Source: Morinoia aosen (taxonomy: Eukaryota > Arthropoda > Malacostraca > Amphipoda > Talitridae). From it: a DNA stretch of 64,000 nt. Position 1 is the stretch's first letter, and the number at the start of each line of letters is the position of its first letter. The stretch is taken from NCBI GenBank assembly GCA_030386875.1, contig CM059580.1, positions 2,880,838-2,944,837 on the forward strand. The letters are read 5' to 3'. A program made the position numbers and the translations under genes. This document shows positions 1-64,000 of this stretch, piece by piece. The notes beneath the pieces were generated by a model, which was given only the letters and a program-made list of their open reading frames with translations, did not search any database and was not told the origin of the DNA.

Positions 1-827
1 CCTAACTAACAATGATTGCTCTAGCAATCTCTTGTGACAATCAGCAACCATCACCAACAATCACAGGAGAAAAAAGCAATCCCCAATATGAGTATTCCCA
101 ATGCGGCAGATATGCCACCAACAATCCCAGCTACAATTTCACCTCTGCCAAGCATTAATGACAACAATCCCACCGCTGCCACCAACAATCCCAGCTACAA
201 TTTCACCTCTGCCAAGCATTAATGACAACAATCCCACCGCTGCCACCAACAATCCCAGCCACAATTTCACCTCTGCCAAGCATTAATGACAACAATCCCA
301 CCGCTGCCACCAACAATCCCAGCTACAATTTCACCTCTGCCAAGCATTAATGACAACAATCCCACCGCTGCCACCAACAATCCCAGCTACAATTTCACCT
401 CTGCCAAGCATTAATGACAACAATCCCACCGCTGCCACCAACAATCCCAGCCACAATTTCACCTCTGCCAAGCATTAATGACAACAATCCCACCGCTGCC
501 ACCAACAATCCCAGCTACAATTTCACCTCTGCCAAGCATTAATGACAACAATCCCACCGCTGCCACCAACAATCCCAGCTACAATTTCACCTCTGCCAAG
601 CATTAATGACAACAATCCCACCGCTGCCACCAACAATCCCAGCTACAATTTCACCTCTGCCAAGCATTAATGACAACAATCCCACCGCTGCCACCAACAA
701 TCTCAGCCACAATTTCACCTCTGCCAAGCATTAATGACAACAATCCCACCGCTGCCACCAACAATCCCAGCCACAATTTCACCTCTGCCAAGCATTAATG
801 ACAACAATCCCTCCAACAATCCTGCAG
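1..827. repeat. Intronic 64-bp minisatellite upstream of the PDZ exon
   Basis: About ten full 64-bp units plus partial ends lie between about 112 and 812; each contains the start TAATGACAACAATCCC and ends CTCTGCCAAGCAT. Starts recur at 158, 222, 286 and so on to 798. Units differ by only a few C/T changes. The last unit is cut and runs into the acceptor at 825-827. Bases 1-111 are ordinary intron. Because 64 is not a multiple of three, short shadow ORFs appear in several frames. Confidence 0.95.
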
Positions 828-1177
828 ATCTGCAAGCTGGCGCTGGCGACGCTGCCCCAGGAGACGATGGTGGACCTGCTGCAGACGTCGCAGGCGGTGT
901 CGCTGGTGGTGGTGCCCCCCCACCGCGGGGGCTCCCCCCGCAAGGGCTGCGACGTGCCCAAGTGCCTCTTCCACGCCTCCCCCGGGGGGGACTACGAGAA
1001 CCTGGCCAGCCCCAAAGCCAGGGTCAAGCCTCGTGGGGCTGCGGGAGAGATGGGGAGAGGGGGGAAGCCTCGGATACCTCAGGACGGGGGGAAGAAGTGG
1101 AGTGACGATATGGGGAGGAAGTGGGGTGACGACAGGCGTCGGGATGGTGGGGAGGCAGGAAATACTGTTTCCACCCG
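828..1177 (+). CDS. SIPA1L: SIPA1L exon a: PDZ C-terminal half
   Basis: The acceptor is cctgcag before ATC TGC AAG, phase 0; the previous exon is outside the window. The donor CCCG|GTGAGC leaves phase 2. Residues 1-50 form the end of the PDZ fold; about residues 60-65 read DYENLASP. The tail is Gly/Arg/Lys-rich. An earlier donor is possible, but this one matches the phase of the next exon exactly and gives STRSDRSVSPP across the junction. The G/C-rich composition contrasts with the flanking arrays. Confidence 0.8.
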
Positions 1178-4100
1178 GTGAGCTGCGCTGTGTGTGCGTT
1201 GTGTAAATTGTGTTGGCTGTGTTGTGGAGACCATGTGTTTAATGTATTGGGTGTGTGTGTTTAGTGAGCATTGCGTGTACGTCTAGCGTGCTCTCTGTGT
1301 GTGCGTTTGTTTAGTGAACATTGCGTGTACTTGTAGCATGCTCTGTGTGTTGTGTGTAAATGGTTGTATCTAGCGTATGTGTGGTGTGAAATGTGATCTA
1401 TGTGTTCTTTGAGAATAGGACCTAGCTTTAATATGACGTGTGTGTGAATAGTACCTAGCTTGTATATGATATGTGTACATATGTACGACATGTGTATGTG
1501 TGATATGTGTACATATGTACGACATGTGTATGTATGATATGTGTACATATGTACGACATGTGTATGTATGATATGTGTACATATGTACGACATGTGTATG
1601 TATGATATGTGTACATACTCGTATGTACGACATGTGTACATATGTACGACATGTGTATGTATGATATGTGTACATATGTACGACATGTGTATGTATGATA
1701 TGTGTACATATGTACGATATGTGTACATATATACGACACACCTGACCTACATCACACCTCCAGGAGCGACAGAAGTGTGTCCCCACCCCAGTCCGTCTCC
1801 TCGTCAGGCTACGGCACCGGCAGCTCCACTCACGCCTCACACCCCGACACTCAACCCCAACCCCACCTACAGCGTCAGCCCCATCACAGCCAACTCCACC
1901 AACAAACTTCGTACTTGCATCAAAACCAACACCCGTGGCAACAACAACCACAACAACAATCACAACAGCAGCATCAACAACAACAACAACAACAACCTCA
2001 GCAGCAACAACAACTCCAGCAGCAGAAGCAGCAGCAGCAGCATCAACCACAGCAGCAACAACAACAGTATAATCAACAACAGTATCATCACTATAGCCGG
2101 AAGCAGTACCAGCAACAACAGCAGCATGTGCAGCTATCGTCTACATCTACCTCGAGCAGCTCCCGGCCGTGTTCTGCTGTAGAAGTAGACGTAGATTGCG
2201 CTGCTGAAGTGAGTATATCTCTTTTAAGGAGAGCGTCCCGCCATAAGTGGTGAAATTTGTAGAAATATATATAGATTTTGGCTGCTTTAAGAAATGTAAA
2301 AGGTCAGGTACATCCTATGAAAAATGAGGTTCGTACGTTCGCTCGTTCGCCCGCTACGGGGGTTTGAAATATGGGGGGGGGGGGGGAATATGTCCTTTGG
2401 TGACGTCATGAAAAGAAGTCAAATTTTAAATATGAAGTGGACCTAATGTATTGATAAATTCTCAAAGATGAAATGTAAAGAAATCAGGGATACCCAATAG
2501 CCAAATGAAAAAGTATTTTTAAAATAAACAGGAGAAACAAGTGCCAACTGAGCTCTATTAAGATACCAGAGCTCTAAACCAGGTTCAGTAAGCATAGGTT
2601 AGGTACATGCAACCGGTTTTAATCGGTGTTCATGTTCCAGAATCAGTTGACAACCGGTTACGACAACCACGGTGGCGACATGAGCCACCACAACCACCTA
2701 TACAACAAAACCACCATGTCCTCAACCGCAACCTTAGCCAGCAACCAATCAGGGTCCTCGACTCGTTCTGCACAGACCAATGAGAGCGCAGAAGAGCACG
2801 ACGTTGCCAAACTTCAGTCAGGCCACGGTGGTGCTTATGGGCAGGGTTCTGACCATATTCTGGGTAAGTCCAGGGAGCCCATTTATGGGACAAGTCAACC
2901 TATTTATGACGCAAACCAGACAATTTATAGCTCAAACCAACCCATTAATAGCACAAACCAGCCCATTAATAGCTCGAGCCAACCTATTTATGGTACAAAC
3001 CAGCCTATTTATAGTGGAAGCCAACCCATTTATGACACAAATCAGCCCATTTACGGCACAAGTAAATCTAACAACGATGCAAATCAACCTCATTGCAACA
3101 GCAATCAGCCAATTTATGGCACAAATCAGTCCGTTTACGGCACTAACCAACTCATTTACGATTCAAACCAGTCCCTTTACGACACAAACCAGTCCCTTTA
3201 CGACACAAACCAGTCCATTTACGACACAAACCAGTCCATTTACGACACAAATCAGCCCATTTACGACACAAATCAGCCCATTTACGACACAAATCAGCCC
3301 ATTTATGACACAAATCAGCCCATTTACGACACAAATCAGCCCATTTACGACACAAATCAGCCCATTTACGACACAACCTCTGCAGCAGTGGGCAAGAGGA
3401 AGACGTCTGCTCCTCAGCACCAAGGGCCTCCCCCCCTCCCCCCGCCTCTTCCTACCCGGCAGCTGCAGGTGGGTGTAGCTGCGGTCCTGAAAAGGTCATT
3501 CATGGAATTTATTGTTCTACATTATTAGCCTAAATTTAGCTCTCTTTGGCACTAATTTAGCTATCTTTGGCACTAATTTAGCTGTCTTTGGCACTAATTT
3601 AGCTATCTTTGGCCTAAATTTAGCTCTCTTTGGCACTAATTTAGCTATCTTTGGTACTAATTTAGCTATCTTTGGCACTAATTTAGCTATCTTTGGCACT
3701 AATTTAGCTATCTTTGGCACTAATTTAGCTATCTTTGGCACTAATTTAGCTATCTTTGGCACTAATTTAGCTATCTTTGGCACTAATTTAGCTATCTTTG
3801 GCACTAACTTAGCTATCTTTGGCACCAATTTAGCTATCTTTGGCACTAATTTAGCTATCTTTGGCACTAATTTAGCTATCTTTGGCACTAATTTAGCTCT
3901 CTTTGGCACTAATTTAGCTCTCTTTGGCACTAATTTAGCTCTCTTTGGCACTAATTTATCTATCTTTGGCACTAATTTAGCTATCTTTGGCACTAAATTA
4001 GCCATCTTTGGCACTAATTTAGCCATCTTTGGCACTAATTTAGCTATCTTTGGCACTAATTTAGCTATCTTTGGCACTAATTTAGCTATCTTTGGCACTC

Positions 4101-7100
4101 ATTTATCTATCTTTGGCACTCATTTAGCTATCTTTGGCACTAATTTAGCTATCTTTGGCACTCATTTAGCTATCTTTGGCACTCATTTAGCTATCTTTGG
4201 CACTAATTTAGCTCTCTTTGGCACTAATTTAGCTCTCTTTGGCACTAATTTAGCTCTCTTTGGCACTAATTTAGCTCTCTTTGGCACTAATTTAGCTATC
4301 TTTGGCACTAATTTAGCTATCTTTGGCACTAATTTAGCTATCTTTGGCACTAATTTAGCTATCTTTGGCACTAATTTAGCTATCTTTGGCACTAATTCAG
4401 CTATCTTTGGCACTAATTTAGCTACCTTTGGCACTAATTCAGCTATCTTTGGCACTAATTTAGCTCTCTTTGGCATAAGTTTAGCTCTCTTTTGCAAAAT
4501 TAATTGAATTATCATTTAATGTAGGTAATGTACATTACAGGGACGACACGACGCACCAGGCACCCAGTCCCCGAGCAGGTCGGTCACATCCGGCTCTTCG
4601 TCCCCATCCCAACACGCCCCCAGTGCTTCAGAGGACCCCACCGAGCACATCAGGTTCCACCTCACGCTAGGGATGTGGGAGCAATACAACAAGTCTCAGT
4701 CTGCCCCTGGGTCCCCTGGTCCCAAGGTGCCGTCCTCCAACCCCATCAAACACAACCCCAACCCATCGAAGTCCTCCAACCTTCCCAAGCCCACTAATTC
4801 CCCCAACCACAACACCAACCTCCGCAACTCCTCCAACAACCACCACACCATCCCCCTCAACCACCCTAGCCCCAACAAGCAAAACACCAACCCCAACATC
4901 CACCTCACCAACCTCTCAAAACCCAACACGAGTCTGCGACCTAAGCCGTCTTTCTCTCATGGTGGTCACGGCAGAGGTGACTCTGACTACCGAGGGGCCT
5001 CTGCAGGGGACTACGAGGTGCCCCTCAGTAAAGAGGGGCACAGTGGGGGGCAGAGATTCTCCCCAGAGGGGTCCCACAATTTAAACGCATCTCAAAGTCA
5101 GGTTTATTCCAAGCCTGCATCTTTGCAGGGTCAGCCGTTTTCCAGTTCTGCTCATAGTCGCTTGCATTCTGTGTATAAACAGGCTCATTCTTCCGAAAAT
5201 CAAGCGTATTCTTTGCAAAACCAGTCATATTCTTTGCAAAACCAGTCATATTCTTCACAAAACCAGTCTTATTCTTCACAAAGCCAGTCTTATTCTTTGC
5301 AAAATCAGTCTTATTCTTCACAAAGCCAGTCTTATTCTTCACAAAACCAATCGAATTTTTCACAAAACCAGTCACATTCTGCTCACAATCAATCTCATTC
5401 TCAAACCCAGTCACACGTATCCAAAAACAATTCTCAGAGTATTCAAACTCCGCATCAATCGTTGCACAATCAAAGTCAATCTTTCTTGAATATACCTCAA
5501 CCTTCATCATCAAATCCGGCCAAATCGTCACAGAACCAGCCCCAGCCAGCACTAAAACAACCTCAATTTGCACAAAATCAGCCACTATCTGCATCAAGTA
5601 ACCCCATATCTGCTTCAAATCACCCTCAATCTTCACCTAAACAGCCTCAATTTGCACTTAAACAGCCCCAGTCTGCGCCAAATCAACCTCAATCTGCACC
5701 CAATCAGCCCCAGTTGTCACGCAACCCGTCTCAAATAGTACCAACCCACAAACACAATCCTGACATGAAAACAAATCGAGTGGTGGAACACCCAAAACGT
5801 CGCGATACAAAGCGCCCTAACGCTGCTGGGGGCGTCCACAGCAGAGGCACTGTACAGCAGGACCTTATCAGCCTCCTGAGTCACGACTCCTGCGATGTGG
5901 ACGACTCGAGCTCCACAGGGTCGTCCTCAGACGTGTCGCACAGAACACGTCCTGCTATCACGGCCGCCAAGCCGGTACTGAAGGACTCCATGCGGGTTGT
6001 CAACCACAAGACGGCTGCCAGGCCTCCCGGTAATTTGGGGCAGTATTCTAATCAGACCAACGTCGGGATTTCTGCTGCGCATGCCCTCCGAAGTTGTTCT
6101 GACGTAGCGACTGACGATCATTCCAAGAACCCCGAGGTGCCTTCATCAAGCAATCATTCTCACTACGCTGAAACTGTGAGAGAAGTGCAACGTGCAGAGC
6201 ACAATTCAATGCACTTTGACAGAAGAAAAGACAATAAACAATCGTTAGAAGAGCAAAGACGAGACAACTTCAAAGAGATCATCAAAGACACAGAAACTCC
6301 TCGTGTTGGGCAATACCTGCCTCCCGGGAATCCCGACCTTGGGTCCCAGGTGGGTAAAATTTCCGTGTACACACACAACGCGTCCCAGTCTCTAGACGGG
6401 TTCAGTCCGAGCCCCAGAGCTCGGGAAGACCCTGCTTCTATGCCCTGCATGGATGCAAAGGCCAAGTCATTTGATGAGGTCACCCCCAACCTGGTGCAGT
6501 CGATGGTGCACAAATACAGCGGGGACTCTACACTAAGGAAATCCAACCTAAAGAAGCAAAAGCAGATAGACCAGGGTGATATGGGTCACGACATGGATGC
6601 GCCTCCGAGTATCAACCACCACCATGACACCCAAAAACCTCAGGTCGACCAAACCCCAGCAGTGCAAAGCACTGAACCTCAAGGGGTTGAGAATGCTGAG
6701 GCTCTAGAAGGGTACACTGGGGTACCAAAGGAAACACAACCCATGTCCTACTGGGACCAAAGGATCCGTGGTACCAGCGCCAGATACACGTCCGACAGGC
6801 TCCCGCTTGATGTGACCCAAACCTCAGTGGCCAGGGACATCCCCATACAACTGCAGGACGATGAAGAGGACAGACACGGATTTGAGGATGGACAAACCAC
6901 CCCCACGGCCATTTTGGACCGACTCAAAGGGGGCCTGCAGAAGGCTGTGCTCTCCCGGAAATTTGACTGTGATGCCGGCAAAGGCCCCTTCACTGGGGCC
7001 AATAATACTGGCATTACATCCAAGCGGGACTTGCAGGTCGAGGAAGAGTGGAGCACTCTCGTTCATGCTGGTTAGTAGTGTGCTGTGCTCTTGGGGAGTA

Positions 7101-10100
7101 TGTCATGTTAGTCACAGGTGTGTCATGCTGGTTAGTAGTATGTTGTGTTGGCTGTAGGTATGTCATGATGGTCATAGGTGTGTCGTGCTGGCTTAGGTGT
7201 GTCGTGCTGGCTGTAGGTGTGTCGTGCTGGCTTAGGTGTGTTGTGCTGGCTGTAGGTGTGTCGTGCTGGCTGTAGGTGTGTCGTGCTGGCTGTAGGTGTG
7301 TCGTTCTGGCTGTAGGTGTGTCGTGCGGGCTGTAAGTGTGTCGTGCTGGCTGTAGGTGAGTCGTGCTGGCTGTAGGTGTGTCGTGCTGGCTGTAGGTGTG
7401 TCATGCTGGCTGTAGGTGTGTCATGCTGGCTGTAGGTGTGTCGTGCTGGCTGTAGGTGTGTCGTGCTGGCTGTAGGTGTGTCGTGCTGGCTGTAGGTGTG
7501 TCGTGCTGGCTGTAGGTGTGTCGTGCTGGCTGTAGGTGTGTCGTGCGTGTTGGTATAACATTGTTATAACAATAATTGCAATAGTAATAAATTGAATATT
7601 CGTACTAAAGTAATGGATATAGCAATGAGTTAAGTATTGTTATAACTGTACCTATGACAGTACTGAGTCAAGTTCTGTTGTATACCAGCGTCTCACGCGA
7701 TCCACTGCACCAGCGAGGCTGTTACGTCGCTGAGCCGCGCCCCCGCGCCCCCCTACCGGCCCCTCCCCTGCACGCCCCCCTCACTCAGCGGTACAGGTAA
7801 CCTTCGTATGTTTGTGTGTTCTTGTTTAGTTGTGTTGTGCTCACTCTTGTTTGCTTGTGTTGTGCTCATACCTGTTTACGTGCTCTTGTTTGAATACTTG
7901 TGTTATGGTTGTAGATGCCGTTTAACCGGGCGGGTAAATTCAATCTACGGAAAATGTACTCCTGCACAAATCTAGATCGTCGTCATGCACTACTATTTTC
8001 TGATTTTATCTTCTTATATGGTATCGAATATAGCTATATTTGTGGAGGAAGCTGCATCTCCACAACATCCATGATGCTTGAGTGTGCCTTTGGTCCTTGG
8101 TCGTCTCGAAGTTCTAACACGCATAAAGGACAGAGTTGCTCTTGTTTTATATGCTTTTCGGCTGCGTTGGTAAAACCAGGAATATAATAATAATAATTTG
8201 TATGCTTTTCAAGTGTACTCATTGCTGCTTTATTCTTAATCACGGTCCTTAAGAAAGTTATGTCCTGTGCGAGTGAAAAGAATAAGCGGGCTCTTCAATG
8301 AATAGAAGTACAACAGGAAATGATAAAAATTGACAGGATTGCCGAGCATTAAGGTAGAGCTACCGGACCGGAAACATTTTAGCAAACCCATCTAACTCAG
8401 CCATCCGTAATCACGCTTTTGAATGCGACACAGCAGTCAATAAAAATGGTTTCAAAGTCATAGCCGGGGCAAAGTTGTGTTTGGAATTGCGGATTTAAGA
8501 GTCCCTGTTCATTTTTAAAACGAAACCTGTTTTAAATAATCATCTTAGCTCATTTCCTTTATCCCTAGTCAATAAGTAATGTCATGCATTTTTTTGAGTT
8601 GTTATCTTTTTTGTATTTCACAGATGACTTTTTGTTCGAATTTGTATTGCTGATGATGAGCGAAGGCTCGAAACGTCCATTTTTTACGAGTCTTCTACAG
8701 TCTCGAGAATACATTGTAATGAAAAAGGTTTCATACCATTTTCTGATTCTCGCTTTTCTATTGAAAATTAGGAAATGACCATTAATACAAAAGGGGCATG
8801 CGGTTGCAGGGTAATATTTTATACAAAATTGGGATACTTTTATTATTCTTTTTACATGTAAAATGCAACTCTACTTACGATAAATTCAGGTTACGGAACT
8901 GTAATAAATTAATTTTGTAAGGTGAGGTATAACTGTATAACAACTTCAAAACTCTCTTTCCAGAACCCTCCCACCCCCTAGAGGAGCTGTCCTCGGATCC
9001 CCCCATCTACGAGAGGATAGACACGGGGGTCCCTGACCCCCACCACCTCCAGGACGGGGGACTCACCCCCGTCCTCCGTGAAGGGGGCTCTGCTGACCCC
9101 CCTGAGGGGGACGTGGAGAGGCAGACGTGAGTGTCGAATTTTTTGTGTAGAATTTTGCTAGAGATTGTGTTGGTGTAGAGTTGTTTGGTGGAGGCGGTGG
9201 TGGTGGTGTTGGTGTTGTAGCAAGAGAACAAGCAGCTGGTGAGCTTGCTTCCTTCAGCAATTACATGTGCTTCATACTAAATGGTGCCTTCATCCTTCCT
9301 TTATTTGAACATCTTTGTTGTAGTAAGGGAGGCTAATACAAACTTTTGCACTAACACTTCCATTTGGCTATAATGGTGGCAGCTGGTTGAGATAGTCATG
9401 TTGCAGGTTGAAGGTTGCATGTTGCGGCAGCTGGTTGAGATAGTCGTGTTGCAGGTTGAAGGCTGCATGTTGCGGCAGCTGGTTGAGAGTGTCGTGTTGC
9501 AGGTTGAAGGCTGCATGTTGCGGCAGCTGGTTGAGAGTGTCGTGTTGCAGGTTGAAGGCTGCATGTTGCGGCAGCTGGTTGAGATAGTCGTGTTGCAGGT
9601 TGAAGGTTGCATGTTGCGGCAGCTGGTTGAGAGTGTCGTGTTGCAGGTTGAAGGCTGCATGTTGCGGCAGCTGGTTGAGATAGTCATGTTGCACGTTGAA
9701 GGCTGCATGTTGCGGCAGCTGGTTGAGATAGTCGTGTTGCAGGTTGAAGGTTGCATGTTACGGCAGCTGGTTGAGATAGTCGTGTTGCAGGTTGAAGGTT
9801 GCATGTTACGGCAGCTGGTTGAGATAGTCGTGTTGCAGGTTGAAGGTTGCATGTTGCGGCAGCTGGTTGAGATAGTCGTGTTGCAGGTTGAAGGCTGCAT
9901 GTTGCGGCAGCTGGTTGAGATAGTCGTGTTGCAGGTTGAAGGTTGCATGTTACGGCAGCTGGTTGAGATAGTCGTGTTGCAGGTTGAAGGTTGCATGTTG
10001 CGGCAGCTGGTTGAGATAGTCATGTTGCAGGTTGAAGGCTGCATGTTGCGGCAGCTGGTTGAGATAGTCGTGTTGCAGGTTGAAGGTTGCATGTTACGGC

Positions 10101-10937
10101 AGCTGGTTGAGATAGTCGTGTTGCAGGTTGAAGGTTGCATGTTACGGCAGCTGGTTGAGATAGTCATGTTGCAGGTTGAAGGCTGCATGTTGCGGCAGCT
10201 GGTTGAGATAGTCATGTTGCAGGTTGAAGGCTGCATGTTGCGGCAGCTGGTTGAGATAGTCGTGTTGCAGGTTGAAGGTTGCATGTTACGGCAGCTGGTT
10301 GAGATAGTCATGTTGCAGGTTGAAGGCTGCATGTTGCGGCAGCTGGTTGAGATAGTCGTGTTGCAGGTTGAAGGTTGCATGTTACGGCAGCTGGTTGAGA
10401 TAGTCATGTTGCACGTTGAAGGCTGCATGTTGCGGCAGCTGGTTGAGATAGTCGTGTTGCAGGTTGAAGGTTGCATGTTGCGGCAGCTGGTTGAGAGTGT
10501 CATGTTGCAGGTTGAAGGTTGCATGTTGCGGCAGCTGGTTGAGATAGTCGTGTTGCAGGTTGAAGGTTGCATGTTGCGGCAGCTGGTTGAGAGTGTCGTG
10601 TTGCAGGTTGAAGGTTGCATGTTGCGGCAGCTGGTTGAGATAGTCATGTTGCAGGTTGAAGGTTGCATGTTGCGGCAGCTGGTTGAGATAGTCATGTTGC
10701 AGGTTGAAGGTTGCATGTTGCGGCAGCTGGTTGAGAGTGTCGTGTTGCAGGTTGCAGAGCCGCATCGCCCAGCTAGAGCAGCAGCTGGCCAGCGAGAGGA
10801 GCAGGGGTGACCAGCTGGGGGCGCAGGTGGCAGAGCTACGGGCCCTCAACACCCGCCTTCAGGAGGACAAAAGGGCGGCAGCACGACAGCTCCACCACTT
10901 CACCGACTGGTTCTTTGCCACCATCGACAGGTCCTGA
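828..10937 (+). CDS. SIPA1L: SIPA1-like (SPAR family) Rap GTPase-activating protein, C-terminal seven exons (gene-level entry)
   Basis: Joined exons 828-1177, 1764-2208, 2641-3468, 4541-7070, 7689-7796, 8964-9126 and 10751-10937 give 4,611 bases, 1,536 codons plus TGA. Every junction has GT/AG and matching phase (2,0,0,1,1,2). The first exon gives the second half of a PDZ domain (LALATL, ETMVDLLQTS, VVVPPH, SPRKGC), as in SIPA1L proteins. The last exon gives the family's C-terminal coiled coil ending in FTDWFFATIDRS. Family members turn off Rap GTPases and act at junctions and synapses in animals; that role is inferred by homology. The RapGAP domain and earlier exons lie upstream of the window. 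The C-terminal region, about 1,500 residues after PDZ, is roughly twice the vertebrate length as I remember it, because of poly-Gln, NQPIYDT and QSYSSQN expansions. Alternative: another PDZ RapGAP of the same family. The family call is strong; the exact paralog is not decided. Confidence 0.87.
1466..1738. repeat. 34-bp minisatellite in a SIPA1L intron
   Basis: Roughly eight units of ACATATGTACGACATGTGTA plus TGTATGATATGTGT. Each unit contains the 12-base palindrome GTACATATGTAC. A diverged TG-rich lead-in occupies 1185-1465. The array ends 25 bases before the acceptor at 1763. Both strands are open because the unit lacks stops in several frames. Confidence 0.92.
1764..2208 (+). CDS. SIPA1L: SIPA1L exon b: Ser-rich then poly-Gln linker
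   Basis: The acceptor cacacctccag precedes G AGC GAC AGA and the donor is GCTGAA|GTGAGT. The exon encodes SVSPPQSVSSSGYGTGSS and then about 80 residues that are mostly Gln with His, Asn and Tyr, encoded by CAA/CAG mixtures. The stretch is low complexity and probably disordered. The other two frames of the CAA/CAG tract are also open (Asn/Ser- and Thr-rich shadows), but only this frame joins in phase to both neighbours. Confidence 0.82.
2209..2640. other. SIPA1L intron without an array
   Basis: Short 432-bp intron. It holds a G run of about 14 at 2372-2387 and otherwise unique AT-rich sequence. No gene or repeat array is seen. Confidence 0.7.
2641..3468 (+). CDS. SIPA1L: SIPA1L exon c: heptad NQPIYDT repeat exon
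   Basis: The acceptor catgttccag precedes AAT CAG TTG and the donor is CTGCAG|GTGGGT; both ends are phase 0. It has a Ser/Asn-rich start and then about 24 tandem heptads, diverged at the start (QPIYGTS, QPINSTN) and near identical at the end (NQPIYDT). It finishes with PPPLPPPLPTRQLQ, a proline-rich SH3-type stretch. Each heptad carries a Tyr preceded by Ile and usually followed by Asp, so tyrosine phosphorylation is possible but not shown. The 21-bp repeat is in frame. Confidence 0.83.
3525..4495. repeat. 21-bp minisatellite filling a SIPA1L intron
   Basis: About 46 units of TTTGGCACTAATTTAGCTAT plus C, with scattered variants (CTC for ATC, CAT for AAT). It fills nearly all of intron 3469-4540. 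It is open on both strands only because 21 is a multiple of three. Exon c just upstream also carries a 21-bp period. Confidence 0.96.
4541..7070 (+). CDS. SIPA1L: SIPA1L exon d: long Ser/Gln/Asn-rich exon
   Basis: The acceptor gtacattacag precedes GGA CGA CAC (phase 0); the donor CATGCTG|GTTAGT is phase 1. The exon encodes 843 codons. Near the start is HIRFHLTLGMWEQYNKSQSAP. At about 5200-5400 lie ten or so heptads of the QSYSSQN type, followed by an NQPQ-rich stretch. From about 5750 the sequence becomes ordinary, with charged and Ser-rich segments (for example DLISLLSHDSCDVDDSSSTG). It ends EEEWSTLV, comparable with the DWTxLV patch before the coiled coil in vertebrate SIPA1L proteins. Confidence 0.88.
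7075..7550. repeat. 20-bp minisatellite starting at a splice donor
   Basis: About 22 units of TGTCGTGCTGGCTGTAGGTG, with 18-19 base variants lacking the GT of TGTAGG. The first diverged units overlap the exon d donor at 7070. It is followed by AT-rich unique intron to 7688. Confidence 0.93.
7689..7796 (+). CDS. SIPA1L: SIPA1L exon e: short Pro-rich exon
   Basis: The acceptor gttgtataccag precedes CG TCT CAC; the donor is GTACAG|GTAACC; both ends are phase 1. It encodes about 36 residues, ASHAIHCTSEAVTSL and then APAPPYRPLPCTPPSLSGT. It is too short to stand out as an open frame. It is supported by splice signals, GC-rich composition in an AT-rich setting, and phase match to both neighbours. 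Confidence 0.78.
7797..8963. other. SIPA1L intron of 1.17 kb
   Basis: Mostly unique AT-rich sequence. TTG-rich start (7800-7905), poly-A/T patches, and a hammerhead-like motif at 8650-8674 described separately. No array and no convincing exon. The open frames at 7915-8187 and 8584-8778 show no family features and lie inside the intron. Confidence 0.6.
8640..8702 (+). ncRNA. Hammerhead-ribozyme-like motif (degenerate, tentative)
   Basis: CTGATGA at 8650-8656 is followed by T, a perfect 4-bp stem (GAGC, loop GAAG, GCTC) and GAAAC at 8670-8674, matching the order of a hammerhead core. A possible outer stem is TGTA (8642-8646 area) with TACA near 8695-8698. Stem III is poor and one extra T sits before stem II. 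Such motifs are known in Penelope-like retroelements. Treat as a relic at best. Confidence 0.25.
8964..9126 (+). CDS. SIPA1L: SIPA1L exon f: acidic linker before the coiled coil
   Basis: The acceptor actctctttccag has a good pyrimidine tract; the donor GGCAGAC|GTGAGT is strong. It enters at phase 1 and leaves at phase 2. The product is acidic and Pro-rich: HPLEELSSDPPIYERIDTG, then a DPHHLQDGG stretch, ending DVERQT. Confidence 0.82.
9262..9345 (+). repeat. Dispersed repeat family A, 3' fragment
   Basis: TACTAAATGGTGCCTTCATC and the following CCTTCCTTTATTTGAACATC match 13290-13345, 17147-17215 and 19958-20030 in order. It lies in a SIPA1L intron immediately before the 48-bp array. Confidence 0.75.
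9375..10750. repeat. 48-bp minisatellite ending at the terminal-exon acceptor
   Basis: About 28 units of GGCAGCTGGTTGAGATAGTC, GTGTTGCAGGTTGAAGGTTG, CATGTTGC. Each unit contains a tgttgcag|gttg string, the same as the true acceptor at 10750. Point variants (GATAGTC/GAGTGTC, GTT/GCT, GTTGC/GTTAC) mix along the array. The open frames of about 470 codons on both strands are artefacts of the 48-bp period. Confidence 0.96.
10751..10937 (+). CDS. SIPA1L: SIPA1L terminal exon: C-terminal coiled coil and stop
   Basis: The acceptor is gtgttgcag before G TTG CAG AGC, completing the split codon AC|G. It encodes SRIAQLEQQLASERS, AQVAELRALNTRLQEDKRA and FTDWFFATIDRS, then TGA. Heptad Leu spacing shows a coiled coil, and the WFF..ID end is the family's conserved C-terminus. 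The acceptor lies in the last unit of the 48-bp array, so the splice site is repeat sequence. Confidence 0.88.
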
Positions 10938-11278
10938 TCTCTAGCAGTGAGTCCTGGCGTCCTGCGGCAAGTCCTGGCGTCCTGCGAAAAGTCCTGGGGC
11001 TAGTCTTGGTGTCCTGGTACAAGTCCTGGGGCTAGTCTTGGCGTCCTGGTACAAGTCCTGCCGCAAGTCCTGGCGTCCTGCAACTAGTCCTGGGGCTAGT
11101 CTTGGCGTCCTGGTACAAGTCCTGAGGCTAGTCTTGGCGTCCTGGTACAAGTCCTGCCGCAAGTCCTGGCGTCCTGCAACAAGTCCTGGGGCTAGTCTTG
11201 GCGTCCTGGTACAAGTCCTGGGGCTAGTCTTGGCGTCCTGGTACAAGTCCTGGCGTCCTGCAACAAGTCCTGGATGAT
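10938..11278. repeat. Tandem repeat in the SIPA1L 3' UTR
   Basis: Units built from AAGTCCTGGCGTCCTGCAAC and AAGTCCTGGGGCTAGTCTTG, GCGTCCTGGTAC, mixed irregularly. It starts within a dozen bases of the TGA and is presumably transcribed as 3' UTR. No AATAAA is evident shortly after it. Confidence 0.9.
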
Positions 11279-12797
11279 GAAAGCTACGTGGAAAATTGCC
11301 CCTCACGCTCCAAAATGACAAATACTATTTGGAAAACTAGAAAATCATCCTGCATTGTTCAAATGAGCATTGGTGGATAAAGTTTCTTCATTCTTTAAAG
11401 TGTCTTCATTGGACCCTCCCATGATTGTTGCTTCTGTCATCACCAAATCTAGCGGTGAAGTCTGTCTAATTCTGTACCAAATGCATGGCGTACTCAGGGC
11501 AAATTGTTGTGAACGAACAACTACTGGGGTGATCATGGTTGAAATTTGCTCAATCCTTTCTTCTTCCAGTTGAGCGTTCTGACTGTAGCGACTAACGCGA
11601 GGGTTGTGTGTAGTAATCGTTTGTGCACACACATACACAGGGTATTTCCTATGTCTCCCTCTCCCCCCCCCCCCTCCATTTTCTTTCCGTCATCCCCTTT
11701 TTTCTCTTCCCCCCATCCCCCATTATTCTTTCCTTTCCTCAACCCTCTTTTTCTTACCTTAACCGCTCTTCCCCCCTCCCTTACCCTCCCTTTTCTTCAG
11801 CCCCTTTTTCTCTCCTCCCCCCCCCCCCCCCTTTCTTCAAACCCCTCCCCCCGCACTCCACACACACTTCTATGTGCGACCGACGCCCGCTCTGTATTTC
11901 TAGAGGCCTTTTATTGTGTATAATTCAGCCCTGATACTTCCTACCCACTCATGAGTATGTGATATATCATTTGACACGAGCGCGTCTGCACACACACACA
12001 CACACACACACACCTACTTGTCCGTTGTAGTTAGTTGCAAGTATGTATATAGGGAAAGCTACGGAGCTTTATCTTTAAGTCCAGGCAGTGCCTTCTGAAC
12101 CTTGTGATTCGTGTTCAGTTATTTGTTGAGTATCGTGAATGTTTTAAGGGTGTTATTTTCTTTCCTGAAATCGTGGATATGTGGTGGTAGCCAGCTGTAT
12201 GTGATGGATGTATCTATGAAAACCAGCGATTCGTGACGGATATAAAATGGATAATGATATGTCGTGGTTATGTGATGGGTAACCAGCGATATATGATGGA
12301 TATGTGACGGATATATATGACGAGCAGCCAGCGTTCACTAAAAAAGGGAAAGATCTTAAATGCTTAATAGGTTTGTAGACTCAAATACTGACTTCTTTCA
12401 GTTTGTATTCTGGATACTGGGAGTATTTGCCTCAATGAAATTGCATCCTTTATACCCGGAAGAGTATTCATCGCTGTGAATTTTTCTCCTAGATACTCGG
12501 AAGAGTATTTACCGTTGTCAATTTGTATCCTAGATACTCGGAGTATCATTTACCTGTATGAAATTGTATCCTTGATTCTTGGAAGAGTATTTACCGCTGT
12601 GAATTTGTATCCTTGATACCCGGGAGAAGTATGAAGTATTCACTGCTGTGAATTTGTATCCTAGATATTCGAAAGAGTATTGAAATCAGCGAACTTGTAC
12701 CCAAGATGCTGGAAGGAAAACTTGCTTATCTCTATCTTAAAAAACCAAAAGAGCTGTCCGTATGGATGCGCTTCCCTGTTGCAGTACATCTTGGTGA
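11279..12797. other. Intergenic or long 3' UTR: pyrimidine tract, CA repeat, degenerate repeats
   Basis: Holds a C/T-rich plus-strand tract at about 11656-11860, a CA dinucleotide run near 11989-12013, about three degenerate 60-bp repeats with CCAGCG at 12175-12335, and about eight degenerate 40-45-bp repeats (TTGTATCCTAGATACTCGGA type) at 12395-12700. No gene recognised. Confidence 0.7.
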
Positions 12798-12805
12798 CTG
12801 AGGGC

Positions 12806-13074
12806 CACGGTGGAGGAAACAAGGCAGGGTCATTCTATGTGGAGAAAATACACCTCCTCTTGTTCGGCTAGCCAATAGAAAGGTTTTATTTAAAGCAAAC
12901 TTTATGACGTCACCAAAACGCCATGTTAGGCCAATAGTGGAGCCAGATTTGGGGGTAGCAGTGCTACCAGATGCAATATGAGCGCTGCTATTGGTTCGTT
13001 TCCGTGACGTCAGCAAAACCCCACCGTCAACGAAAAAAATGCTGGTTTGACCCTACCTTGTTTCCTCTACCGTG
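12806..13074. mobile_element. hAT-like MITE copy 1 (269 bp, 8-bp target duplication)
   Basis: Terminal inverted repeats of about 27 bases: CACGGTGGAGGAAACAAGGC at the left and its near-complement ending in TTGTTTCCTCTACCGTG at the right. Flanked by CTGAGGGC (12798-12805) and CTGGGGGC (13075-13082), an 8-bp duplication with one mismatch, as made by hAT-type (or P-type) transposases. No coding capacity. Contains two TGACGTCA sites (12905, 13005) and CCAAT boxes in both orientations. A second copy is at 31381-31652. Confidence 0.88.
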
Positions 13075-13146
13075 CTGGGGGCTGGCGTTGATGTAGGATT
13101 CCAGATACCCTCGGTAGGTATGCTGGAAGTGTCTGTCTTCGTCGGT

Positions 13147-13345
13147 TTCGGTTGACTGCTGTCCGGTTTTTCATCACCTATTCCTTTCTTCTTAAACTTT
13201 TATTATATTCTATAAACTTCATTCTCAATTTACTGTTTCCATGTACACGTTGTGGGGACACATCTTGTGAATAGATTCCCTGTCCTCTTTGCACTAAATG
13301 GTGCCTTCCTCCTTCCTTTATTTGGAACGCCTTTTTTTGGGTGTA
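13147..13345 (+). repeat. Dispersed repeat family A copy
   Basis: GACTGCTGTCCGGTTTTTCA, then CACCTATTCCTTTCTTCTTA, TTTACTGTTTCCATGTACAC, GAATAGATTCCCTGTCC and CACTAAATGGTGCC occur in the same order as in the best copy, 19740-20030. About 75-80% similar by eye. No long ORF. Confidence 0.75.
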
Positions 13346-13371
13346 TGAGGCTTGAACTAATTTATCAAATT

Positions 13372-13640
13372 TTAACACATTGACTGCGATGGGTTAAACT
13401 GAAGTTCAATCTTCAATTCAAATTTAATGTCAATTGTGGTAATCAACTTTGAAAATAGCAAACTTTAACTGGATCGGGCCTTCATTTAGCTTTCATTGAG
13501 TATTTATAAAAAAATGAATTAGTGACTGCAGTTGGGTCAGCAGCACTATGAAAATAGCCTGATTGACCACCGGTGGGTCACATTGCAGGAAAAGCTTAAG
13601 CACGACCCACCGGCGTGTCGTATGGCAGTTGACGTGTAAA
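13372..13640 (+). mobile_element. TTAA-type MITE with ACCACCGGTGGT core, copy 1
   Basis: Left end TTAACACATTGACTGCGATG; right end TGGCAGTTGACGTGTAA, a degenerate inverted match. Core CACCGGTGGGTCACATTGCA. Internal GCAAACTTTAACTGGATCGG and CCTTCATTTAGCTTTCATTG are shared with the copy at 15015. It begins at the end of a family A fragment. Confidence 0.7.
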
Positions 13641-13914
13641 ACTTATGACCTAAATTTGTGTACTGTATTGTAAACAATGGAAATTTAGTTGCGAAATTGT
13701 TGAAAAAAAGTAAAGTCCTTTGTTCGGTTGTGCTCAAATTTCTAATTGTGATATATTTAGATGACAACGAACTGTGTGTAATTAGGGTAATTTTCTATGA
13801 GCTTTGTGTTTAGGGTAACTTTTGTTCTTCACTGTTTGAAGTTCTCCTCAATGAGCTAGAGCGTTTAGGGAATTGGCTTAAATAATTGCTTTGAATTCTT
13901 GATTAGTTTGGGCT
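13641..13914. other. Short unique AT-rich spacer
   Basis: No repeat or coding signal seen between the MITE and the 32-bp array. Confidence 0.6.
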
Positions 13915-14517
13915 AGGGGATTGACTAGTTTGGTCGTGTCCACGACGCGTCTTGGACTGGTTTGATCGTGTCCTGGATGCGTCTTGGATTGGTTTGATTA
14001 TGTTCTGGACGCGTCTTGGACTGGTTTGATCGTGTCCTGGACGCGTCTTGGACTGGTTTGATCGTGTCCTGGATGCGTCTTGGATTGGTTTGATTATGTT
14101 CTGGACGCGTCTTGGACTGGTTTGATCGTGTCCTGGACGTGTCTTGGACTGGTTTGATCTTGTCCTGGACTCGTCTTGGCCTGGTTTGATCGTGTCCTGG
14201 ACGCGTCTTGGACTGGTTTGATCGTGTCCTGGACGCGTCTTGGACTGGTTTGATCGTGTCCTGGATGCGTCTTGGACTGGTTTGATCGTGTCCTGGACGC
14301 GTCTTGGACTGGTTTGATCGTGTCCTGGACGCGTCTTGGACTGGTTTGATCGTGTCCTGGATGCGTCTTGGACTGGTTTGATCGTGTCCTGGACGCGTCT
14401 TGGACTGGTTTGATCGTGTCCTGGACGCGTCTTGGACTGGTTTGATCGTGTCCTGGACGCGTCTTGGACTGGTTTGATCGTGTCCTGGATGCGTCTTGGA
14501 CTGGTTTGATCGTGTCC
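13915..14517. repeat. 32-bp minisatellite
   Basis: About 19 units of GGTTTGATCGTGTCCTGGAC, GCGTCTTGGACT. A block with TTATGTTC variants is duplicated inside it (around 13990-14020 and 14085-14110). 32 mod 3 is 2, so the minus-strand unit is open in all frames, giving a 223-codon shadow. Confidence 0.95.
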
Positions 14518-15014
14518 AGAAATGGAAGGGCTACGATACAGCTCATCTTTGGGACTTCGCGCTCCCATACTCATTAAAAGAAAATTTTGTTAGTATTGCG
14601 TTTGTAGCTTGTACCTCGTTGCAGCTGAGTACCTATCACCTAGTTCGGATTTTTAAAAACTCTGAAAAAGGTTAATATTTAAATCACATTTGTTTGAACT
14701 TCACTAGTTCGAATAACTTGTTTTCTTGCCAAAAAGCTTTCCATTCTGTAAAACGTTCCGTGGACCAGCTCCGTCCTCAGCAAGTGTTTGTTCTGCTTTG
14801 GCTTCGGTGCATGTTCCAAGCAACTTGATTTTTGGTGCATGTTCCAAGCAACTTGAGTTTTGGTGCATGTTCCAAACAACTTGGAGTTTTAAAATTGGGG
14901 TCAAAATGCTAAATTTTTTCCATTATATATCTTTATTTTTCTGTGTTCTTGTTACGTGATTACACACCCGCTTTTGATTCTGTCCCATTTTTTCTCCGTG
15001 TTCGAGGAATTTTC
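14518..15014. other. AT-rich spacer with a 30-bp triplication
   Basis: Three tandem copies of GGTGCATGTTCCAAGCAACT plus TGAGTTTT lie at about 14805-14890. The rest is unique sequence with no gene signal. Confidence 0.65.
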
Positions 15015-15243
15015 TTAACACTTTAACCGCAACTACTAAATATTAAGTTCAACACCAAACTCTAATTAAAAGTCAACTGCAGCGCGCGATGTTGAAAATA
15101 GCAAACATGAACTGGATCGTGCCTTCATTTAGCTTTGATTAAGTATTTATGGAAATTGTGTTTGTGACTACTGGTCGGTCTGCAGCGTTGTGAAAATTGC
15201 CTCCGTGTACCACCGGTGGTGCACGCTGCGGTCAAAGTGTTAA
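15015..15243 (+). mobile_element. TTAA-type MITE with ACCACCGGTGGT core, copy 2 (best ends)
   Basis: Starts TTAACACTTTAACCGCA and ends TGCGGTCAAAGTGTTAA, an inverted pair with one mismatch over 17 bases, with TTAA at both outer edges. TTAA ends are typical of piggyBac-type insertion. 229 bp, non-coding. Core CACCGGTGGTGCACGCTGCG. Confidence 0.82.
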
Positions 15244-15559
15244 CCGAGACTACCCCTCAGTAGGCCTACAATAGGCTTATAGACTAGTTAGGCTTGTCTA
15301 TCCTGTGGTTTAGGGATTGGCGCCCCCCAGGAGGAATACTGTTAGGTCCCTCAGAGTACTGTTAGGTCCCTGTGTGTGTTGAGGCAATAGAAATTGTGTT
15401 AACCACCGAAATAATGTTCTTATAATACTCAGCGCGCTATAATACTATCTCAGAGCTGATGTAGAATTCTGGTATCTCTGAAACCATGAGACCTTCGGCG
15501 CGAAATAGTCGGAGCTACTGAAGCGCTAGTAAACCTATGTTACTTCTACTACTACTACT

Positions 15560-17220
15560 AGGTCCCTCAGCTGTACATAGGCCTTCTAAACTTGTATCTT
15601 TCCTGCCCACTTTGCTTCTCTCAGTTGTCATGCCTTCTTTGCTATCTCTTCTTTGTCTATTGTTCCTCTTCCTTCCTGACTTGCTGTTTGTGTGGGGGCC
15701 TTGTGCATAGATTCCTTCCTTCCTGACTTGCTGTTTGTGTGGGGACCTTGTGCATAGATTCCTTCCTTCCTGACTTGCTGTTTGTGTGGGGACCTTGTGC
15801 ATAGATTCCTTCCTTCCTGACTTGCTGTTTGTGTGGGGACCTTGTGCATAGATTCCTTCCTTCCTGACTTGCTGTTTGTGTGGGGACCTTGTGCATAGAT
15901 TCCTTCCTTCCTGACTTGCTGTTTGTGTGGGGACCTTGTGCATAGATTCCTTCCTTCCTGACTTGCTGTTTGTGTGGGGACCTTGTGCATAGATTCCTTC
16001 CTTCCTGACTTGCTGTTTGTGTGGGGACCTTGTGCATAGATTCCTTCCTTCCTGCCTTGTTGTTTGTGTGGGGACCTTGTGCATAGATTCCTTCCTTCCT
16101 GACTTGCTGTTTGTGTGGGGACCTTGTGCATAGATTCCTTCCTTCCTGACTTGCTGTTTGTGTGGGGACCTTGTGCATAGATTCCTTCCTTCCTGCCTTG
16201 CTGTTTGTGTGGGGACCTTGTGCATAGATTCCTTCCTTCCTGACTTGCTGTTTGTGTGGGGACCTTGTGCATAGATTCCTTCCTTCCTGACTTGCTGTTT
16301 GTGTGGGGACCTTGTGCATAGATTCCTTCCTTCCTGACTTGCTGTTTGTGTGGGGACCTTGTGCATAGATTCCTTCCTTCCTGCCTTGCTGTTTGTGTGG
16401 GGACCTTGTGCATAGATTCCTTCCTTCCTGACTTGCTGTTTGTGTGGGGACCTTGTGCATAGATTCCTTCCTTCCTGACTTGTTGTTTGTGTGGGGACCT
16501 TGTGCATAGATTCCTTCCTTCCTGACTTGCTGTTTGTGTGGGGACCTTGTGCATAGATTCCTTCCTTCCTGACTTGCTGTTTGTGTGGGGACCTTGTGCA
16601 TAGATTCCTTCCTTCCTGACTTGCTGTTTGTGTGGGGACCTTGTGCATAGATTCCTTCCTTCCTGACTTGTTGTTTGTGTGGGGACCTTGTGCATAGATT
16701 CCTTCCTTCCTGCCTTGCTGTTTGTGTGGGGACCTTGTGCATAGATTCCTTCCTTCCTGACTTGCTGTTTGTGTGGGGACCTTGTGCATAGATTCCTTCC
16801 TTCCTTCCTGACTTGTTGTTTGTGTGGGGACCTTGTGCATAGATTCCTTCCTTCCTGACTTGCTGTTTGTGTGGGGACCTTGTGCATAGATTCCTTCCTT
16901 CCTTCCTTCCTGACTTGTTGTTTGTGTGGGGACCTTGTGCATAGATTCCTTCCTGCCTGACTTGCTGTTTGTGTGGGGACCTTGTGCATAGGTTCCTTCC
17001 TTCCTGCCTTGCTGTTTGTGTGGGGACCTTGTGCATAGATTCCTTCCTTCCTGACTTGCTGTTTGTGTGGGGACCTTGTGCATAGATTCCTTCCTTCCTG
17101 ACTTGCTGTTTGTGTGGGGACCTTGTGCGTAGATTCCCTGTTCCATTGAATCTGTACTAAATGGTCCCTTCTCTTCCCTCTCTTGAGATCGCCTTTCTTG
17201 TGGTTAGGGAGTTTAGAACT
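15560..17220 (+). repeat. 47-bp minisatellite expanded inside a family A copy
   Basis: About 31 units of CTTCCTTCCTGACTTGCTGT, TTGTGTGGGGACCTTGTGCA, TAGATTC (about 15665-17135). The unit resembles one internal segment of family A (CTTACTGTTTCTGTGCACCT, TGTGCGTAGATTCC at 19910-19948). After the last unit the element resumes with TACTAAATGGTCCCTTCTCT. Some units carry extra CCTT slips. 47 mod 3 is 2, and the minus unit has no stop, so all three minus frames are open for over 450 codons; these are not genes. Confidence 0.93.
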
Positions 17221-17387
17221 ATCTGCTCTACGATACTGATGTTTCTGGCTTATTTTGCTCTTTTGAGTAATGGTACGGACATGAAAATCAGGTTTGAGGT
17301 AACTTACAATACTGTGTACCGTGTATAATATATATACTCGTGTATATATATATCATATGTAGGATCTGCTGTATTATACCAGGACAA

Positions 17388-17482
17388 GATCTCGATCTCA
17401 AGAGAGGGAAGAGAAGGGACCATTTAGTACGGATTCAAGGGAACGAGGAATCTATGCAAAAGGTCCCCACACTCTTGAAAAA
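17388..17482 (-). repeat. Inverted partner of the family A 3' segment
   Basis: The reverse complement of this stretch reads GTACTAAATGGTCCCTTCTC then TTCCCTCTCTTGAGATCG, matching 17110-17205. The two arms face each other across about 180 bases with an AT-rich centre (TATATATATATCATATG). Confidence 0.82.
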
Positions 17483-19739
17483 ATATAACTCTCGTATTAT
17501 GTATAGTACATGTTTATTGTGTACTGTGCATGTACTATAACAGGAACAATATAGTACTTTGTGTACTATAACAGGTATAATGAAAAAAACAATAGTAGTG
17601 GTTATGAAGAAATATAAATATATAGGTTGGTGTAACCTTGAGTGAACTCAACTATACGGATTAGTTCTTTATATTGCGTTGTTTAATTTAGTTAAGATAT
17701 TGATTATTAATAATAATAATGAATATTAATGATTAATTTTAATTATAATATTGACGGTGATCTTTCGCCGGGGGTGTCAGTCTCTGGAGTTCACCACCGA
17801 GGGAACTTTAGTCAGTTACGCTACCTCAATTGCGCTATTGCACGCTCCTGTGCCCGGTTTTGGAAGGCAGGAAATGCGATGTTTCCTTGCCGCCTTTTTT
17901 GTGCTGTGAAAATTCCGGGGAACTCCCGTGAGTGTCGCATATTTCCTCCGATTATGTTAGTGTGAAATGCCGCTTCAGTGGTGATGAATTCTGTGCTGAA
18001 ATTTGTTCTTGATGAATGAATTTTTGTAAAATTCATTCATTATGATTTCAATTTTTTGAATATTTCATTGTTTTTAAAATTCATTCATTTTTAAAAAAAA
18101 TTAAAAAAAATTGATAAAATTAAAATCCAATTTTTTTTAATTCATTGCTAATGGATTAGTAGTTGATTTATTAACGAATGAACTTTCTAAATTTATTATT
18201 AATGGATTCGTAGAAAATTTATTAACGAATGGCAGTTAATTGTGTTGAACAGATGTTAATTACTGGGTGGTAATTAATAATTGTGTTGAACAATTGAACA
18301 TAAATTATCTTTCATATAATCATTTTTTGTTCAATAATGAGTTAATTCAATGATTATTTCACAATGAAATAATAATTTGTGTAAATAATTGAATGACGAT
18401 TATTCACAATGTTCTCAATTATTGCAAGACTGTTGGCTAATTAGGCTAATTCCATTGATTGTTCAATCGTTTAGTGAAATAAGTAACTAATTGATCCAAC
18501 TAACTAAATAAATAATGAATTAATTATTCAAATTAATGAAAAAAAATCGGAAAAAAATTAAATGAAATTAAAGTTTCTTTGATTTAGCGATAATTTTTTT
18601 TGCAATGATGAAAATATTTTCAATTGAATAATGAGTACTTCAGTTGATTAATAGTCGTTTCTTCAATTAAATAAAATAACTGTTCCCTTACTGAAATAAC
18701 TTTTTCAATAGGGCAATGTTAAAGAAAACAGATACTTGTGGTGAACCCGCCGATTATTTCTGGATTATTTCTATTGTTGTGATTGAGACGCCGTGTGTGT
18801 GCGTGCGTGCGTGTGTACTGGATGTAAATACTGGGGTGCCAGGCCTAAATTCTGCTGTGTATATTGTGTGTAGCGCTAATTCGCTGATTAATTAGGTAAC
18901 TGGTTAATTAGTTACTCATGATTAGTTAATGATTAATTAGTTAATTGATTAACTAGTTAGTTAATTGATTAATTAGTTATTTGATTTACAAGTTAGTTAA
19001 TCAGTTGATTAATTAGGTATTTGATTTACTAGTTAATGAATTAGTTGATTAACTAGTTAGTTAATTGAAAGATTTATGAGTTAACTAGTTAATTAATTAA
19101 TTAACTGGTTAATTAGTTGATTAATGGATTAATTAGTTCCGTGAGGCGGGCCTCCGCCTCCTCTGTATTTTTTTATGCCTTTTGTAAATGTGTAACTTAT
19201 GTACGGTCTGTCTACTTAAGTAATTAATTAAGTAATTAGTTAGTTAATTATTCATTAATGCGTCGTGTTCAGTGGACTAAATAACGTGTAACTTTAGCTA
19301 GCTAACTTTCGTCTCGGGCTTTGCAAACCAAAAATTCTTTTTAAACGAAGTTTTTCTTTTATTTTTTCCACAGTATTCTGTGTCTACGGGAGCCTTAGTT
19401 AATGAATTTATACGAAACGCGTTTATTATTAATAAATAAATTCGATACGTATTTATTAAAAATAAATGAATTCGATACGTATTTATTATTAATAAATAAT
19501 TACGATACGTATTTATTATAAATAAATAAATGAATACGATACATGTTTATTATAAATAAATGATACGTATTTATTATTAATAAATAAATAATACGTATTT
19601 ATTATTAATAAATAAATATGATATTTATTTTATTTAAAACTGCTCATGTGTCTGTTCTCGTCAGTAATTTTCTGGAAGTGAACACAACTGATAGAGCCCC
19701 GCTGTTGCGAATCTGTTGTGGTTCAAGATATTTTTTATT
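17483..19739. other. Very AT-rich intergenic DNA with TTAATTGATTAA motifs
   Basis: Holds A/T runs, a tract of loosely repeated TTAATTGATTAACTAGTTAG at 18890-19135, and about six units of AATAAATAAATTCGATACGT plus ATTTATTATT at 19410-19620. A less AT-rich island at 17755-17960 has no recognised gene; it contains GGGGAACTCCCG. No coding region supported. Confidence 0.7.
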
Positions 19740-20040
19740 CTGTGAAGATGTCAGGTCCCGAGCTGAGGGTGAGGTAGGCCTTCCTTGTGTAGAAATAGAA
19801 CAGGTTTTTGTTTTGTTACGGACCGTCTTTTTTCGGTTGACTGCTGTCCTGTTTTTCAGCACCTATTGCTTTCTTCTTCTACTTTTGTCTTGTTTCATGA
19901 ACTTCTTTCTTAGCTTACTGTTTCTGTGCACCTTGTGCGTAGATTCCACGTTCCCTCAACTCCATACTGAATGGGGATTTCCTCTTTTCCATCTTCGGAA
20001 CACCTTTGTTGTGGTTAGGAAAGCGTAAAATAACTCACAA
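19740..20040 (+). repeat. Dispersed repeat family A, best copy
   Basis: Reads GAGCTGAGGGTGAGGTAGGC near the start and GTTGTGGTTAGGAAAGCGTA near the end. It contains the unexpanded ancestor-like segment of the 47-bp array. Related 5' pieces: 34020-34090 and 38745-38825. The 136-codon open frame across it shows no known domain. Confidence 0.72.
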
Positions 20041-20242
20041 TATCACGAGGTTTTGTTTCGCATCTATACTTTGTAGGCCTTCTTTATTTTTTATTGAAAT
20101 TATGAATTTCTATCACAAGATTCAGAAAGAATTTCAACGAAAGTTATCTGCTGGTAAATATCCAAAGTTTATAGAAATCTTACTTTTGATGAAATATTTT
20201 CAAAATCAGTTATGCCGATTGAAATATTTTAAGAATAAATGC

Positions 20243-21262
20243 AGAGTGTAGCCATTCATGTGTGTGGTGTTCATGTTGCCATTCATGTGCGTGTGTACGT
20301 GTTGCCATTCATGTGTGTACGTGTTGCCATTCATGTGTGTGTGTTCGTGTTGCCATTCATGTGTACGTGTTGCCATTCATGTGTGTACGTGTTGCCATTC
20401 ATGTGTACGTGTTGCCATTCATGTGTGTGTGTTCGTGTTGCCATTCATGTGTACGTGTTGCCATTCATGTGTACGTGTTGCCATTCATGTGTGTACATGT
20501 TGCCATTCATGTGTGTGTATGTGTTGCCATTCATGTGTGTGTATGTGTTGCCATTCATGTGTGTGTGTTCGTGTTGCCATTCATGTGTACGTGTTGCCAT
20601 TCATGTGTGTGTGTTTGTGTTCCCATTCATGTGTACGTGTTGCCATTCATGTGTGTACGTGTTGCCATTCATGTGTGTGTATGTGTTGCCATTCATGTGT
20701 GTGTGTTCGTGTTGCCATTCATGTGTACGTGTTGCCATTCATGTGTGTGTGTTTGTGTTGCCATTCATGTGTACGTGTTGCCATTCATGTGTGTACGTGT
20801 TGCCATTCATGTGTGTACGTGTTGCCATTCATGTGTGTATGTACGTGTTGCCATTCATGTGTGTACGTGTTGCCATTCATGTGTGTACGTGTTGCCATTC
20901 ATGTGTGTATGTACGTGTTGCCATTCATGTGTGTTCGTGTTGCCATTCATGTGTGTGTGTACGTGTTGCCATTCATGTGTAATGGCAAAGTACGTGTTGC
21001 CATTCATGTGTGTGTGTGTGTACGTGTTGCCATTCATGTGTGTGTGTACGTGTTGCCATTCATGTGTGTGTGTGTTGCCATTCATGTGTAATGGCAAAGT
21101 ACGTGTTGCCATTCATGTGTGTGTGTGTGTGTGTACGTGTTGCCGTTCATGCGTGTGTACGTGTTGCCATTCATGCGTGTGTACGTGTTGCCGTTCATGC
21201 GTGTGTACGTGTTGCCGTTCATGCGTGTGTACGTGTTGCCATTCATGTACGTCTTCCATGCG
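20243..21262. repeat. Variable minisatellite, TGTTGCCATTCATGTGT core
   Basis: About 45 copies of an 18-base core TGTTGCCATTCATGTGTG separated by GT/AC linkers of variable length, so the period drifts from about 18 to 30. Two copies carry AATGGCAAAGTA inserts (20980, 21090). Late units have CGTTCATGCG. A short related patch recurs at 22925-23005, beyond the TTAA element. Confidence 0.93.
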
Positions 21263-21268
21263 CCATAC

Positions 21269-22396
21269 TTAAGGGGGTCCTCCGGGGCCCCTTTTCTCTC
21301 CGATGGTCATTTTTCATTTTATTGTTGGAAAAGAACCCTTAGGTGGTGGACTATTCGGTCCTAAAATTTTATGGCGCTACGGACAATAGATCCCTCCCCA
21401 GGGAAGGGGACCAAAATCTTAAATTTTCGACCCCATATAAAAAGAAGACAAAAGAAGATGTAGAAAATTTGCGAATGTACTTTTGTTAGATGTGTTTCAA
21501 GGATTCTAAAACTGTCTTTGTTTTTGTTCTAGCCTGAAAACTCAATGAGTTCTATTCTTTTGAAATATCAATACCAGTGGACTAAAAACCAATATGTCAA
21601 ATTTTGTCAAAAACTAAGACCTGAATCAAAAAAATGTATGGAGGAAATTGTGTTTCTTTTCAAAAGTTACATATTATAGTCAAATTTCACAAGAATCAAA
21701 CTGAAAACAAAAAATTTCATAATTTATATGATATAAGTAAAAAATTTTTAAATTTTTTTCTTCTGGAAATTACAATTCACAGTGTGAATATGATGTTATG
21801 CATGGAGATTATCGAAATAAAAATGAAAACAGCATTCAATTACATAAATTTTCCATTATATCACACTCAAACAAAAAATTTAGTTTTTCGCCTATACTGT
21901 AAAGTCACTTACTTTCAAAATTCAAAAGAATAGAAGTCATTGAGTTTTTATGCTAGCACAAATTCAAAGACAGTTTTGGAATCCTTGGAACATTTCTAAC
22001 AAAGTTATATTCCCCTTTTTTCCATTTTTCCATTTTATTTTTTTTATAATGGTTCAAATCCAAAAATTTCGTTTTTTTATTTATTGGTAAATTCTCGCAT
22101 ATAAAAAAAAATTGAAAAAAAATGCAAAATCCCCGAATATATCTTTGTTAGAAATGTTTCAAGGATTCCAAAACTGTCTTTGAATTTGTTCTAGCATAAA
22201 AACTCAATGACTTCTATTCTTTTGAAATATGCATAAAAATGACCCAAAAAACCTATTTTTCAAATTTTTCGGAAAAACTAAGGCCTAAATCAAAAAATTT
22301 CAAGTTCAAATATGTTTGTCTTGCAAAACTACATATACTCACCAAGTTTCAGACCAATCGGATCAAAAAAATTTTCATTCCGGAGGACCCCCTTAA
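21269..22396. mobile_element. 1,128-bp TTAA-flanked non-autonomous element with internal repeats
   Basis: Ends are an exact 17-base inverted repeat, TTAAGGGGGTCCTCCGG at 21269 and its complement ending at 22396, with TTAA at both edges. Inside, a ~95-bp block (TTTCAAGGATTCTAAAACTG...) occurs three times: plus at about 21472-21571, minus at 21917-22012, plus at 22136-22231. No transposase. The 99-codon frame inside is A/T-rich with no family features. It resembles a piggyBac-like non-autonomous element by its ends only. Confidence 0.85.
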
Positions 22397-24015
22397 CTTG
22401 CTTTCATTATGAAACAAAACTAATTGGACCTACAATTATTGCGGCGAGTTGATCAATTACTGGTGGCAGAATACGAGGGTCAACTTATTTTATTTTAATC
22501 ACAATATTTATATAGAGTGCAGATCTTCCAGCCATTTTTCCCGCGATCGGTTAAACAATTATAAGGAAATTATGGACACAATAATAAACTATTACGATAA
22601 TTATGAACATAATTTGACCATGTAAACAATTGTGAAAATCATTTCACAATCCAAACAATTCTGGCGACCGAGCGTTTTAATTTAGTACAAAATTCACGTT
22701 CTGCCGAGAGCCTCCGTTCAAAAGTTCACAAAAATCTTGACACTGCCACCACAAAATCTAAACCTTCCATTAATACAAAACAAAGAACATACACCATCAG
22801 CCACACGATATTTACACCTGGACACATTTACAATAGACCGAAAACGTCCGAGTGGACAGAGGTAAGGGCGACGTATCTCTTACCATCGCTATTATTGTGG
22901 AAATGTGCAAGACTGTATGTAGCATTTGTGTGTGTGTGTGTGTGACATGTACGTGTTTCTATTCATGTGTGTGTGTGGCATGTACGTGTTGCTGTTCATG
23001 TGTGCGAATATAGCATGTAAGTCCACACAGCGACGGTTTCCGAAGCAAACAAAACTAGAAATTCTTTGAAAGACAAAAGAATACGAAAATCAAACATTTA
23101 TAACCTCGATAGACATAAAACAACAAATTTCGTAGAATTATAATTATCATTATACGTATAGTAAAACATTATTAATATACAATAAAAATCATACGTATAT
23201 CAAAACATCATTATTAATATATAATAATAATTATCATTATACGTATTTTAAAACATTATTAATATATATTAATAATTATCATTATACATATATTGAAACA
23301 TTATTATATAATATTAATAATTATCATTATACGTATATTAAAACATCATTATTAATATATAATATTAATAATTATCATTGTACGCATATTAAGACAACAT
23401 TATTAATATATAATATTAATAATAATTAACTTCAATGCCATCGGCATGTCCCTGACTCTACGAAGTTCACACATCCTCAAAACATCGCATAGAGCCATTA
23501 AAGATAAAAGATCAACAGAAAAACATTTCAACACATCTCTAAAAAAACACCAAATTATTCAAGCGAGTCAAGACGAAGTTCTCGTCATCGAAAAAAACAG
23601 GCTACCAATACTAAACAAACTATGATAACTAATGATAAAATCGATACATCATCTCGACACGTACCTTCACATTCCAAAGAAAAACTCTATTTCACTACAG
23701 CAATAGTTTGCAATAGAAATGGTGTTTGAGGCGTTAACGTAGTGGGGAGGGTGTGAGGTCCCACCTCGTTGATTTGTAGGGTATCCCTGTACCTTTTCGC
23801 GCCCGCATGCCTCGTTTTTTAGACGCCTTTTTCCGTTTTCTAGACGTCTTCTCCATTTTCTTTAAGTATTGTCCGTTTTTCACATATATATGTTGTGTTA
23901 ATACCCCTGTATTGTAATTCACTGTTGCTGCTCTCAAAAACACAATAACACTGAAAAGAATCAACAAACTTGTGCTTTCAACACACGCGCACACACCTTG
24001 CGCAAATATAGACAT
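22397..24015. other. AT-rich intergenic DNA with TATACGTATA repeats
   Basis: Between about 23130 and 23430 there are five or six units of roughly 55 bp with AATAATTATCATTATACGTA. A remnant of the TGTTGCCATTCATG array sits at 22925-23005. No gene supported except the doubtful small frame below. Confidence 0.65.
23734..24015 (-). CDS. Small open frame, hydrophobic N-terminus and very basic middle (doubtful)
   Basis: 93 codons from an ATG. Residues about 13-30 are hydrophobic (SLLILFSVIVFL), like a signal or membrane segment. Residues about 52-75 are Lys/Arg-rich (KKMEKTSRKRKKASKKRGMR). No family recognised. A possible 3' splice site (attcttttcag) lies inside it, so part could instead be an exon. 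Codon use cannot be judged at this length. It may be chance. Confidence 0.15.
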   Translation of the reverse strand: MSIFAQGVCACVESTSLLILFSVIVFLRAATVNYNTGVLTQHIYVKNGQYLKKMEKTSRKRKKASKKRGMRARKGTGIPYKSTRWDLTPSPLR

Positions 24016-24339
24016 ATTTACACTTACATTTTATACATGAACATATGTTTAATTGCTAATGACATCAGCACTATTTTCGTTATGATAAACTCGTAATCCA
24101 TCGTTAGTGCGGACTGTGCATCACAGAAAATACATTTTGCAATGGAGTTTCAACATGGCTTACTTACTACGATTGACTTGAATGTTGAACTTCCGAGTAG
24201 CCCATTGCGGTCAACATGATAAGAAAATTGCGTCATGGGGATCTATGAATGTCTCCTTCCTAAGTACAAAAGCCGTAATTTTTTTTAAGCAAGGAGTAGT
24301 TGAAAATTTTATCGGAAAGAAGCTCTCATTGAATTAGAC

Positions 24340-25045
24340 GAAAAAAATTTTGCTAGAAATCGGTATCGGAACAGTAGAGGAAGATTCTGTTTTCTACATC
24401 AGTAGAGAGAAACGGTTCACAATTCAACAAACTTTTATTCATCAAACTAACAGAGTTACCAGGAATCCATGCATCAATCTTCCCAAATACGCGGAAAATG
24501 TTAGAACTCAAAGGCAAGATTCTGTTATGGTTTGGGGTGCAGTCAACAAAAGAAAGTAAGATGTCTGTCTCCGTTTGTCTTTGGAGAATCAAAAAGAAGT
24601 GAATACGGAGATTTTACGCAATGTCTGCCAAAGGAAGAAACAAACATGAAATTCTGTCCCCCTTTTTCCCAAAAATCAAAGAAATAAATGCGGACATGCT
24701 ATTACGCAAGGTATAGACACCATGACTTGCAGATGCGGCAACTAATCCTGCATTTTTAGGCTTCCACAGCCTTTTCAAAAATGCACCATTGACTGCCGCG
24801 CCCTTTTTCCAAGTTAAGCGATGTATCGATTTTCCTACAAAATAAAGCCAAATGTCACACCGTATTGGAGCAGAGAAAAATGCTTGGCCTTTCTTCAAAA
24901 AAAATACCCTCAACAGTGGAAACGAACCCCTTAGATTTCCGCTCCTGGCAGTTTTTGAGAAGAGCTTGGGTAACTCGCGAAATAAGTAATATAACTTCAA
25001 AAAAACAGTCAAAGCACGGAACAAATACAAACAGAAAATAGTGCA
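24340..25045 (+). pseudogene. Decayed Tc1/mariner (IS630-type) transposase
   Basis: Frame 24350-24559 contains SVMVWGAVNKRK, the characteristic VMVWG motif before the second catalytic Asp region. Further on, in another frame at about 24905-24960, ETNPLDFRSWQFLRRAW matches the NPLD(F/Y)..W block near the third catalytic residue. Several stops and frameshifts separate them, so no transposase can be made. Terminal repeats were not found. Family placement rests on these two motifs. Confidence 0.6.
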
Positions 25046-25085
25046 ATTTTCTAAGGTAATTTAACAGATCCTAGGGTATGAAATT

Positions 25086-25678
25086 CTGGGGGTTTTCAGG
25101 CAAGTTTACAAATTTTCATATCTGACAAAGTTTACAAATTTTCATATCTGACAAAGTTTACAAATTTTCATATCTGACAAAGTTTACAAATTTTCATTTC
25201 TGTCAAGTTTACAAATTTTCATTTCTGTCAAGTTTACAAATTTTCATTTCTGTCAAGTTTACAAATTTTCATTTCTGTCAAGTTTACAAATTTTCATTTC
25301 TGTCAAGTTTACAAATTTTCATTTCTGTCAAGTTTACAAATTTTCATTTCTGTCAAGTTTACAAATTTTCATTTCTGTCAAGTTTACAAATTTTCATTTC
25401 TGTCAAGTTTACAAATTTTCATTTCTGTCAAGTTTACAAATTTTCATTTCTGTCAAGTTTACAAATTTTCATTTCTGTCAAGTTTACAAATTTTCATTTC
25501 TGTCAAGTTTACAAATTTTCATTTCTGTCAAGTTTACAAATTTTCATTTCTGTCAAGTTTACAAATTTTCATTTCTGTCAAGTTTACAAATTTTCATTTC
25601 TGTCAAGTTTACAAATTTTCATTCGTCAAGTTTACAAATTTTCATTCGTCAAGATTACAAATTTTCATTTCTGTCTTA
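25086..25678. repeat. 25-bp minisatellite
   Basis: About 23 units of TCAAGTTTACAAATTTTCAT TTCTG, with three 26-bp founder-like units at the left (ACAAAGTTTACAAATTTTCA TATCTG) and 21-bp deletions at the right edge. The middle units are essentially identical, suggesting recent expansion. Confidence 0.95.
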
Positions 25679-26235
25679 ACAAACAAGTTTACAATTTTTA
25701 ATTTCCGACAATTTTCAAATTTTTCTCATGAGCAATTAATAATGAGTTAAAATTGAAGAGATTCTTGAAAGTTCCTGCCGCTATACTTCGTCACCTCATT
25801 TACAGCCCATCCTAAAAATATACATTCATTTATACATAAATACTGAAGCACAACCTCTAAACGTTAACAACATTTCAAAGCACAATTTTCCAATATATTT
25901 CTACACCAAAAATTAACATAGAATCAATTTGATTACTTTGCCGTTATCGGAAAAAGATTAAAAAGGATCTAAAAATAGCAGGCCCGTATTAAAAATTTCC
26001 TGAGCAAAGTTAATTTTTGCCGTCAAATATCATCATTGTTTAAGAAAAGGAACAACAGGTTCATATTAAAAATGCACCTCAGAAAATGAATTTTCGTCAT
26101 AAAATGTAATCTAAAACTCAGACTAACAAGATCGTACTTAAGATGTTATGTCAACAACGGACAAAATATTGCGCTGTCAAATATCATGGTGGCGATATAC
26201 ATATTTACACAAGACTCAATTTAAGGTCAAGAAAA
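25679..26235. other. AT-rich spacer downstream of the zinc-finger gene
   Basis: Unique sequence, possibly the distal 3' UTR of the minus-strand gene. No clear polyadenylation signal and no other feature seen. Confidence 0.5.
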
Positions 26236-27395
26236 TGACGGCTACCCACAAGAGGGCTACCCACAAGATGGCTACCCACAAGAGGGCTACCCACAAGATG
26301 GCTACCCACAAGATGGCTACCCACAAGAGAGCTACCCACAAGATGGCTACCCACAAGATGGCTACCCACAAGAGGGCTACCCACAAGATGGCTACCCACA
26401 AGATGGCTACCCACAAGATGGCTACCCACAAGAGGGCTACCCACAAGAGGGCTACCCACAAGATGGCTACCCACAAGATGGCTACCCACAAGATGGCTAC
26501 CCACAAGATGGCTACCCACAAGAGGGCGACCCACAAGATGGCTACCCACAAGAGGGCTACCCACAAGATGGCTACCCACAAGATGGCTACCCACAAGATG
26601 GCTACCCACAAGAGGGCTACCCACAAGATGGCTACCCACAAGAGGGCTACCCACAAGAGGGCTACCCACAAGAGGGCTACCCACAAGAGGGCTACCCACA
26701 AGAGGGCTACCCACAAGAGGGCTACCCACAAGAGGGCTACCCACAAGAGGGCTACCCACAAGAGGGCTACCCACAAGATGGCTACCCACAAGAGGGCTAC
26801 CCACAAGATGGCTACCCACAAGAGGGCTACCCACAAGAGGGCTACCCACAAGAGGGCTACCCACAAGAGGGCTACCCACAAGAGGGCTACCCACAAGATG
26901 GTTACCCACACGATGGCTCCCCACAAGAGGGCTACCCACACGATGGCTCCCCACAAGAGGGCAACCCACAAGAGGGCTACCCACAAGATGGCTACCCACA
27001 AGAAGGCTACCCACAAGAAGGCTACCCACAAGAAGGCTACCCACAAGAAGGCTACCCACAAGAAGGCTACCCACAAGAAGGCTACCCACAAGAAGGCTAC
27101 CCACAAGAAGGCTACCCACAAGAAGGCTACCCACAAGAAGGCTACCCACAAGAAGGCTACCCACAAGAAGGCTACCCACAAGAAGGCTACCCACAAGATG
27201 GCTACCCACAAGATGGCTACCCACAAGATGGCTACCCACAAGATGGCTACCCACAAGATGGCTACCCACAAGATGGCTACCCACAAGATGGCTACCCACA
27301 AGATGGCTACCCACAAGAATGCTACCCGCATCAAGGCTATCCGCTCAAGGACTACCCGCATCATGACTATCGCTTAAGGAATACCCGCCTAAGAA
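26236..27395. repeat. 15-bp minisatellite at the 3' end of the zinc-finger gene
   Basis: About 73 regular units of GGCTACCCACAAGAT to 27330, in zones by the third codon base: mixed ATG/AGG on the left, 13 consecutive AAG units (26999-27193), then eight ATG units. From 27316 the units decay (AAGAATGCTACCCGCATCAA) and run into the stop codon of the gene. 15 is a multiple of three, so all three phases give open frames of about 370-410 codons; none is supported as a gene. Confidence 0.95.
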
Positions 27396-30300
27396 CTACC
27401 CACCACTATCATTGTCCTGTTCAAAAGACTCAGCATGCAGCAAGGGCTGCACAAACGCTATGGTTTGAGGTGACGAAGAAGTGGTAGTCAAGTGTGGGGA
27501 AGACGTTGCAAAGTTTGGGGATGTGGACGTGACTGCAGAGCCCCCGATGTGCTGCAGTTGTGCGGTGATGTGAGATGGGAGGTGGGCCGTGAACGTGATG
27601 TGTGGAGGGTGACCCGTGAATGTGGCCGGCGTGAAGTATTGGCCAGGGGCAAACTCGCGCCCTTGGAGGGCTCCTGAAGGTGCTGTAAGCAGGAACGACT
27701 GACCCCCAGCAGACGCTATTACCTGGCTAGCTGTCAGGGTCTGCTGCAGACTTGATGGTAGACTTGCGTGCAACGCTGCAGACACGCACGGCTGCACTGC
27801 AGACAACGACATTGAGGAAGACACTGAAGAGGAATGGGCAGTCCCGCTTGGGACAGCAGAGCGGTGCGAGATGTCCATGTTTGAACTGAGACTTGAGCTG
27901 TGGTTGGAGACCATGGCTGTGTCATGGTTGGACACCATGGTTGTGCCTTGGTTGGACACCATGGTTGTGTCATGGCTGGATACCATTGTTGTACCTTCGT
28001 TGGACACCATGGTTGGGCCTTGGTTGGACACCATGTTTGTGGCCTGGTTAGATCCAATCGCTGAGGTATGGTCAGACCCAATTCTCGAGGTGGGGTTGGA
28101 TCCTCCAATGGTTGTAATGAGATTAGCCCCAATACTCGAACTAAGGTTAGTGGAGTTGGATCCCAAGCTTGAGGTAAAATTGGGAGCTTGACTGGCACAA
28201 GTGGAGGACGTGGACGTGATAGAGGAGAGAGTGCCGTCCATATTCTCCCCCAAAAGCTCGTCCGCTGATATGGAAGACGCAACAGACCGAGTGGTGGTTG
28301 CGTTGGCTGATAAATTCAAGCCTTGGACGGAGTAGGTCACAGTTTGTCTAGACCCGAGCGCTTGCTGTTGAACGCTACTGCCAAGGCCACTCAAGTCTTG
28401 CACTGTTAAAGAAGTGAGGTCCTGAGTGCTAGGGTTGCAGAAAATAGTCGCCGGCAGAATCGACAGCTCCTGCAAAGGACGGCTGTTGGTGTCCTGTTGA
28501 GAACCCATTCCCGCGATTGTCAGATTTTGCGCTGTCATGTTTTGTGGCCCCGCCAACGTGTTTGTCAAGTTAGGAGCACTCGTCAAGTTGTGAGTGCTTG
28601 TCAAGTTGTGGGCCAAAGACTGGGGCGTTGCCAAGAGCGGTTGACCGCCACCTGACAAGCTGTGGGGATTGGTAAGGGCATGTCGAGAAGATGTGAGGTC
28701 CTCTACAACCGACGTTGACACGCCTTCCATGCCTATCCTGTTGATGAGCAGGTTTTGTTGGCCCACATCCTGTACTAGATGGAGTGTTGGCTCTTGTATG
28801 TGGGTTATCAACTGATGCTCTATTTGCTGCTGTTGTTGCTGCTGCTGTTGTTGTTGTTGGAGAGAACCAACACGCGTCATCGGCGCCACCCTCGCTGTTT
28901 GGATACCCCCAGTTGAAGAATTGTTGGAATCGTCTCGTATTTTAGAGGGGAACATGGAACACGTTTCTCCACCGTTCATGGTATTACCGCTAGACATACC
29001 CCCGTTAGCGAGGTTTACGTCAGATTGGGAAGAATTTGATGGCGTTTTGGAGCTGTCGGTGACGCTCGTGACGGTGCTGGTGTTGGCAACACACACACGT
29101 GCTAAAGTGTTTTTCTTGGACTTGATTTGGCGTATGGACCGTGTTGGGAGTGGGGAAACGCCAGTCGTTGCAGGCGACAGGTTCATTTGTTCCCTCGTGA
29201 TGACGTCGATTTTAGAAACCTCTGTGAGTTTCACACTACTCGTGCCTGCATTGGGGAACCCTTGATCTCCAACCCCAATATTAACAGTGACATTCCCAGA
29301 GTTGTTATCCTCTCCACTCATCCCACTGTTATCCACGGGTCCAACCACTCTCTCGGCGTCAAAGTCGGGCTCTTTGCCGTGCTTGAGCATGTGTTTTCTG
29401 TGGGAACTTTTGTATGCGGTGCTATGGGAACAAATTGTGCAATTGTACCTACCTTCTTGGGTGTGAATGGACAAGTGCCTTTTGAATTGGTACTTCCTGG
29501 GCGTCTTGTAGGGGCAATATGGGCACTGTATGAGGCCATGCCCCGTGTGAAGGGACATGTGCTGCTTGAACTTATACTTGATGGTGGTGCTGTAGTTGCA
29601 GTGTGGGCAGGTTTGGGCTCCCTCTCCTGTGTGTACGGTGACGTGCCTGCGGTAGTTGTCTATGTACACTGTGCTGTAGTTGCAATACTGACATGTGTGG
29701 AGCTTGTCGCGCGAGTGCTTTAGTAAGTGTCTCTTGTAGTTGTCCACGTACGCAGACCTATAATTGCACGACGTACATGAATATATCTTGCCGTTGGAGT
29801 GCTTCAGGAGATGCCGTTCGTAGTTGTCGGAGTACGCAGAAGCGTAGTTGCAGTGCGGGCAAAAAAAGGACTTCTCTCCTGAGTGCTTCAGCATGTGTCT
29901 CTTGTAGTTGTCTGGGTACGCTGACGAGTAGCTGCACTGGTCACACGAGAACGACTTTTCTTTGGAGTGCTTGATGCAGTGACGCTTGTAGTTGTCAATG
30001 TACGGTGTGGCGTACTCGCAGCTGTTGCACTTGTACGTCTTCTTGCCGGAGTGCTTGAGCAAGTGCCTCTCGTAGTGCTGCTTGTACTTCGAGGTGTACC
30101 CGCAGCTCTCACAGGTGAACGTCTTGAGGATTTTCTCATTGGTGTGCCGTTGCAGATGTCGTTTCAAGTGCTGCGCGTTCTTCGTCTTGTACGGACAAAA
30201 GTCACACACCGAGTACCCTTCTGCCTGACAGCTGGCGCTGGCAGCACTTGTGTCAGGAGGGTCACTGGTGGTGGCAGGTCCGAGTTTCTCCTCAGGGTGA

Positions 30301-30608
30301 GTTAGCATGTGGCGTTTCAGGCTGTGCTTGTAGATGGTATTGAAGGAACATCTCCGGCAGTGCAGAAGCTCTTGGTCAGAGTTGTGCTTCGCGACGTGGC
30401 GGTGGTAGTTGTTCTTGTATATCGAGGAGTAAGTGCACATGGGGCACTTGTACACCTGGTTGTTGTTCTTGCTGGTCGTGGTCGTGTTGTTGCTATCGTT
30501 GTTGTTATTGTTGGACTCGGCATCTTCTGGAGAAGCGGTGGTTGTGGTGTCCGTGTTGGCCGCCATGTTGGTTTTGCTGCAGAGTATCACTTCTTCGTCC
30601 AGGCTCGT
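27396..30608 (-). CDS. Zinc-finger gene exon 3: all 12 fingers, Q/S/T-rich tail, stop
   Basis: The acceptor tgcattacag precedes ACG AGC CTG GAC, giving [20 protein letters not shown]. Fingers run from VYKCPMC (about 30450) to [10 protein letters not shown] (about 29375). The Gln tract is at about 28820-28860. TAG is at 27396-27398. An internal ATG at MAANTD (about 30566) could start a shorter isoform without the acidic domain. Confidence 0.88.
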
Positions 30609-33270
30609 CTGTAATGCATGAAATCTTATTTAGTACGCAGTCGTGTGGTGTTAGGTTTCTTCTACATGGAAAATTACACTGCAAAATATTTTATTCATCT
30701 CATAAAATCTTATTTATCTCAGAGTTACGTGGTGTGAGTTTCGAGATGGAATAATTACAATACAAAAATTTTCAACTTGGCACACAGTTGCACAGTGTGA
30801 GGTTTTAACATCATGGAAAAAATACATGGAAAATCCATAGATCTTATTTCTAGATCTATTAATGAAATATTGATACCCGCAAGTTGCTACCACAGGCAGT
30901 ATAGGAAAAACAGTATTTGACTTTCTCAGATACAATGCTCGCATTTTACCTACCATTTTGTGCCACTAAACCGCCTCATTATAGAGAGAAATCTGAAATT
31001 TTTTGCCCATCAATAAACTAACGTCGATATATTCTACAAATTCACGAATTGCACAACTAAAGATCAGCACCACCACCACCATCACACCAGGCAACCGATA
31101 TCTCTGATACTGAAACTTTGCTGTTATGTTAAGTCTAATTTTAGAAACTTTACTATAACATAGTGTATACGATCCGTCAAAAGTGACTGGATTCTATATT
31201 TTCCTAAGACAAATCCCCCAAATGTCGGTGACAAACAAAGTAATATACTAATAGCACCTGCAATTAAAACATTCTTGAACTTGTGCACTGGAGAAAATGG
31301 TATCACAGATACGGTCACTGAGCATCTGTAAGAGCGTCACAGAGAGACAGAATAAGCGGACACCAGACACATTTATAAATCACGGCAGAGGAAACAAGGT
31401 AGGGTCATTTCTATGGAAGAAAATACACATCCTCTTGTTAGGCTAGCCAATAGAAAAGCTTTATTTCAAACAAACTTTATGACGTCACCAAAACACCATG
31501 TCGTTAGGCCAATAGTGGAGCCAGATTTGGCAGTCGCAGTGCTACCAGACGCAATATGAGCGCTGCTATTGGTTTGTTGCCGTGACGTCAGCAAAACCAC
31601 ACCGTCAACCAAAAAGAGACTGGTTTGACCCTACCTTGTTTCCTCTACAGTGATATAAATAAACACACCGAGGGTATCATTAAGCAATATAAGCACACCA
31701 AAGGCATCATCAGACAAGATACCAATAAATCAGAACACAAGACTCACAGCCTGGATGCAGTAGTTGCCGCTCTCCTCCTTCACGAGGGACACGGTCCCGC
31801 TGCTGTCATCCCGCAGGTATACCTGCACAGCAGCAACTCGTCTCATACTCTATTTGTTCAGGTAGTGGCAGAGTATTTCATCCTACATTATATTTATATA
31901 TCATATTATATGCATTCTATATATTATATATCCTAATATATTTCCTATTTAGACTATTTAGACGGTTTCCTATTTAAATAGGTTTCCTATTTAGACGGTT
32001 TCCTATTTAGACGGTTCTTGAACCTGTACACCAGCAACTCGTCACATACTCTCTTTGTTAAGGTATGGGACAGTAATTCATCTCATTGTATACATTTAAT
32101 ATATATTATATGTTTTTTTCTTTACCATAGAAACAATAAACATATATATATATATAATATATTGTTTATATTACATGAATATATTATACATTACATCAAT
32201 TTATTATATATTATATACATTTAATACATAAAATATATATATTCCATATATTCTACTTCCTAAAATTTACTCAAATTATTTTATTTACCTACTTAGACAT
32301 TTTGTCATTGGAAAATGAAAGGGAAACTACAAAATGAATCATTTTCAACAGAATCTTCATTTTTTGGGTTGTTTTCAACACGTTTCCTGCAAAGGGACCC
32401 ACCGGTGGTCACTGAGGAGGATTTCAAAATGCTGCTGACCGACCTGGTCACTGACTCAATTTCTATGAATACTTAAAGCTGAATGAAAGCACAATCCAGT
32501 TCATGTTGGCTATTTTCAAAATAGCTTAATACAGTTGAGTTGACTTAAAATTTGAGTTGAATGTTGAATTTCAGCGTAACCCATCACAATTATCACGTTA
32601 AAATTTACTCCTACAATCCTTACTCTCATCTTATTAGTTGATAAATCCTTAGTTACAACAAAGAGAAACTCAGATCAAAGAAAAAGGCTGTAAAAAAGGG
32701 GGAATATTTGCACATGATGTTGAACCCTCTGTATCCTACAGTCACAAGGTATTGAACCCTGTCCCCTACAATTGCTAGATAATAAACGCCACCAACCTGC
32801 ACCATGTCGCCAGCGTTGATGCCCTGCTGGCTCTCAATGGCAACGTCAATCTTGTTGCCATCAGCATCAACAAGACACCTGAGATCCTCCCCTTCCTCCT
32901 GTACGATAACTCGCAAGTTCTCGGCTTGCAAGCCCTCGCTGCCGGACTCTACGTGCATCTCCTTGTCTCTCTCCATCGTCATGATGCCTCCATCAGCTGC
33001 CAAGCAGCCGAGGCTTTGCTCTCTCTCCAGCAAGTTGCCAACAGCACGAGCTCCTGCACCGCTGCCTGCCAAGGCCTCGTCAGAAGTGGTGCCACACAAG
33101 TTCTCGTCTCGGGTCTCCTGCGAGTCGCTGCTGATGACGCTGATTTGATCGCTCGACATGATGCTGGCCTGCCCGCTGCTCAGCAGGCGGTTGGCCTGCT
33201 CCTCTGTGAGCATGTTTATTCTGCCGCCAAGCCCGACCACGATGCTCACGGTGTCCTGGCTCATGTCCAT
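27396..33270 (-). CDS. C2H2 zinc-finger protein with 12 fingers (gene-level entry)
   Basis: Joined exons 33270-32741 (approximate end), 31822-31748 and 30608-27396 give about 1,270 residues, all junctions phase 0. The start ATG sits in AAACCATGG. The N-terminal ~200 residues ([20 protein letters not shown] onward) are acidic and finger-free. Twelve C2H2 fingers of the CX2C-X12-HX3H form, most with a Y..Y..NYxRH pattern, fill about residues 255-615. Then comes a Ser/Thr/Gln-rich tail with a Gln12 tract, TSxNLT-type repeats and about seven VSNQGTTM-type repeats, ending EQDNDSGG. Such an array indicates a nuclear DNA-binding regulator; the target and the family member are not recognisable. The TAG stop lies in a decayed unit of the 15-bp array. 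A hAT-like MITE sits in intron 2. Confidence 0.85.
31381..31652. mobile_element. hAT-like MITE copy 2 in zinc-finger gene intron 2
   Basis: 272 bp, clearly the same element as 12806-13074. Ends carry AGAGGAAACAAGGTAGGGTC A as an exact inverted pair. Flanks TTATAAAT (31373-31380) and ATATAAAT (31653-31660) are an 8-bp target duplication with one mismatch. It keeps both TGACGTCA palindromes (31480, 31583) and the CCAAT boxes. Confidence 0.9.
31748..31822 (-). CDS. Zinc-finger gene exon 2 (25 codons)
   Basis: The acceptor gctgctgtgcag precedes GTA TAC CTG; the donor is CAGGCT|GTGAGT. It encodes [20 protein letters not shown] then YCIQA, phase 0 at both ends. It is too short to be seen as an ORF, but GC-rich in AT-rich intron and perfectly phased to exon 3. 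A decayed copy of its acceptor region lies 200 bases upstream (see 32023-32098). Confidence 0.8.
31937..32016. repeat. Short 16-bp tandem repeat
   Basis: Four to five copies of TTTCCTATTTAGACGG lie in intron 1 of the zinc-finger gene, next to the duplicated acceptor region. Confidence 0.8.
32017..32372. other. Intron 1 remainder: duplicated acceptor region and AT-rich tract
   Basis: 32022-32098 is a diverged copy of 31821-31897. Then come TATATA runs at 32130-32240 and unique sequence. No exon seen. Confidence 0.65.
32373..32602 (-). mobile_element. TTAA-type MITE with CACCGGTGG core, copy 3
   Basis: On the minus strand it shares CATGAACTGGATTGTGCTTT, CATTCAGCTTTAAGTATTCA and CACCGGTGGGTCCC with copies 1 and 2. 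Ends are degenerate. It lies in intron 1, about 140 bases downstream of exon 1. Confidence 0.68.
32741..33270 (-). CDS. Zinc-finger gene exon 1 (coding part)
   Basis: Begins [18 protein letters not shown] and ends near [20 protein letters not shown]. Acidic, with Ser-rich [14 protein letters not shown]. The donor is uncertain: CTT|GTGACT (exon end 32747 by this reading) or ACT|GTAGGA (end near 32740). Both are phase 0 and change the protein by two residues only. A 5' UTR exon further upstream is possible: aaaaatag lies 11 bases before the ATG context. Confidence 0.75.
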
Positions 33271-34428
33271 GGTTTGAAATGCTATTTTTAAAGTCGCAAA
33301 AATGTACAATTTTTAAGAGTACAATTCTTTAAGCCGCAAAAAATTCTCTTAAACGTTGAAATGTTGGTTGTTATGCCGCGCACATAGCACGTTTTATCTG
33401 GAATTTCTGCTAATGCAAAAAATTTCACTTATTAATTGAAATAATTTTTTGTTATGCTGTGGACGCTCTTGATGTGATTCATTTAAACTACAATTTTTAC
33501 CACCAAGGAATTTTACTTGAAAATTGAAGTATCAGCTCTTATGCCATGCACATGACACAAATAAAATACAATTTTTACTACCACAAAAAAATTTATATGA
33601 AAATTAAAATGTCAGCTGTTGAGCTGTGCATATGAAAGTATTAAAATACAATTTTTACTAATGTAAAAAAAATTTCACTTTGAAATTAAAATGTCGGCTA
33701 ATATGCAGTACACGCTCTTGACGTGACACAAAGCTGAGAACAATCGGGTGCTGCGATGCATCTCAGAAGCACGTTCAGTGACTAGATCTTGTCGTGAGCA
33801 TTACATCGTGTCTGAAAGAAAATTTTATTCTAATTAATGCATAATTTAAAATGTGAGTGTACAGAAGCATTGACATCACTCTTGTAATTCCATTATTTTA
33901 CCAAACTATTTATTGAAGGTTAATCTTAATTTGCATGAGTAAGTCATTTTATAGCACATTATTGACATGAACTATTGAAAGATTGTATAGTTTAACAACT
34001 ATTTTTCATTACTCAGTAGTGTTAATGAGGGCTGGAGTTGAGAGTGAGGTAGGCCTACTTTTTGTTGAAATAAAAAAATTTACAATACATTTGTATCATT
34101 TTTAGAAACTTCCTAAATGCTTGTATGTTGAAGTAACTTTGTAATTATAAAAATCTAAAAAATGGAACAGTTAAATATTTCAGTCATAGGGCTTCAAAAT
34201 TTTTTTGCATCCAGGTATTGACTGGAGGCTATATAGAGGCACAGAGCTTCAGTCATGTCAGTTGCTGGTGGGTGCTCATACTGTGAGGTGGCATCTCCAG
34301 GTGTGCTGTGACCATTATTTAATACGTAAGTTAGAGTTCATTATGCAGCCCAATTATTACGTTGTTGTTATTGTGCCTCTTTTGTGTTGGTGACAAGTCT
34401 TAATTCCAATTTTAAGCAAAGCGGCCCA
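33271..34428. other. Upstream region of the zinc-finger gene
   Basis: Three or four loose ~115-bp tandem units recur between about 33310 and 33720 (ACAATTTTTACTACCACAAA and GAAATTAAAATGTCGGC themes). A family A 5' fragment lies at 34020-34090. No TATA box or exon could be fixed. Confidence 0.55.
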
Positions 34429-34429
34429 T

Positions 34430-34601
34430 AGACCGTCAATTAAATCGTCAATATCATTGACTCAATGTATTGATGATATTTTTTGTCCCCAAGTCAATTA
34501 TTTGACTGTCATCAATCAAGCCCATAGATGATCAATTAAATTGTCAGTATTCATTATTGTCATTTATATTGACAATAAAATTGATCATCGATGGGCCGCT
34601 T
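34430..34601. mobile_element. Small inverted-repeat element (172 bp)
   Basis: Left end AGCGGCCCATAGACCGTCAA; right end TTGATCATCGATGGGCCGCT, an inverted match with four mismatches over about 20 bases. Inside, CCCATAGA..ATCAATTAAAT occurs again in direct orientation. Non-coding, fold-back capable. Confidence 0.7.
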
Positions 34602-37600
34602 AAAAGAATGAATTATGTAGGAGAAAAATTGCATCTACAATGTGAACTTGTAAGAGAGCCTGGTAGCAATGTTTGTGCACTTATATGATGGATTTTAATT
34701 GCATTCAACCCTAACAGATTTTTAGAGAAGGTATTTTTCTAAAAGTATTTTTATTTACCTATTTGTTCTTAACTTTCTATATGCAGCCTTAAAATAAATG
34801 CCCTCTCAGATTTTAAAGTAAAAGAAATCAAACAAATTAAGTGGCAGTAAAGTTATGTAGTACAACATATTCTGCATGGTTAACTACCAACATTTGAAGT
34901 TTAGTTTATAAAATTTAACTTATATTAAGAACTGATTTTCTATGGCATGGACAAGCAAGTGAGCTTAGCTTTAATTTTGTTTATGATAATTACAGCAGAA
35001 ATTTTCCCCCTTGTTGCAAATGACAAAAAAAGAGGTGATTGTTGAGGATTAACCAGTAATTGATAATTTATTTTTCAGTACCTAAACATAGTTAATTAGA
35101 ACAAAATGAACAAGTTTTCTTCTATGCACTTTCTGGCATAAATAAGTATTTTACGACAAGATAAGATGGCGGCCGCCATCTTGGGTACCGGGTGGCCGCC
35201 ATTGGATATGATGTACACGGACGTCACTGGAAACCTTTATTTATAATTTTCACCAGAAGAACTGTGGCTCCCTCTCATGGCCCAACCTCTTTATGTTTGT
35301 AATAGGACGTTAGCTTCCGTTATTAAATAACTTAAGCTTGGCGCGCAAAAGCAAACTTCTAAGCTGAATAATTCAAAAATAACGCATCAACCCCCAGAAT
35401 GTCGTTCATCTAAAACATTTTTAAATGGGCTCCTTTCCCGATTGTTCAAAATGGAATGTTTTATTTTGGTGGATCACCTAAACTAAATATTGACCGGTAA
35501 TGCTTGGCTTCAAACTATTCTTTCCATTTAAGTAATTGATGATGGAATGAAAGTTCATAATTCTTTCAAGTGTGCCTTTAGCTTAAACAAACTAGTATAA
35601 TCTGAATGAAATCCTAAATGATTATGATAAATAGTAAAATAACTATATATGTAGTAAAATAGCTAAATAGTAAACTGCTAAATAAATAATGCTATATTTG
35701 TATAGAAGCAATAATTTAAGCTTAACAGTAAGTTGCTTGGCATAGGTTATGTGGCAATTTTTAGTTTCATTGTTATTTTTTATATCACTAAGATTAATTT
35801 CTATAAAGTAATTTTTTTAGGTAGAAGGGAGAGCATCACACTTTAGACACCAAACTTGCAGATATAATTTTACATTAATGCAATACTGTTTTACTAGTTT
35901 TCAAAACGTGCAGTTGAAGACATAAGTTATTTTGATACCCAAATGCAATCCATGATCAATCAATAGGCGACTTAAAACTTTGCCTAGCCTCTGGCTAACT
36001 GAAACTGTGTAACTATATAAACCGGATAAACTATTGTGTTCGTTTTATTTTACGTTGAACTAAAATCGACATCTTATTTACATATACTACTTGGAAAGGT
36101 TTGTAGAACTGCATTTTATCAAGATACTTCTGTCCTAACAATTTGTTGAGTGTGGTGCTTTTCTGTATATATACCATAAATTTTTCTAATCACCGATGGT
36201 AAGTTAAATAAGCTGTATAATTCACAAATTCATTGATGCATGTATGATATACATGTACTTAAAATTACCTAGCCCCCGAAGTATCTTGTTTATTTTTTCT
36301 AGTAACGGTCTATAAGCAAAGTACATCGGATAACTCATTCGCACGTCTGTCGCGTGCTCAAAATGTTATTTACAGAATTTGTAAGATGTATTTTATATTC
36401 GTCAGTACACATCATGCCATAATACTAAAGTTGTATTTTTAAAAATTTTAAAGTTATGATGAGCTTTTTCTCGATTTTATATTTTTATGAAAAGATGCTC
36501 ATACTCAATTAAAATTTAGGCATGAAGAAACGATGGAAAATGATCAAGAAATGATGTATCAGGCATATAATTATGTATTCGATAAACTAGGGCTTTATGT
36601 CATTTAATCGTTTATGCTTAGAATGAGAGGTTAGGCGTTTTCACCTGAATTAACCTCTCAATAAACTTTATATCGAGGACAACCGACTTAAAAAACATTT
36701 TCATTGAAATACGATGTTCCGACTGTCAACATTATGATCAGTGGTAGCGTGAAATGAGCCAGAAGCACATACTGTAAGCTGGATAACTAACAAATGATTA
36801 AGTAAATAACATACCCCACAGGGAGAGAGAACTACTGTATCTATGAGTTAACGTTCCCGGGAGAATATGTTAAGATTGGTGGATATGGTTAGTTATTAAC
36901 GTCCAACCTTAAACGTTTTCTCTTAAGTGTTTTTCGAAATAGCAAGAGAGGGATAATAAAGACACTTTCTGGGATAACTCAGCTGTATCTTTTTATTGAA
37001 GGAAGCCGTGATGACCGATGGCGTGCTTGACTTCGGACGATCTTCTCTTAGATGGGAAACTCCGTGCAAGCGAGGTCCGGCGAGCGATGACGTTGGCCGG
37101 GTGTAAGTGAGTGTGTTTGTGGAGGTTCACGGTCTGTGTAATTTAAACGACTGACAGAATATCAATTCCACCCGTGACGTGTGGATGAGTCACTATTTAT
37201 GGGTTCAGACTTTAGAATAATTCCACGATGTGAAAAGCAAGTTGTCGTGGTTGAGCGGGCAGATTAGTAGCCATTTGTAGTAATATACTAGGCTCTACTA
37301 GCTCCGAACCAAGTGATTGCAAAGTGATATATGACCAAAAGTCAGAACGTCTCACGTCACAAATAAGCAATTTACGTGGTGTATCTCGATGGTTTAGTGA
37401 GAGATAATAGGCCACGCGAATTTAACTTGTAAAGCTCAAGACCCAGGGAATGTGTGTTGTGGTGTTTGGTGCCGTCGAGGGTCTGCAATAATCGAAGACG
37501 CTGAATGAGAAGGTTCTCGAAGAGGCATCAAGGAAAAATTCCACAACTGACAATCCCTACACTCTAATGGTATATTTCCCATCACGGAGAAAACCCTGAA

Positions 37601-38744
37601 CTTCTTCCATAGATTTAACTCAAGCTATTAATTTCTTTACAGGCTCAAGGAAGAAAATAGAAAGGTTACAAACTGGCAATGGCTGTTCCTTTATGCTTGA
37701 CTTAAGTAATAAGCATGCCAGCACAATACTTGTGATTTTTAGAGCAGTAATAATCTGTTATTCCATTTTTGTGGAATTATGGAAAATACATGTGGTTTAA
37801 GCACCATGATTCGTGGTATAAATGAAATACGAAACAGCTAAAAAATGCGAGAACATGAATGAAAAACTTTCGTACTTTATAATATATCTATATCCGTACG
37901 AGAAATAAAAAGAAAACGGTCCTAAATTCATTAATTTGTCAATCATACTGAAAAACACTGCAAGTATATCTTGTTGTAAAAAAGAATAATATCTACACTG
38001 AGAAAAGAACACTAAACGTATCTCTTGCAGCAAAAGAAAAAAATATTCAAAACATAATACAGTGAACATAAAAAATGACATGACACAGCAGTTTACGCTC
38101 CGCCATTTTTCACAAAAAACGCCGGCAAATTTGTCGTGGCGCTCTCACGAAGTATTTGATGAGCGAATTTCAATATCATAATGAAAGCTGCAAGTATATA
38201 ATTTTTGTAGTAAGGAAGGACGTAGTTGAATATCTAATATAAAATCTTGACACACGAAGTGAACATGACACGCAAAATTTACGCTACGTCATGTTGAGAT
38301 AGCACTTGGGATGAGCCACGCTATTCTACGACTCCTACGACTACTTACATGTTTATATATAGCACGATACCGACCAGATCCTTAAACTTAAACACAATGC
38401 ACACTAAGAAATGACATGATATACTTTACCAGATTTGCTCTATTTGAACACTTAATTTCTTTCACTTACAAGAACGTTGTAACGCACAAGCTAAAGAGGC
38501 ACGAGAGAGTGATGCGGAAAACCAAACGTCCCGCGCGGTGTTGCCCTTTTCAGAGGTTTTAAACTCGAAAATGTCGATCGTTATTTTATGTGTTATGCAT
38601 TTACACAAAAACTTCAAGGATTACTAATTATAAGTAGAAAATTATTAATAATAATTTAGAGTAAGATTTTTAATGTCAATAATTATTTTATTTAAGTGCG
38701 AATGAGAATTTTTATAATTTTACACTTTTGTAGCTAATGCTACA
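34602..38744. other. Long gene-poor AT-rich stretch
   Basis: Holds a family C fragment at 35070-35160, a GC-rich palindrome at 35163-35182, and a moderately GC-rich patch at 36995-37090 (TGACTTCGGACGATCTTCTC) that I could not assign. No ORF longer than about 95 codons and none with a recognisable domain. Confidence 0.6.
35163..35182. promoter_or_regulatory. Perfect 20-bp palindrome with two YY1/Pho-like sites
   Basis: AAGATGGCGGCCGCCATCTT is its own reverse complement. Each half is AAGATGGCGGC, the consensus for YY1-type zinc-finger factors, and a third GGCCGCCATT follows at 35194. It stands in AT-rich DNA about 1.9 kb upstream of the zinc-finger gene start. A regulatory role is inference. 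Confidence 0.4.
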
Positions 38745-38825
38745 AATATGCGTGGACCCGAGTTATATATTAGGTAAGCCTTCCTTTTGTTGCAATATAA
38801 AAGAATTACTTTTTGTTACCAAGCG
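38745..38825 (+). repeat. Family A 5' fragment
   Basis: TATTAGGTAAGCCTTCCTTT with the following TTGTTGCAATATAAAAGAAT resembles 19760-19820 and 34045-34085. Short and diverged. Confidence 0.45.
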
Positions 38826-39242
38826 GTTACTGATTTATTTTTGATTGAATTCCACAAAAATAGAAATCAATAACATTAGCTAGATGTTATGATTTGTACG
38901 AGTGAATTTGCACGCATTTGTGTTTACTCTGCAGTGAACTTAAATTTCTGAAGCACTTCTTCTCAAAAAATGCATGTTCTTTCAATTCACTAAACAGATG
39001 CATAATACAATTTGTTTCAGATGAGAGAATCATTCCGGTGTTGTGCTTCCGAGTACAGAAAAGACAAAGCTTTTCTTGTCTCCACTCTTCCCTCATGTCC
39101 GGTCAAAATGTTGAAGAAGGAGATACGCTCGTAAAATATTCATGTGAGTTGACGTTCAAATTATTTTCATCGATAACTCCATCATAAAAACCGTCTTTCC
39201 TTGTACAGGTGAGATACCGTCTTCTGTGCATTTGTCTGTTGT

Positions 39243-39585
39243 TTAATGTTGATTGCGACGTAACCCACCGATGGTCAATATCGCTTTTTATGCCAAAACT
39301 TTGGAATATATATTAACACTTTGCTTTGTTTTAAAATGTTAATAGATATCAATACTTTGCATTTGTTTGTTTGTTAATATTGATTGCGACGTAATCCCCA
39401 CATGGTAAATATCGCATTTTATGCCAAAGCTTTGGAATAGATATTAACACTGTGATTTGTTATAGATTTGTTATAAAGTGTAATAGACGTTAACACTTGG
39501 CATTAATAAATTGTTTAATATTGATTACGACGTAACTACCGATGGTCAATATCGCTTTTTATGCCAAAACTTTGGAATGAAGATT
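39243..39585. repeat. Three tandem ~130-bp units beside the TTAA MITE
   Basis: GATTGCGACGTAACCCACCG, ATGGTCAATATCGCTTTTTA, TGCCAAAACTTTGGAAT recurs at about 39248, 39378 and 39517. Spacing is about 130-140 bp and units differ by small changes. The unit start resembles the end of the neighbouring MITE. Confidence 0.8.
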
Positions 39586-39735
39586 AATATTTTGACCGCA
39601 ACGTGCACCACCGGTGACCACGGAGGGGATTTTCATAATGCTGCTGACCGACCAGCAGTCACAATCTCAGTTTGCATAATTACCTTATGGAACATGAATG
39701 AAGACACTATCTGTTTGAAGTTCGGTATTTAAAAA
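39583..39735 (-). mobile_element. TTAA-type MITE, copy 4 (truncated)
   Basis: TTTTGACCGCAACGTGCACC, ACCGGTGACCACGGAGGGGA, TTTTCATAATGCTGCTGACC match copies 2 and 3. The far end is lost in AT-rich sequence. Confidence 0.65.
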
Positions 39736-39756
39736 ATTGATATTTTATATGGTAAA

Positions 39757-40650
39757 TCTGAAGGAGATGACAGTTGTCGATTTTCCACTTTTTGATGCCT
39801 GAACCTAATTAATTGAATCAAAATAAACAAGTTTTCTTCTATTCTTTTTTCGTCTCAAATGAGTATTTTACGATTTATAGCGGTAAGTTTAGTTTCGTCA
39901 TTGATGACGAATGCGCTCGAATAAACAGCTACTCATCGATTTTCAAATTTTTGTTGCTTGAAACATGGTAATAACATCGAATTATACAACTTTTATTCTA
40001 TACACTTATTTCGTCAAATGAGTATTTAACGAGGTATAGCGGTAGGTTTGGTTTCGTCTTTCAAGACAGCGCTGGAAGCGAGACGCCATTGCAGTATTGC
40101 CATACAACTCGATCAAAGAATTTCTTTCCGCTTCAAAGACTGGAGTTGCGGTAAGTCATTTACCGCTATGACTAATAAAATACTCATTTGAGACAAAAAG
40201 TGCATAGAAGAAAACTTGTTTATTTCGATCTAATTAACTATGCTAAGGCATCGAAATTTACAAAATCGACAACTGTCATCTCCTTCAGATTTACCTTTTA
40301 TATTTATCTGCATTTTAGTAAAATCGGTGTATGGGAAGGAAAGGACAATCATCTATTTTCCAATTTTCGGTGCCTTAACTTAGTTAATTAGATCGAAATA
40401 AACCATTTTTCTTCTAAGCACTTTTTGGGGCAAATGAGTATTTACCAAGTTATAGCGGTAAATTAGTTACCGCACCTCCAGTGTTCGAAGCGGGAAGTAA
40501 TTCTTCGAGCGCGTCGTATGGCAACACTGCAATGGAGTCTCGCTTCCGACGCGCTCGTCATCAAAGACGAAACCAAACCTACCGCTATACATCGTTAAAT
40601 ACTCATTTTCCGCAAAAAGTGTATAGGAAAAAGTAATTTGTTTCAATGTT
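39757..40650. repeat. Family C composite: alternating inverted copies
   Basis: CTGAAGGAGATGACAGTTGT and following (39757-39875) recur inverted at 40168-40290 and again in direct order at 40335-40460. The inner part (GCGGTAGGTTTGGTTTCGTC) at 40040-40100 is inverted at 40550-40600. A lone fragment is at 35070-35160. Long arms suggest a fold-back element or nested insertions. Non-coding. Confidence 0.75.
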
Positions 40651-40768
40651 ATTTCTGCAATCCTGTTTCTCAGGACCTATAACTTGTTTCGTCAACTTTC
40701 ATCTTCTACATAAACTTTCTCATTAACTTGCTGTTAGTGTGCGCGGTGTGTGGGCACCTCAAGTGCCA
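40645..40768 (+). repeat. Family A middle fragment next to the 21-bp array
   Basis: ACTTGTTTCGTCAACTTTCA, TCTTCTACATAAACTTTCTC, ATTAACTTGCTGTTAGTGTG, then GTGTGTGGGCACC, parallel to the family A segment that seeds the 47-bp array. The 21-bp array begins directly after it. Confidence 0.6.
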
Positions 40769-43700
40769 AATCTAATGTGGTGAAGGTCAAATCTAATGTG
40801 GTGAAGGCCAAATCTAATGTGGTGAAGGCCAAATCTAATGTGGTGAAGGCCAAATCTAATGTGGTGAAGGTCAAATCTAATGTGGTGAAGGTCAAATCTA
40901 ATGTGGTGAAGGTCAAATCTAATGTGGTGAAGGTCAAATCTAATGTGGTGAAGGTCAAATCTAATGTGGTGAAGGCCAAATCTAATGTGGTGAAGGCCAA
41001 ATCTAATGTGGTGAAGGTCAAATCTAATGTGGTGAAGGTCAAATCTAATGTGGTGAAGGCCAAATCTAATGTGGTGAAGGCCAAATCTAATGTGGTGAAG
41101 GCCAAATCTAATGTGGTGAAGGCCAAATCTAATGTGGTGAAGGCCAAATATAATGTGGTGAAGGCCAAATCTACTGTGGTGAAGGCCAAATCTAATGCGG
41201 TGAAGGTCAAATCTAATGCGATGAAGGCCAAATCTAATGCGGTGAAGGCCAAATCTAATGCGATGAAGGCCAAATCTAATGCGGTGAAGGCCAAATCTAA
41301 TGTGGTGAAGGTCAAATCTAATGTGGTGAAGGCCAAATCTAATGTGGTGAAGGTCAAATCTAATGTGGTGAAGGTCAAATCTAATGTGGTGAAGGCCAAA
41401 TCTAATGTGGTGAAGGTCAAATCTAATGTGGTGAAGGTCAAATCTAATGTGGTGAAGGCCAAATCTAATGTGGTGAAGGTCAAATCTAATGTGGTGAAGG
41501 TCAAATCTAATGTGGTGAAGGCCAAATCTAATGTGGTGAAGGCCAAATCTAATGTGGTGAAGGTCAAATCTAATGTGGTGAAGGCCAAATCTAATGTGGT
41601 GAAGGTCAAATCTAATGTGGTGAAGGCCAAATCTAATGTGGTGAAGGCCAAATCTAATGTGGTGAAGGTCAAATCTAATGTGGTGAAGGCCAAATCTAAT
41701 GTGGTGAAGGCCAAATCTAATGTGGTGAAGGCCAAATCTAATGTGGTGAAGGCCAAATCTAATGTGGTGAAGGTCAAATCTAATGTGGTGAAGGCCAAAT
41801 CTAATGTGGTGAAGGCCAAATCTAATGTGGTGAAGGTCAAATCTAATGTGGTGAAGGCCAAATCTAATGTGGTGAAGGCCAAATCTAATGTGGTGAAGGC
41901 CAAATCTAATGTGGTGAAGGCCAAATCTAATGTGGTGAAGGTCAAATCTAATGTGGTGAAGGCCAAATCTAATGTGGTGAAGGCCAAATCTAATGTGGTG
42001 AAGGTCAAATCTAATGTGGTGAAGGCCAAATCTAATGTGGTGAAGGCCAAATCTAATGTGGTGAAGGCCAAATCTAATGTGGTGAAGGTCAAATCTAATG
42101 TGGTGAAGGTCAAATCTAATGTGGTGAAGGTCAAATCTAATGTGGTGAAGGTCAAATCTAATGTGGTGAAGGTCAAATCTAATGTGGTGAAGGTCAAATC
42201 TAATGTGGTGAAGGCCAAATCTAATGTGGTGAAGGCCAAATCTAATGTGGTGAAGGTCAAATCTAATGTGGTGAAGGCCAAATCTAATGTGGTGAAGGCC
42301 AAATCTAATGTGGTGAAGGCCAAATCTAATGTGGTGAAGGCCAAATCTAATGTGGTGAAGGCCAAATCTAATGTGGTGAAGGCCAAATCTACTGTGGTGA
42401 AGGCCAAATCTAATGCGGTGAAGGTCAAATCTAATGCGATGAAGGCCAAATCTAATGCGGTGAAGGCCAAATCTAATGCGATGAAGGCCAAATCTAATGC
42501 GGTGAAGGCCAAATCTAATGTGGTGAAGGCCAAATCTAATGTGGTGAAGGCCAAATCTAATGTGGTGAAGGCCAAATCTAATGCGGTGAAGGCCAAATCT
42601 AATGCGGTGAAGGCCAAATCTAATGCGGTGAAGGCCAAATCTAATGCGGTGAAGGCCAAATCTAATGCGGTGAAGGCCAAATCTGATGCGGTGAAGGCCA
42701 AATCTACTGTGGTGAAGGCCAGATCTACTGTGGTGAAGGCCAGATCTACTGTGGTGAAGGCCAGATCTACTGTGGTGAAGGCCAGATCTACTGTGGTGAA
42801 GGCCAGATCTACTGTGGTGAAGGCCAAATATACTGTGGTGAAGGCCAAATATACTGTGGCGAAGGCCAAATATACTGTGGCGAAGGCCAAATCTACTGTG
42901 GTGAAGGCCAAATCTACTGTGGTGAAGGCCAAATCTACTGTGGTGAAGGCCAAATCTACTGTGGTGAAGGCCAAATCTACTGTGGTGAAGGCCAAATCTA
43001 CTGTGGTGAAGGCCAAATCTACTGTGGTGAAGGCCAAATCTACTGTGGTGAAGGCCAAATCTACTGTGGTGAAGGCCAAATCTACTGTGGTGAAGGCCAA
43101 ATCTACTGTGGTGAAGGCCAAATCTACTGTGGTGAAGGCCAAATCTACTGTGGTGAAGGCCAAATCTACTGTGGTGAAGGCCAAATCTACTGTGGTGAAG
43201 GCCAAATCTACTGTGGTGAAGGCCAAATCTACTGTGGTGAAGGTCAAATCAACTGTGGTGAAGGTCAAATCTACTGTGGTGAAGGCCAAATCTACTGTGG
43301 TGAAGGCCAAATCTACTGTGGTGAAGGCCAAATCTACTGTGGTGAAGGCCAAATCTACTGTGGTGAAGGCCAAATCTACTGTGGTGAAGGCCAAATCTAC
43401 TGTGGTGAAGGCCAAATCTACTGTGGTGAAGGCCAAATCTACTGTGGTGAAGGCCAAATCTACTGTGGTGAAGGCCAAATCTACTGTGGTGAAGGCCAAA
43501 TCTACTGTGGTGAAGGCCAAATCTACTGTGGTGAAGGCCAAATCTACTGTGGTGAAGGTCAAATCTACTGTGGTGAAGGCCAAATCTACTGTGGTGAAGG
43601 CCAAATCTACTGTGGTGAAGGCCAAATCTACTATGGTGAAGGTCAAATCTACTGTGGTGAAGGCCAAATCTACTGTGGTGAAGGCCAAATCTACTGTGGT

Positions 43701-44075
43701 GAAGGCCAAATCTAATGTGGTGGAGGCCAAATCTACTGTGGTGAAGGCCAAATCTACTATGGTGAAGGTCAAATCTACTGTGGTGAAGGCCAAATCTACT
43801 GTGGTGAAGGCCAAATCTACTGTGGTGAAGGCCAAATCTAATGTGGTGAAGGCCAAATCTACTGTGGTGAAGGCCAAATCTACTATGGTGAAGGTCAAAT
43901 CTACTGTGGTGAAGGCCAAATCTACTATGGTGAAGGTCAAATCTACTGTGGTGAAGGCCAAATCTACTGTGGTGAAGGCCAAATCTACTGTGGTGAAGGC
44001 CAAATCTAATGTGGTGGAGGCCAAACTTGATGTGATGAAGGCCACATTTGCCCTCATAAAGGCCAATGTTTTTAA
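40769..44075. repeat. 21-bp minisatellite with higher-order repeat
   Basis: About 156 units of AAATCTAATGTGGTGAAGGC C. Zones: AATGTG (to about 42380), AATGCG (42400-42680), AGATCTACTG (42720-42810), AAATCTACTG (from 42830). A marker block (ACTGTG, GCGGTG, GCGATG) occurs at 41167 and 42385, exactly 58 units apart. Open on both strands for over 1,100 codons only because the period is a multiple of three. Confidence 0.97.
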
Positions 44076-44212
44076 ATTAAGGGTAAAATAAATTTATAAA
44101 GGCCTATTTTATTTTTTTTTATAATAGTAAATGAAGGCATCTACGGATGCTTTATTTCCAATCAAGCCTGATACACATCACCTTGTACATCGGATTTTCA
44201 AATGCCTTATAA

Positions 44213-44402
44213 CTAACGCCAGGACGCCATGACGCTTTCCCCGGTCAAGACCGGTACCCATTTCAGACACCTGGGTAGAGTGGGGTATTGTGCTTGGAAT
44301 TTTTCTCCTATACTCAACAGAGAGAATCGCCACCAGCGCCGGGACTCGAACCCGAGTCTACCGCACGGCGGCAGATCCTCTAGCCACACGGGTATGGCGA
44401 GC
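44213..44402 (-). mobile_element. tRNA-derived SINE
   Basis: The minus strand carries a Pol III B box GGTTCGAGTCCCGG (about 44341-44354) and an A-box-like GTGTGGCTAGAGGATC upstream, spaced as in tRNA-derived SINEs, followed by a unique body (CCCACTCTACCCAGGTGTC). It is not a foldable tRNA. A relic promoter only. Confidence 0.6.
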
Positions 44403-45539
44403 AATTGAGAGCTGATTTTTGAAAGGCTTATGTAGTTTGAAAAAGGCCTAACATACTTCATTAGACCAAAAACCTTCATTTATATCATCTTTTAACTTTT
44501 TTTTCTTCGTTGAATTGGCATAGCTTCTAAAATCCCGCAATAAATAACATATTATGAATTATCTGATCAACATTTGTGATGTATGGAATAGCGTGCAGAA
44601 CTACGGATATAAAACACGGACAACGTGCTATGTACTGTATAATTTTAGAAGTGCTTGTCATATATCACTAATTATCATATATTGCTAATTGTCCTACGAT
44701 GTTAATCACACCAAGCGTCGTCATATATATTAAAAAGAATGAGTTTTTAATGTTGAAAAAAAAGCAGCAAGTGCAACCACACCTTAATGAGTAGAAGGGT
44801 TCCTCCTACAGCTTCCTCCACTCGCCTCCTCCGCTTCCTATTATCACCAGCAGAGCTGCGCAAACTTGGCTGAAAATATATCGGTGCTGGGCTAGGATCG
44901 AACCAAGGTTTGTCTTGGTCCAAGTGTGACGCTTAGCCCTTGAAAATAAAATATGCTTGCTTCTGCTATAGATTGAGGCTGAACCTCCTAGGGGGATTCG
45001 ACTAGTGTATCTGGGGAAGTAGCGCTCCCAGGGGAGAGATGTGAGGCCTCCAGCTGAAATTTAGATGGGCCTTCTCGTTCTCTTTGCTGAAACATGGTTT
45101 TGTTATGTACGAGTGGTATATTTTATATATGTTATATACGAGTGGTATATTATTTTGTTATGTACGAGTGGTATAGACCAAATGATCATATATGAATGAA
45201 ATGGACGCCATACAGTGAATTTAGGAGATACTGGCATGAAATAAAAGTTAATTAGTTGTAGTTCATATAATAATAGAACTTCCTCTGGATAGCAACAAAT
45301 TGTCTTACATTTCATTCCAATGTCTCTAAAATTCTCTGTGGAGTGTCCATTTGAAATATGGTCATTTTGTCTCAATCACCCTGTATTACCCATAGGATGA
45401 TTGACTAACAAGCACCGACTAAGCAACAAGTTGCCCAAAAAAGTCATGCACCCTCTAGCGCTCGAAAAAAATGCGTCTTTCGCCGATGTTGTAACATCTA
45501 TTAAGAGCGCTTTGTTAGATATGACCGTCTGTAGAATAG
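44403..45539. other. Intergenic with a second tRNA-like SINE fragment
   Basis: At 44870-44945 the minus strand reads GGTTCGATCCTAGCCCAGCA preceded by AAGGGCTAAGCGTCACAC, again tRNA-like. Three TATGTACGAGTGGTATA repeats lie at 45105-45180. The rest is unique. No gene seen. Confidence 0.5.
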
Positions 45540-47252
45540 GTTTGTGTGTACAGCAGGTGTGTGAGGGTGTGTACAGCAGGTGTGTGAGGGTGTGTACAGC
45601 AGGTGTGTGAGGGTGTTTACAGCAGGTGTGTGAGGGTGTGTACAGCAGGTGTGTGAGGGTGTTCCCAGCAGGTGTGTGAGGGTGTTTACAGCAGGTGTGT
45701 GAGGGTGTGTACAGCAGGTGTGTGAGGGTGTGTACAGCAGGTGTGTGAGGGTGTGTACAGCAGGTGTGTGAGGGTGTTTACAGCAGGTGTGTGAGGGTGT
45801 TTACAGCAGGTGTGTGAGGGTGTGTACAGCAGGTGTGTGAGGGTGTGTACAGCAGGTGTGTGAGGGTGTGTACAGCAGGTGTGTGAGGGTGTGTACAGCA
45901 GGTGTGTGAGGGTGTGTACAGCAGGTGTGTGAGGGTGTGTACAGCAGGTGTGTGAGGGTGTTTACAGCAGGTGTGTGAGGGTGTGTACAGCAGGTGTGTG
46001 AGGGTGTGTACAGCAGGTGTGTGAGGGTGTGTACAGCAGGTGTGTGAGGGTGTGTACAGCAGGTGTGTGAGGGTGTGTACAGCAGGTGTGTGAGGGTGTG
46101 TACAGCAGGTGTGTGAGGGTGTGTACAGCAGGTGTGTGAGGGTGTGTACAGCAGGTGTGTGAGGGTGTGTACAGCAGGTGTGTGAGGGTGTGTACAGCAG
46201 GTGTGTGAGGGTGTTCCCAGCAGGTGTGTGAGGGTGTGTACAGCAGGGGTGTGAGGGTGTGTACAGCAGGTGTGTGAGGGTGTGTACAGCAGGTGTGTGA
46301 GGGTGTGTACAGCAGGTGTGTGAGGGTGTGTACAGCAGGTGTGTGAGGGTGTTCCCAGCAGGTGTGTGAGGATGTGTACAGCAGGTGTGTGAGGATGTGT
46401 ACAGCAGGTGTGTGAGGGTGTTCACAGCAGGTGTGTGAGGGTGTTCACAGCAGGTGTGTGAGGGTGTGTACAGCAGGTGTGTGAGGGTGTTCCCAGCAGG
46501 TGTGTGAGGGTGTGTACAGCAGGTGTGTGAGGGTGTTCCCAGCAGGTGTGTGAGGGTGTGTACAGCAGGGGTGTGAGGGTGTGTACAGCAGGTGTGTGAG
46601 GGTGTGTACAGCAGGTGTGTGAGGGTGTGTACAGCAGGTGTGTGAGGGTGTGTACAGCAGGTGTGTGAGGGTGTGTACAGCAGGTGTGTGAGGGTGTGTA
46701 CAGCAGGTGTGTGAGGGTGTGTACAGCAGGTGTGTGAGGGTGTGTACAGCAGGTGTGTGAGGGTGTGTACAGCAGGTGTGTGAGGGTGTGTACAGCAGGT
46801 GTGTGAGGGTGTGTACAGCAGGTGTGTGAGGGTGTTCCCAGCAGGTGTGTGAGGGTGTGTACAGCAGGGGTGTGAGGGTGTGTACAGCAGGTGTGTGAGG
46901 GTGTGTACAGCAGGTGTGTGAGGGTGTGTACAGCAGGTGTGTGAGGGTGTGTACAGCAGGTGTGTGAGGGTGTTCCCAGCAGGTGTGTGAGGATGTGTAC
47001 AGCAGGTGTGTGAGGATGTGTACAGCAGGTGTGTGAGGGTGTTCACAGCAGGTGTGTGAGGGTGTTCACAGCAGGTGTGTGAGGGTGTGTACAGCAGGTG
47101 TGTGAGGGTGTTCCCAGCAGGTGTGTGAGGGTGTGTACAGCAGGTGTGTGAGGGTGTGTACAGCAGGTGTGTGAGGGTGTTCCCAGCAGGTGTGTGAGGG
47201 TGTTCCCAGCAGGTGTGTGAGGGTGTTTACAGCAGGTGTGTGAGGGTGTTTA
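45540..47252. repeat. 23-bp minisatellite abutting the PAN gene stop codon
   Basis: About 74 units of TGTACAGCAGGTGTGTGAGG GTG, with TTCCCAGCA, TTTACAGCA, TTCACAGCA and GAGGATG variants. A block with two GAGGATG and two TTCACAGC units repeats 621 bases apart (46371 and 46992), 27 units. The right end is the gene's TAA. Open minus frames are artefacts (23 mod 3 is 2, with no stop in the minus unit apart from the TAA variants). Confidence 0.96.
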
Positions 47253-47562
47253 CTTCACTGGGTACTGGCACATAGCGATGTCGCTATCTAGATCCCACTC
47301 TACTCCCATCCTGAAAAGCGCGTTGTTTCGGGTAGCGATGTACTGCGGGGCGATGTCTTCTTTTGCCGCTTCCGAAGGCATGTCCAAGAGGGAAGTGTCC
47401 ACGGGGGCGCCGTCGTGAGTTGTGTACGTCTCGGTGCTCTCAGAGTCCCGTCGCAAGTCGTAGAATATATAGCCGTGGCTTCCTGTCGCGATCAAATCCT
47501 TCAGCACCGCCGGGAAAAGCACCAGCTGAGCACCGCCTGCCTCGCACTGTTCGATGTGTGAC
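47250..47562 (-). CDS. PAN gene exon 3 and stop
   Basis: The acceptor cctctactgaccag precedes G TCA CAC, completing GA|G. Encodes SHIEQCEAGGAQLVLFPAVL through CQYPVK, TAA at 47250-47252. Upstream in-frame codons to 47603 belong to the intron. Confidence 0.78.
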
Positions 47563-49346
47563 CTGGTCAGTAGAGGCGTATCATCTGTTACACATCGGTT
47601 CAATCGGTTACCTGTTCTATCCGTGACCTGCAGAACTTACTCTTCTCTCGCTGTGTGTATCGTTTTAACTTAACTGGCCGTCGTGTATTTTTTTGGATAT
47701 TGGTCATTTTTCCTTGTATTTTATTGTTTTCAGTGGAACTTTCGAAATTACTTTTTCATCTAATAGACAAGTTTTACATTCTCAGTGTGAATCTGATGTT
47801 TTAATAACCTGTCATTTCAACATAAGTTTATTTTCTTGGTGTCCGCAGCGACAAGATTGGCATTAGTCAAAATTGGGGAGGTGGTGAAGGAGTATCACAG
47901 ATACGCTCACCACTCACATCCTCTTGTTCAAGTAATGAGAGAGTAATTAATCCTCTTTTAAATCCTTACCTGCCAAGTATCTTGACAAAGACAAACCTGA
48001 CAAAACTTGTAAATGCCTTGTGCTCTAGTTGCGGTTAAAAATACAATGGATGTTTCTACGACGTTGAATTAATGATAAACTTAGCATGTCGACGGCTCTT
48101 AAAGGGAGATTTTAGTTCCCAGTTAGCCGAGTAATTGGTGACTAGAATTATTTAATGACAGTGGTGCCGAAGAATGCAAGTATAATGACGAAATACTTAT
48201 ACTAGTGCTTAAAATACGATAAAATGATTTCTCATCGGCGAAATTCTTCAATTTTTGTTCTGCCCTTAACTCTCTGTGACATTTGGGACTGAATTAGTGC
48301 ACTTTAACATCGATGTAACTGATACAGAGCGGTGGATTTTTCAGTGAACAAAGGCAGAACTAGTCATGATGGACTAAGAGCACAACAGTTGGTGTTTTAT
48401 ATTTTTGAAACATGTATATTCATCCCTCATGGGACATGAGGTAGGTTAGCTCAAGACATGCAAGCTCATTGAGTAGGAGCTTTCGGAGGAGGTTCTCGCT
48501 CTGAAAACATGCTCCGCCGGCGCGGGAGGCGAACCCGGGACCTTTTCACAAGACGCCCTGCCACAAAACTACCAAGTCTGAACTTTTTAGATCACAGGAA
48601 AGGCTACACATTCATAAAAATACTCACTCAAAATGTGAGACCGCAACTGCCACCCTGAAGAGAAAGTGTCCGGTAGTGAGAGAGACGCCGGAGAAGTACA
48701 TGCCCGGCTTGTACTCCGCGTTGTCATCGTTAACTTTGCCCGCCATCAGATGGCAGTTGGGCACCTGTAAGGGTACCTAGAAATTTCGCCTTTTACATCA
48801 AATTTGCCTCTATCACATCATTTGTGGCCTTTATCACATCAAAATTGCCTTTTTTTAAATCAAATTTGACCTTTTCACATCATATTTGACCTATATTTCA
48901 TCATATTGTGTCAATTCACATAATATATATATGCGTATATTTATCTATTTATATAAATGAAATATGTATATATGAATATATATATATTTCATATCTTAAA
49001 ATTTGCCCTTTATCTCATGAAATTTCCTCTACCGTATGGGTAGGCATATTGAATGTATGCATGCAAGATGTAGGTTTGTATGAAATATGTATATTGATTA
49101 TAGACCTATACTCCTAACCCCCACCTCCTGGGGTTTATATATGTAGGCCCCGCAGTCGGGGTGCAGGAGGCACTGCCCCGCACATGCAACGGGGCTGCCT
49201 GCCATGACGGGGACGTCGTTGCTCCCCTTGAACTGCCCCCCGTAGGGGGTGTAGGTGGACACCATGATGCCCCCCGCCACCCCCCACACGCACGTCAGGG
49301 TGGCAACCAACGCACGCATCTGGCTGTGTCTCGAGGGAATGTTCAT
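47250..49346 (-). CDS. Secreted PAN/apple and C-lectin-like protein, 223 aa (gene-level entry)
   Basis: Joined exons 49346-49125, 48764-48628 and 47562-47250: 672 bases, phases 0 and 2, all GT-AG. It starts MNIPSRHSQMRALVATLT and has a hydrophobic stretch to about residue 26, a plausible secretion signal. Residues about 48-80 read CAGQCLLHPDCGAYIY then NCHLMAG, the cysteine pattern of a PAN/apple domain. The second half (VSHFESHIEQCEAGG, LVLFP, GYIFYDLRR, MGVEWDLDSD, CQYPVK) has the C..GG.L and WDLD-like elements of a C-type-lectin-like fold, which is less certain. Probably extracellular binding; ligand unknown. The stop TAA is the first three bases of the 23-bp array. Intron 1 holds decayed 21-bp-type repeats; intron 2 holds a SINE. 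Confidence 0.75.
47563..48627. other. PAN gene intron 2
   Basis: Unique AT-rich DNA plus a tRNA-derived SINE near its 5' end (48420-48580). No extra exon recognised. Confidence 0.6.
48420..48580 (-). mobile_element. tRNA-derived SINE in PAN gene intron 2
   Basis: Minus strand: TTGGTAGTTTTGTGGCAGGG (A-box region), then GGTCCCGGGTTCGCCTCCCG (B box GGTTCGcctCC), followed by a non-tRNA body reaching CCCATGAGGGATG. It belongs to a different SINE family from 44213-44402. Confidence 0.6.
48628..48764 (-). CDS. PAN gene exon 2
   Basis: The acceptor gtacccttacag precedes GTG CCC AAC TGC; the donor TTTTGA|GTGAGT leaves phase 2. Encodes VPNCHLMAGKVNDDNAEYKP then GMYFSGVSLTTGHFLFRV. 137 bp, too short for a standard ORF call. 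Confidence 0.75.
48782..49025. repeat. Degenerate 21-22-bp repeats in PAN gene intron 1
   Basis: About six copies of GCCTTTATCACATCAAATTT-type sequence, resembling the reverse complement of the 21-bp array unit (GGCCTTCACCACATTAGATT T). A TATATA-rich stretch interrupts them at 48920-48985. Confidence 0.65.
49125..49346 (-). CDS. PAN gene exon 1
   Basis: 74 codons from ATGAACATTCCC. An upstream in-frame GTG is not used as a start here. Donor CCCAGGAG|GTGGGG, phase 0. Encodes the signal peptide and the first half of the PAN domain. Confidence 0.72.
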
Positions 49347-49625
49347 TGTGACAAGAGACACAATCTTTGTTTGAAGCGGTGGTCGTCTCGAAATGGATCA
49401 GATGATATGGAATTCAAAAATTCGGTTTTCCCGAGCGTTGAACGAGCTAAAATCACTTAAATTATTATTGTATTATAGTTATTTAAACAATTCAAACAAT
49501 TTATTTACCACAAGTGATGCAGCAGTAGTTTGTTTCTCAAGTCTAGTGCAATGGACACATTTGAGTTTAACTACTTCTGGTCCAAATAAGTTTAGCGACT
49601 TCTAGGGTATAATATCATCAACTAT
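49347..49625. other. Upstream region of the PAN gene
   Basis: Likely holds the 5' UTR and promoter of the minus-strand gene. An AT-rich stretch with CTATAATAC on the minus strand lies about 130 bases upstream of the ATG, but no promoter element can be asserted. Confidence 0.35.
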
Positions 49626-49629
49626 CGCT

Positions 49630-50880
49630 TGTGTGGACCATAACATATTACTCTCGAAATTACACTTTTATCGCATTCGAGGGGTTGTACCTAACAAATC
49701 GGAAGCAACATGTTATCACTGGCGTAGCGAAAACTGACTCACAGACAATTAGCCATGGAGTTCCCCAAGGATCTGTCCTTGGGCCTCTCCTATTTCTAAT
49801 TTTTGTTAATGATATACCAGGACCGATTTTTGTTCGGAAGGACCGCAGAAAGCGTGCTATCAACGGAAAGAAGTATGAATTTGAAAATTATGTAGAGTTA
49901 ATAATATCATTGATATAAATTAGAAATAGGAGAGGCCCAAGAACAGATCTCATTGGGCCTCTCTGTCCTTGGGCCTCTCGCGCTTCTAATTTTTATCAAT
50001 GATATTATTAACTCCACTTCATTTTTCAAATTCATACATTTTGCCGTTGACACCACTCTTTCTGATATCCTTCCGAACAAAAATCTTGCTCTGATTGCGG
50101 AGAGCATTAAAAGTCAATTCCATACGGTTTTATTGGGGCTTAAAGCTAATAAAATTAGCCTTAATATCTATGAAAGAATACATATCAAATTCTCATTCAG
50201 GAAAAATCTATCTCTCCCACGCATTAAAATTGGCGAAGGTGAAATAGAAGAAGCCAACTCATGTAAGTTCCTGAGCATCATAATAGATAAACATCTGACC
50301 TTCAAAGAGCTCATCGCTTAAATTAGTACTAAGTTATCAAAATCCATCTGAATCCTGAATAAAGTAAAAAATTTCCTGCCTGAAACAGCTTTACAAATGC
50401 TCTACCGAACGCTTATTTCAACATACTTGCAATACGGAATAGAAGCATGGCACGGAACTGATCAAAACAAAACAAATATTCTTTTTACTCTGCAAAAAAG
50501 AGCCATCAGAGCGGTAAAGAGTCTAGAATAAAATGCTCACACAAATGATTCATTCAAAATTTTACAAATACTTACAAATACTTAAACTCTCCTTGTGTAA
50601 TTTTATTAATAAAACATTGACTATGAATGGGAAAAATGACCTAAAACAATTATTAACTGCACCAACTGGTCGTCACGACCATTTAACCTGAAATAAAAGT
50701 AAATTCATGCTTCTTCATTATTCAAAGGCATGCTCTTCGTTGGAACTAAAACTTGGAACTCAATTCCTACGGAGATCCGTGAAAGTAATTCTTACAAGGT
50801 ATTCAAAATAAACTTGCAATCTCATTTCCTATTAGAATACTAGTCGTCTAAGATTAGAGTCAAATCTTGCCTCCTACATG
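49630..50880 (+). pseudogene. Broken non-LTR retrotransposon reverse transcriptase
   Basis: 49740-49830 encodes ISHGVPQGSVLGPLLFLI then FVNDIPG, the block-4 signature of non-LTR reverse transcriptases (jockey/CR1-like). At 49970-50330 the frame repeats GPLALLIFINDI and continues FIHFAVDTTLSDI, where the catalytic FADD has become FAVDT. Later, LYRTLISTYLQYGIEAWHGT and LQKRAIRAV (about 50400-50515) match the thumb region. Stops, frameshifts and an internal inverted duplication make it dead. Neither end is defined. Confidence 0.75.
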
Positions 50881-51329
50881 ACTGGTCCTGGTGTAGTAAT
50901 TTGCCATGGTTAATATCGCTGATCTTCAGTCTGCTCTTAAATCGTTTATAGAATATACTGTTACTGTATAGAATATTCTGTTAACACTTAGTCCATATAA
51001 ACTAAATTTGTAAAATGAAGCATCAAATGTCGAATTAATTATTTCATTGGTCAATCTAATGCGTAACTAGGTTAAGTGAATTAGGTTAAACATTATTGTA
51101 CACCCTTGAATGACGTTGATGGTAGGATGCCCTGGAAGTTGTCGAACTTATTCGGGCCCACAGGTAGCTATCCTCAAATCTGACCATTGTACTAGACTTG
51201 AGAAATCATCTACCTTTGCATCACCTGTGGTAAATCAATTGTTCAAATACTTTGAATTGTTTAAACAAATCATATAATCTATAATATGGTAAAACGCATC
51301 TACCACCACCGAAACACGCCCCTTGGGGC
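50881..51329. other. Spacer between retrotransposon relic and 16-bp array
   Basis: Unique AT-rich sequence; nothing recognised. Confidence 0.6.
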
Positions 51330-51339
51330 ACCTGATACA

Positions 51340-51672
51340 ACTGCCACACTCCGCAACTGCCACACTCCGCAACTGCCACACTCCGCAACTGCCACACTCC
51401 GCAACTGCCACACTCCGCAACTGCCACACTCCGCAACTGCCACACACCGCAACTGCCACACTCCGCAACTGCCACACTCCGCAACTGCCACACTCCGCAA
51501 CTGCCACACTCCGCAACTGCCACACTCCGCAACTGCCACACTCCGCAACTGCCACACTCCGCAACTGCCACACTCCGCAACTGCCACACTCCGCAACTGC
51601 CACACTCCGCAACTGCCACACTCCGCAACTGCCACACTCCGCAACTGCCACACTCCGCAACTGCCACACACC
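51340..51672. repeat. 16-bp minisatellite
   Basis: About 21 nearly identical units of CACTCCGCAACTGCCA. Only two or three substitutions occur (CACACCGCAACT). 16 mod 3 is 1 and the unit has no stop, so all six frames are open for 120-167 codons; rejected as genes. Confidence 0.96.
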
Positions 51673-52333
51673 ACAACTGCCCGACGCCACCACTGCTACA
51701 CACCCTGGGGAGCACCTGCTGCAACTACCACCGCCCTATGCAGTGCTGCGGTAGCAGCCCCAGGCTAAGTACTTCAGCATACACAGAAGCCAATAAAAAA
51801 AAATTCGTTCGCACGCTAATGGAAGAGGAAAGGGGTCACGACTGAAATGCTTCCGAATCCACGGTCTTATTTGTGTCTAATGCGTGTCTCTACGTCACTT
51901 GTGCAAGTATTCGCATTTATTGCACGCTTATTGACGGAGCGCTGAAGATTGGATTGCGTAAAAACACATTCTTTGGTGCGGTTAGAGTTAATGAGCGTGT
52001 CCCATTACATCGACATTTGATATTACAGGTGACATTCATACAAGAAGTTCGGTGTGTTGAAGTTACCTGGTTCGTTTCGCAGTCGCACTCTCCTGCTGGT
52101 AGTGACTGAAACAATGGCATTTTATACCGAAAATGGAGTTGGTTAAGTGTTTTACAAAAGTTCGGTGATTGCATGTCGTCATATCGATTGGTTGTCACGT
52201 TCGACAGTCCACAGTCACTCGTCCTCCAAAATCAATGGCCATTACAAGAGCTTTTTCGTTCCTCAGCATCGATTTACAAATGGACGTGAAAACTTAGTGT
52301 TGCGCGGACCGTTGTGTCTAACGATAGCGTGAA
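51673..52333. other. Unique spacer before the 19-bp array
   Basis: A 93-codon minus-strand frame (52198-51917) has six Cys (MPLFQSLPAGECDCETNQ...) but no recognised domain and no splice partners, so it is left uncalled. Nothing else seen. Confidence 0.5.
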
Positions 52334-52334
52334 A

Positions 52335-55300
52335 GATATCCCGTTGAGGGAATGATATATCGTTGTGTGGATGATATGCCGTTGTGTGGATGATATGCCG
52401 TTGTGTGGATGATATGCGGTTGTGTGGATGATATGCCGTTGTGTGGATGATATGCCGTTGTGTGGATATGCCGTTGTGTGGATGATATGCCGTTGTGTGG
52501 ATGATATGACGTTGTGTGGATGATATATCGTTGTGTGAATGATATACCGTTGTGTGGATGATATGCCGTTGTGTGGATGATATGCCGTTGTGTGGATGAT
52601 ATGCCGTTGTGTGGATGATATGCCGTTGTGTGGATGATATGACGTTGTGTGGATGATATGACGTTGTGTGAATGATATATCGTTGTGTGAATGATATGAC
52701 GTTGTGTGGATGATATGCCGTTGTGTGGATGATATGCCGTTGTGTGGATGATATACCGTTGTGTGGATGATATGCCGTTGTGTGGATGATATGCCGTTGT
52801 GTGGATGATATACCGTTGTGTGGATGATATGCCGTTGTGTGGATGATATGCCGTTGTGTGGATGATATGACGTTGTGTGGATGATATGCCGTTGTGTGGA
52901 TGATATGCCGTTGTGTGGATGATATGCCGTTGTGTGGATATGCCGTTGTGTGGATGATATGACGTTGTGTGGATGATATGCCGTTGTGTGGATGATATGC
53001 CGTTGTGTGGATGATATACCGTTGTGTGGATGATATGCCGTTGTGTGGATGATATGCCGTTGTGTGGATGATATACCGTTGTGTGGATGATATGCCGTTG
53101 TGTGGATGATATGCCGTTGTGTGGATGATATACCGTTGTGTGGATGATATGCCGTTGTGTGGATGATATGCCGTTGTGTGGATGATATGACGTTGTGTGG
53201 ATGATATGCCGTTGTGTGGACGATATGCCGTTGTGTGGATGATATGCCGTTGTGTGGATATGCCGTTGTGTGGATGATATGACGTTGTGTGGATGATATG
53301 CCGTTGTGTGGATGATATGCCGTTGTGTGGATATGCCGTTGTGTGGGTGATATGCCGTTGCGGGAATGATATATCGTTGTGTGAATGATATATCGTTGTG
53401 TGAATGATATATCGTTGTGTGAATGATATATCGTTGTGTGAATGATATATCGTTGTGTGGATGATATATCGTTGTGTGGATGATATATCGTTGTGTGAAT
53501 GATATATCGTTGTGTGAATGATATATCGTTGTGTGGATGATATATCGTTGTGTGGATGATATATCGTTGTGTGAATGATATATCGTTGTGTGGATGATAT
53601 ATCGTTGTGTGAATGATATATCGTTGTGTGAATGATATATCGTTGTGTGAATGATATATCGTTGTGTGAATGATATATCGTTGTGTGAATGATATATCGT
53701 TGTGTGAATGATATATCGTTGTGTGAATGATATATCGTTGTGTGAATGATATATCGTTGTGTGGATGATATATCGTTGTGTGAATGATATATCGTTGTGT
53801 GGATGATATATCGTTGTGTGGATGATATATCGTTGTGTGGATGATATATCGTTGTGTGGATGATATATCGTTGTGTGAATGATATATCGTTGTGTGAATG
53901 ATATATCGTTGTGTGAATGATATATCGTTGTGTGAATGATATATCGTTGTGTGAATGATATATCGTTGTGTGGATGATATATCGTTGTGTGAATGATATA
54001 TCGTTGTGTGGATGATATATCGTTGTGTGGATGATATATCGTTGTGTGAATGATATATCGTTGTGTGAATGATATATCGTTGTGTGAATGATATATCGTT
54101 GTGTGAATGATATATCGTTGTGTGAATGATATATCGTTGTGTGAATGATATATCGTTGTGTGAATGATATACCGTTGTGTGAATGATATGCCGTTGTGTG
54201 GATGATATGCCGTTGTGTGGATGATATGCCGTTGTGTGGATGATATGACGTTGTGTGAATGATATATCGTTGTGTGAATGATATATCGTTGTGTGAATGA
54301 TATACCGTTGTGTGAATGATATACCGTTGTGTGAATGATATGCCGTTGTGTGGATGATATACCGTTGTGTGGATGATATACCGTTGTGTGAATGATATGC
54401 CGTTGTGTGGATGATATGCCGTTGTGTGGATGATATGCCGTTGCGGGAATGATATGCCGTTGCGGGAATGATATATCGTTGTGTGAATGATATATCGTTG
54501 TGTGGATGATATGCCGTTGTGTGGATGATATGCCGTTGTGTGGATGATATGCCGTTGTGTGGATGATATATCGTTGTGTGAATGATATATCGTTGTGTGG
54601 ATGATATACCGTTGTGTGGATGATATGCCGTTGTGTGGATGATATGCCGTTGTGTGGATGATATGCCGTTGCGGGAATGATATGCCGTTGCGGGAATGAT
54701 ATACCGTTGTGTGGATGATATACCGTTGTGTGGATGATATGCCGTTGTGTGGATGATATATCGTTGTGTGAATGATATATCGTTGTGTGGATGATATACC
54801 GTTGTGTGAATGATATGCCGTTGTGTGGATGATATACCGTTGTGTGGATGATATATCGTTGTGTGGATGATATATCGTTGTGTGGATGATATACCGTTGT
54901 GTGAATGATATATCGTTGTGTGGATGATATACCGTTGTGTGAATGATATGCCGTTGTGTGGATGATATACCGTTGTGTGGATGATATGCCGTTGTGTGGA
55001 TGATATGCCGTTGTGTGGATGATATGCCGTTGTGTGGATGATATATCGTTGTGTGGATGATATACCGTTGTGTGAATGATATGCCGTTGTGTGGATGATA
55101 TACCGTTGTGTGGATGATATGCCGTTGTGTGGATGATATGCCGTTGTGTGGATGATATATCGTTGTGTGAATGATATATCGTTGTGTGGATGATATACCG
55201 TTGTGTGAATGATATGCCGTTGTGTGGATGATATACCGTTGTGTGGATGATATATCGTTGTGTGGATGATATACCGTTGTGTGGATGATATATCGTTGTG

Positions 55301-58300
55301 TGAATGATATATCGTTGTGTGGATGATATACCGTTGTGTGAATGATATGCCGTTGTGTGGATGATATACCGTTGTGTGGATGATATACCGTTGTGTGAAT
55401 GATATGCCGTTGTGTGGATGATATACCGTTGTGTGGATGATATGCCGTTGTGTGGATGATATGACGTTGTGTGGATGATATGCCGTTGTGTGGATGATAT
55501 GCCGTTGTGTGGATGATATGCCGTTGCGGGAATGATATACCGTTGTGTGAATGATATGCCGTTGTGTGGATGATATGACGTTGTGTGGATGATATGCCGT
55601 TGTGTGGATGATATACCGTTGTGTGAATGATATACCGTTGTGTGGATGATATGCCGTTGTGTGGATGATATGACGTTGTGTGGATGATATGCCGTTGTGT
55701 GGATGATATGCCGTTGTGTGGATGATATGACGTTGTGTGGATGATATGCCGTTGTGTGGATGATATGCCGTTGTGTGGATGATATGCCGTTGTGTGGATG
55801 ATATGCCGTTGTGTGGATGATATGCCGTTGTGTGGATGATATGCCGTTGTGTGGATGATATGCCGTTGTGTGGATGATATGCCGTTGTGTGGATGATATG
55901 ACGTTGTGTGGATGATATGACGTTGTGTGGATGATATGCCGTTGTGTGGATGATATGACGTTGTGTGGATGATATGACGTTGTGTGGATGATATGCCGTT
56001 GTGTGGATGATATGCCGTTGTGTGGATGATATGACGTTGTGTGGATGATATGCCGTTGTGTGGATGATATGCCGTTGTGTGGATGATATACCGTTGTGTG
56101 AATGATATACCGTTGTGTGGATGATATGCCGTTGTGTGGATGATATGCCGTTGTGTGGATGATATGCCGTTGTGTGGATGATATGCCGTTGTGTGGATGA
56201 TATGCCGTTGTGTGGATGATATGCCGTTGTGTGGATGATATGCCGTTGTGTGGATGATATGCCGTTGTGTGGATGATATACCGTTGTGTGAATGATATAC
56301 CGTTGTGTGGATGATATGCCGTTGTGTGGATGATATGCCGTTGTGTGGATGATATGCCGTTGTGTGGATGATATGCCGTTGTGTGAATGATATGCCGTTG
56401 TGTGGATGATAGGCCGTTGTGTGGATGATATGCCGTTGTGTGGATGATATGACGTTGTGTGGATGATATGCCGTTGTGTGGATGATATGCCGTTGTGTGG
56501 ATGATATACCGTTGTGTGAATGATATACCGTTGTGTGGATGATATGCCGTTGTGTGGATGATATGCCGTTGTGTGGATGATATGCCGTTGTGTGGATGAT
56601 ATGCCGTTGTGTGGATGATATGCCGTTGTGTGAATGATATGCCGTTGTGTGGATGATAGGCCGTTGTGTGGATGATATGCCGTTGTGTGGATGATATGCC
56701 GTTGTGTGGATGATATGACGTTGTGTGGATGATATGCCGTTGTGTGAATGATATGCCGTTGTGTGAATGATATGCCGTTGTGTGGATGATATGCCGTTGT
56801 GTGGATGATATGCCGTTGTGTGGATGATATGACGTTGTGTGGATGATATGCCGTTGTGTGGATGATATGCCGTTGTGTGGATGATATGCCGTTGTGTGGA
56901 TGATATGACGTTGTGTGGATGATATGACGTTGTGTGGATGATATGACGTTGTGTGGATGATATGCCGTTGTGTGGATGATATGCCGTTGTGTGGATGATA
57001 TGCCGTTGTGTGGATGATATGCCGTTGTGTGGATGATATGACGTTGTGTGGATGATATGCCGTTGCGTGGATGATATGCCGTTGTGTGGATGATATGCCG
57101 TTGTGTGGATGATATGACGTTGTGTGGATGATATGACGTTGTGTGGATGATATACCGTAGTGTGAATGACGTACCGTTGTGTGGATGACGTACCGTTGTG
57201 TGGATGATATACCGTAGTGTGAATGACGTACCGTTGTGTGGATGATATACCGTTGTGTGAATGACGTACCGTTGTGTGGATGACGTACCGTTGTGTGGTT
57301 GATATACCGTAGTGTGAATGACATACCGTTGTGTGGATGACGTACCGTTGTGTGAATGACATACCGTTGTGTGGATGACGTACCGTTGTGTGGATGATAT
57401 ACCGTTGTGTGGATGATATACCGTTGTGTGGATGATATACCGTTGTGTGGATGATATACCGTTGTGTGAATGACGTAGCGTTGTGTGAATGACGTACCGT
57501 TGTGTGGATGATATACCGTAGTGTGAATGATATACCGTTGTGTGGATGATATACCGTTGTGTGGATGATATACCGTAGTGTGAATGACGTACCGTTGTGT
57601 GGATGATATACCGTTGTGTGGAGGATATACCGTAGTGTGGATGATATACCGTAGTGTGAATGATATACCGTTGTGTGGATGATATACCGTTGTGTGGATG
57701 ATATACCGTAGTGTGAATGATATGCCGTTGTGTGGATGATATACCGTAGTGTGGATGATATACCGTTGTGTGGATGATATACCGTAGTGTGAATGACGTA
57801 CCGTTGTGTGGATGATATACCGTTGTGTGGATGATATACCGTAGTGTGAATGATATACCGTTGTGTGGATGATATACCGTTGTGTGGATGATATACCGTA
57901 GTGTGAATGATATGCCGTTGTGTGGATGATATACCGTAGTGTGAATGATATACCGTTGTGTGGATGATATACCGTAGTGTGAATGACGTCCCGTTGTGTG
58001 GATGATATACCGTAGTGTGAATGATATGCCGTTGTGTGGATGATATACCGTAGTGTGAATGATATACCGTTGTGTGGATGATATACCGTTGTGTGAATGA
58101 TATACCGTTGTGTGAATGATATACCGTTGTGTGGATGATATACCGTTGTGTGGATGATATACCGTAGTGTGAATGATATGCCGTAGTGTGGATGATATAC
58201 CGTAGTGTGAATGATATACCGTTGTGTGGATGATATACCGTTGTGTGGATGATATACCGTAGTGTGAATGATATGCCGTAGTGTGGATGATATACCGTAG

Positions 58301-58335
58301 TGTGAATGATATACCGTTGTGTGGATGATTTCGTA
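52335..58335. repeat. 6-kb, 19-bp minisatellite with sequence zones
   Basis: About 315 units of CCGTTGTGTGGATGATATG and variants. Zones: 52335-53350 mostly CCG..GGATGATATG; 53360-54180 almost pure ATCGTTGTGTGAATGATAT; 54180-57150 mixed; 57150-58335 dominated by alternating ACCGTAGTGTGAATGA and ACCGTTGTGTGGATGATAT, a 38-bp dimer. In the minus direction the unit lacks stops and 19 mod 3 is 1, so three frames stay open for up to 2,034 codons. Non-coding. Confidence 0.97.
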
Positions 58336-58532
58336 TACCGTGGTCAGGAGTATACTCCGACGTAGCTTGCATATTCATATCTTAGCCCCCTATTCTGGGT
58401 TGACACCATAGTATTGACCTATCGTAGCTTACTAATTTATCGGCTACAAATTCACTTTCCATGTCTTAGGTCAACATTATCACCAGATGTACTTTAGAGA
58501 CTTGCGGTAGGTGCTGAGTTACGAAATGCAGG
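58336..58532. other. Short unique junction between two large arrays
   Basis: About 200 bp of unique sequence separates the 19-bp and 39-bp arrays. No gene or repeat found. Confidence 0.8.
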
Positions 58533-61500
58533 CCCTCAGGGGGACGCAGCTATTGTATCTGTGGGAATTACCCCTCAGGGGGACGCAGCTATTGTATCTG
58601 TGGGAATTACCCCTCAGGGGGACGCAGCTATTGTATCTGTGGGAATTACCCCTCAGGGGGACGCAGCTATTGTATCTGTGGGAATTACCCCTCAGGGGGA
58701 CGCAGCTATTGTATGTGTGGGAATTACCCCTCAGGGGGACGCAGCTATTGTATCCATGGGAATTACCCCTCAGGGGGACGCAGCTATTGTATCCATGGGA
58801 ATTACCCCTCAGGGGGACGCAGCTATTGTATCTGTGGGAATTACCCCTCAGGGGGACGCAGCTATTGTATCTGTGGGAATTACCCCTCAGGGGGACACAG
58901 CTATTGTATCTGTGGGAATTACCCCTCAGGGGGACACAACTATTGTATCTGTGGGAATTACCCCTCAGGGGGACGCAGCTATTGTATCTGTGGGAATTAC
59001 CCCTCAGGGGGACACAGCTATTGTATCCATGGGAATTACCCCTCAGGGGGACACAACTATTGTATCTGTGGGAATTACCCCTCAGGGGGACACAGCTATT
59101 GTATCCATGGGAATTACCCCTCAGGGGGACACAACTATTGTATCAATGGGAATTACCCCTCAGGGGGACGCAGCTATTGTATCTGTGGGAATTACCCCTC
59201 AGGGGGACACAACTATTGTATCCATGGGAATTACCCCTCAGGGGGACGCAGCTATTGTATCCATGGGAATTACCCCTCAGGGGGACACAACTATTGTATC
59301 CATGGGAATTACCCCTCAGGGGGACGCAGCTATTGTATCTGTGGGAATTACCCCTCAGGGGGACACAGCTATTGTATCTGTGGGAATTACCCCTCAGGGG
59401 GACGCAGCTATTGTATCCATGGGAATTACCCCTCAGGGGGACACAGCTATTGTATCTGTGGGAATTACCCCTCAGGGGGACGCAGCTATTGTATCCATGG
59501 GAATTACCCCTCAGGGGGACACAGCTATTGTATCCATGGAAATTACCCCTCAGGGGGACGCAGCTATTGTATCTGTGGGAATTACCCCTCAGGGGGACAC
59601 AGCTATTGTATCTGTGGGAATTACCCCTCAGGGGGACGCAGCTATTGTATCTATGGGAATTACTCCTCAGGGGGACACAACTATTGTATCTATGGGAATT
59701 ACCCCTCAGGGGGATGCAGCTATTGTATCCATGGGAATTACCCCTCAGGGGGACGCAGCTATTGTATCCATGGGAATTACCCCTCAGGGGGACGCAGCTA
59801 TTGTATCCATGGGAATTACCCCTCAGGGGGACGCAGCAATTGTATCCATGGGAATTACCCCTCAGGGGGACACAACTATTGTATCTATGGGAATTACCCC
59901 TCAGGGGGACACAGCTATTGTATCTATGGGAATTACCCCTCAGGGGGACACAACTATTGTATCTATGGGAATTACCCCTCAGGGGGACGCAGCTATTGTA
60001 TCTATGGGAATTACCCCTCAGGGGGACGCAGCTATTGTATCCATGGGAATTACCCTCAGGGGGACGCAGCTATTGTATCCATGGGAATTACCCCTCAGGG
60101 GGACGCAGCAATTGTATCCATGGGAATTACCCCTCAGGGGGACACAACTATTGTATCTATGGGAATTACCCCTCAGGGGGACGCAGCTATTGTATCTATG
60201 GGAATTACCCCTCAGGGGGACGCAGCTATTGTATCCATGGGAATTACCCTCAGAGGGACGCAGCTATTGTATCCATGGGAATTACCCCTCAGGGGGACAC
60301 AGCTATTGTATCCATGGGAATTACCCCTCAGGGGGACGCAGCTATTGTATCTATGGGAATTACCCCTCAGGGGGACGCAGCAATTGTATCCATGGGAATT
60401 ACCCTTCAGGGGGACACAACTATTGTATCTATGGGAATTACCCCTCAGGGGGACGCAGCTATTGTATCTATGGGAATTACCCCTCAGGGGGACGCAGCTA
60501 TTGTATCTATGGGAATTACCCCTCAGGGGGACACAGCTATTGTATCTATGGGAATTACCCCTCAGGGGGACACAGCTATTGTATCTATGGGAAATACCCC
60601 TCAGGGGGACGCAGCTATTGTATCCATGGGAATTACCCCTCAGGGGGACACAGCTATTGTATCTATGGGAATTACCCCTCAGGGGGACACAGCTATTGTA
60701 TCCATGGGAATTACCCCTCAGGAGGACACAGCTATTGTATCTATGGGAATTACCCCTCAGGGGGACACAGCTATTGTATCCATTGGAATTACCCCTCAGG
60801 GGGACACAGCTATTGTATCTATGGGAATTACCCCTCAGGGGGACGCAGCTATTGTATCCATGGGAATTACCCCTCAGGGAGACACAGCTATTGTATCTAT
60901 GGGAATTACCCCTCAGGGGGACACAGCTATTGTATCCATGGGAATTACCCCTCAGGGGGACACAGCTATTGTATCCATGGGAATTACCCCTCAGGGGGAC
61001 ACAGCTATTGTATCTATGGGAATTACCCCTCAGGGGGACACAGCTATTGTATCCATGGGAATTACCCCTCAGGGAGACACAGCTATTGTATCTGTGGGAA
61101 TTACCCCTCAGGGGGACACAGCTATTGTATCCATGGGAATTACCCCTCAGGGGGACGCAGCAATTGTATCCATGGGAATTACCCCTCAGGGGGACACAAC
61201 TATTGTATCTATGGGAATTACCCCTCAGGGGGACACAGCTATTGTATCTATGGGAATTACCCCTCAGGGGGACACAACTATTGTATCTATGGGAATTACC
61301 CCTCAGGGGGACACAGCTATTGTATCTGTGGGAATTACCCCTCAGGGGGACGCAGCTATTGTATCTGTGGGAATTACCCCTCAGGGGGACGCAGCAATTG
61401 TATCCATGGGAATTACCCCTCAGGGGGACACAACTATTGTATCTATGGGAATTACTCCTCAGGGGGACACAGCTATTGTATCTATGGGAATTACCCCTCA

Positions 61501-64000
61501 GGGGGACACAACTATTGTATCTATGGGAATTACCCCTCAGGGGGACACAGCTATTGTATCTGTGGGAATTACCCCTCAGGGGGACGCAGCTATTGTATCT
61601 GTGGGAAATACCCCTCAGGGGGACGCAGCTATTGTATCTGTGGGAATTACCCCTCAGGGGGACACAGCTATTGTATCTGTAGGAATTACCCCTCAGGGGG
61701 ACGCAGCTATTGTATCCAGGGGAATTAGCCCTCAGGGGGACACAACTATTGTATCTATGGGAATTACCCCTCAGGGGGACGCAGCTATTGTATCCATGGG
61801 AATTACCCCTCAGGGGGACGCAGCTATTGTATCCATGGGAATTACCCCTCAGGGGGACGCAGCTATTGTATCTGTGGGAATTACCCTCAGTGGGACGCAG
61901 CTATTGTATCCATGGGAATTAGCCCTCAAGGGGACACAACTATTGTATCTATGGGAATTACCCCTCAGGGGGACGCAGCTATTGTATCCATGGGAATTAC
62001 CCCTCAGGGGGACGCAGCTATTGTATCCATGGGAATTACCCCTCAGGGGGACGCAGCTATTGTATCCATGGGAATTACCCCTCAGGGGGACGCAGCAATT
62101 GTATCCATGGGAATTACCCCTCAGGGGGACACAACTATTGTATCTATGGGAATTACCCCTCAGGGGGACACAGCTATTGTATCTATGGGAATTACCCCTC
62201 AGGGGGACACAACTATTGTATCTATGGGAATTACTCCTCAGGGGGACGCAGCTATTGTATCTATGGGAATTACCCCTCAGGGGGACGCAGCTATTGTATC
62301 CATGGGAATTACCCTCAGGGGGACGCAGCTATTGTATCCATGGGAATTACCCCTCAGGGGGACGCAGCAATTGTATCCATGGGAATTACCCCTCAGGGGG
62401 ACACAACTATTGTATCTATGGGAATTACCCCTCAGGGGGACGCAGCTATTGTATCTATTGGAATTACCCCTCAGGGGGACGCAGCTATTGTATCCATGGG
62501 AATTACCCTCAGGGGGACGCAGCTATTGTATCCATGGGAATTACCCCTCAGGGGGACGCAGCTATTGTATCCATGGGAATTACCCCTCAGGGGGACACAG
62601 CTATTGTATCTATGGGAATTACCCCTCAGGGGGACACAACTATTGTATCTATGGGAATTACCCCTCAGGGGGACGCAGCAATTGTATCCATGGGAATTAC
62701 CCCTCAGGGGGACACAACTATTGTATCTATGGGAATTACCCCTCAGGGGGACGCAGCTATTGTATCTATGGGAATTACCCCTCAGGGGGACGCAGCTATT
62801 GTATCCATGGGAATTAACCCTCAGGGGGACACAGCTATTGTATCTATGGGAATTACCCCTCAGGGGGACGCAGCTATTGTATCCATGGGAATTACCCCTC
62901 AGGGGGACACAGCTATTGTATCCATAGGAATTACCCCTCAGGGGGACACAGCTATTGTATCTATGGGAATTACCCCTCAGGGGGACACAGCTATTGTATC
63001 CATTGGAATTACCCCTCAGGGGGACACAGCTATTGTATCTATGGGAATTACCCCTCAGGGGGACGCAGCTATTGTATCCATGGGAATTACCCCTCAGGGA
63101 GACACAGCTATTGTATCTATGGGAATTACCCCTCAGGGGGACACAGCTATTGTATCCATGGGAATTACCCCTCAGGGGGACACAGCTATTGTATCCATGG
63201 GAATTACCCCTCAGGGGGACACAGCTATTGTATCTATGGGAATTACCCCTCAGGGGGACACAGCTATTGTATCCATGGGAATTACCCCTCAGGGGGACAC
63301 AGCTATTGTATCCATGGGAATTACCCCTCAGGGAGACACAGCTATTGTATCTGTGGGAATTACCCCTCAGGGGGACACAGCTATTGTATCCATGGGAATT
63401 ACCCCTCAGGGGGACGCAGCAATTGTATCCATGGGAATTACCCCTCAGGGGGACACAACTATTGTATCTATGGGAATTACCCCTCAGGGGGACACAGCTA
63501 TTGTATCTATGGGAATTACCCCTCAGGGGGACGCAGCAATTGTATCCATGGGAATTACCCCTCAGGGGGACACAACTATTGTATCTATGGGAATTACCCC
63601 TCAGGGGGACACAACTATTGTATCTATGGGAATTACCCCTCAGGGGGACGCAGCTATTGTATCTATGGGAATTACCCCTCAGGGGGACGCAGCTATTGTA
63701 TCTATGGGAATTACCCCTCAGGGGGACACAGCTATTGTATCTGTGGGAATTACCCCTCAGGGGGACACAGCTATTGTATCCATGGGAATTACCCTCAGGG
63801 GGACGCAGCTATTGTATCCATGGGAATTACCCCTCAGGGGGACGCAGCAATTGTATCCATGGGAATTACCCCTCAGGGGGACACAACTATTGTATCTATG
63901 GGAATTACCCCTCAGGGGGACGCAGCTATTGTATCTATGGGAATTACCCCTCAGGGGGACGCAGCTATTGTATCCATGGGAATCACCCTCAGGGGGACGC
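58533..64000. repeat. 39-bp minisatellite extending beyond the window
   Basis: About 140 units of GGAATTACCCCTCAGGGGGA, CGCAGCTATTGTATCTGTG. Variable sites: CGCAGC/CACAGC/CACAAC, CTGTG/CCATG/CTATG. Several 38-bp units lacking one C (about 60053, 60247, 61889, 62313, 62511, 63793) shift the frame, which shows the 1,055-codon frame is not under coding constraint. Each unit carries the small palindrome CCCCTCAGGGG. No right end is seen. Confidence 0.97.

Follow-up and report, generated by a model that had tools for sequence, protein, structure and literature searches.

The last intron of a gene on the 64,000-nucleotide stretch of Morinoia aosen DNA analysed here (the window) raises the question of how the acceptor of a terminal coding exon came to stand as the last of a long series of copies of itself, and which of these copies is likely to serve in splicing. 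The original prediction placed an array of 48-bp units at 9375..10770 and held that every unit carries the acceptor sequence tgttgcag followed by gttg. The observation is confirmed with small corrections: the array is real, but TRF run on the window sets its start at 9378 and its end at 10754 (forward strand, period 48, 28.7 copies, 95% matches, 0% indels). Aligned in register, it resolves into 28 full 48-bp units and a final unit of 33 bp, with no indels, and its final 4 bases are exonic. Six columns at five places vary among the full units, namely 16-17 (TA/GT), 21 (G/A), 29 (G/C), 38 (T/C) and 47 (G/A).

Within the window the 12-mer TGTTGCAGGTTG has 27 occurrences, all of them in the array and none on the opposite strand. 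The acceptor sequence was thus found in 27 of 29 units rather than in all of them; the two exceptions, at 9687..9698 and 10407..10418 (both on the forward strand), read TGTTGCACGTTG, with CAC for CAG and the AG lost. The last of the 27 identical copies, TGTTGCAG/GTTG at 10743..10754 on the forward strand (the slash marks the exon boundary), is the real acceptor of the terminal exon. That the functional site ends the array was predicted correctly; it had been set among about 28 near-copies, but an AG is present in 26 of the 28 upstream units. Unit 29 shares its GT variant with units 3, 4, 6, 24 and 26 and has no private change before the exon. We rejected a coding role for the array: a 478-aa open frame spans 9374-10807, as is often expected of a 16-codon unit, and its frame differs from that of the coiled coil encoded downstream.

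The position of the array within the gene is well defined. A single open frame, closing at a stop codon at 10935-10937, results when exons 828-1177, 1764-2208, 2641-3468, 4541-7070, 7689-7796, 8964-9126 and 10751-10937 are joined, their phases being consistent, and this seven-exon join bears out the predicted donor at 9126, the acceptor at 10750 and their phase. The penultimate exon (8964..9126, forward strand) ends at the donor AGAC/GTGAGT at 9126/9127; the last intron (9127..10750, forward strand) is 1624 bp long and about 85% array; and the terminal coding exon (10751..10937, forward strand), which encodes a C-terminal coiled coil and the stop, has one match in the assembly. The window spans 2880838-2944837 of contig C25, and directly upstream of it on this contig lies a locus that we call L009. 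When exon 9482-9622 of L009 is joined to exon 828-1177, a PDZ domain (PF00595) is recovered at 33.6 bits, above the cut-off of 23.2, where the two halves separately give 23.1 bits and no match. The gene thus has the arrangement of a SIPA1L-type protein, with a PDZ domain upstream and a C-terminal coiled coil, the profile matches to the latter being weak, all below the cut-off, and several of them to coiled-coil families. Among relatives of the coil in the PDB, the best had an E value of 0.69, and a search of the assembly for Rap_GAP gave 13 matches, none on C25. An exon in L009 appears to resemble the segment that follows the Rap_GAP domain in SIPA1L-type RapGAP proteins, and the pieces of the gene are similar to SIPA1L proteins; the host is probably, though not provenly, a gene for a SIPA1L-type PDZ protein. 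Its coding exons also contain repeats of 21-bp period, at 2878-3376, 5207-5401 and 5537-5714 (NQPIYDT-like and QNQSYSS-like).

Where might the unit have come from? An origin elsewhere in the genome, which would speak against the original prediction, was looked for and not found: when two units were searched against the 1.99-Gb assembly (29 contigs), all 16 reported matches fell within this array, in a search that scored the best candidates only and skipped very common words, so that rare or diverged copies may escape it. The 12-mer itself occurs 157 times on the forward and 219 times on the reverse strand of the whole assembly, against 215 and 217 for the same word read backward; it is not rare genome-wide, and the finding therefore rests on the array and not on the word. 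No similarity to the unit was found in the left flank of the array, whose left end begins mid-unit. A search of viral contigs returned no relatives, and scans of the window for Rfam families (at gathering scores) and for tRNAs found none. Exon and unit have 4 bases in common (GTTG), a stretch that extends to 7 if one mismatch is allowed (GTTGCAG against GTTGAAG). Downstream of GTTG the two align with a score of 18, which was reached by 167 of 500 shuffles, and on this likeness at shuffle level we rejected the exon as origin of the whole unit. We likewise rejected the idea that the last intron was made by tandem duplication of this unit, the donor at 9126 being no copy of the unit and lying some 250 bp upstream of the array.

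The same gene offers further cases in which a splice junction has been copied into a neighbouring array. When the 28-mer across each junction was compared with the adjacent intron (threshold score 24), 4 of the 10 donors had a near copy there, as did 1 of the 10 acceptors, or 5 of 20 junctions in all. In L009, a 62-bp array of 2.8 copies takes in the exon end TTGGCCAAAG/GTAACT, its units containing that exon end and the donor, and CTTCT/GTGAGTGGTG is repeated downstream of the exon ending at 5022. Copies also follow the exon end GACGCGCAG/GTGTGT, and in the best-matching one 37 exonic bases are retained with a single difference. These three cases, each an exon end carried with its donor into the array that follows, lie at L009:4281-4455, 5022-5370 and 5548-5900 on C25. 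Within the window, the exon end CATGCTG/GTTAGTAGT, with donor 7070 (7063..7142, forward strand), has a near copy at 7123-7142 that opens a 20-bp array. The unit of a 64-bp array at 113..811 (forward strand) aligns, with gaps, over the acceptor 827/828 of the PDZ-completing exon (score 34, 0 of 300 shuffles); this acceptor was left out of the junction count because it scored only 19 in the stricter 28-mer test (29 of 300 shuffles). The PDZ-exon donor at L009:9622 was also left out (score 18, 16 of 300 shuffles). Beyond the gene's stop codon, a 32/96-bp array at 10959-11253 begins after 22 bases; between its unit and the stop region there is a weak likeness, with a score that 20 of 300 shuffles reach.

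The other junctions of the gene bear on direction, since coding sequence within a unit means that the copying ran from exon to array. The original prediction had left open whether the terminal array grew out of the boundary or took the splice site over, and the same-gene junction arrays that include coding exon make growth from the boundary plausible. Together with the local distribution of the unit, they support local growth at the boundary as the probable origin of the terminal array. Growth from this acceptor boundary is nevertheless less certain than growth at the donors, because just 4 exonic bases are common to exon and unit.

How common such copying is was assessed in a held-out set of 32 kinase and myosin exons, taken from search lists without regard to repeats. 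Five of their 62 junctions were flagged, and at four loci (L072, L073, L074 and L080) reading bore out that the exon end, or the exon edge with the donor region, recurs in the intron. The reading by eye covered flagged junctions only; in L072 and L074 the script had chosen a different GT, and in L072 the donor has been lost in most copies. A flagged acceptor in L081 was rejected as probably not a true acceptor. Controls from exon interiors had a copy in 0 of 558 cases in the host gene and 1 of 638 elsewhere, and 28-mers from intron interiors had a nearby copy in 179 of 304 cases (59%) in the host gene and 82 of 564 elsewhere. Junction copies are therefore rarer than intron-interior copies and commoner than exon-interior ones. 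Arrays that fill introns sometimes overrun the edge, which the gene can bear since its outermost copy remains functional, and seeding specific to splice sites need not be invoked, junction copies being the rarer kind.

Pooling both sets, copies were found at 8 of 41 donors and 1 of 41 acceptors (p 0.03; the counts are small and were entered by hand after reading). Repeat density in the host gene is about equal at the two intron ends (35/60 and 32/60); in the held-out loci repeats are denser after exons (52/277) than before them (30/287), and we treat the excess of donor copies as no more than suggestive for this reason. Such an excess would be expected if decoy acceptors upstream of an exon were worse for the cell than decoy donors downstream of one.

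Junction arrays also appeared among 38 loci drawn from family searches, many of them large intronless-looking open frames, in which the coding match served as the reference for 39 arrays. At L049:621-1527 a kinase exon end, GATATTTGA/GTGAGT, is copied in an array of 38 bp x 23.8 (score 55, 0 of 37 controls). At L034:919-1467 (129 bp x 4.2) the end of a kinase coding sequence is copied together with its stop codon, as judged by reading, although its score against the coding match does not stand above the controls (8 of 37). Array units in L040:7-87 and L036:2202-2282 scored 28 and 26 against the kinase coding match and beat all 37 controls; the arrays lie 1414 and 87 bases from that match. Donor or stop-codon versions of the phenomenon thus exist at six further loci, L049, L034 (by reading), L072, L073, L074 and L080. 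Some kinase matches occur in pairs of equal score on the same contig, a few hundred kb or more apart (for example C1:37099001 and C1:37453673), and these pairs may be duplications or uncollapsed haplotypes. The right part of the window holds very long minisatellites, at 40765-44044 (21 bp x 156), 52335-58329 (19 bp x 316) and 58533-63998 (39 bp x 140).

The closest described counterparts are the amphioxus "mirages", minisatellite-like tandem duplications of an intron-exon boundary at its 3' or 5' side, reported for Adh3, the globins BflGb6 and BflGb9, TnC and PGBD5 (PMC3087553, PMC3902484). Mirage units are reported to measure from ten to about 160 bases, the splice signal is kept in many but not all copies, and unit counts are 3 and 6 for two BflGb6 haplotypes and 3 for PGBD5 (PMC3087553, PMC3902484). 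Mirages are further marked by boundary copies that escape homogenisation, by length differences between haplotypes and by undisturbed splicing; on the first of these, unit 29 of the present array has a GT variant found in other units too and no private change before the exon. The array shows several defining features of a mirage. It is a minisatellite-like tandem array; its units carry the boundary and cross the intron-exon junction (27 times TGTTGCAG/GTTG, the last at the exon, with 4 exonic bases only); the AG/GT signals are retained in 27 of 29 units; and its origin appears local, the 16 matches reported from the best candidates all lying within it. It differs in scale and setting, with 48 bp x 28.7 ahead of a terminal exon and only 4 exonic bases, against the 3 and 6 units given for BflGb6 and the 3 for PGBD5 (PMC3087553, PMC3902484). 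The 2.0-Gb assembly also exceeds the genome size usual in lancelets.

Two human arrays also adjoin a splice site, though on the donor side. Intron 7 of F7 contains an array of highly homologous 37-bp repeats that starts at a splice site, and splicing is reported normally to use the 5' site lying furthest upstream and no other (PMC6627357). The 25-bp VNTR in intron 18 of ABCA7 has as its first two bases the donor of exon 18, and one unit can be retained in RNA; array length goes with skipping of exon 19 (PMC5954066). The ABCA7 unit, as described, includes no exonic bases, and its effect on splicing was measured. There is a further parallel with intron gain by tandem duplication of AG/GT segments, which is discussed in PMC3087553: in both cases AGGT-bearing tandem copies stand at a junction, here CAG/GTTG. 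An open-access literature search, which cannot prove absence, found no acceptor array of this size.

If upstream copies were used, the outcome can be predicted in some detail. Every copy is entered in the same phase, 48 being a multiple of three. Read from donor 9126, 25 of the 26 upstream copies reach a TAG after 12, 28 or 44 residues; the exception is the penultimate copy (10695..10706, forward strand), whose acceptor at 10702 is in frame and would insert 16 residues, reading through the last unit, where AGAGTG replaces AGATAG. Across 181 AGs examined, 11 keep the frame to the stop, every one at 10702 or beyond. A stop codon in a terminal exon probably escapes the decay that depends on a downstream junction, and most decoy use is therefore predicted to yield a protein lacking the coil; such truncated products would end after TLKVACCGSWLR. 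By analogy with the lancelet copies, which are reported not to disturb splicing (PMC3087553, PMC3902484), the precedent suggests that the decoys are mostly unused.

The splice signals themselves were scored with acceptor and donor matrices and a branch motif, yTnAy, all of them approximations. On the acceptor matrix (-16 to +1) all 27 AG copies score equally, four AGs ahead of the array (9257, 9150, 9327 and 9323) outscore them, and the real site ranks 5 of 160. Of the seven acceptors of the gene to which this matrix was applied, 10750 has the lowest score; it has 8 pyrimidines in 17 positions, five of the other six being richer. The motif yTnAy is lacking within 100 nt of acceptor 10750, which is weak evidence because acceptor 7688 also lacks it; a scan found none inside the array, and the last such branch-site-like motif before it is CTAAC at 9351..9355 (forward strand). 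Recursive splicing through a ratchet site was rejected, CAG/GTTGAA scoring -2.83 on the approximate donor matrix against 2.38 to 5.54 for six real donors, as was a structure hiding the copies, two folded pieces (z 1.40 and 0.35) being no more stable than shuffles.

The reading that we favour, and consider likely on the sequence and its comparisons, is that the array is a mirage-type splice-junction minisatellite at a 3' boundary, grown from the end of the last intron, with the exon-proximal acceptor in use. Tandem duplication would have started from a short tract in which the terminal part of the last intron, with its AG, is followed by 4 exonic bases, and would have raised this tract to 28.7 copies through unequal exchange or slippage. 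Each step would have been silent, since acceptor and reading frame were both preserved in the copy adjoining the exon. Acceptor 10750 most likely still works, picked through recognition of the neighbouring terminal exon, and the 26 upstream AG copies would be intronic and mostly ignored. The strongest competitor, which we nonetheless regard as unlikely, is that the array arose first within the intron and spread, or was trimmed, to the exon, where one of its AGs replaced the ancestral acceptor. The sharing of only 4 exonic bases with the unit, the rest of the exon being unlike it, would fit such a takeover, as would the frequency with which arrays reach intron ends in a gene where 59% of intronic 28-mers (179 of 304) have a nearby copy; however, the join would have had to leave an AG at a frame-keeping position, and the other junction arrays of the gene do contain exon sequence.

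A regulatory role for the array is possible. It might act as a working splicing switch, in which upstream units are used in a fraction of transcripts to give SIPA1L-like proteins without the coil, the fraction being tuned by copy number. The 27-way tie on the approximate acceptor matrix would allow this, as would the predicted outcome of decoy use, in which translation ends 12, 28 or 44 residues on for 25 of the 26 and the other decoy gives the in-frame 16-residue insert, and the length of the human ABCA7 VNTR is reported to alter splicing (PMC5954066). We think it improbable all the same, as the AG has been lost in 2 of 28 upstream units, the two tested pieces have no unusual fold (z 1.40 and 0.35), and the lancelet copies are described as non-disturbing (PMC3087553, PMC3902484). 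Still a little less probable is the full form of this idea, a copy-number-dependent rheostat in which some transcripts enter upstream and end 12 to 44 codons on, a stable coil-less SIPA1L-like protein is made, and the balance between full-length and coil-less product is fixed by each individual's array length. Comparably slim is the chance that the array is exonic in most transcripts, with 9126 joined to 9257, or to 9382 (28 nt after CTAAC), and the coil exon a minority form or unread. The yTnAy motifs of the intron are confined to the sequence before the array, where the four higher-scoring AGs on the approximate matrix also lie; on the other side, the 11 of 181 frame-keeping AGs all stand at 10702 or later, the coil exon is intact and open, and 9382 falls outside the top 12 AGs by score on that matrix.

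Arrays that span a splice junction have been described in individual genes of lancelets and humans, and what is unusual here is the high acceptor copy number ahead of a terminal exon. With 5 of 20 junctions copied in one gene and six further loci elsewhere, this genome is suited to a proper census of the phenomenon, and 27 identical sites in one intron constitute a natural test of how the spliceosome chooses one AG. Should the rheostat exist after all, the ratio of full-length to coil-less protein would follow the array length of each individual.
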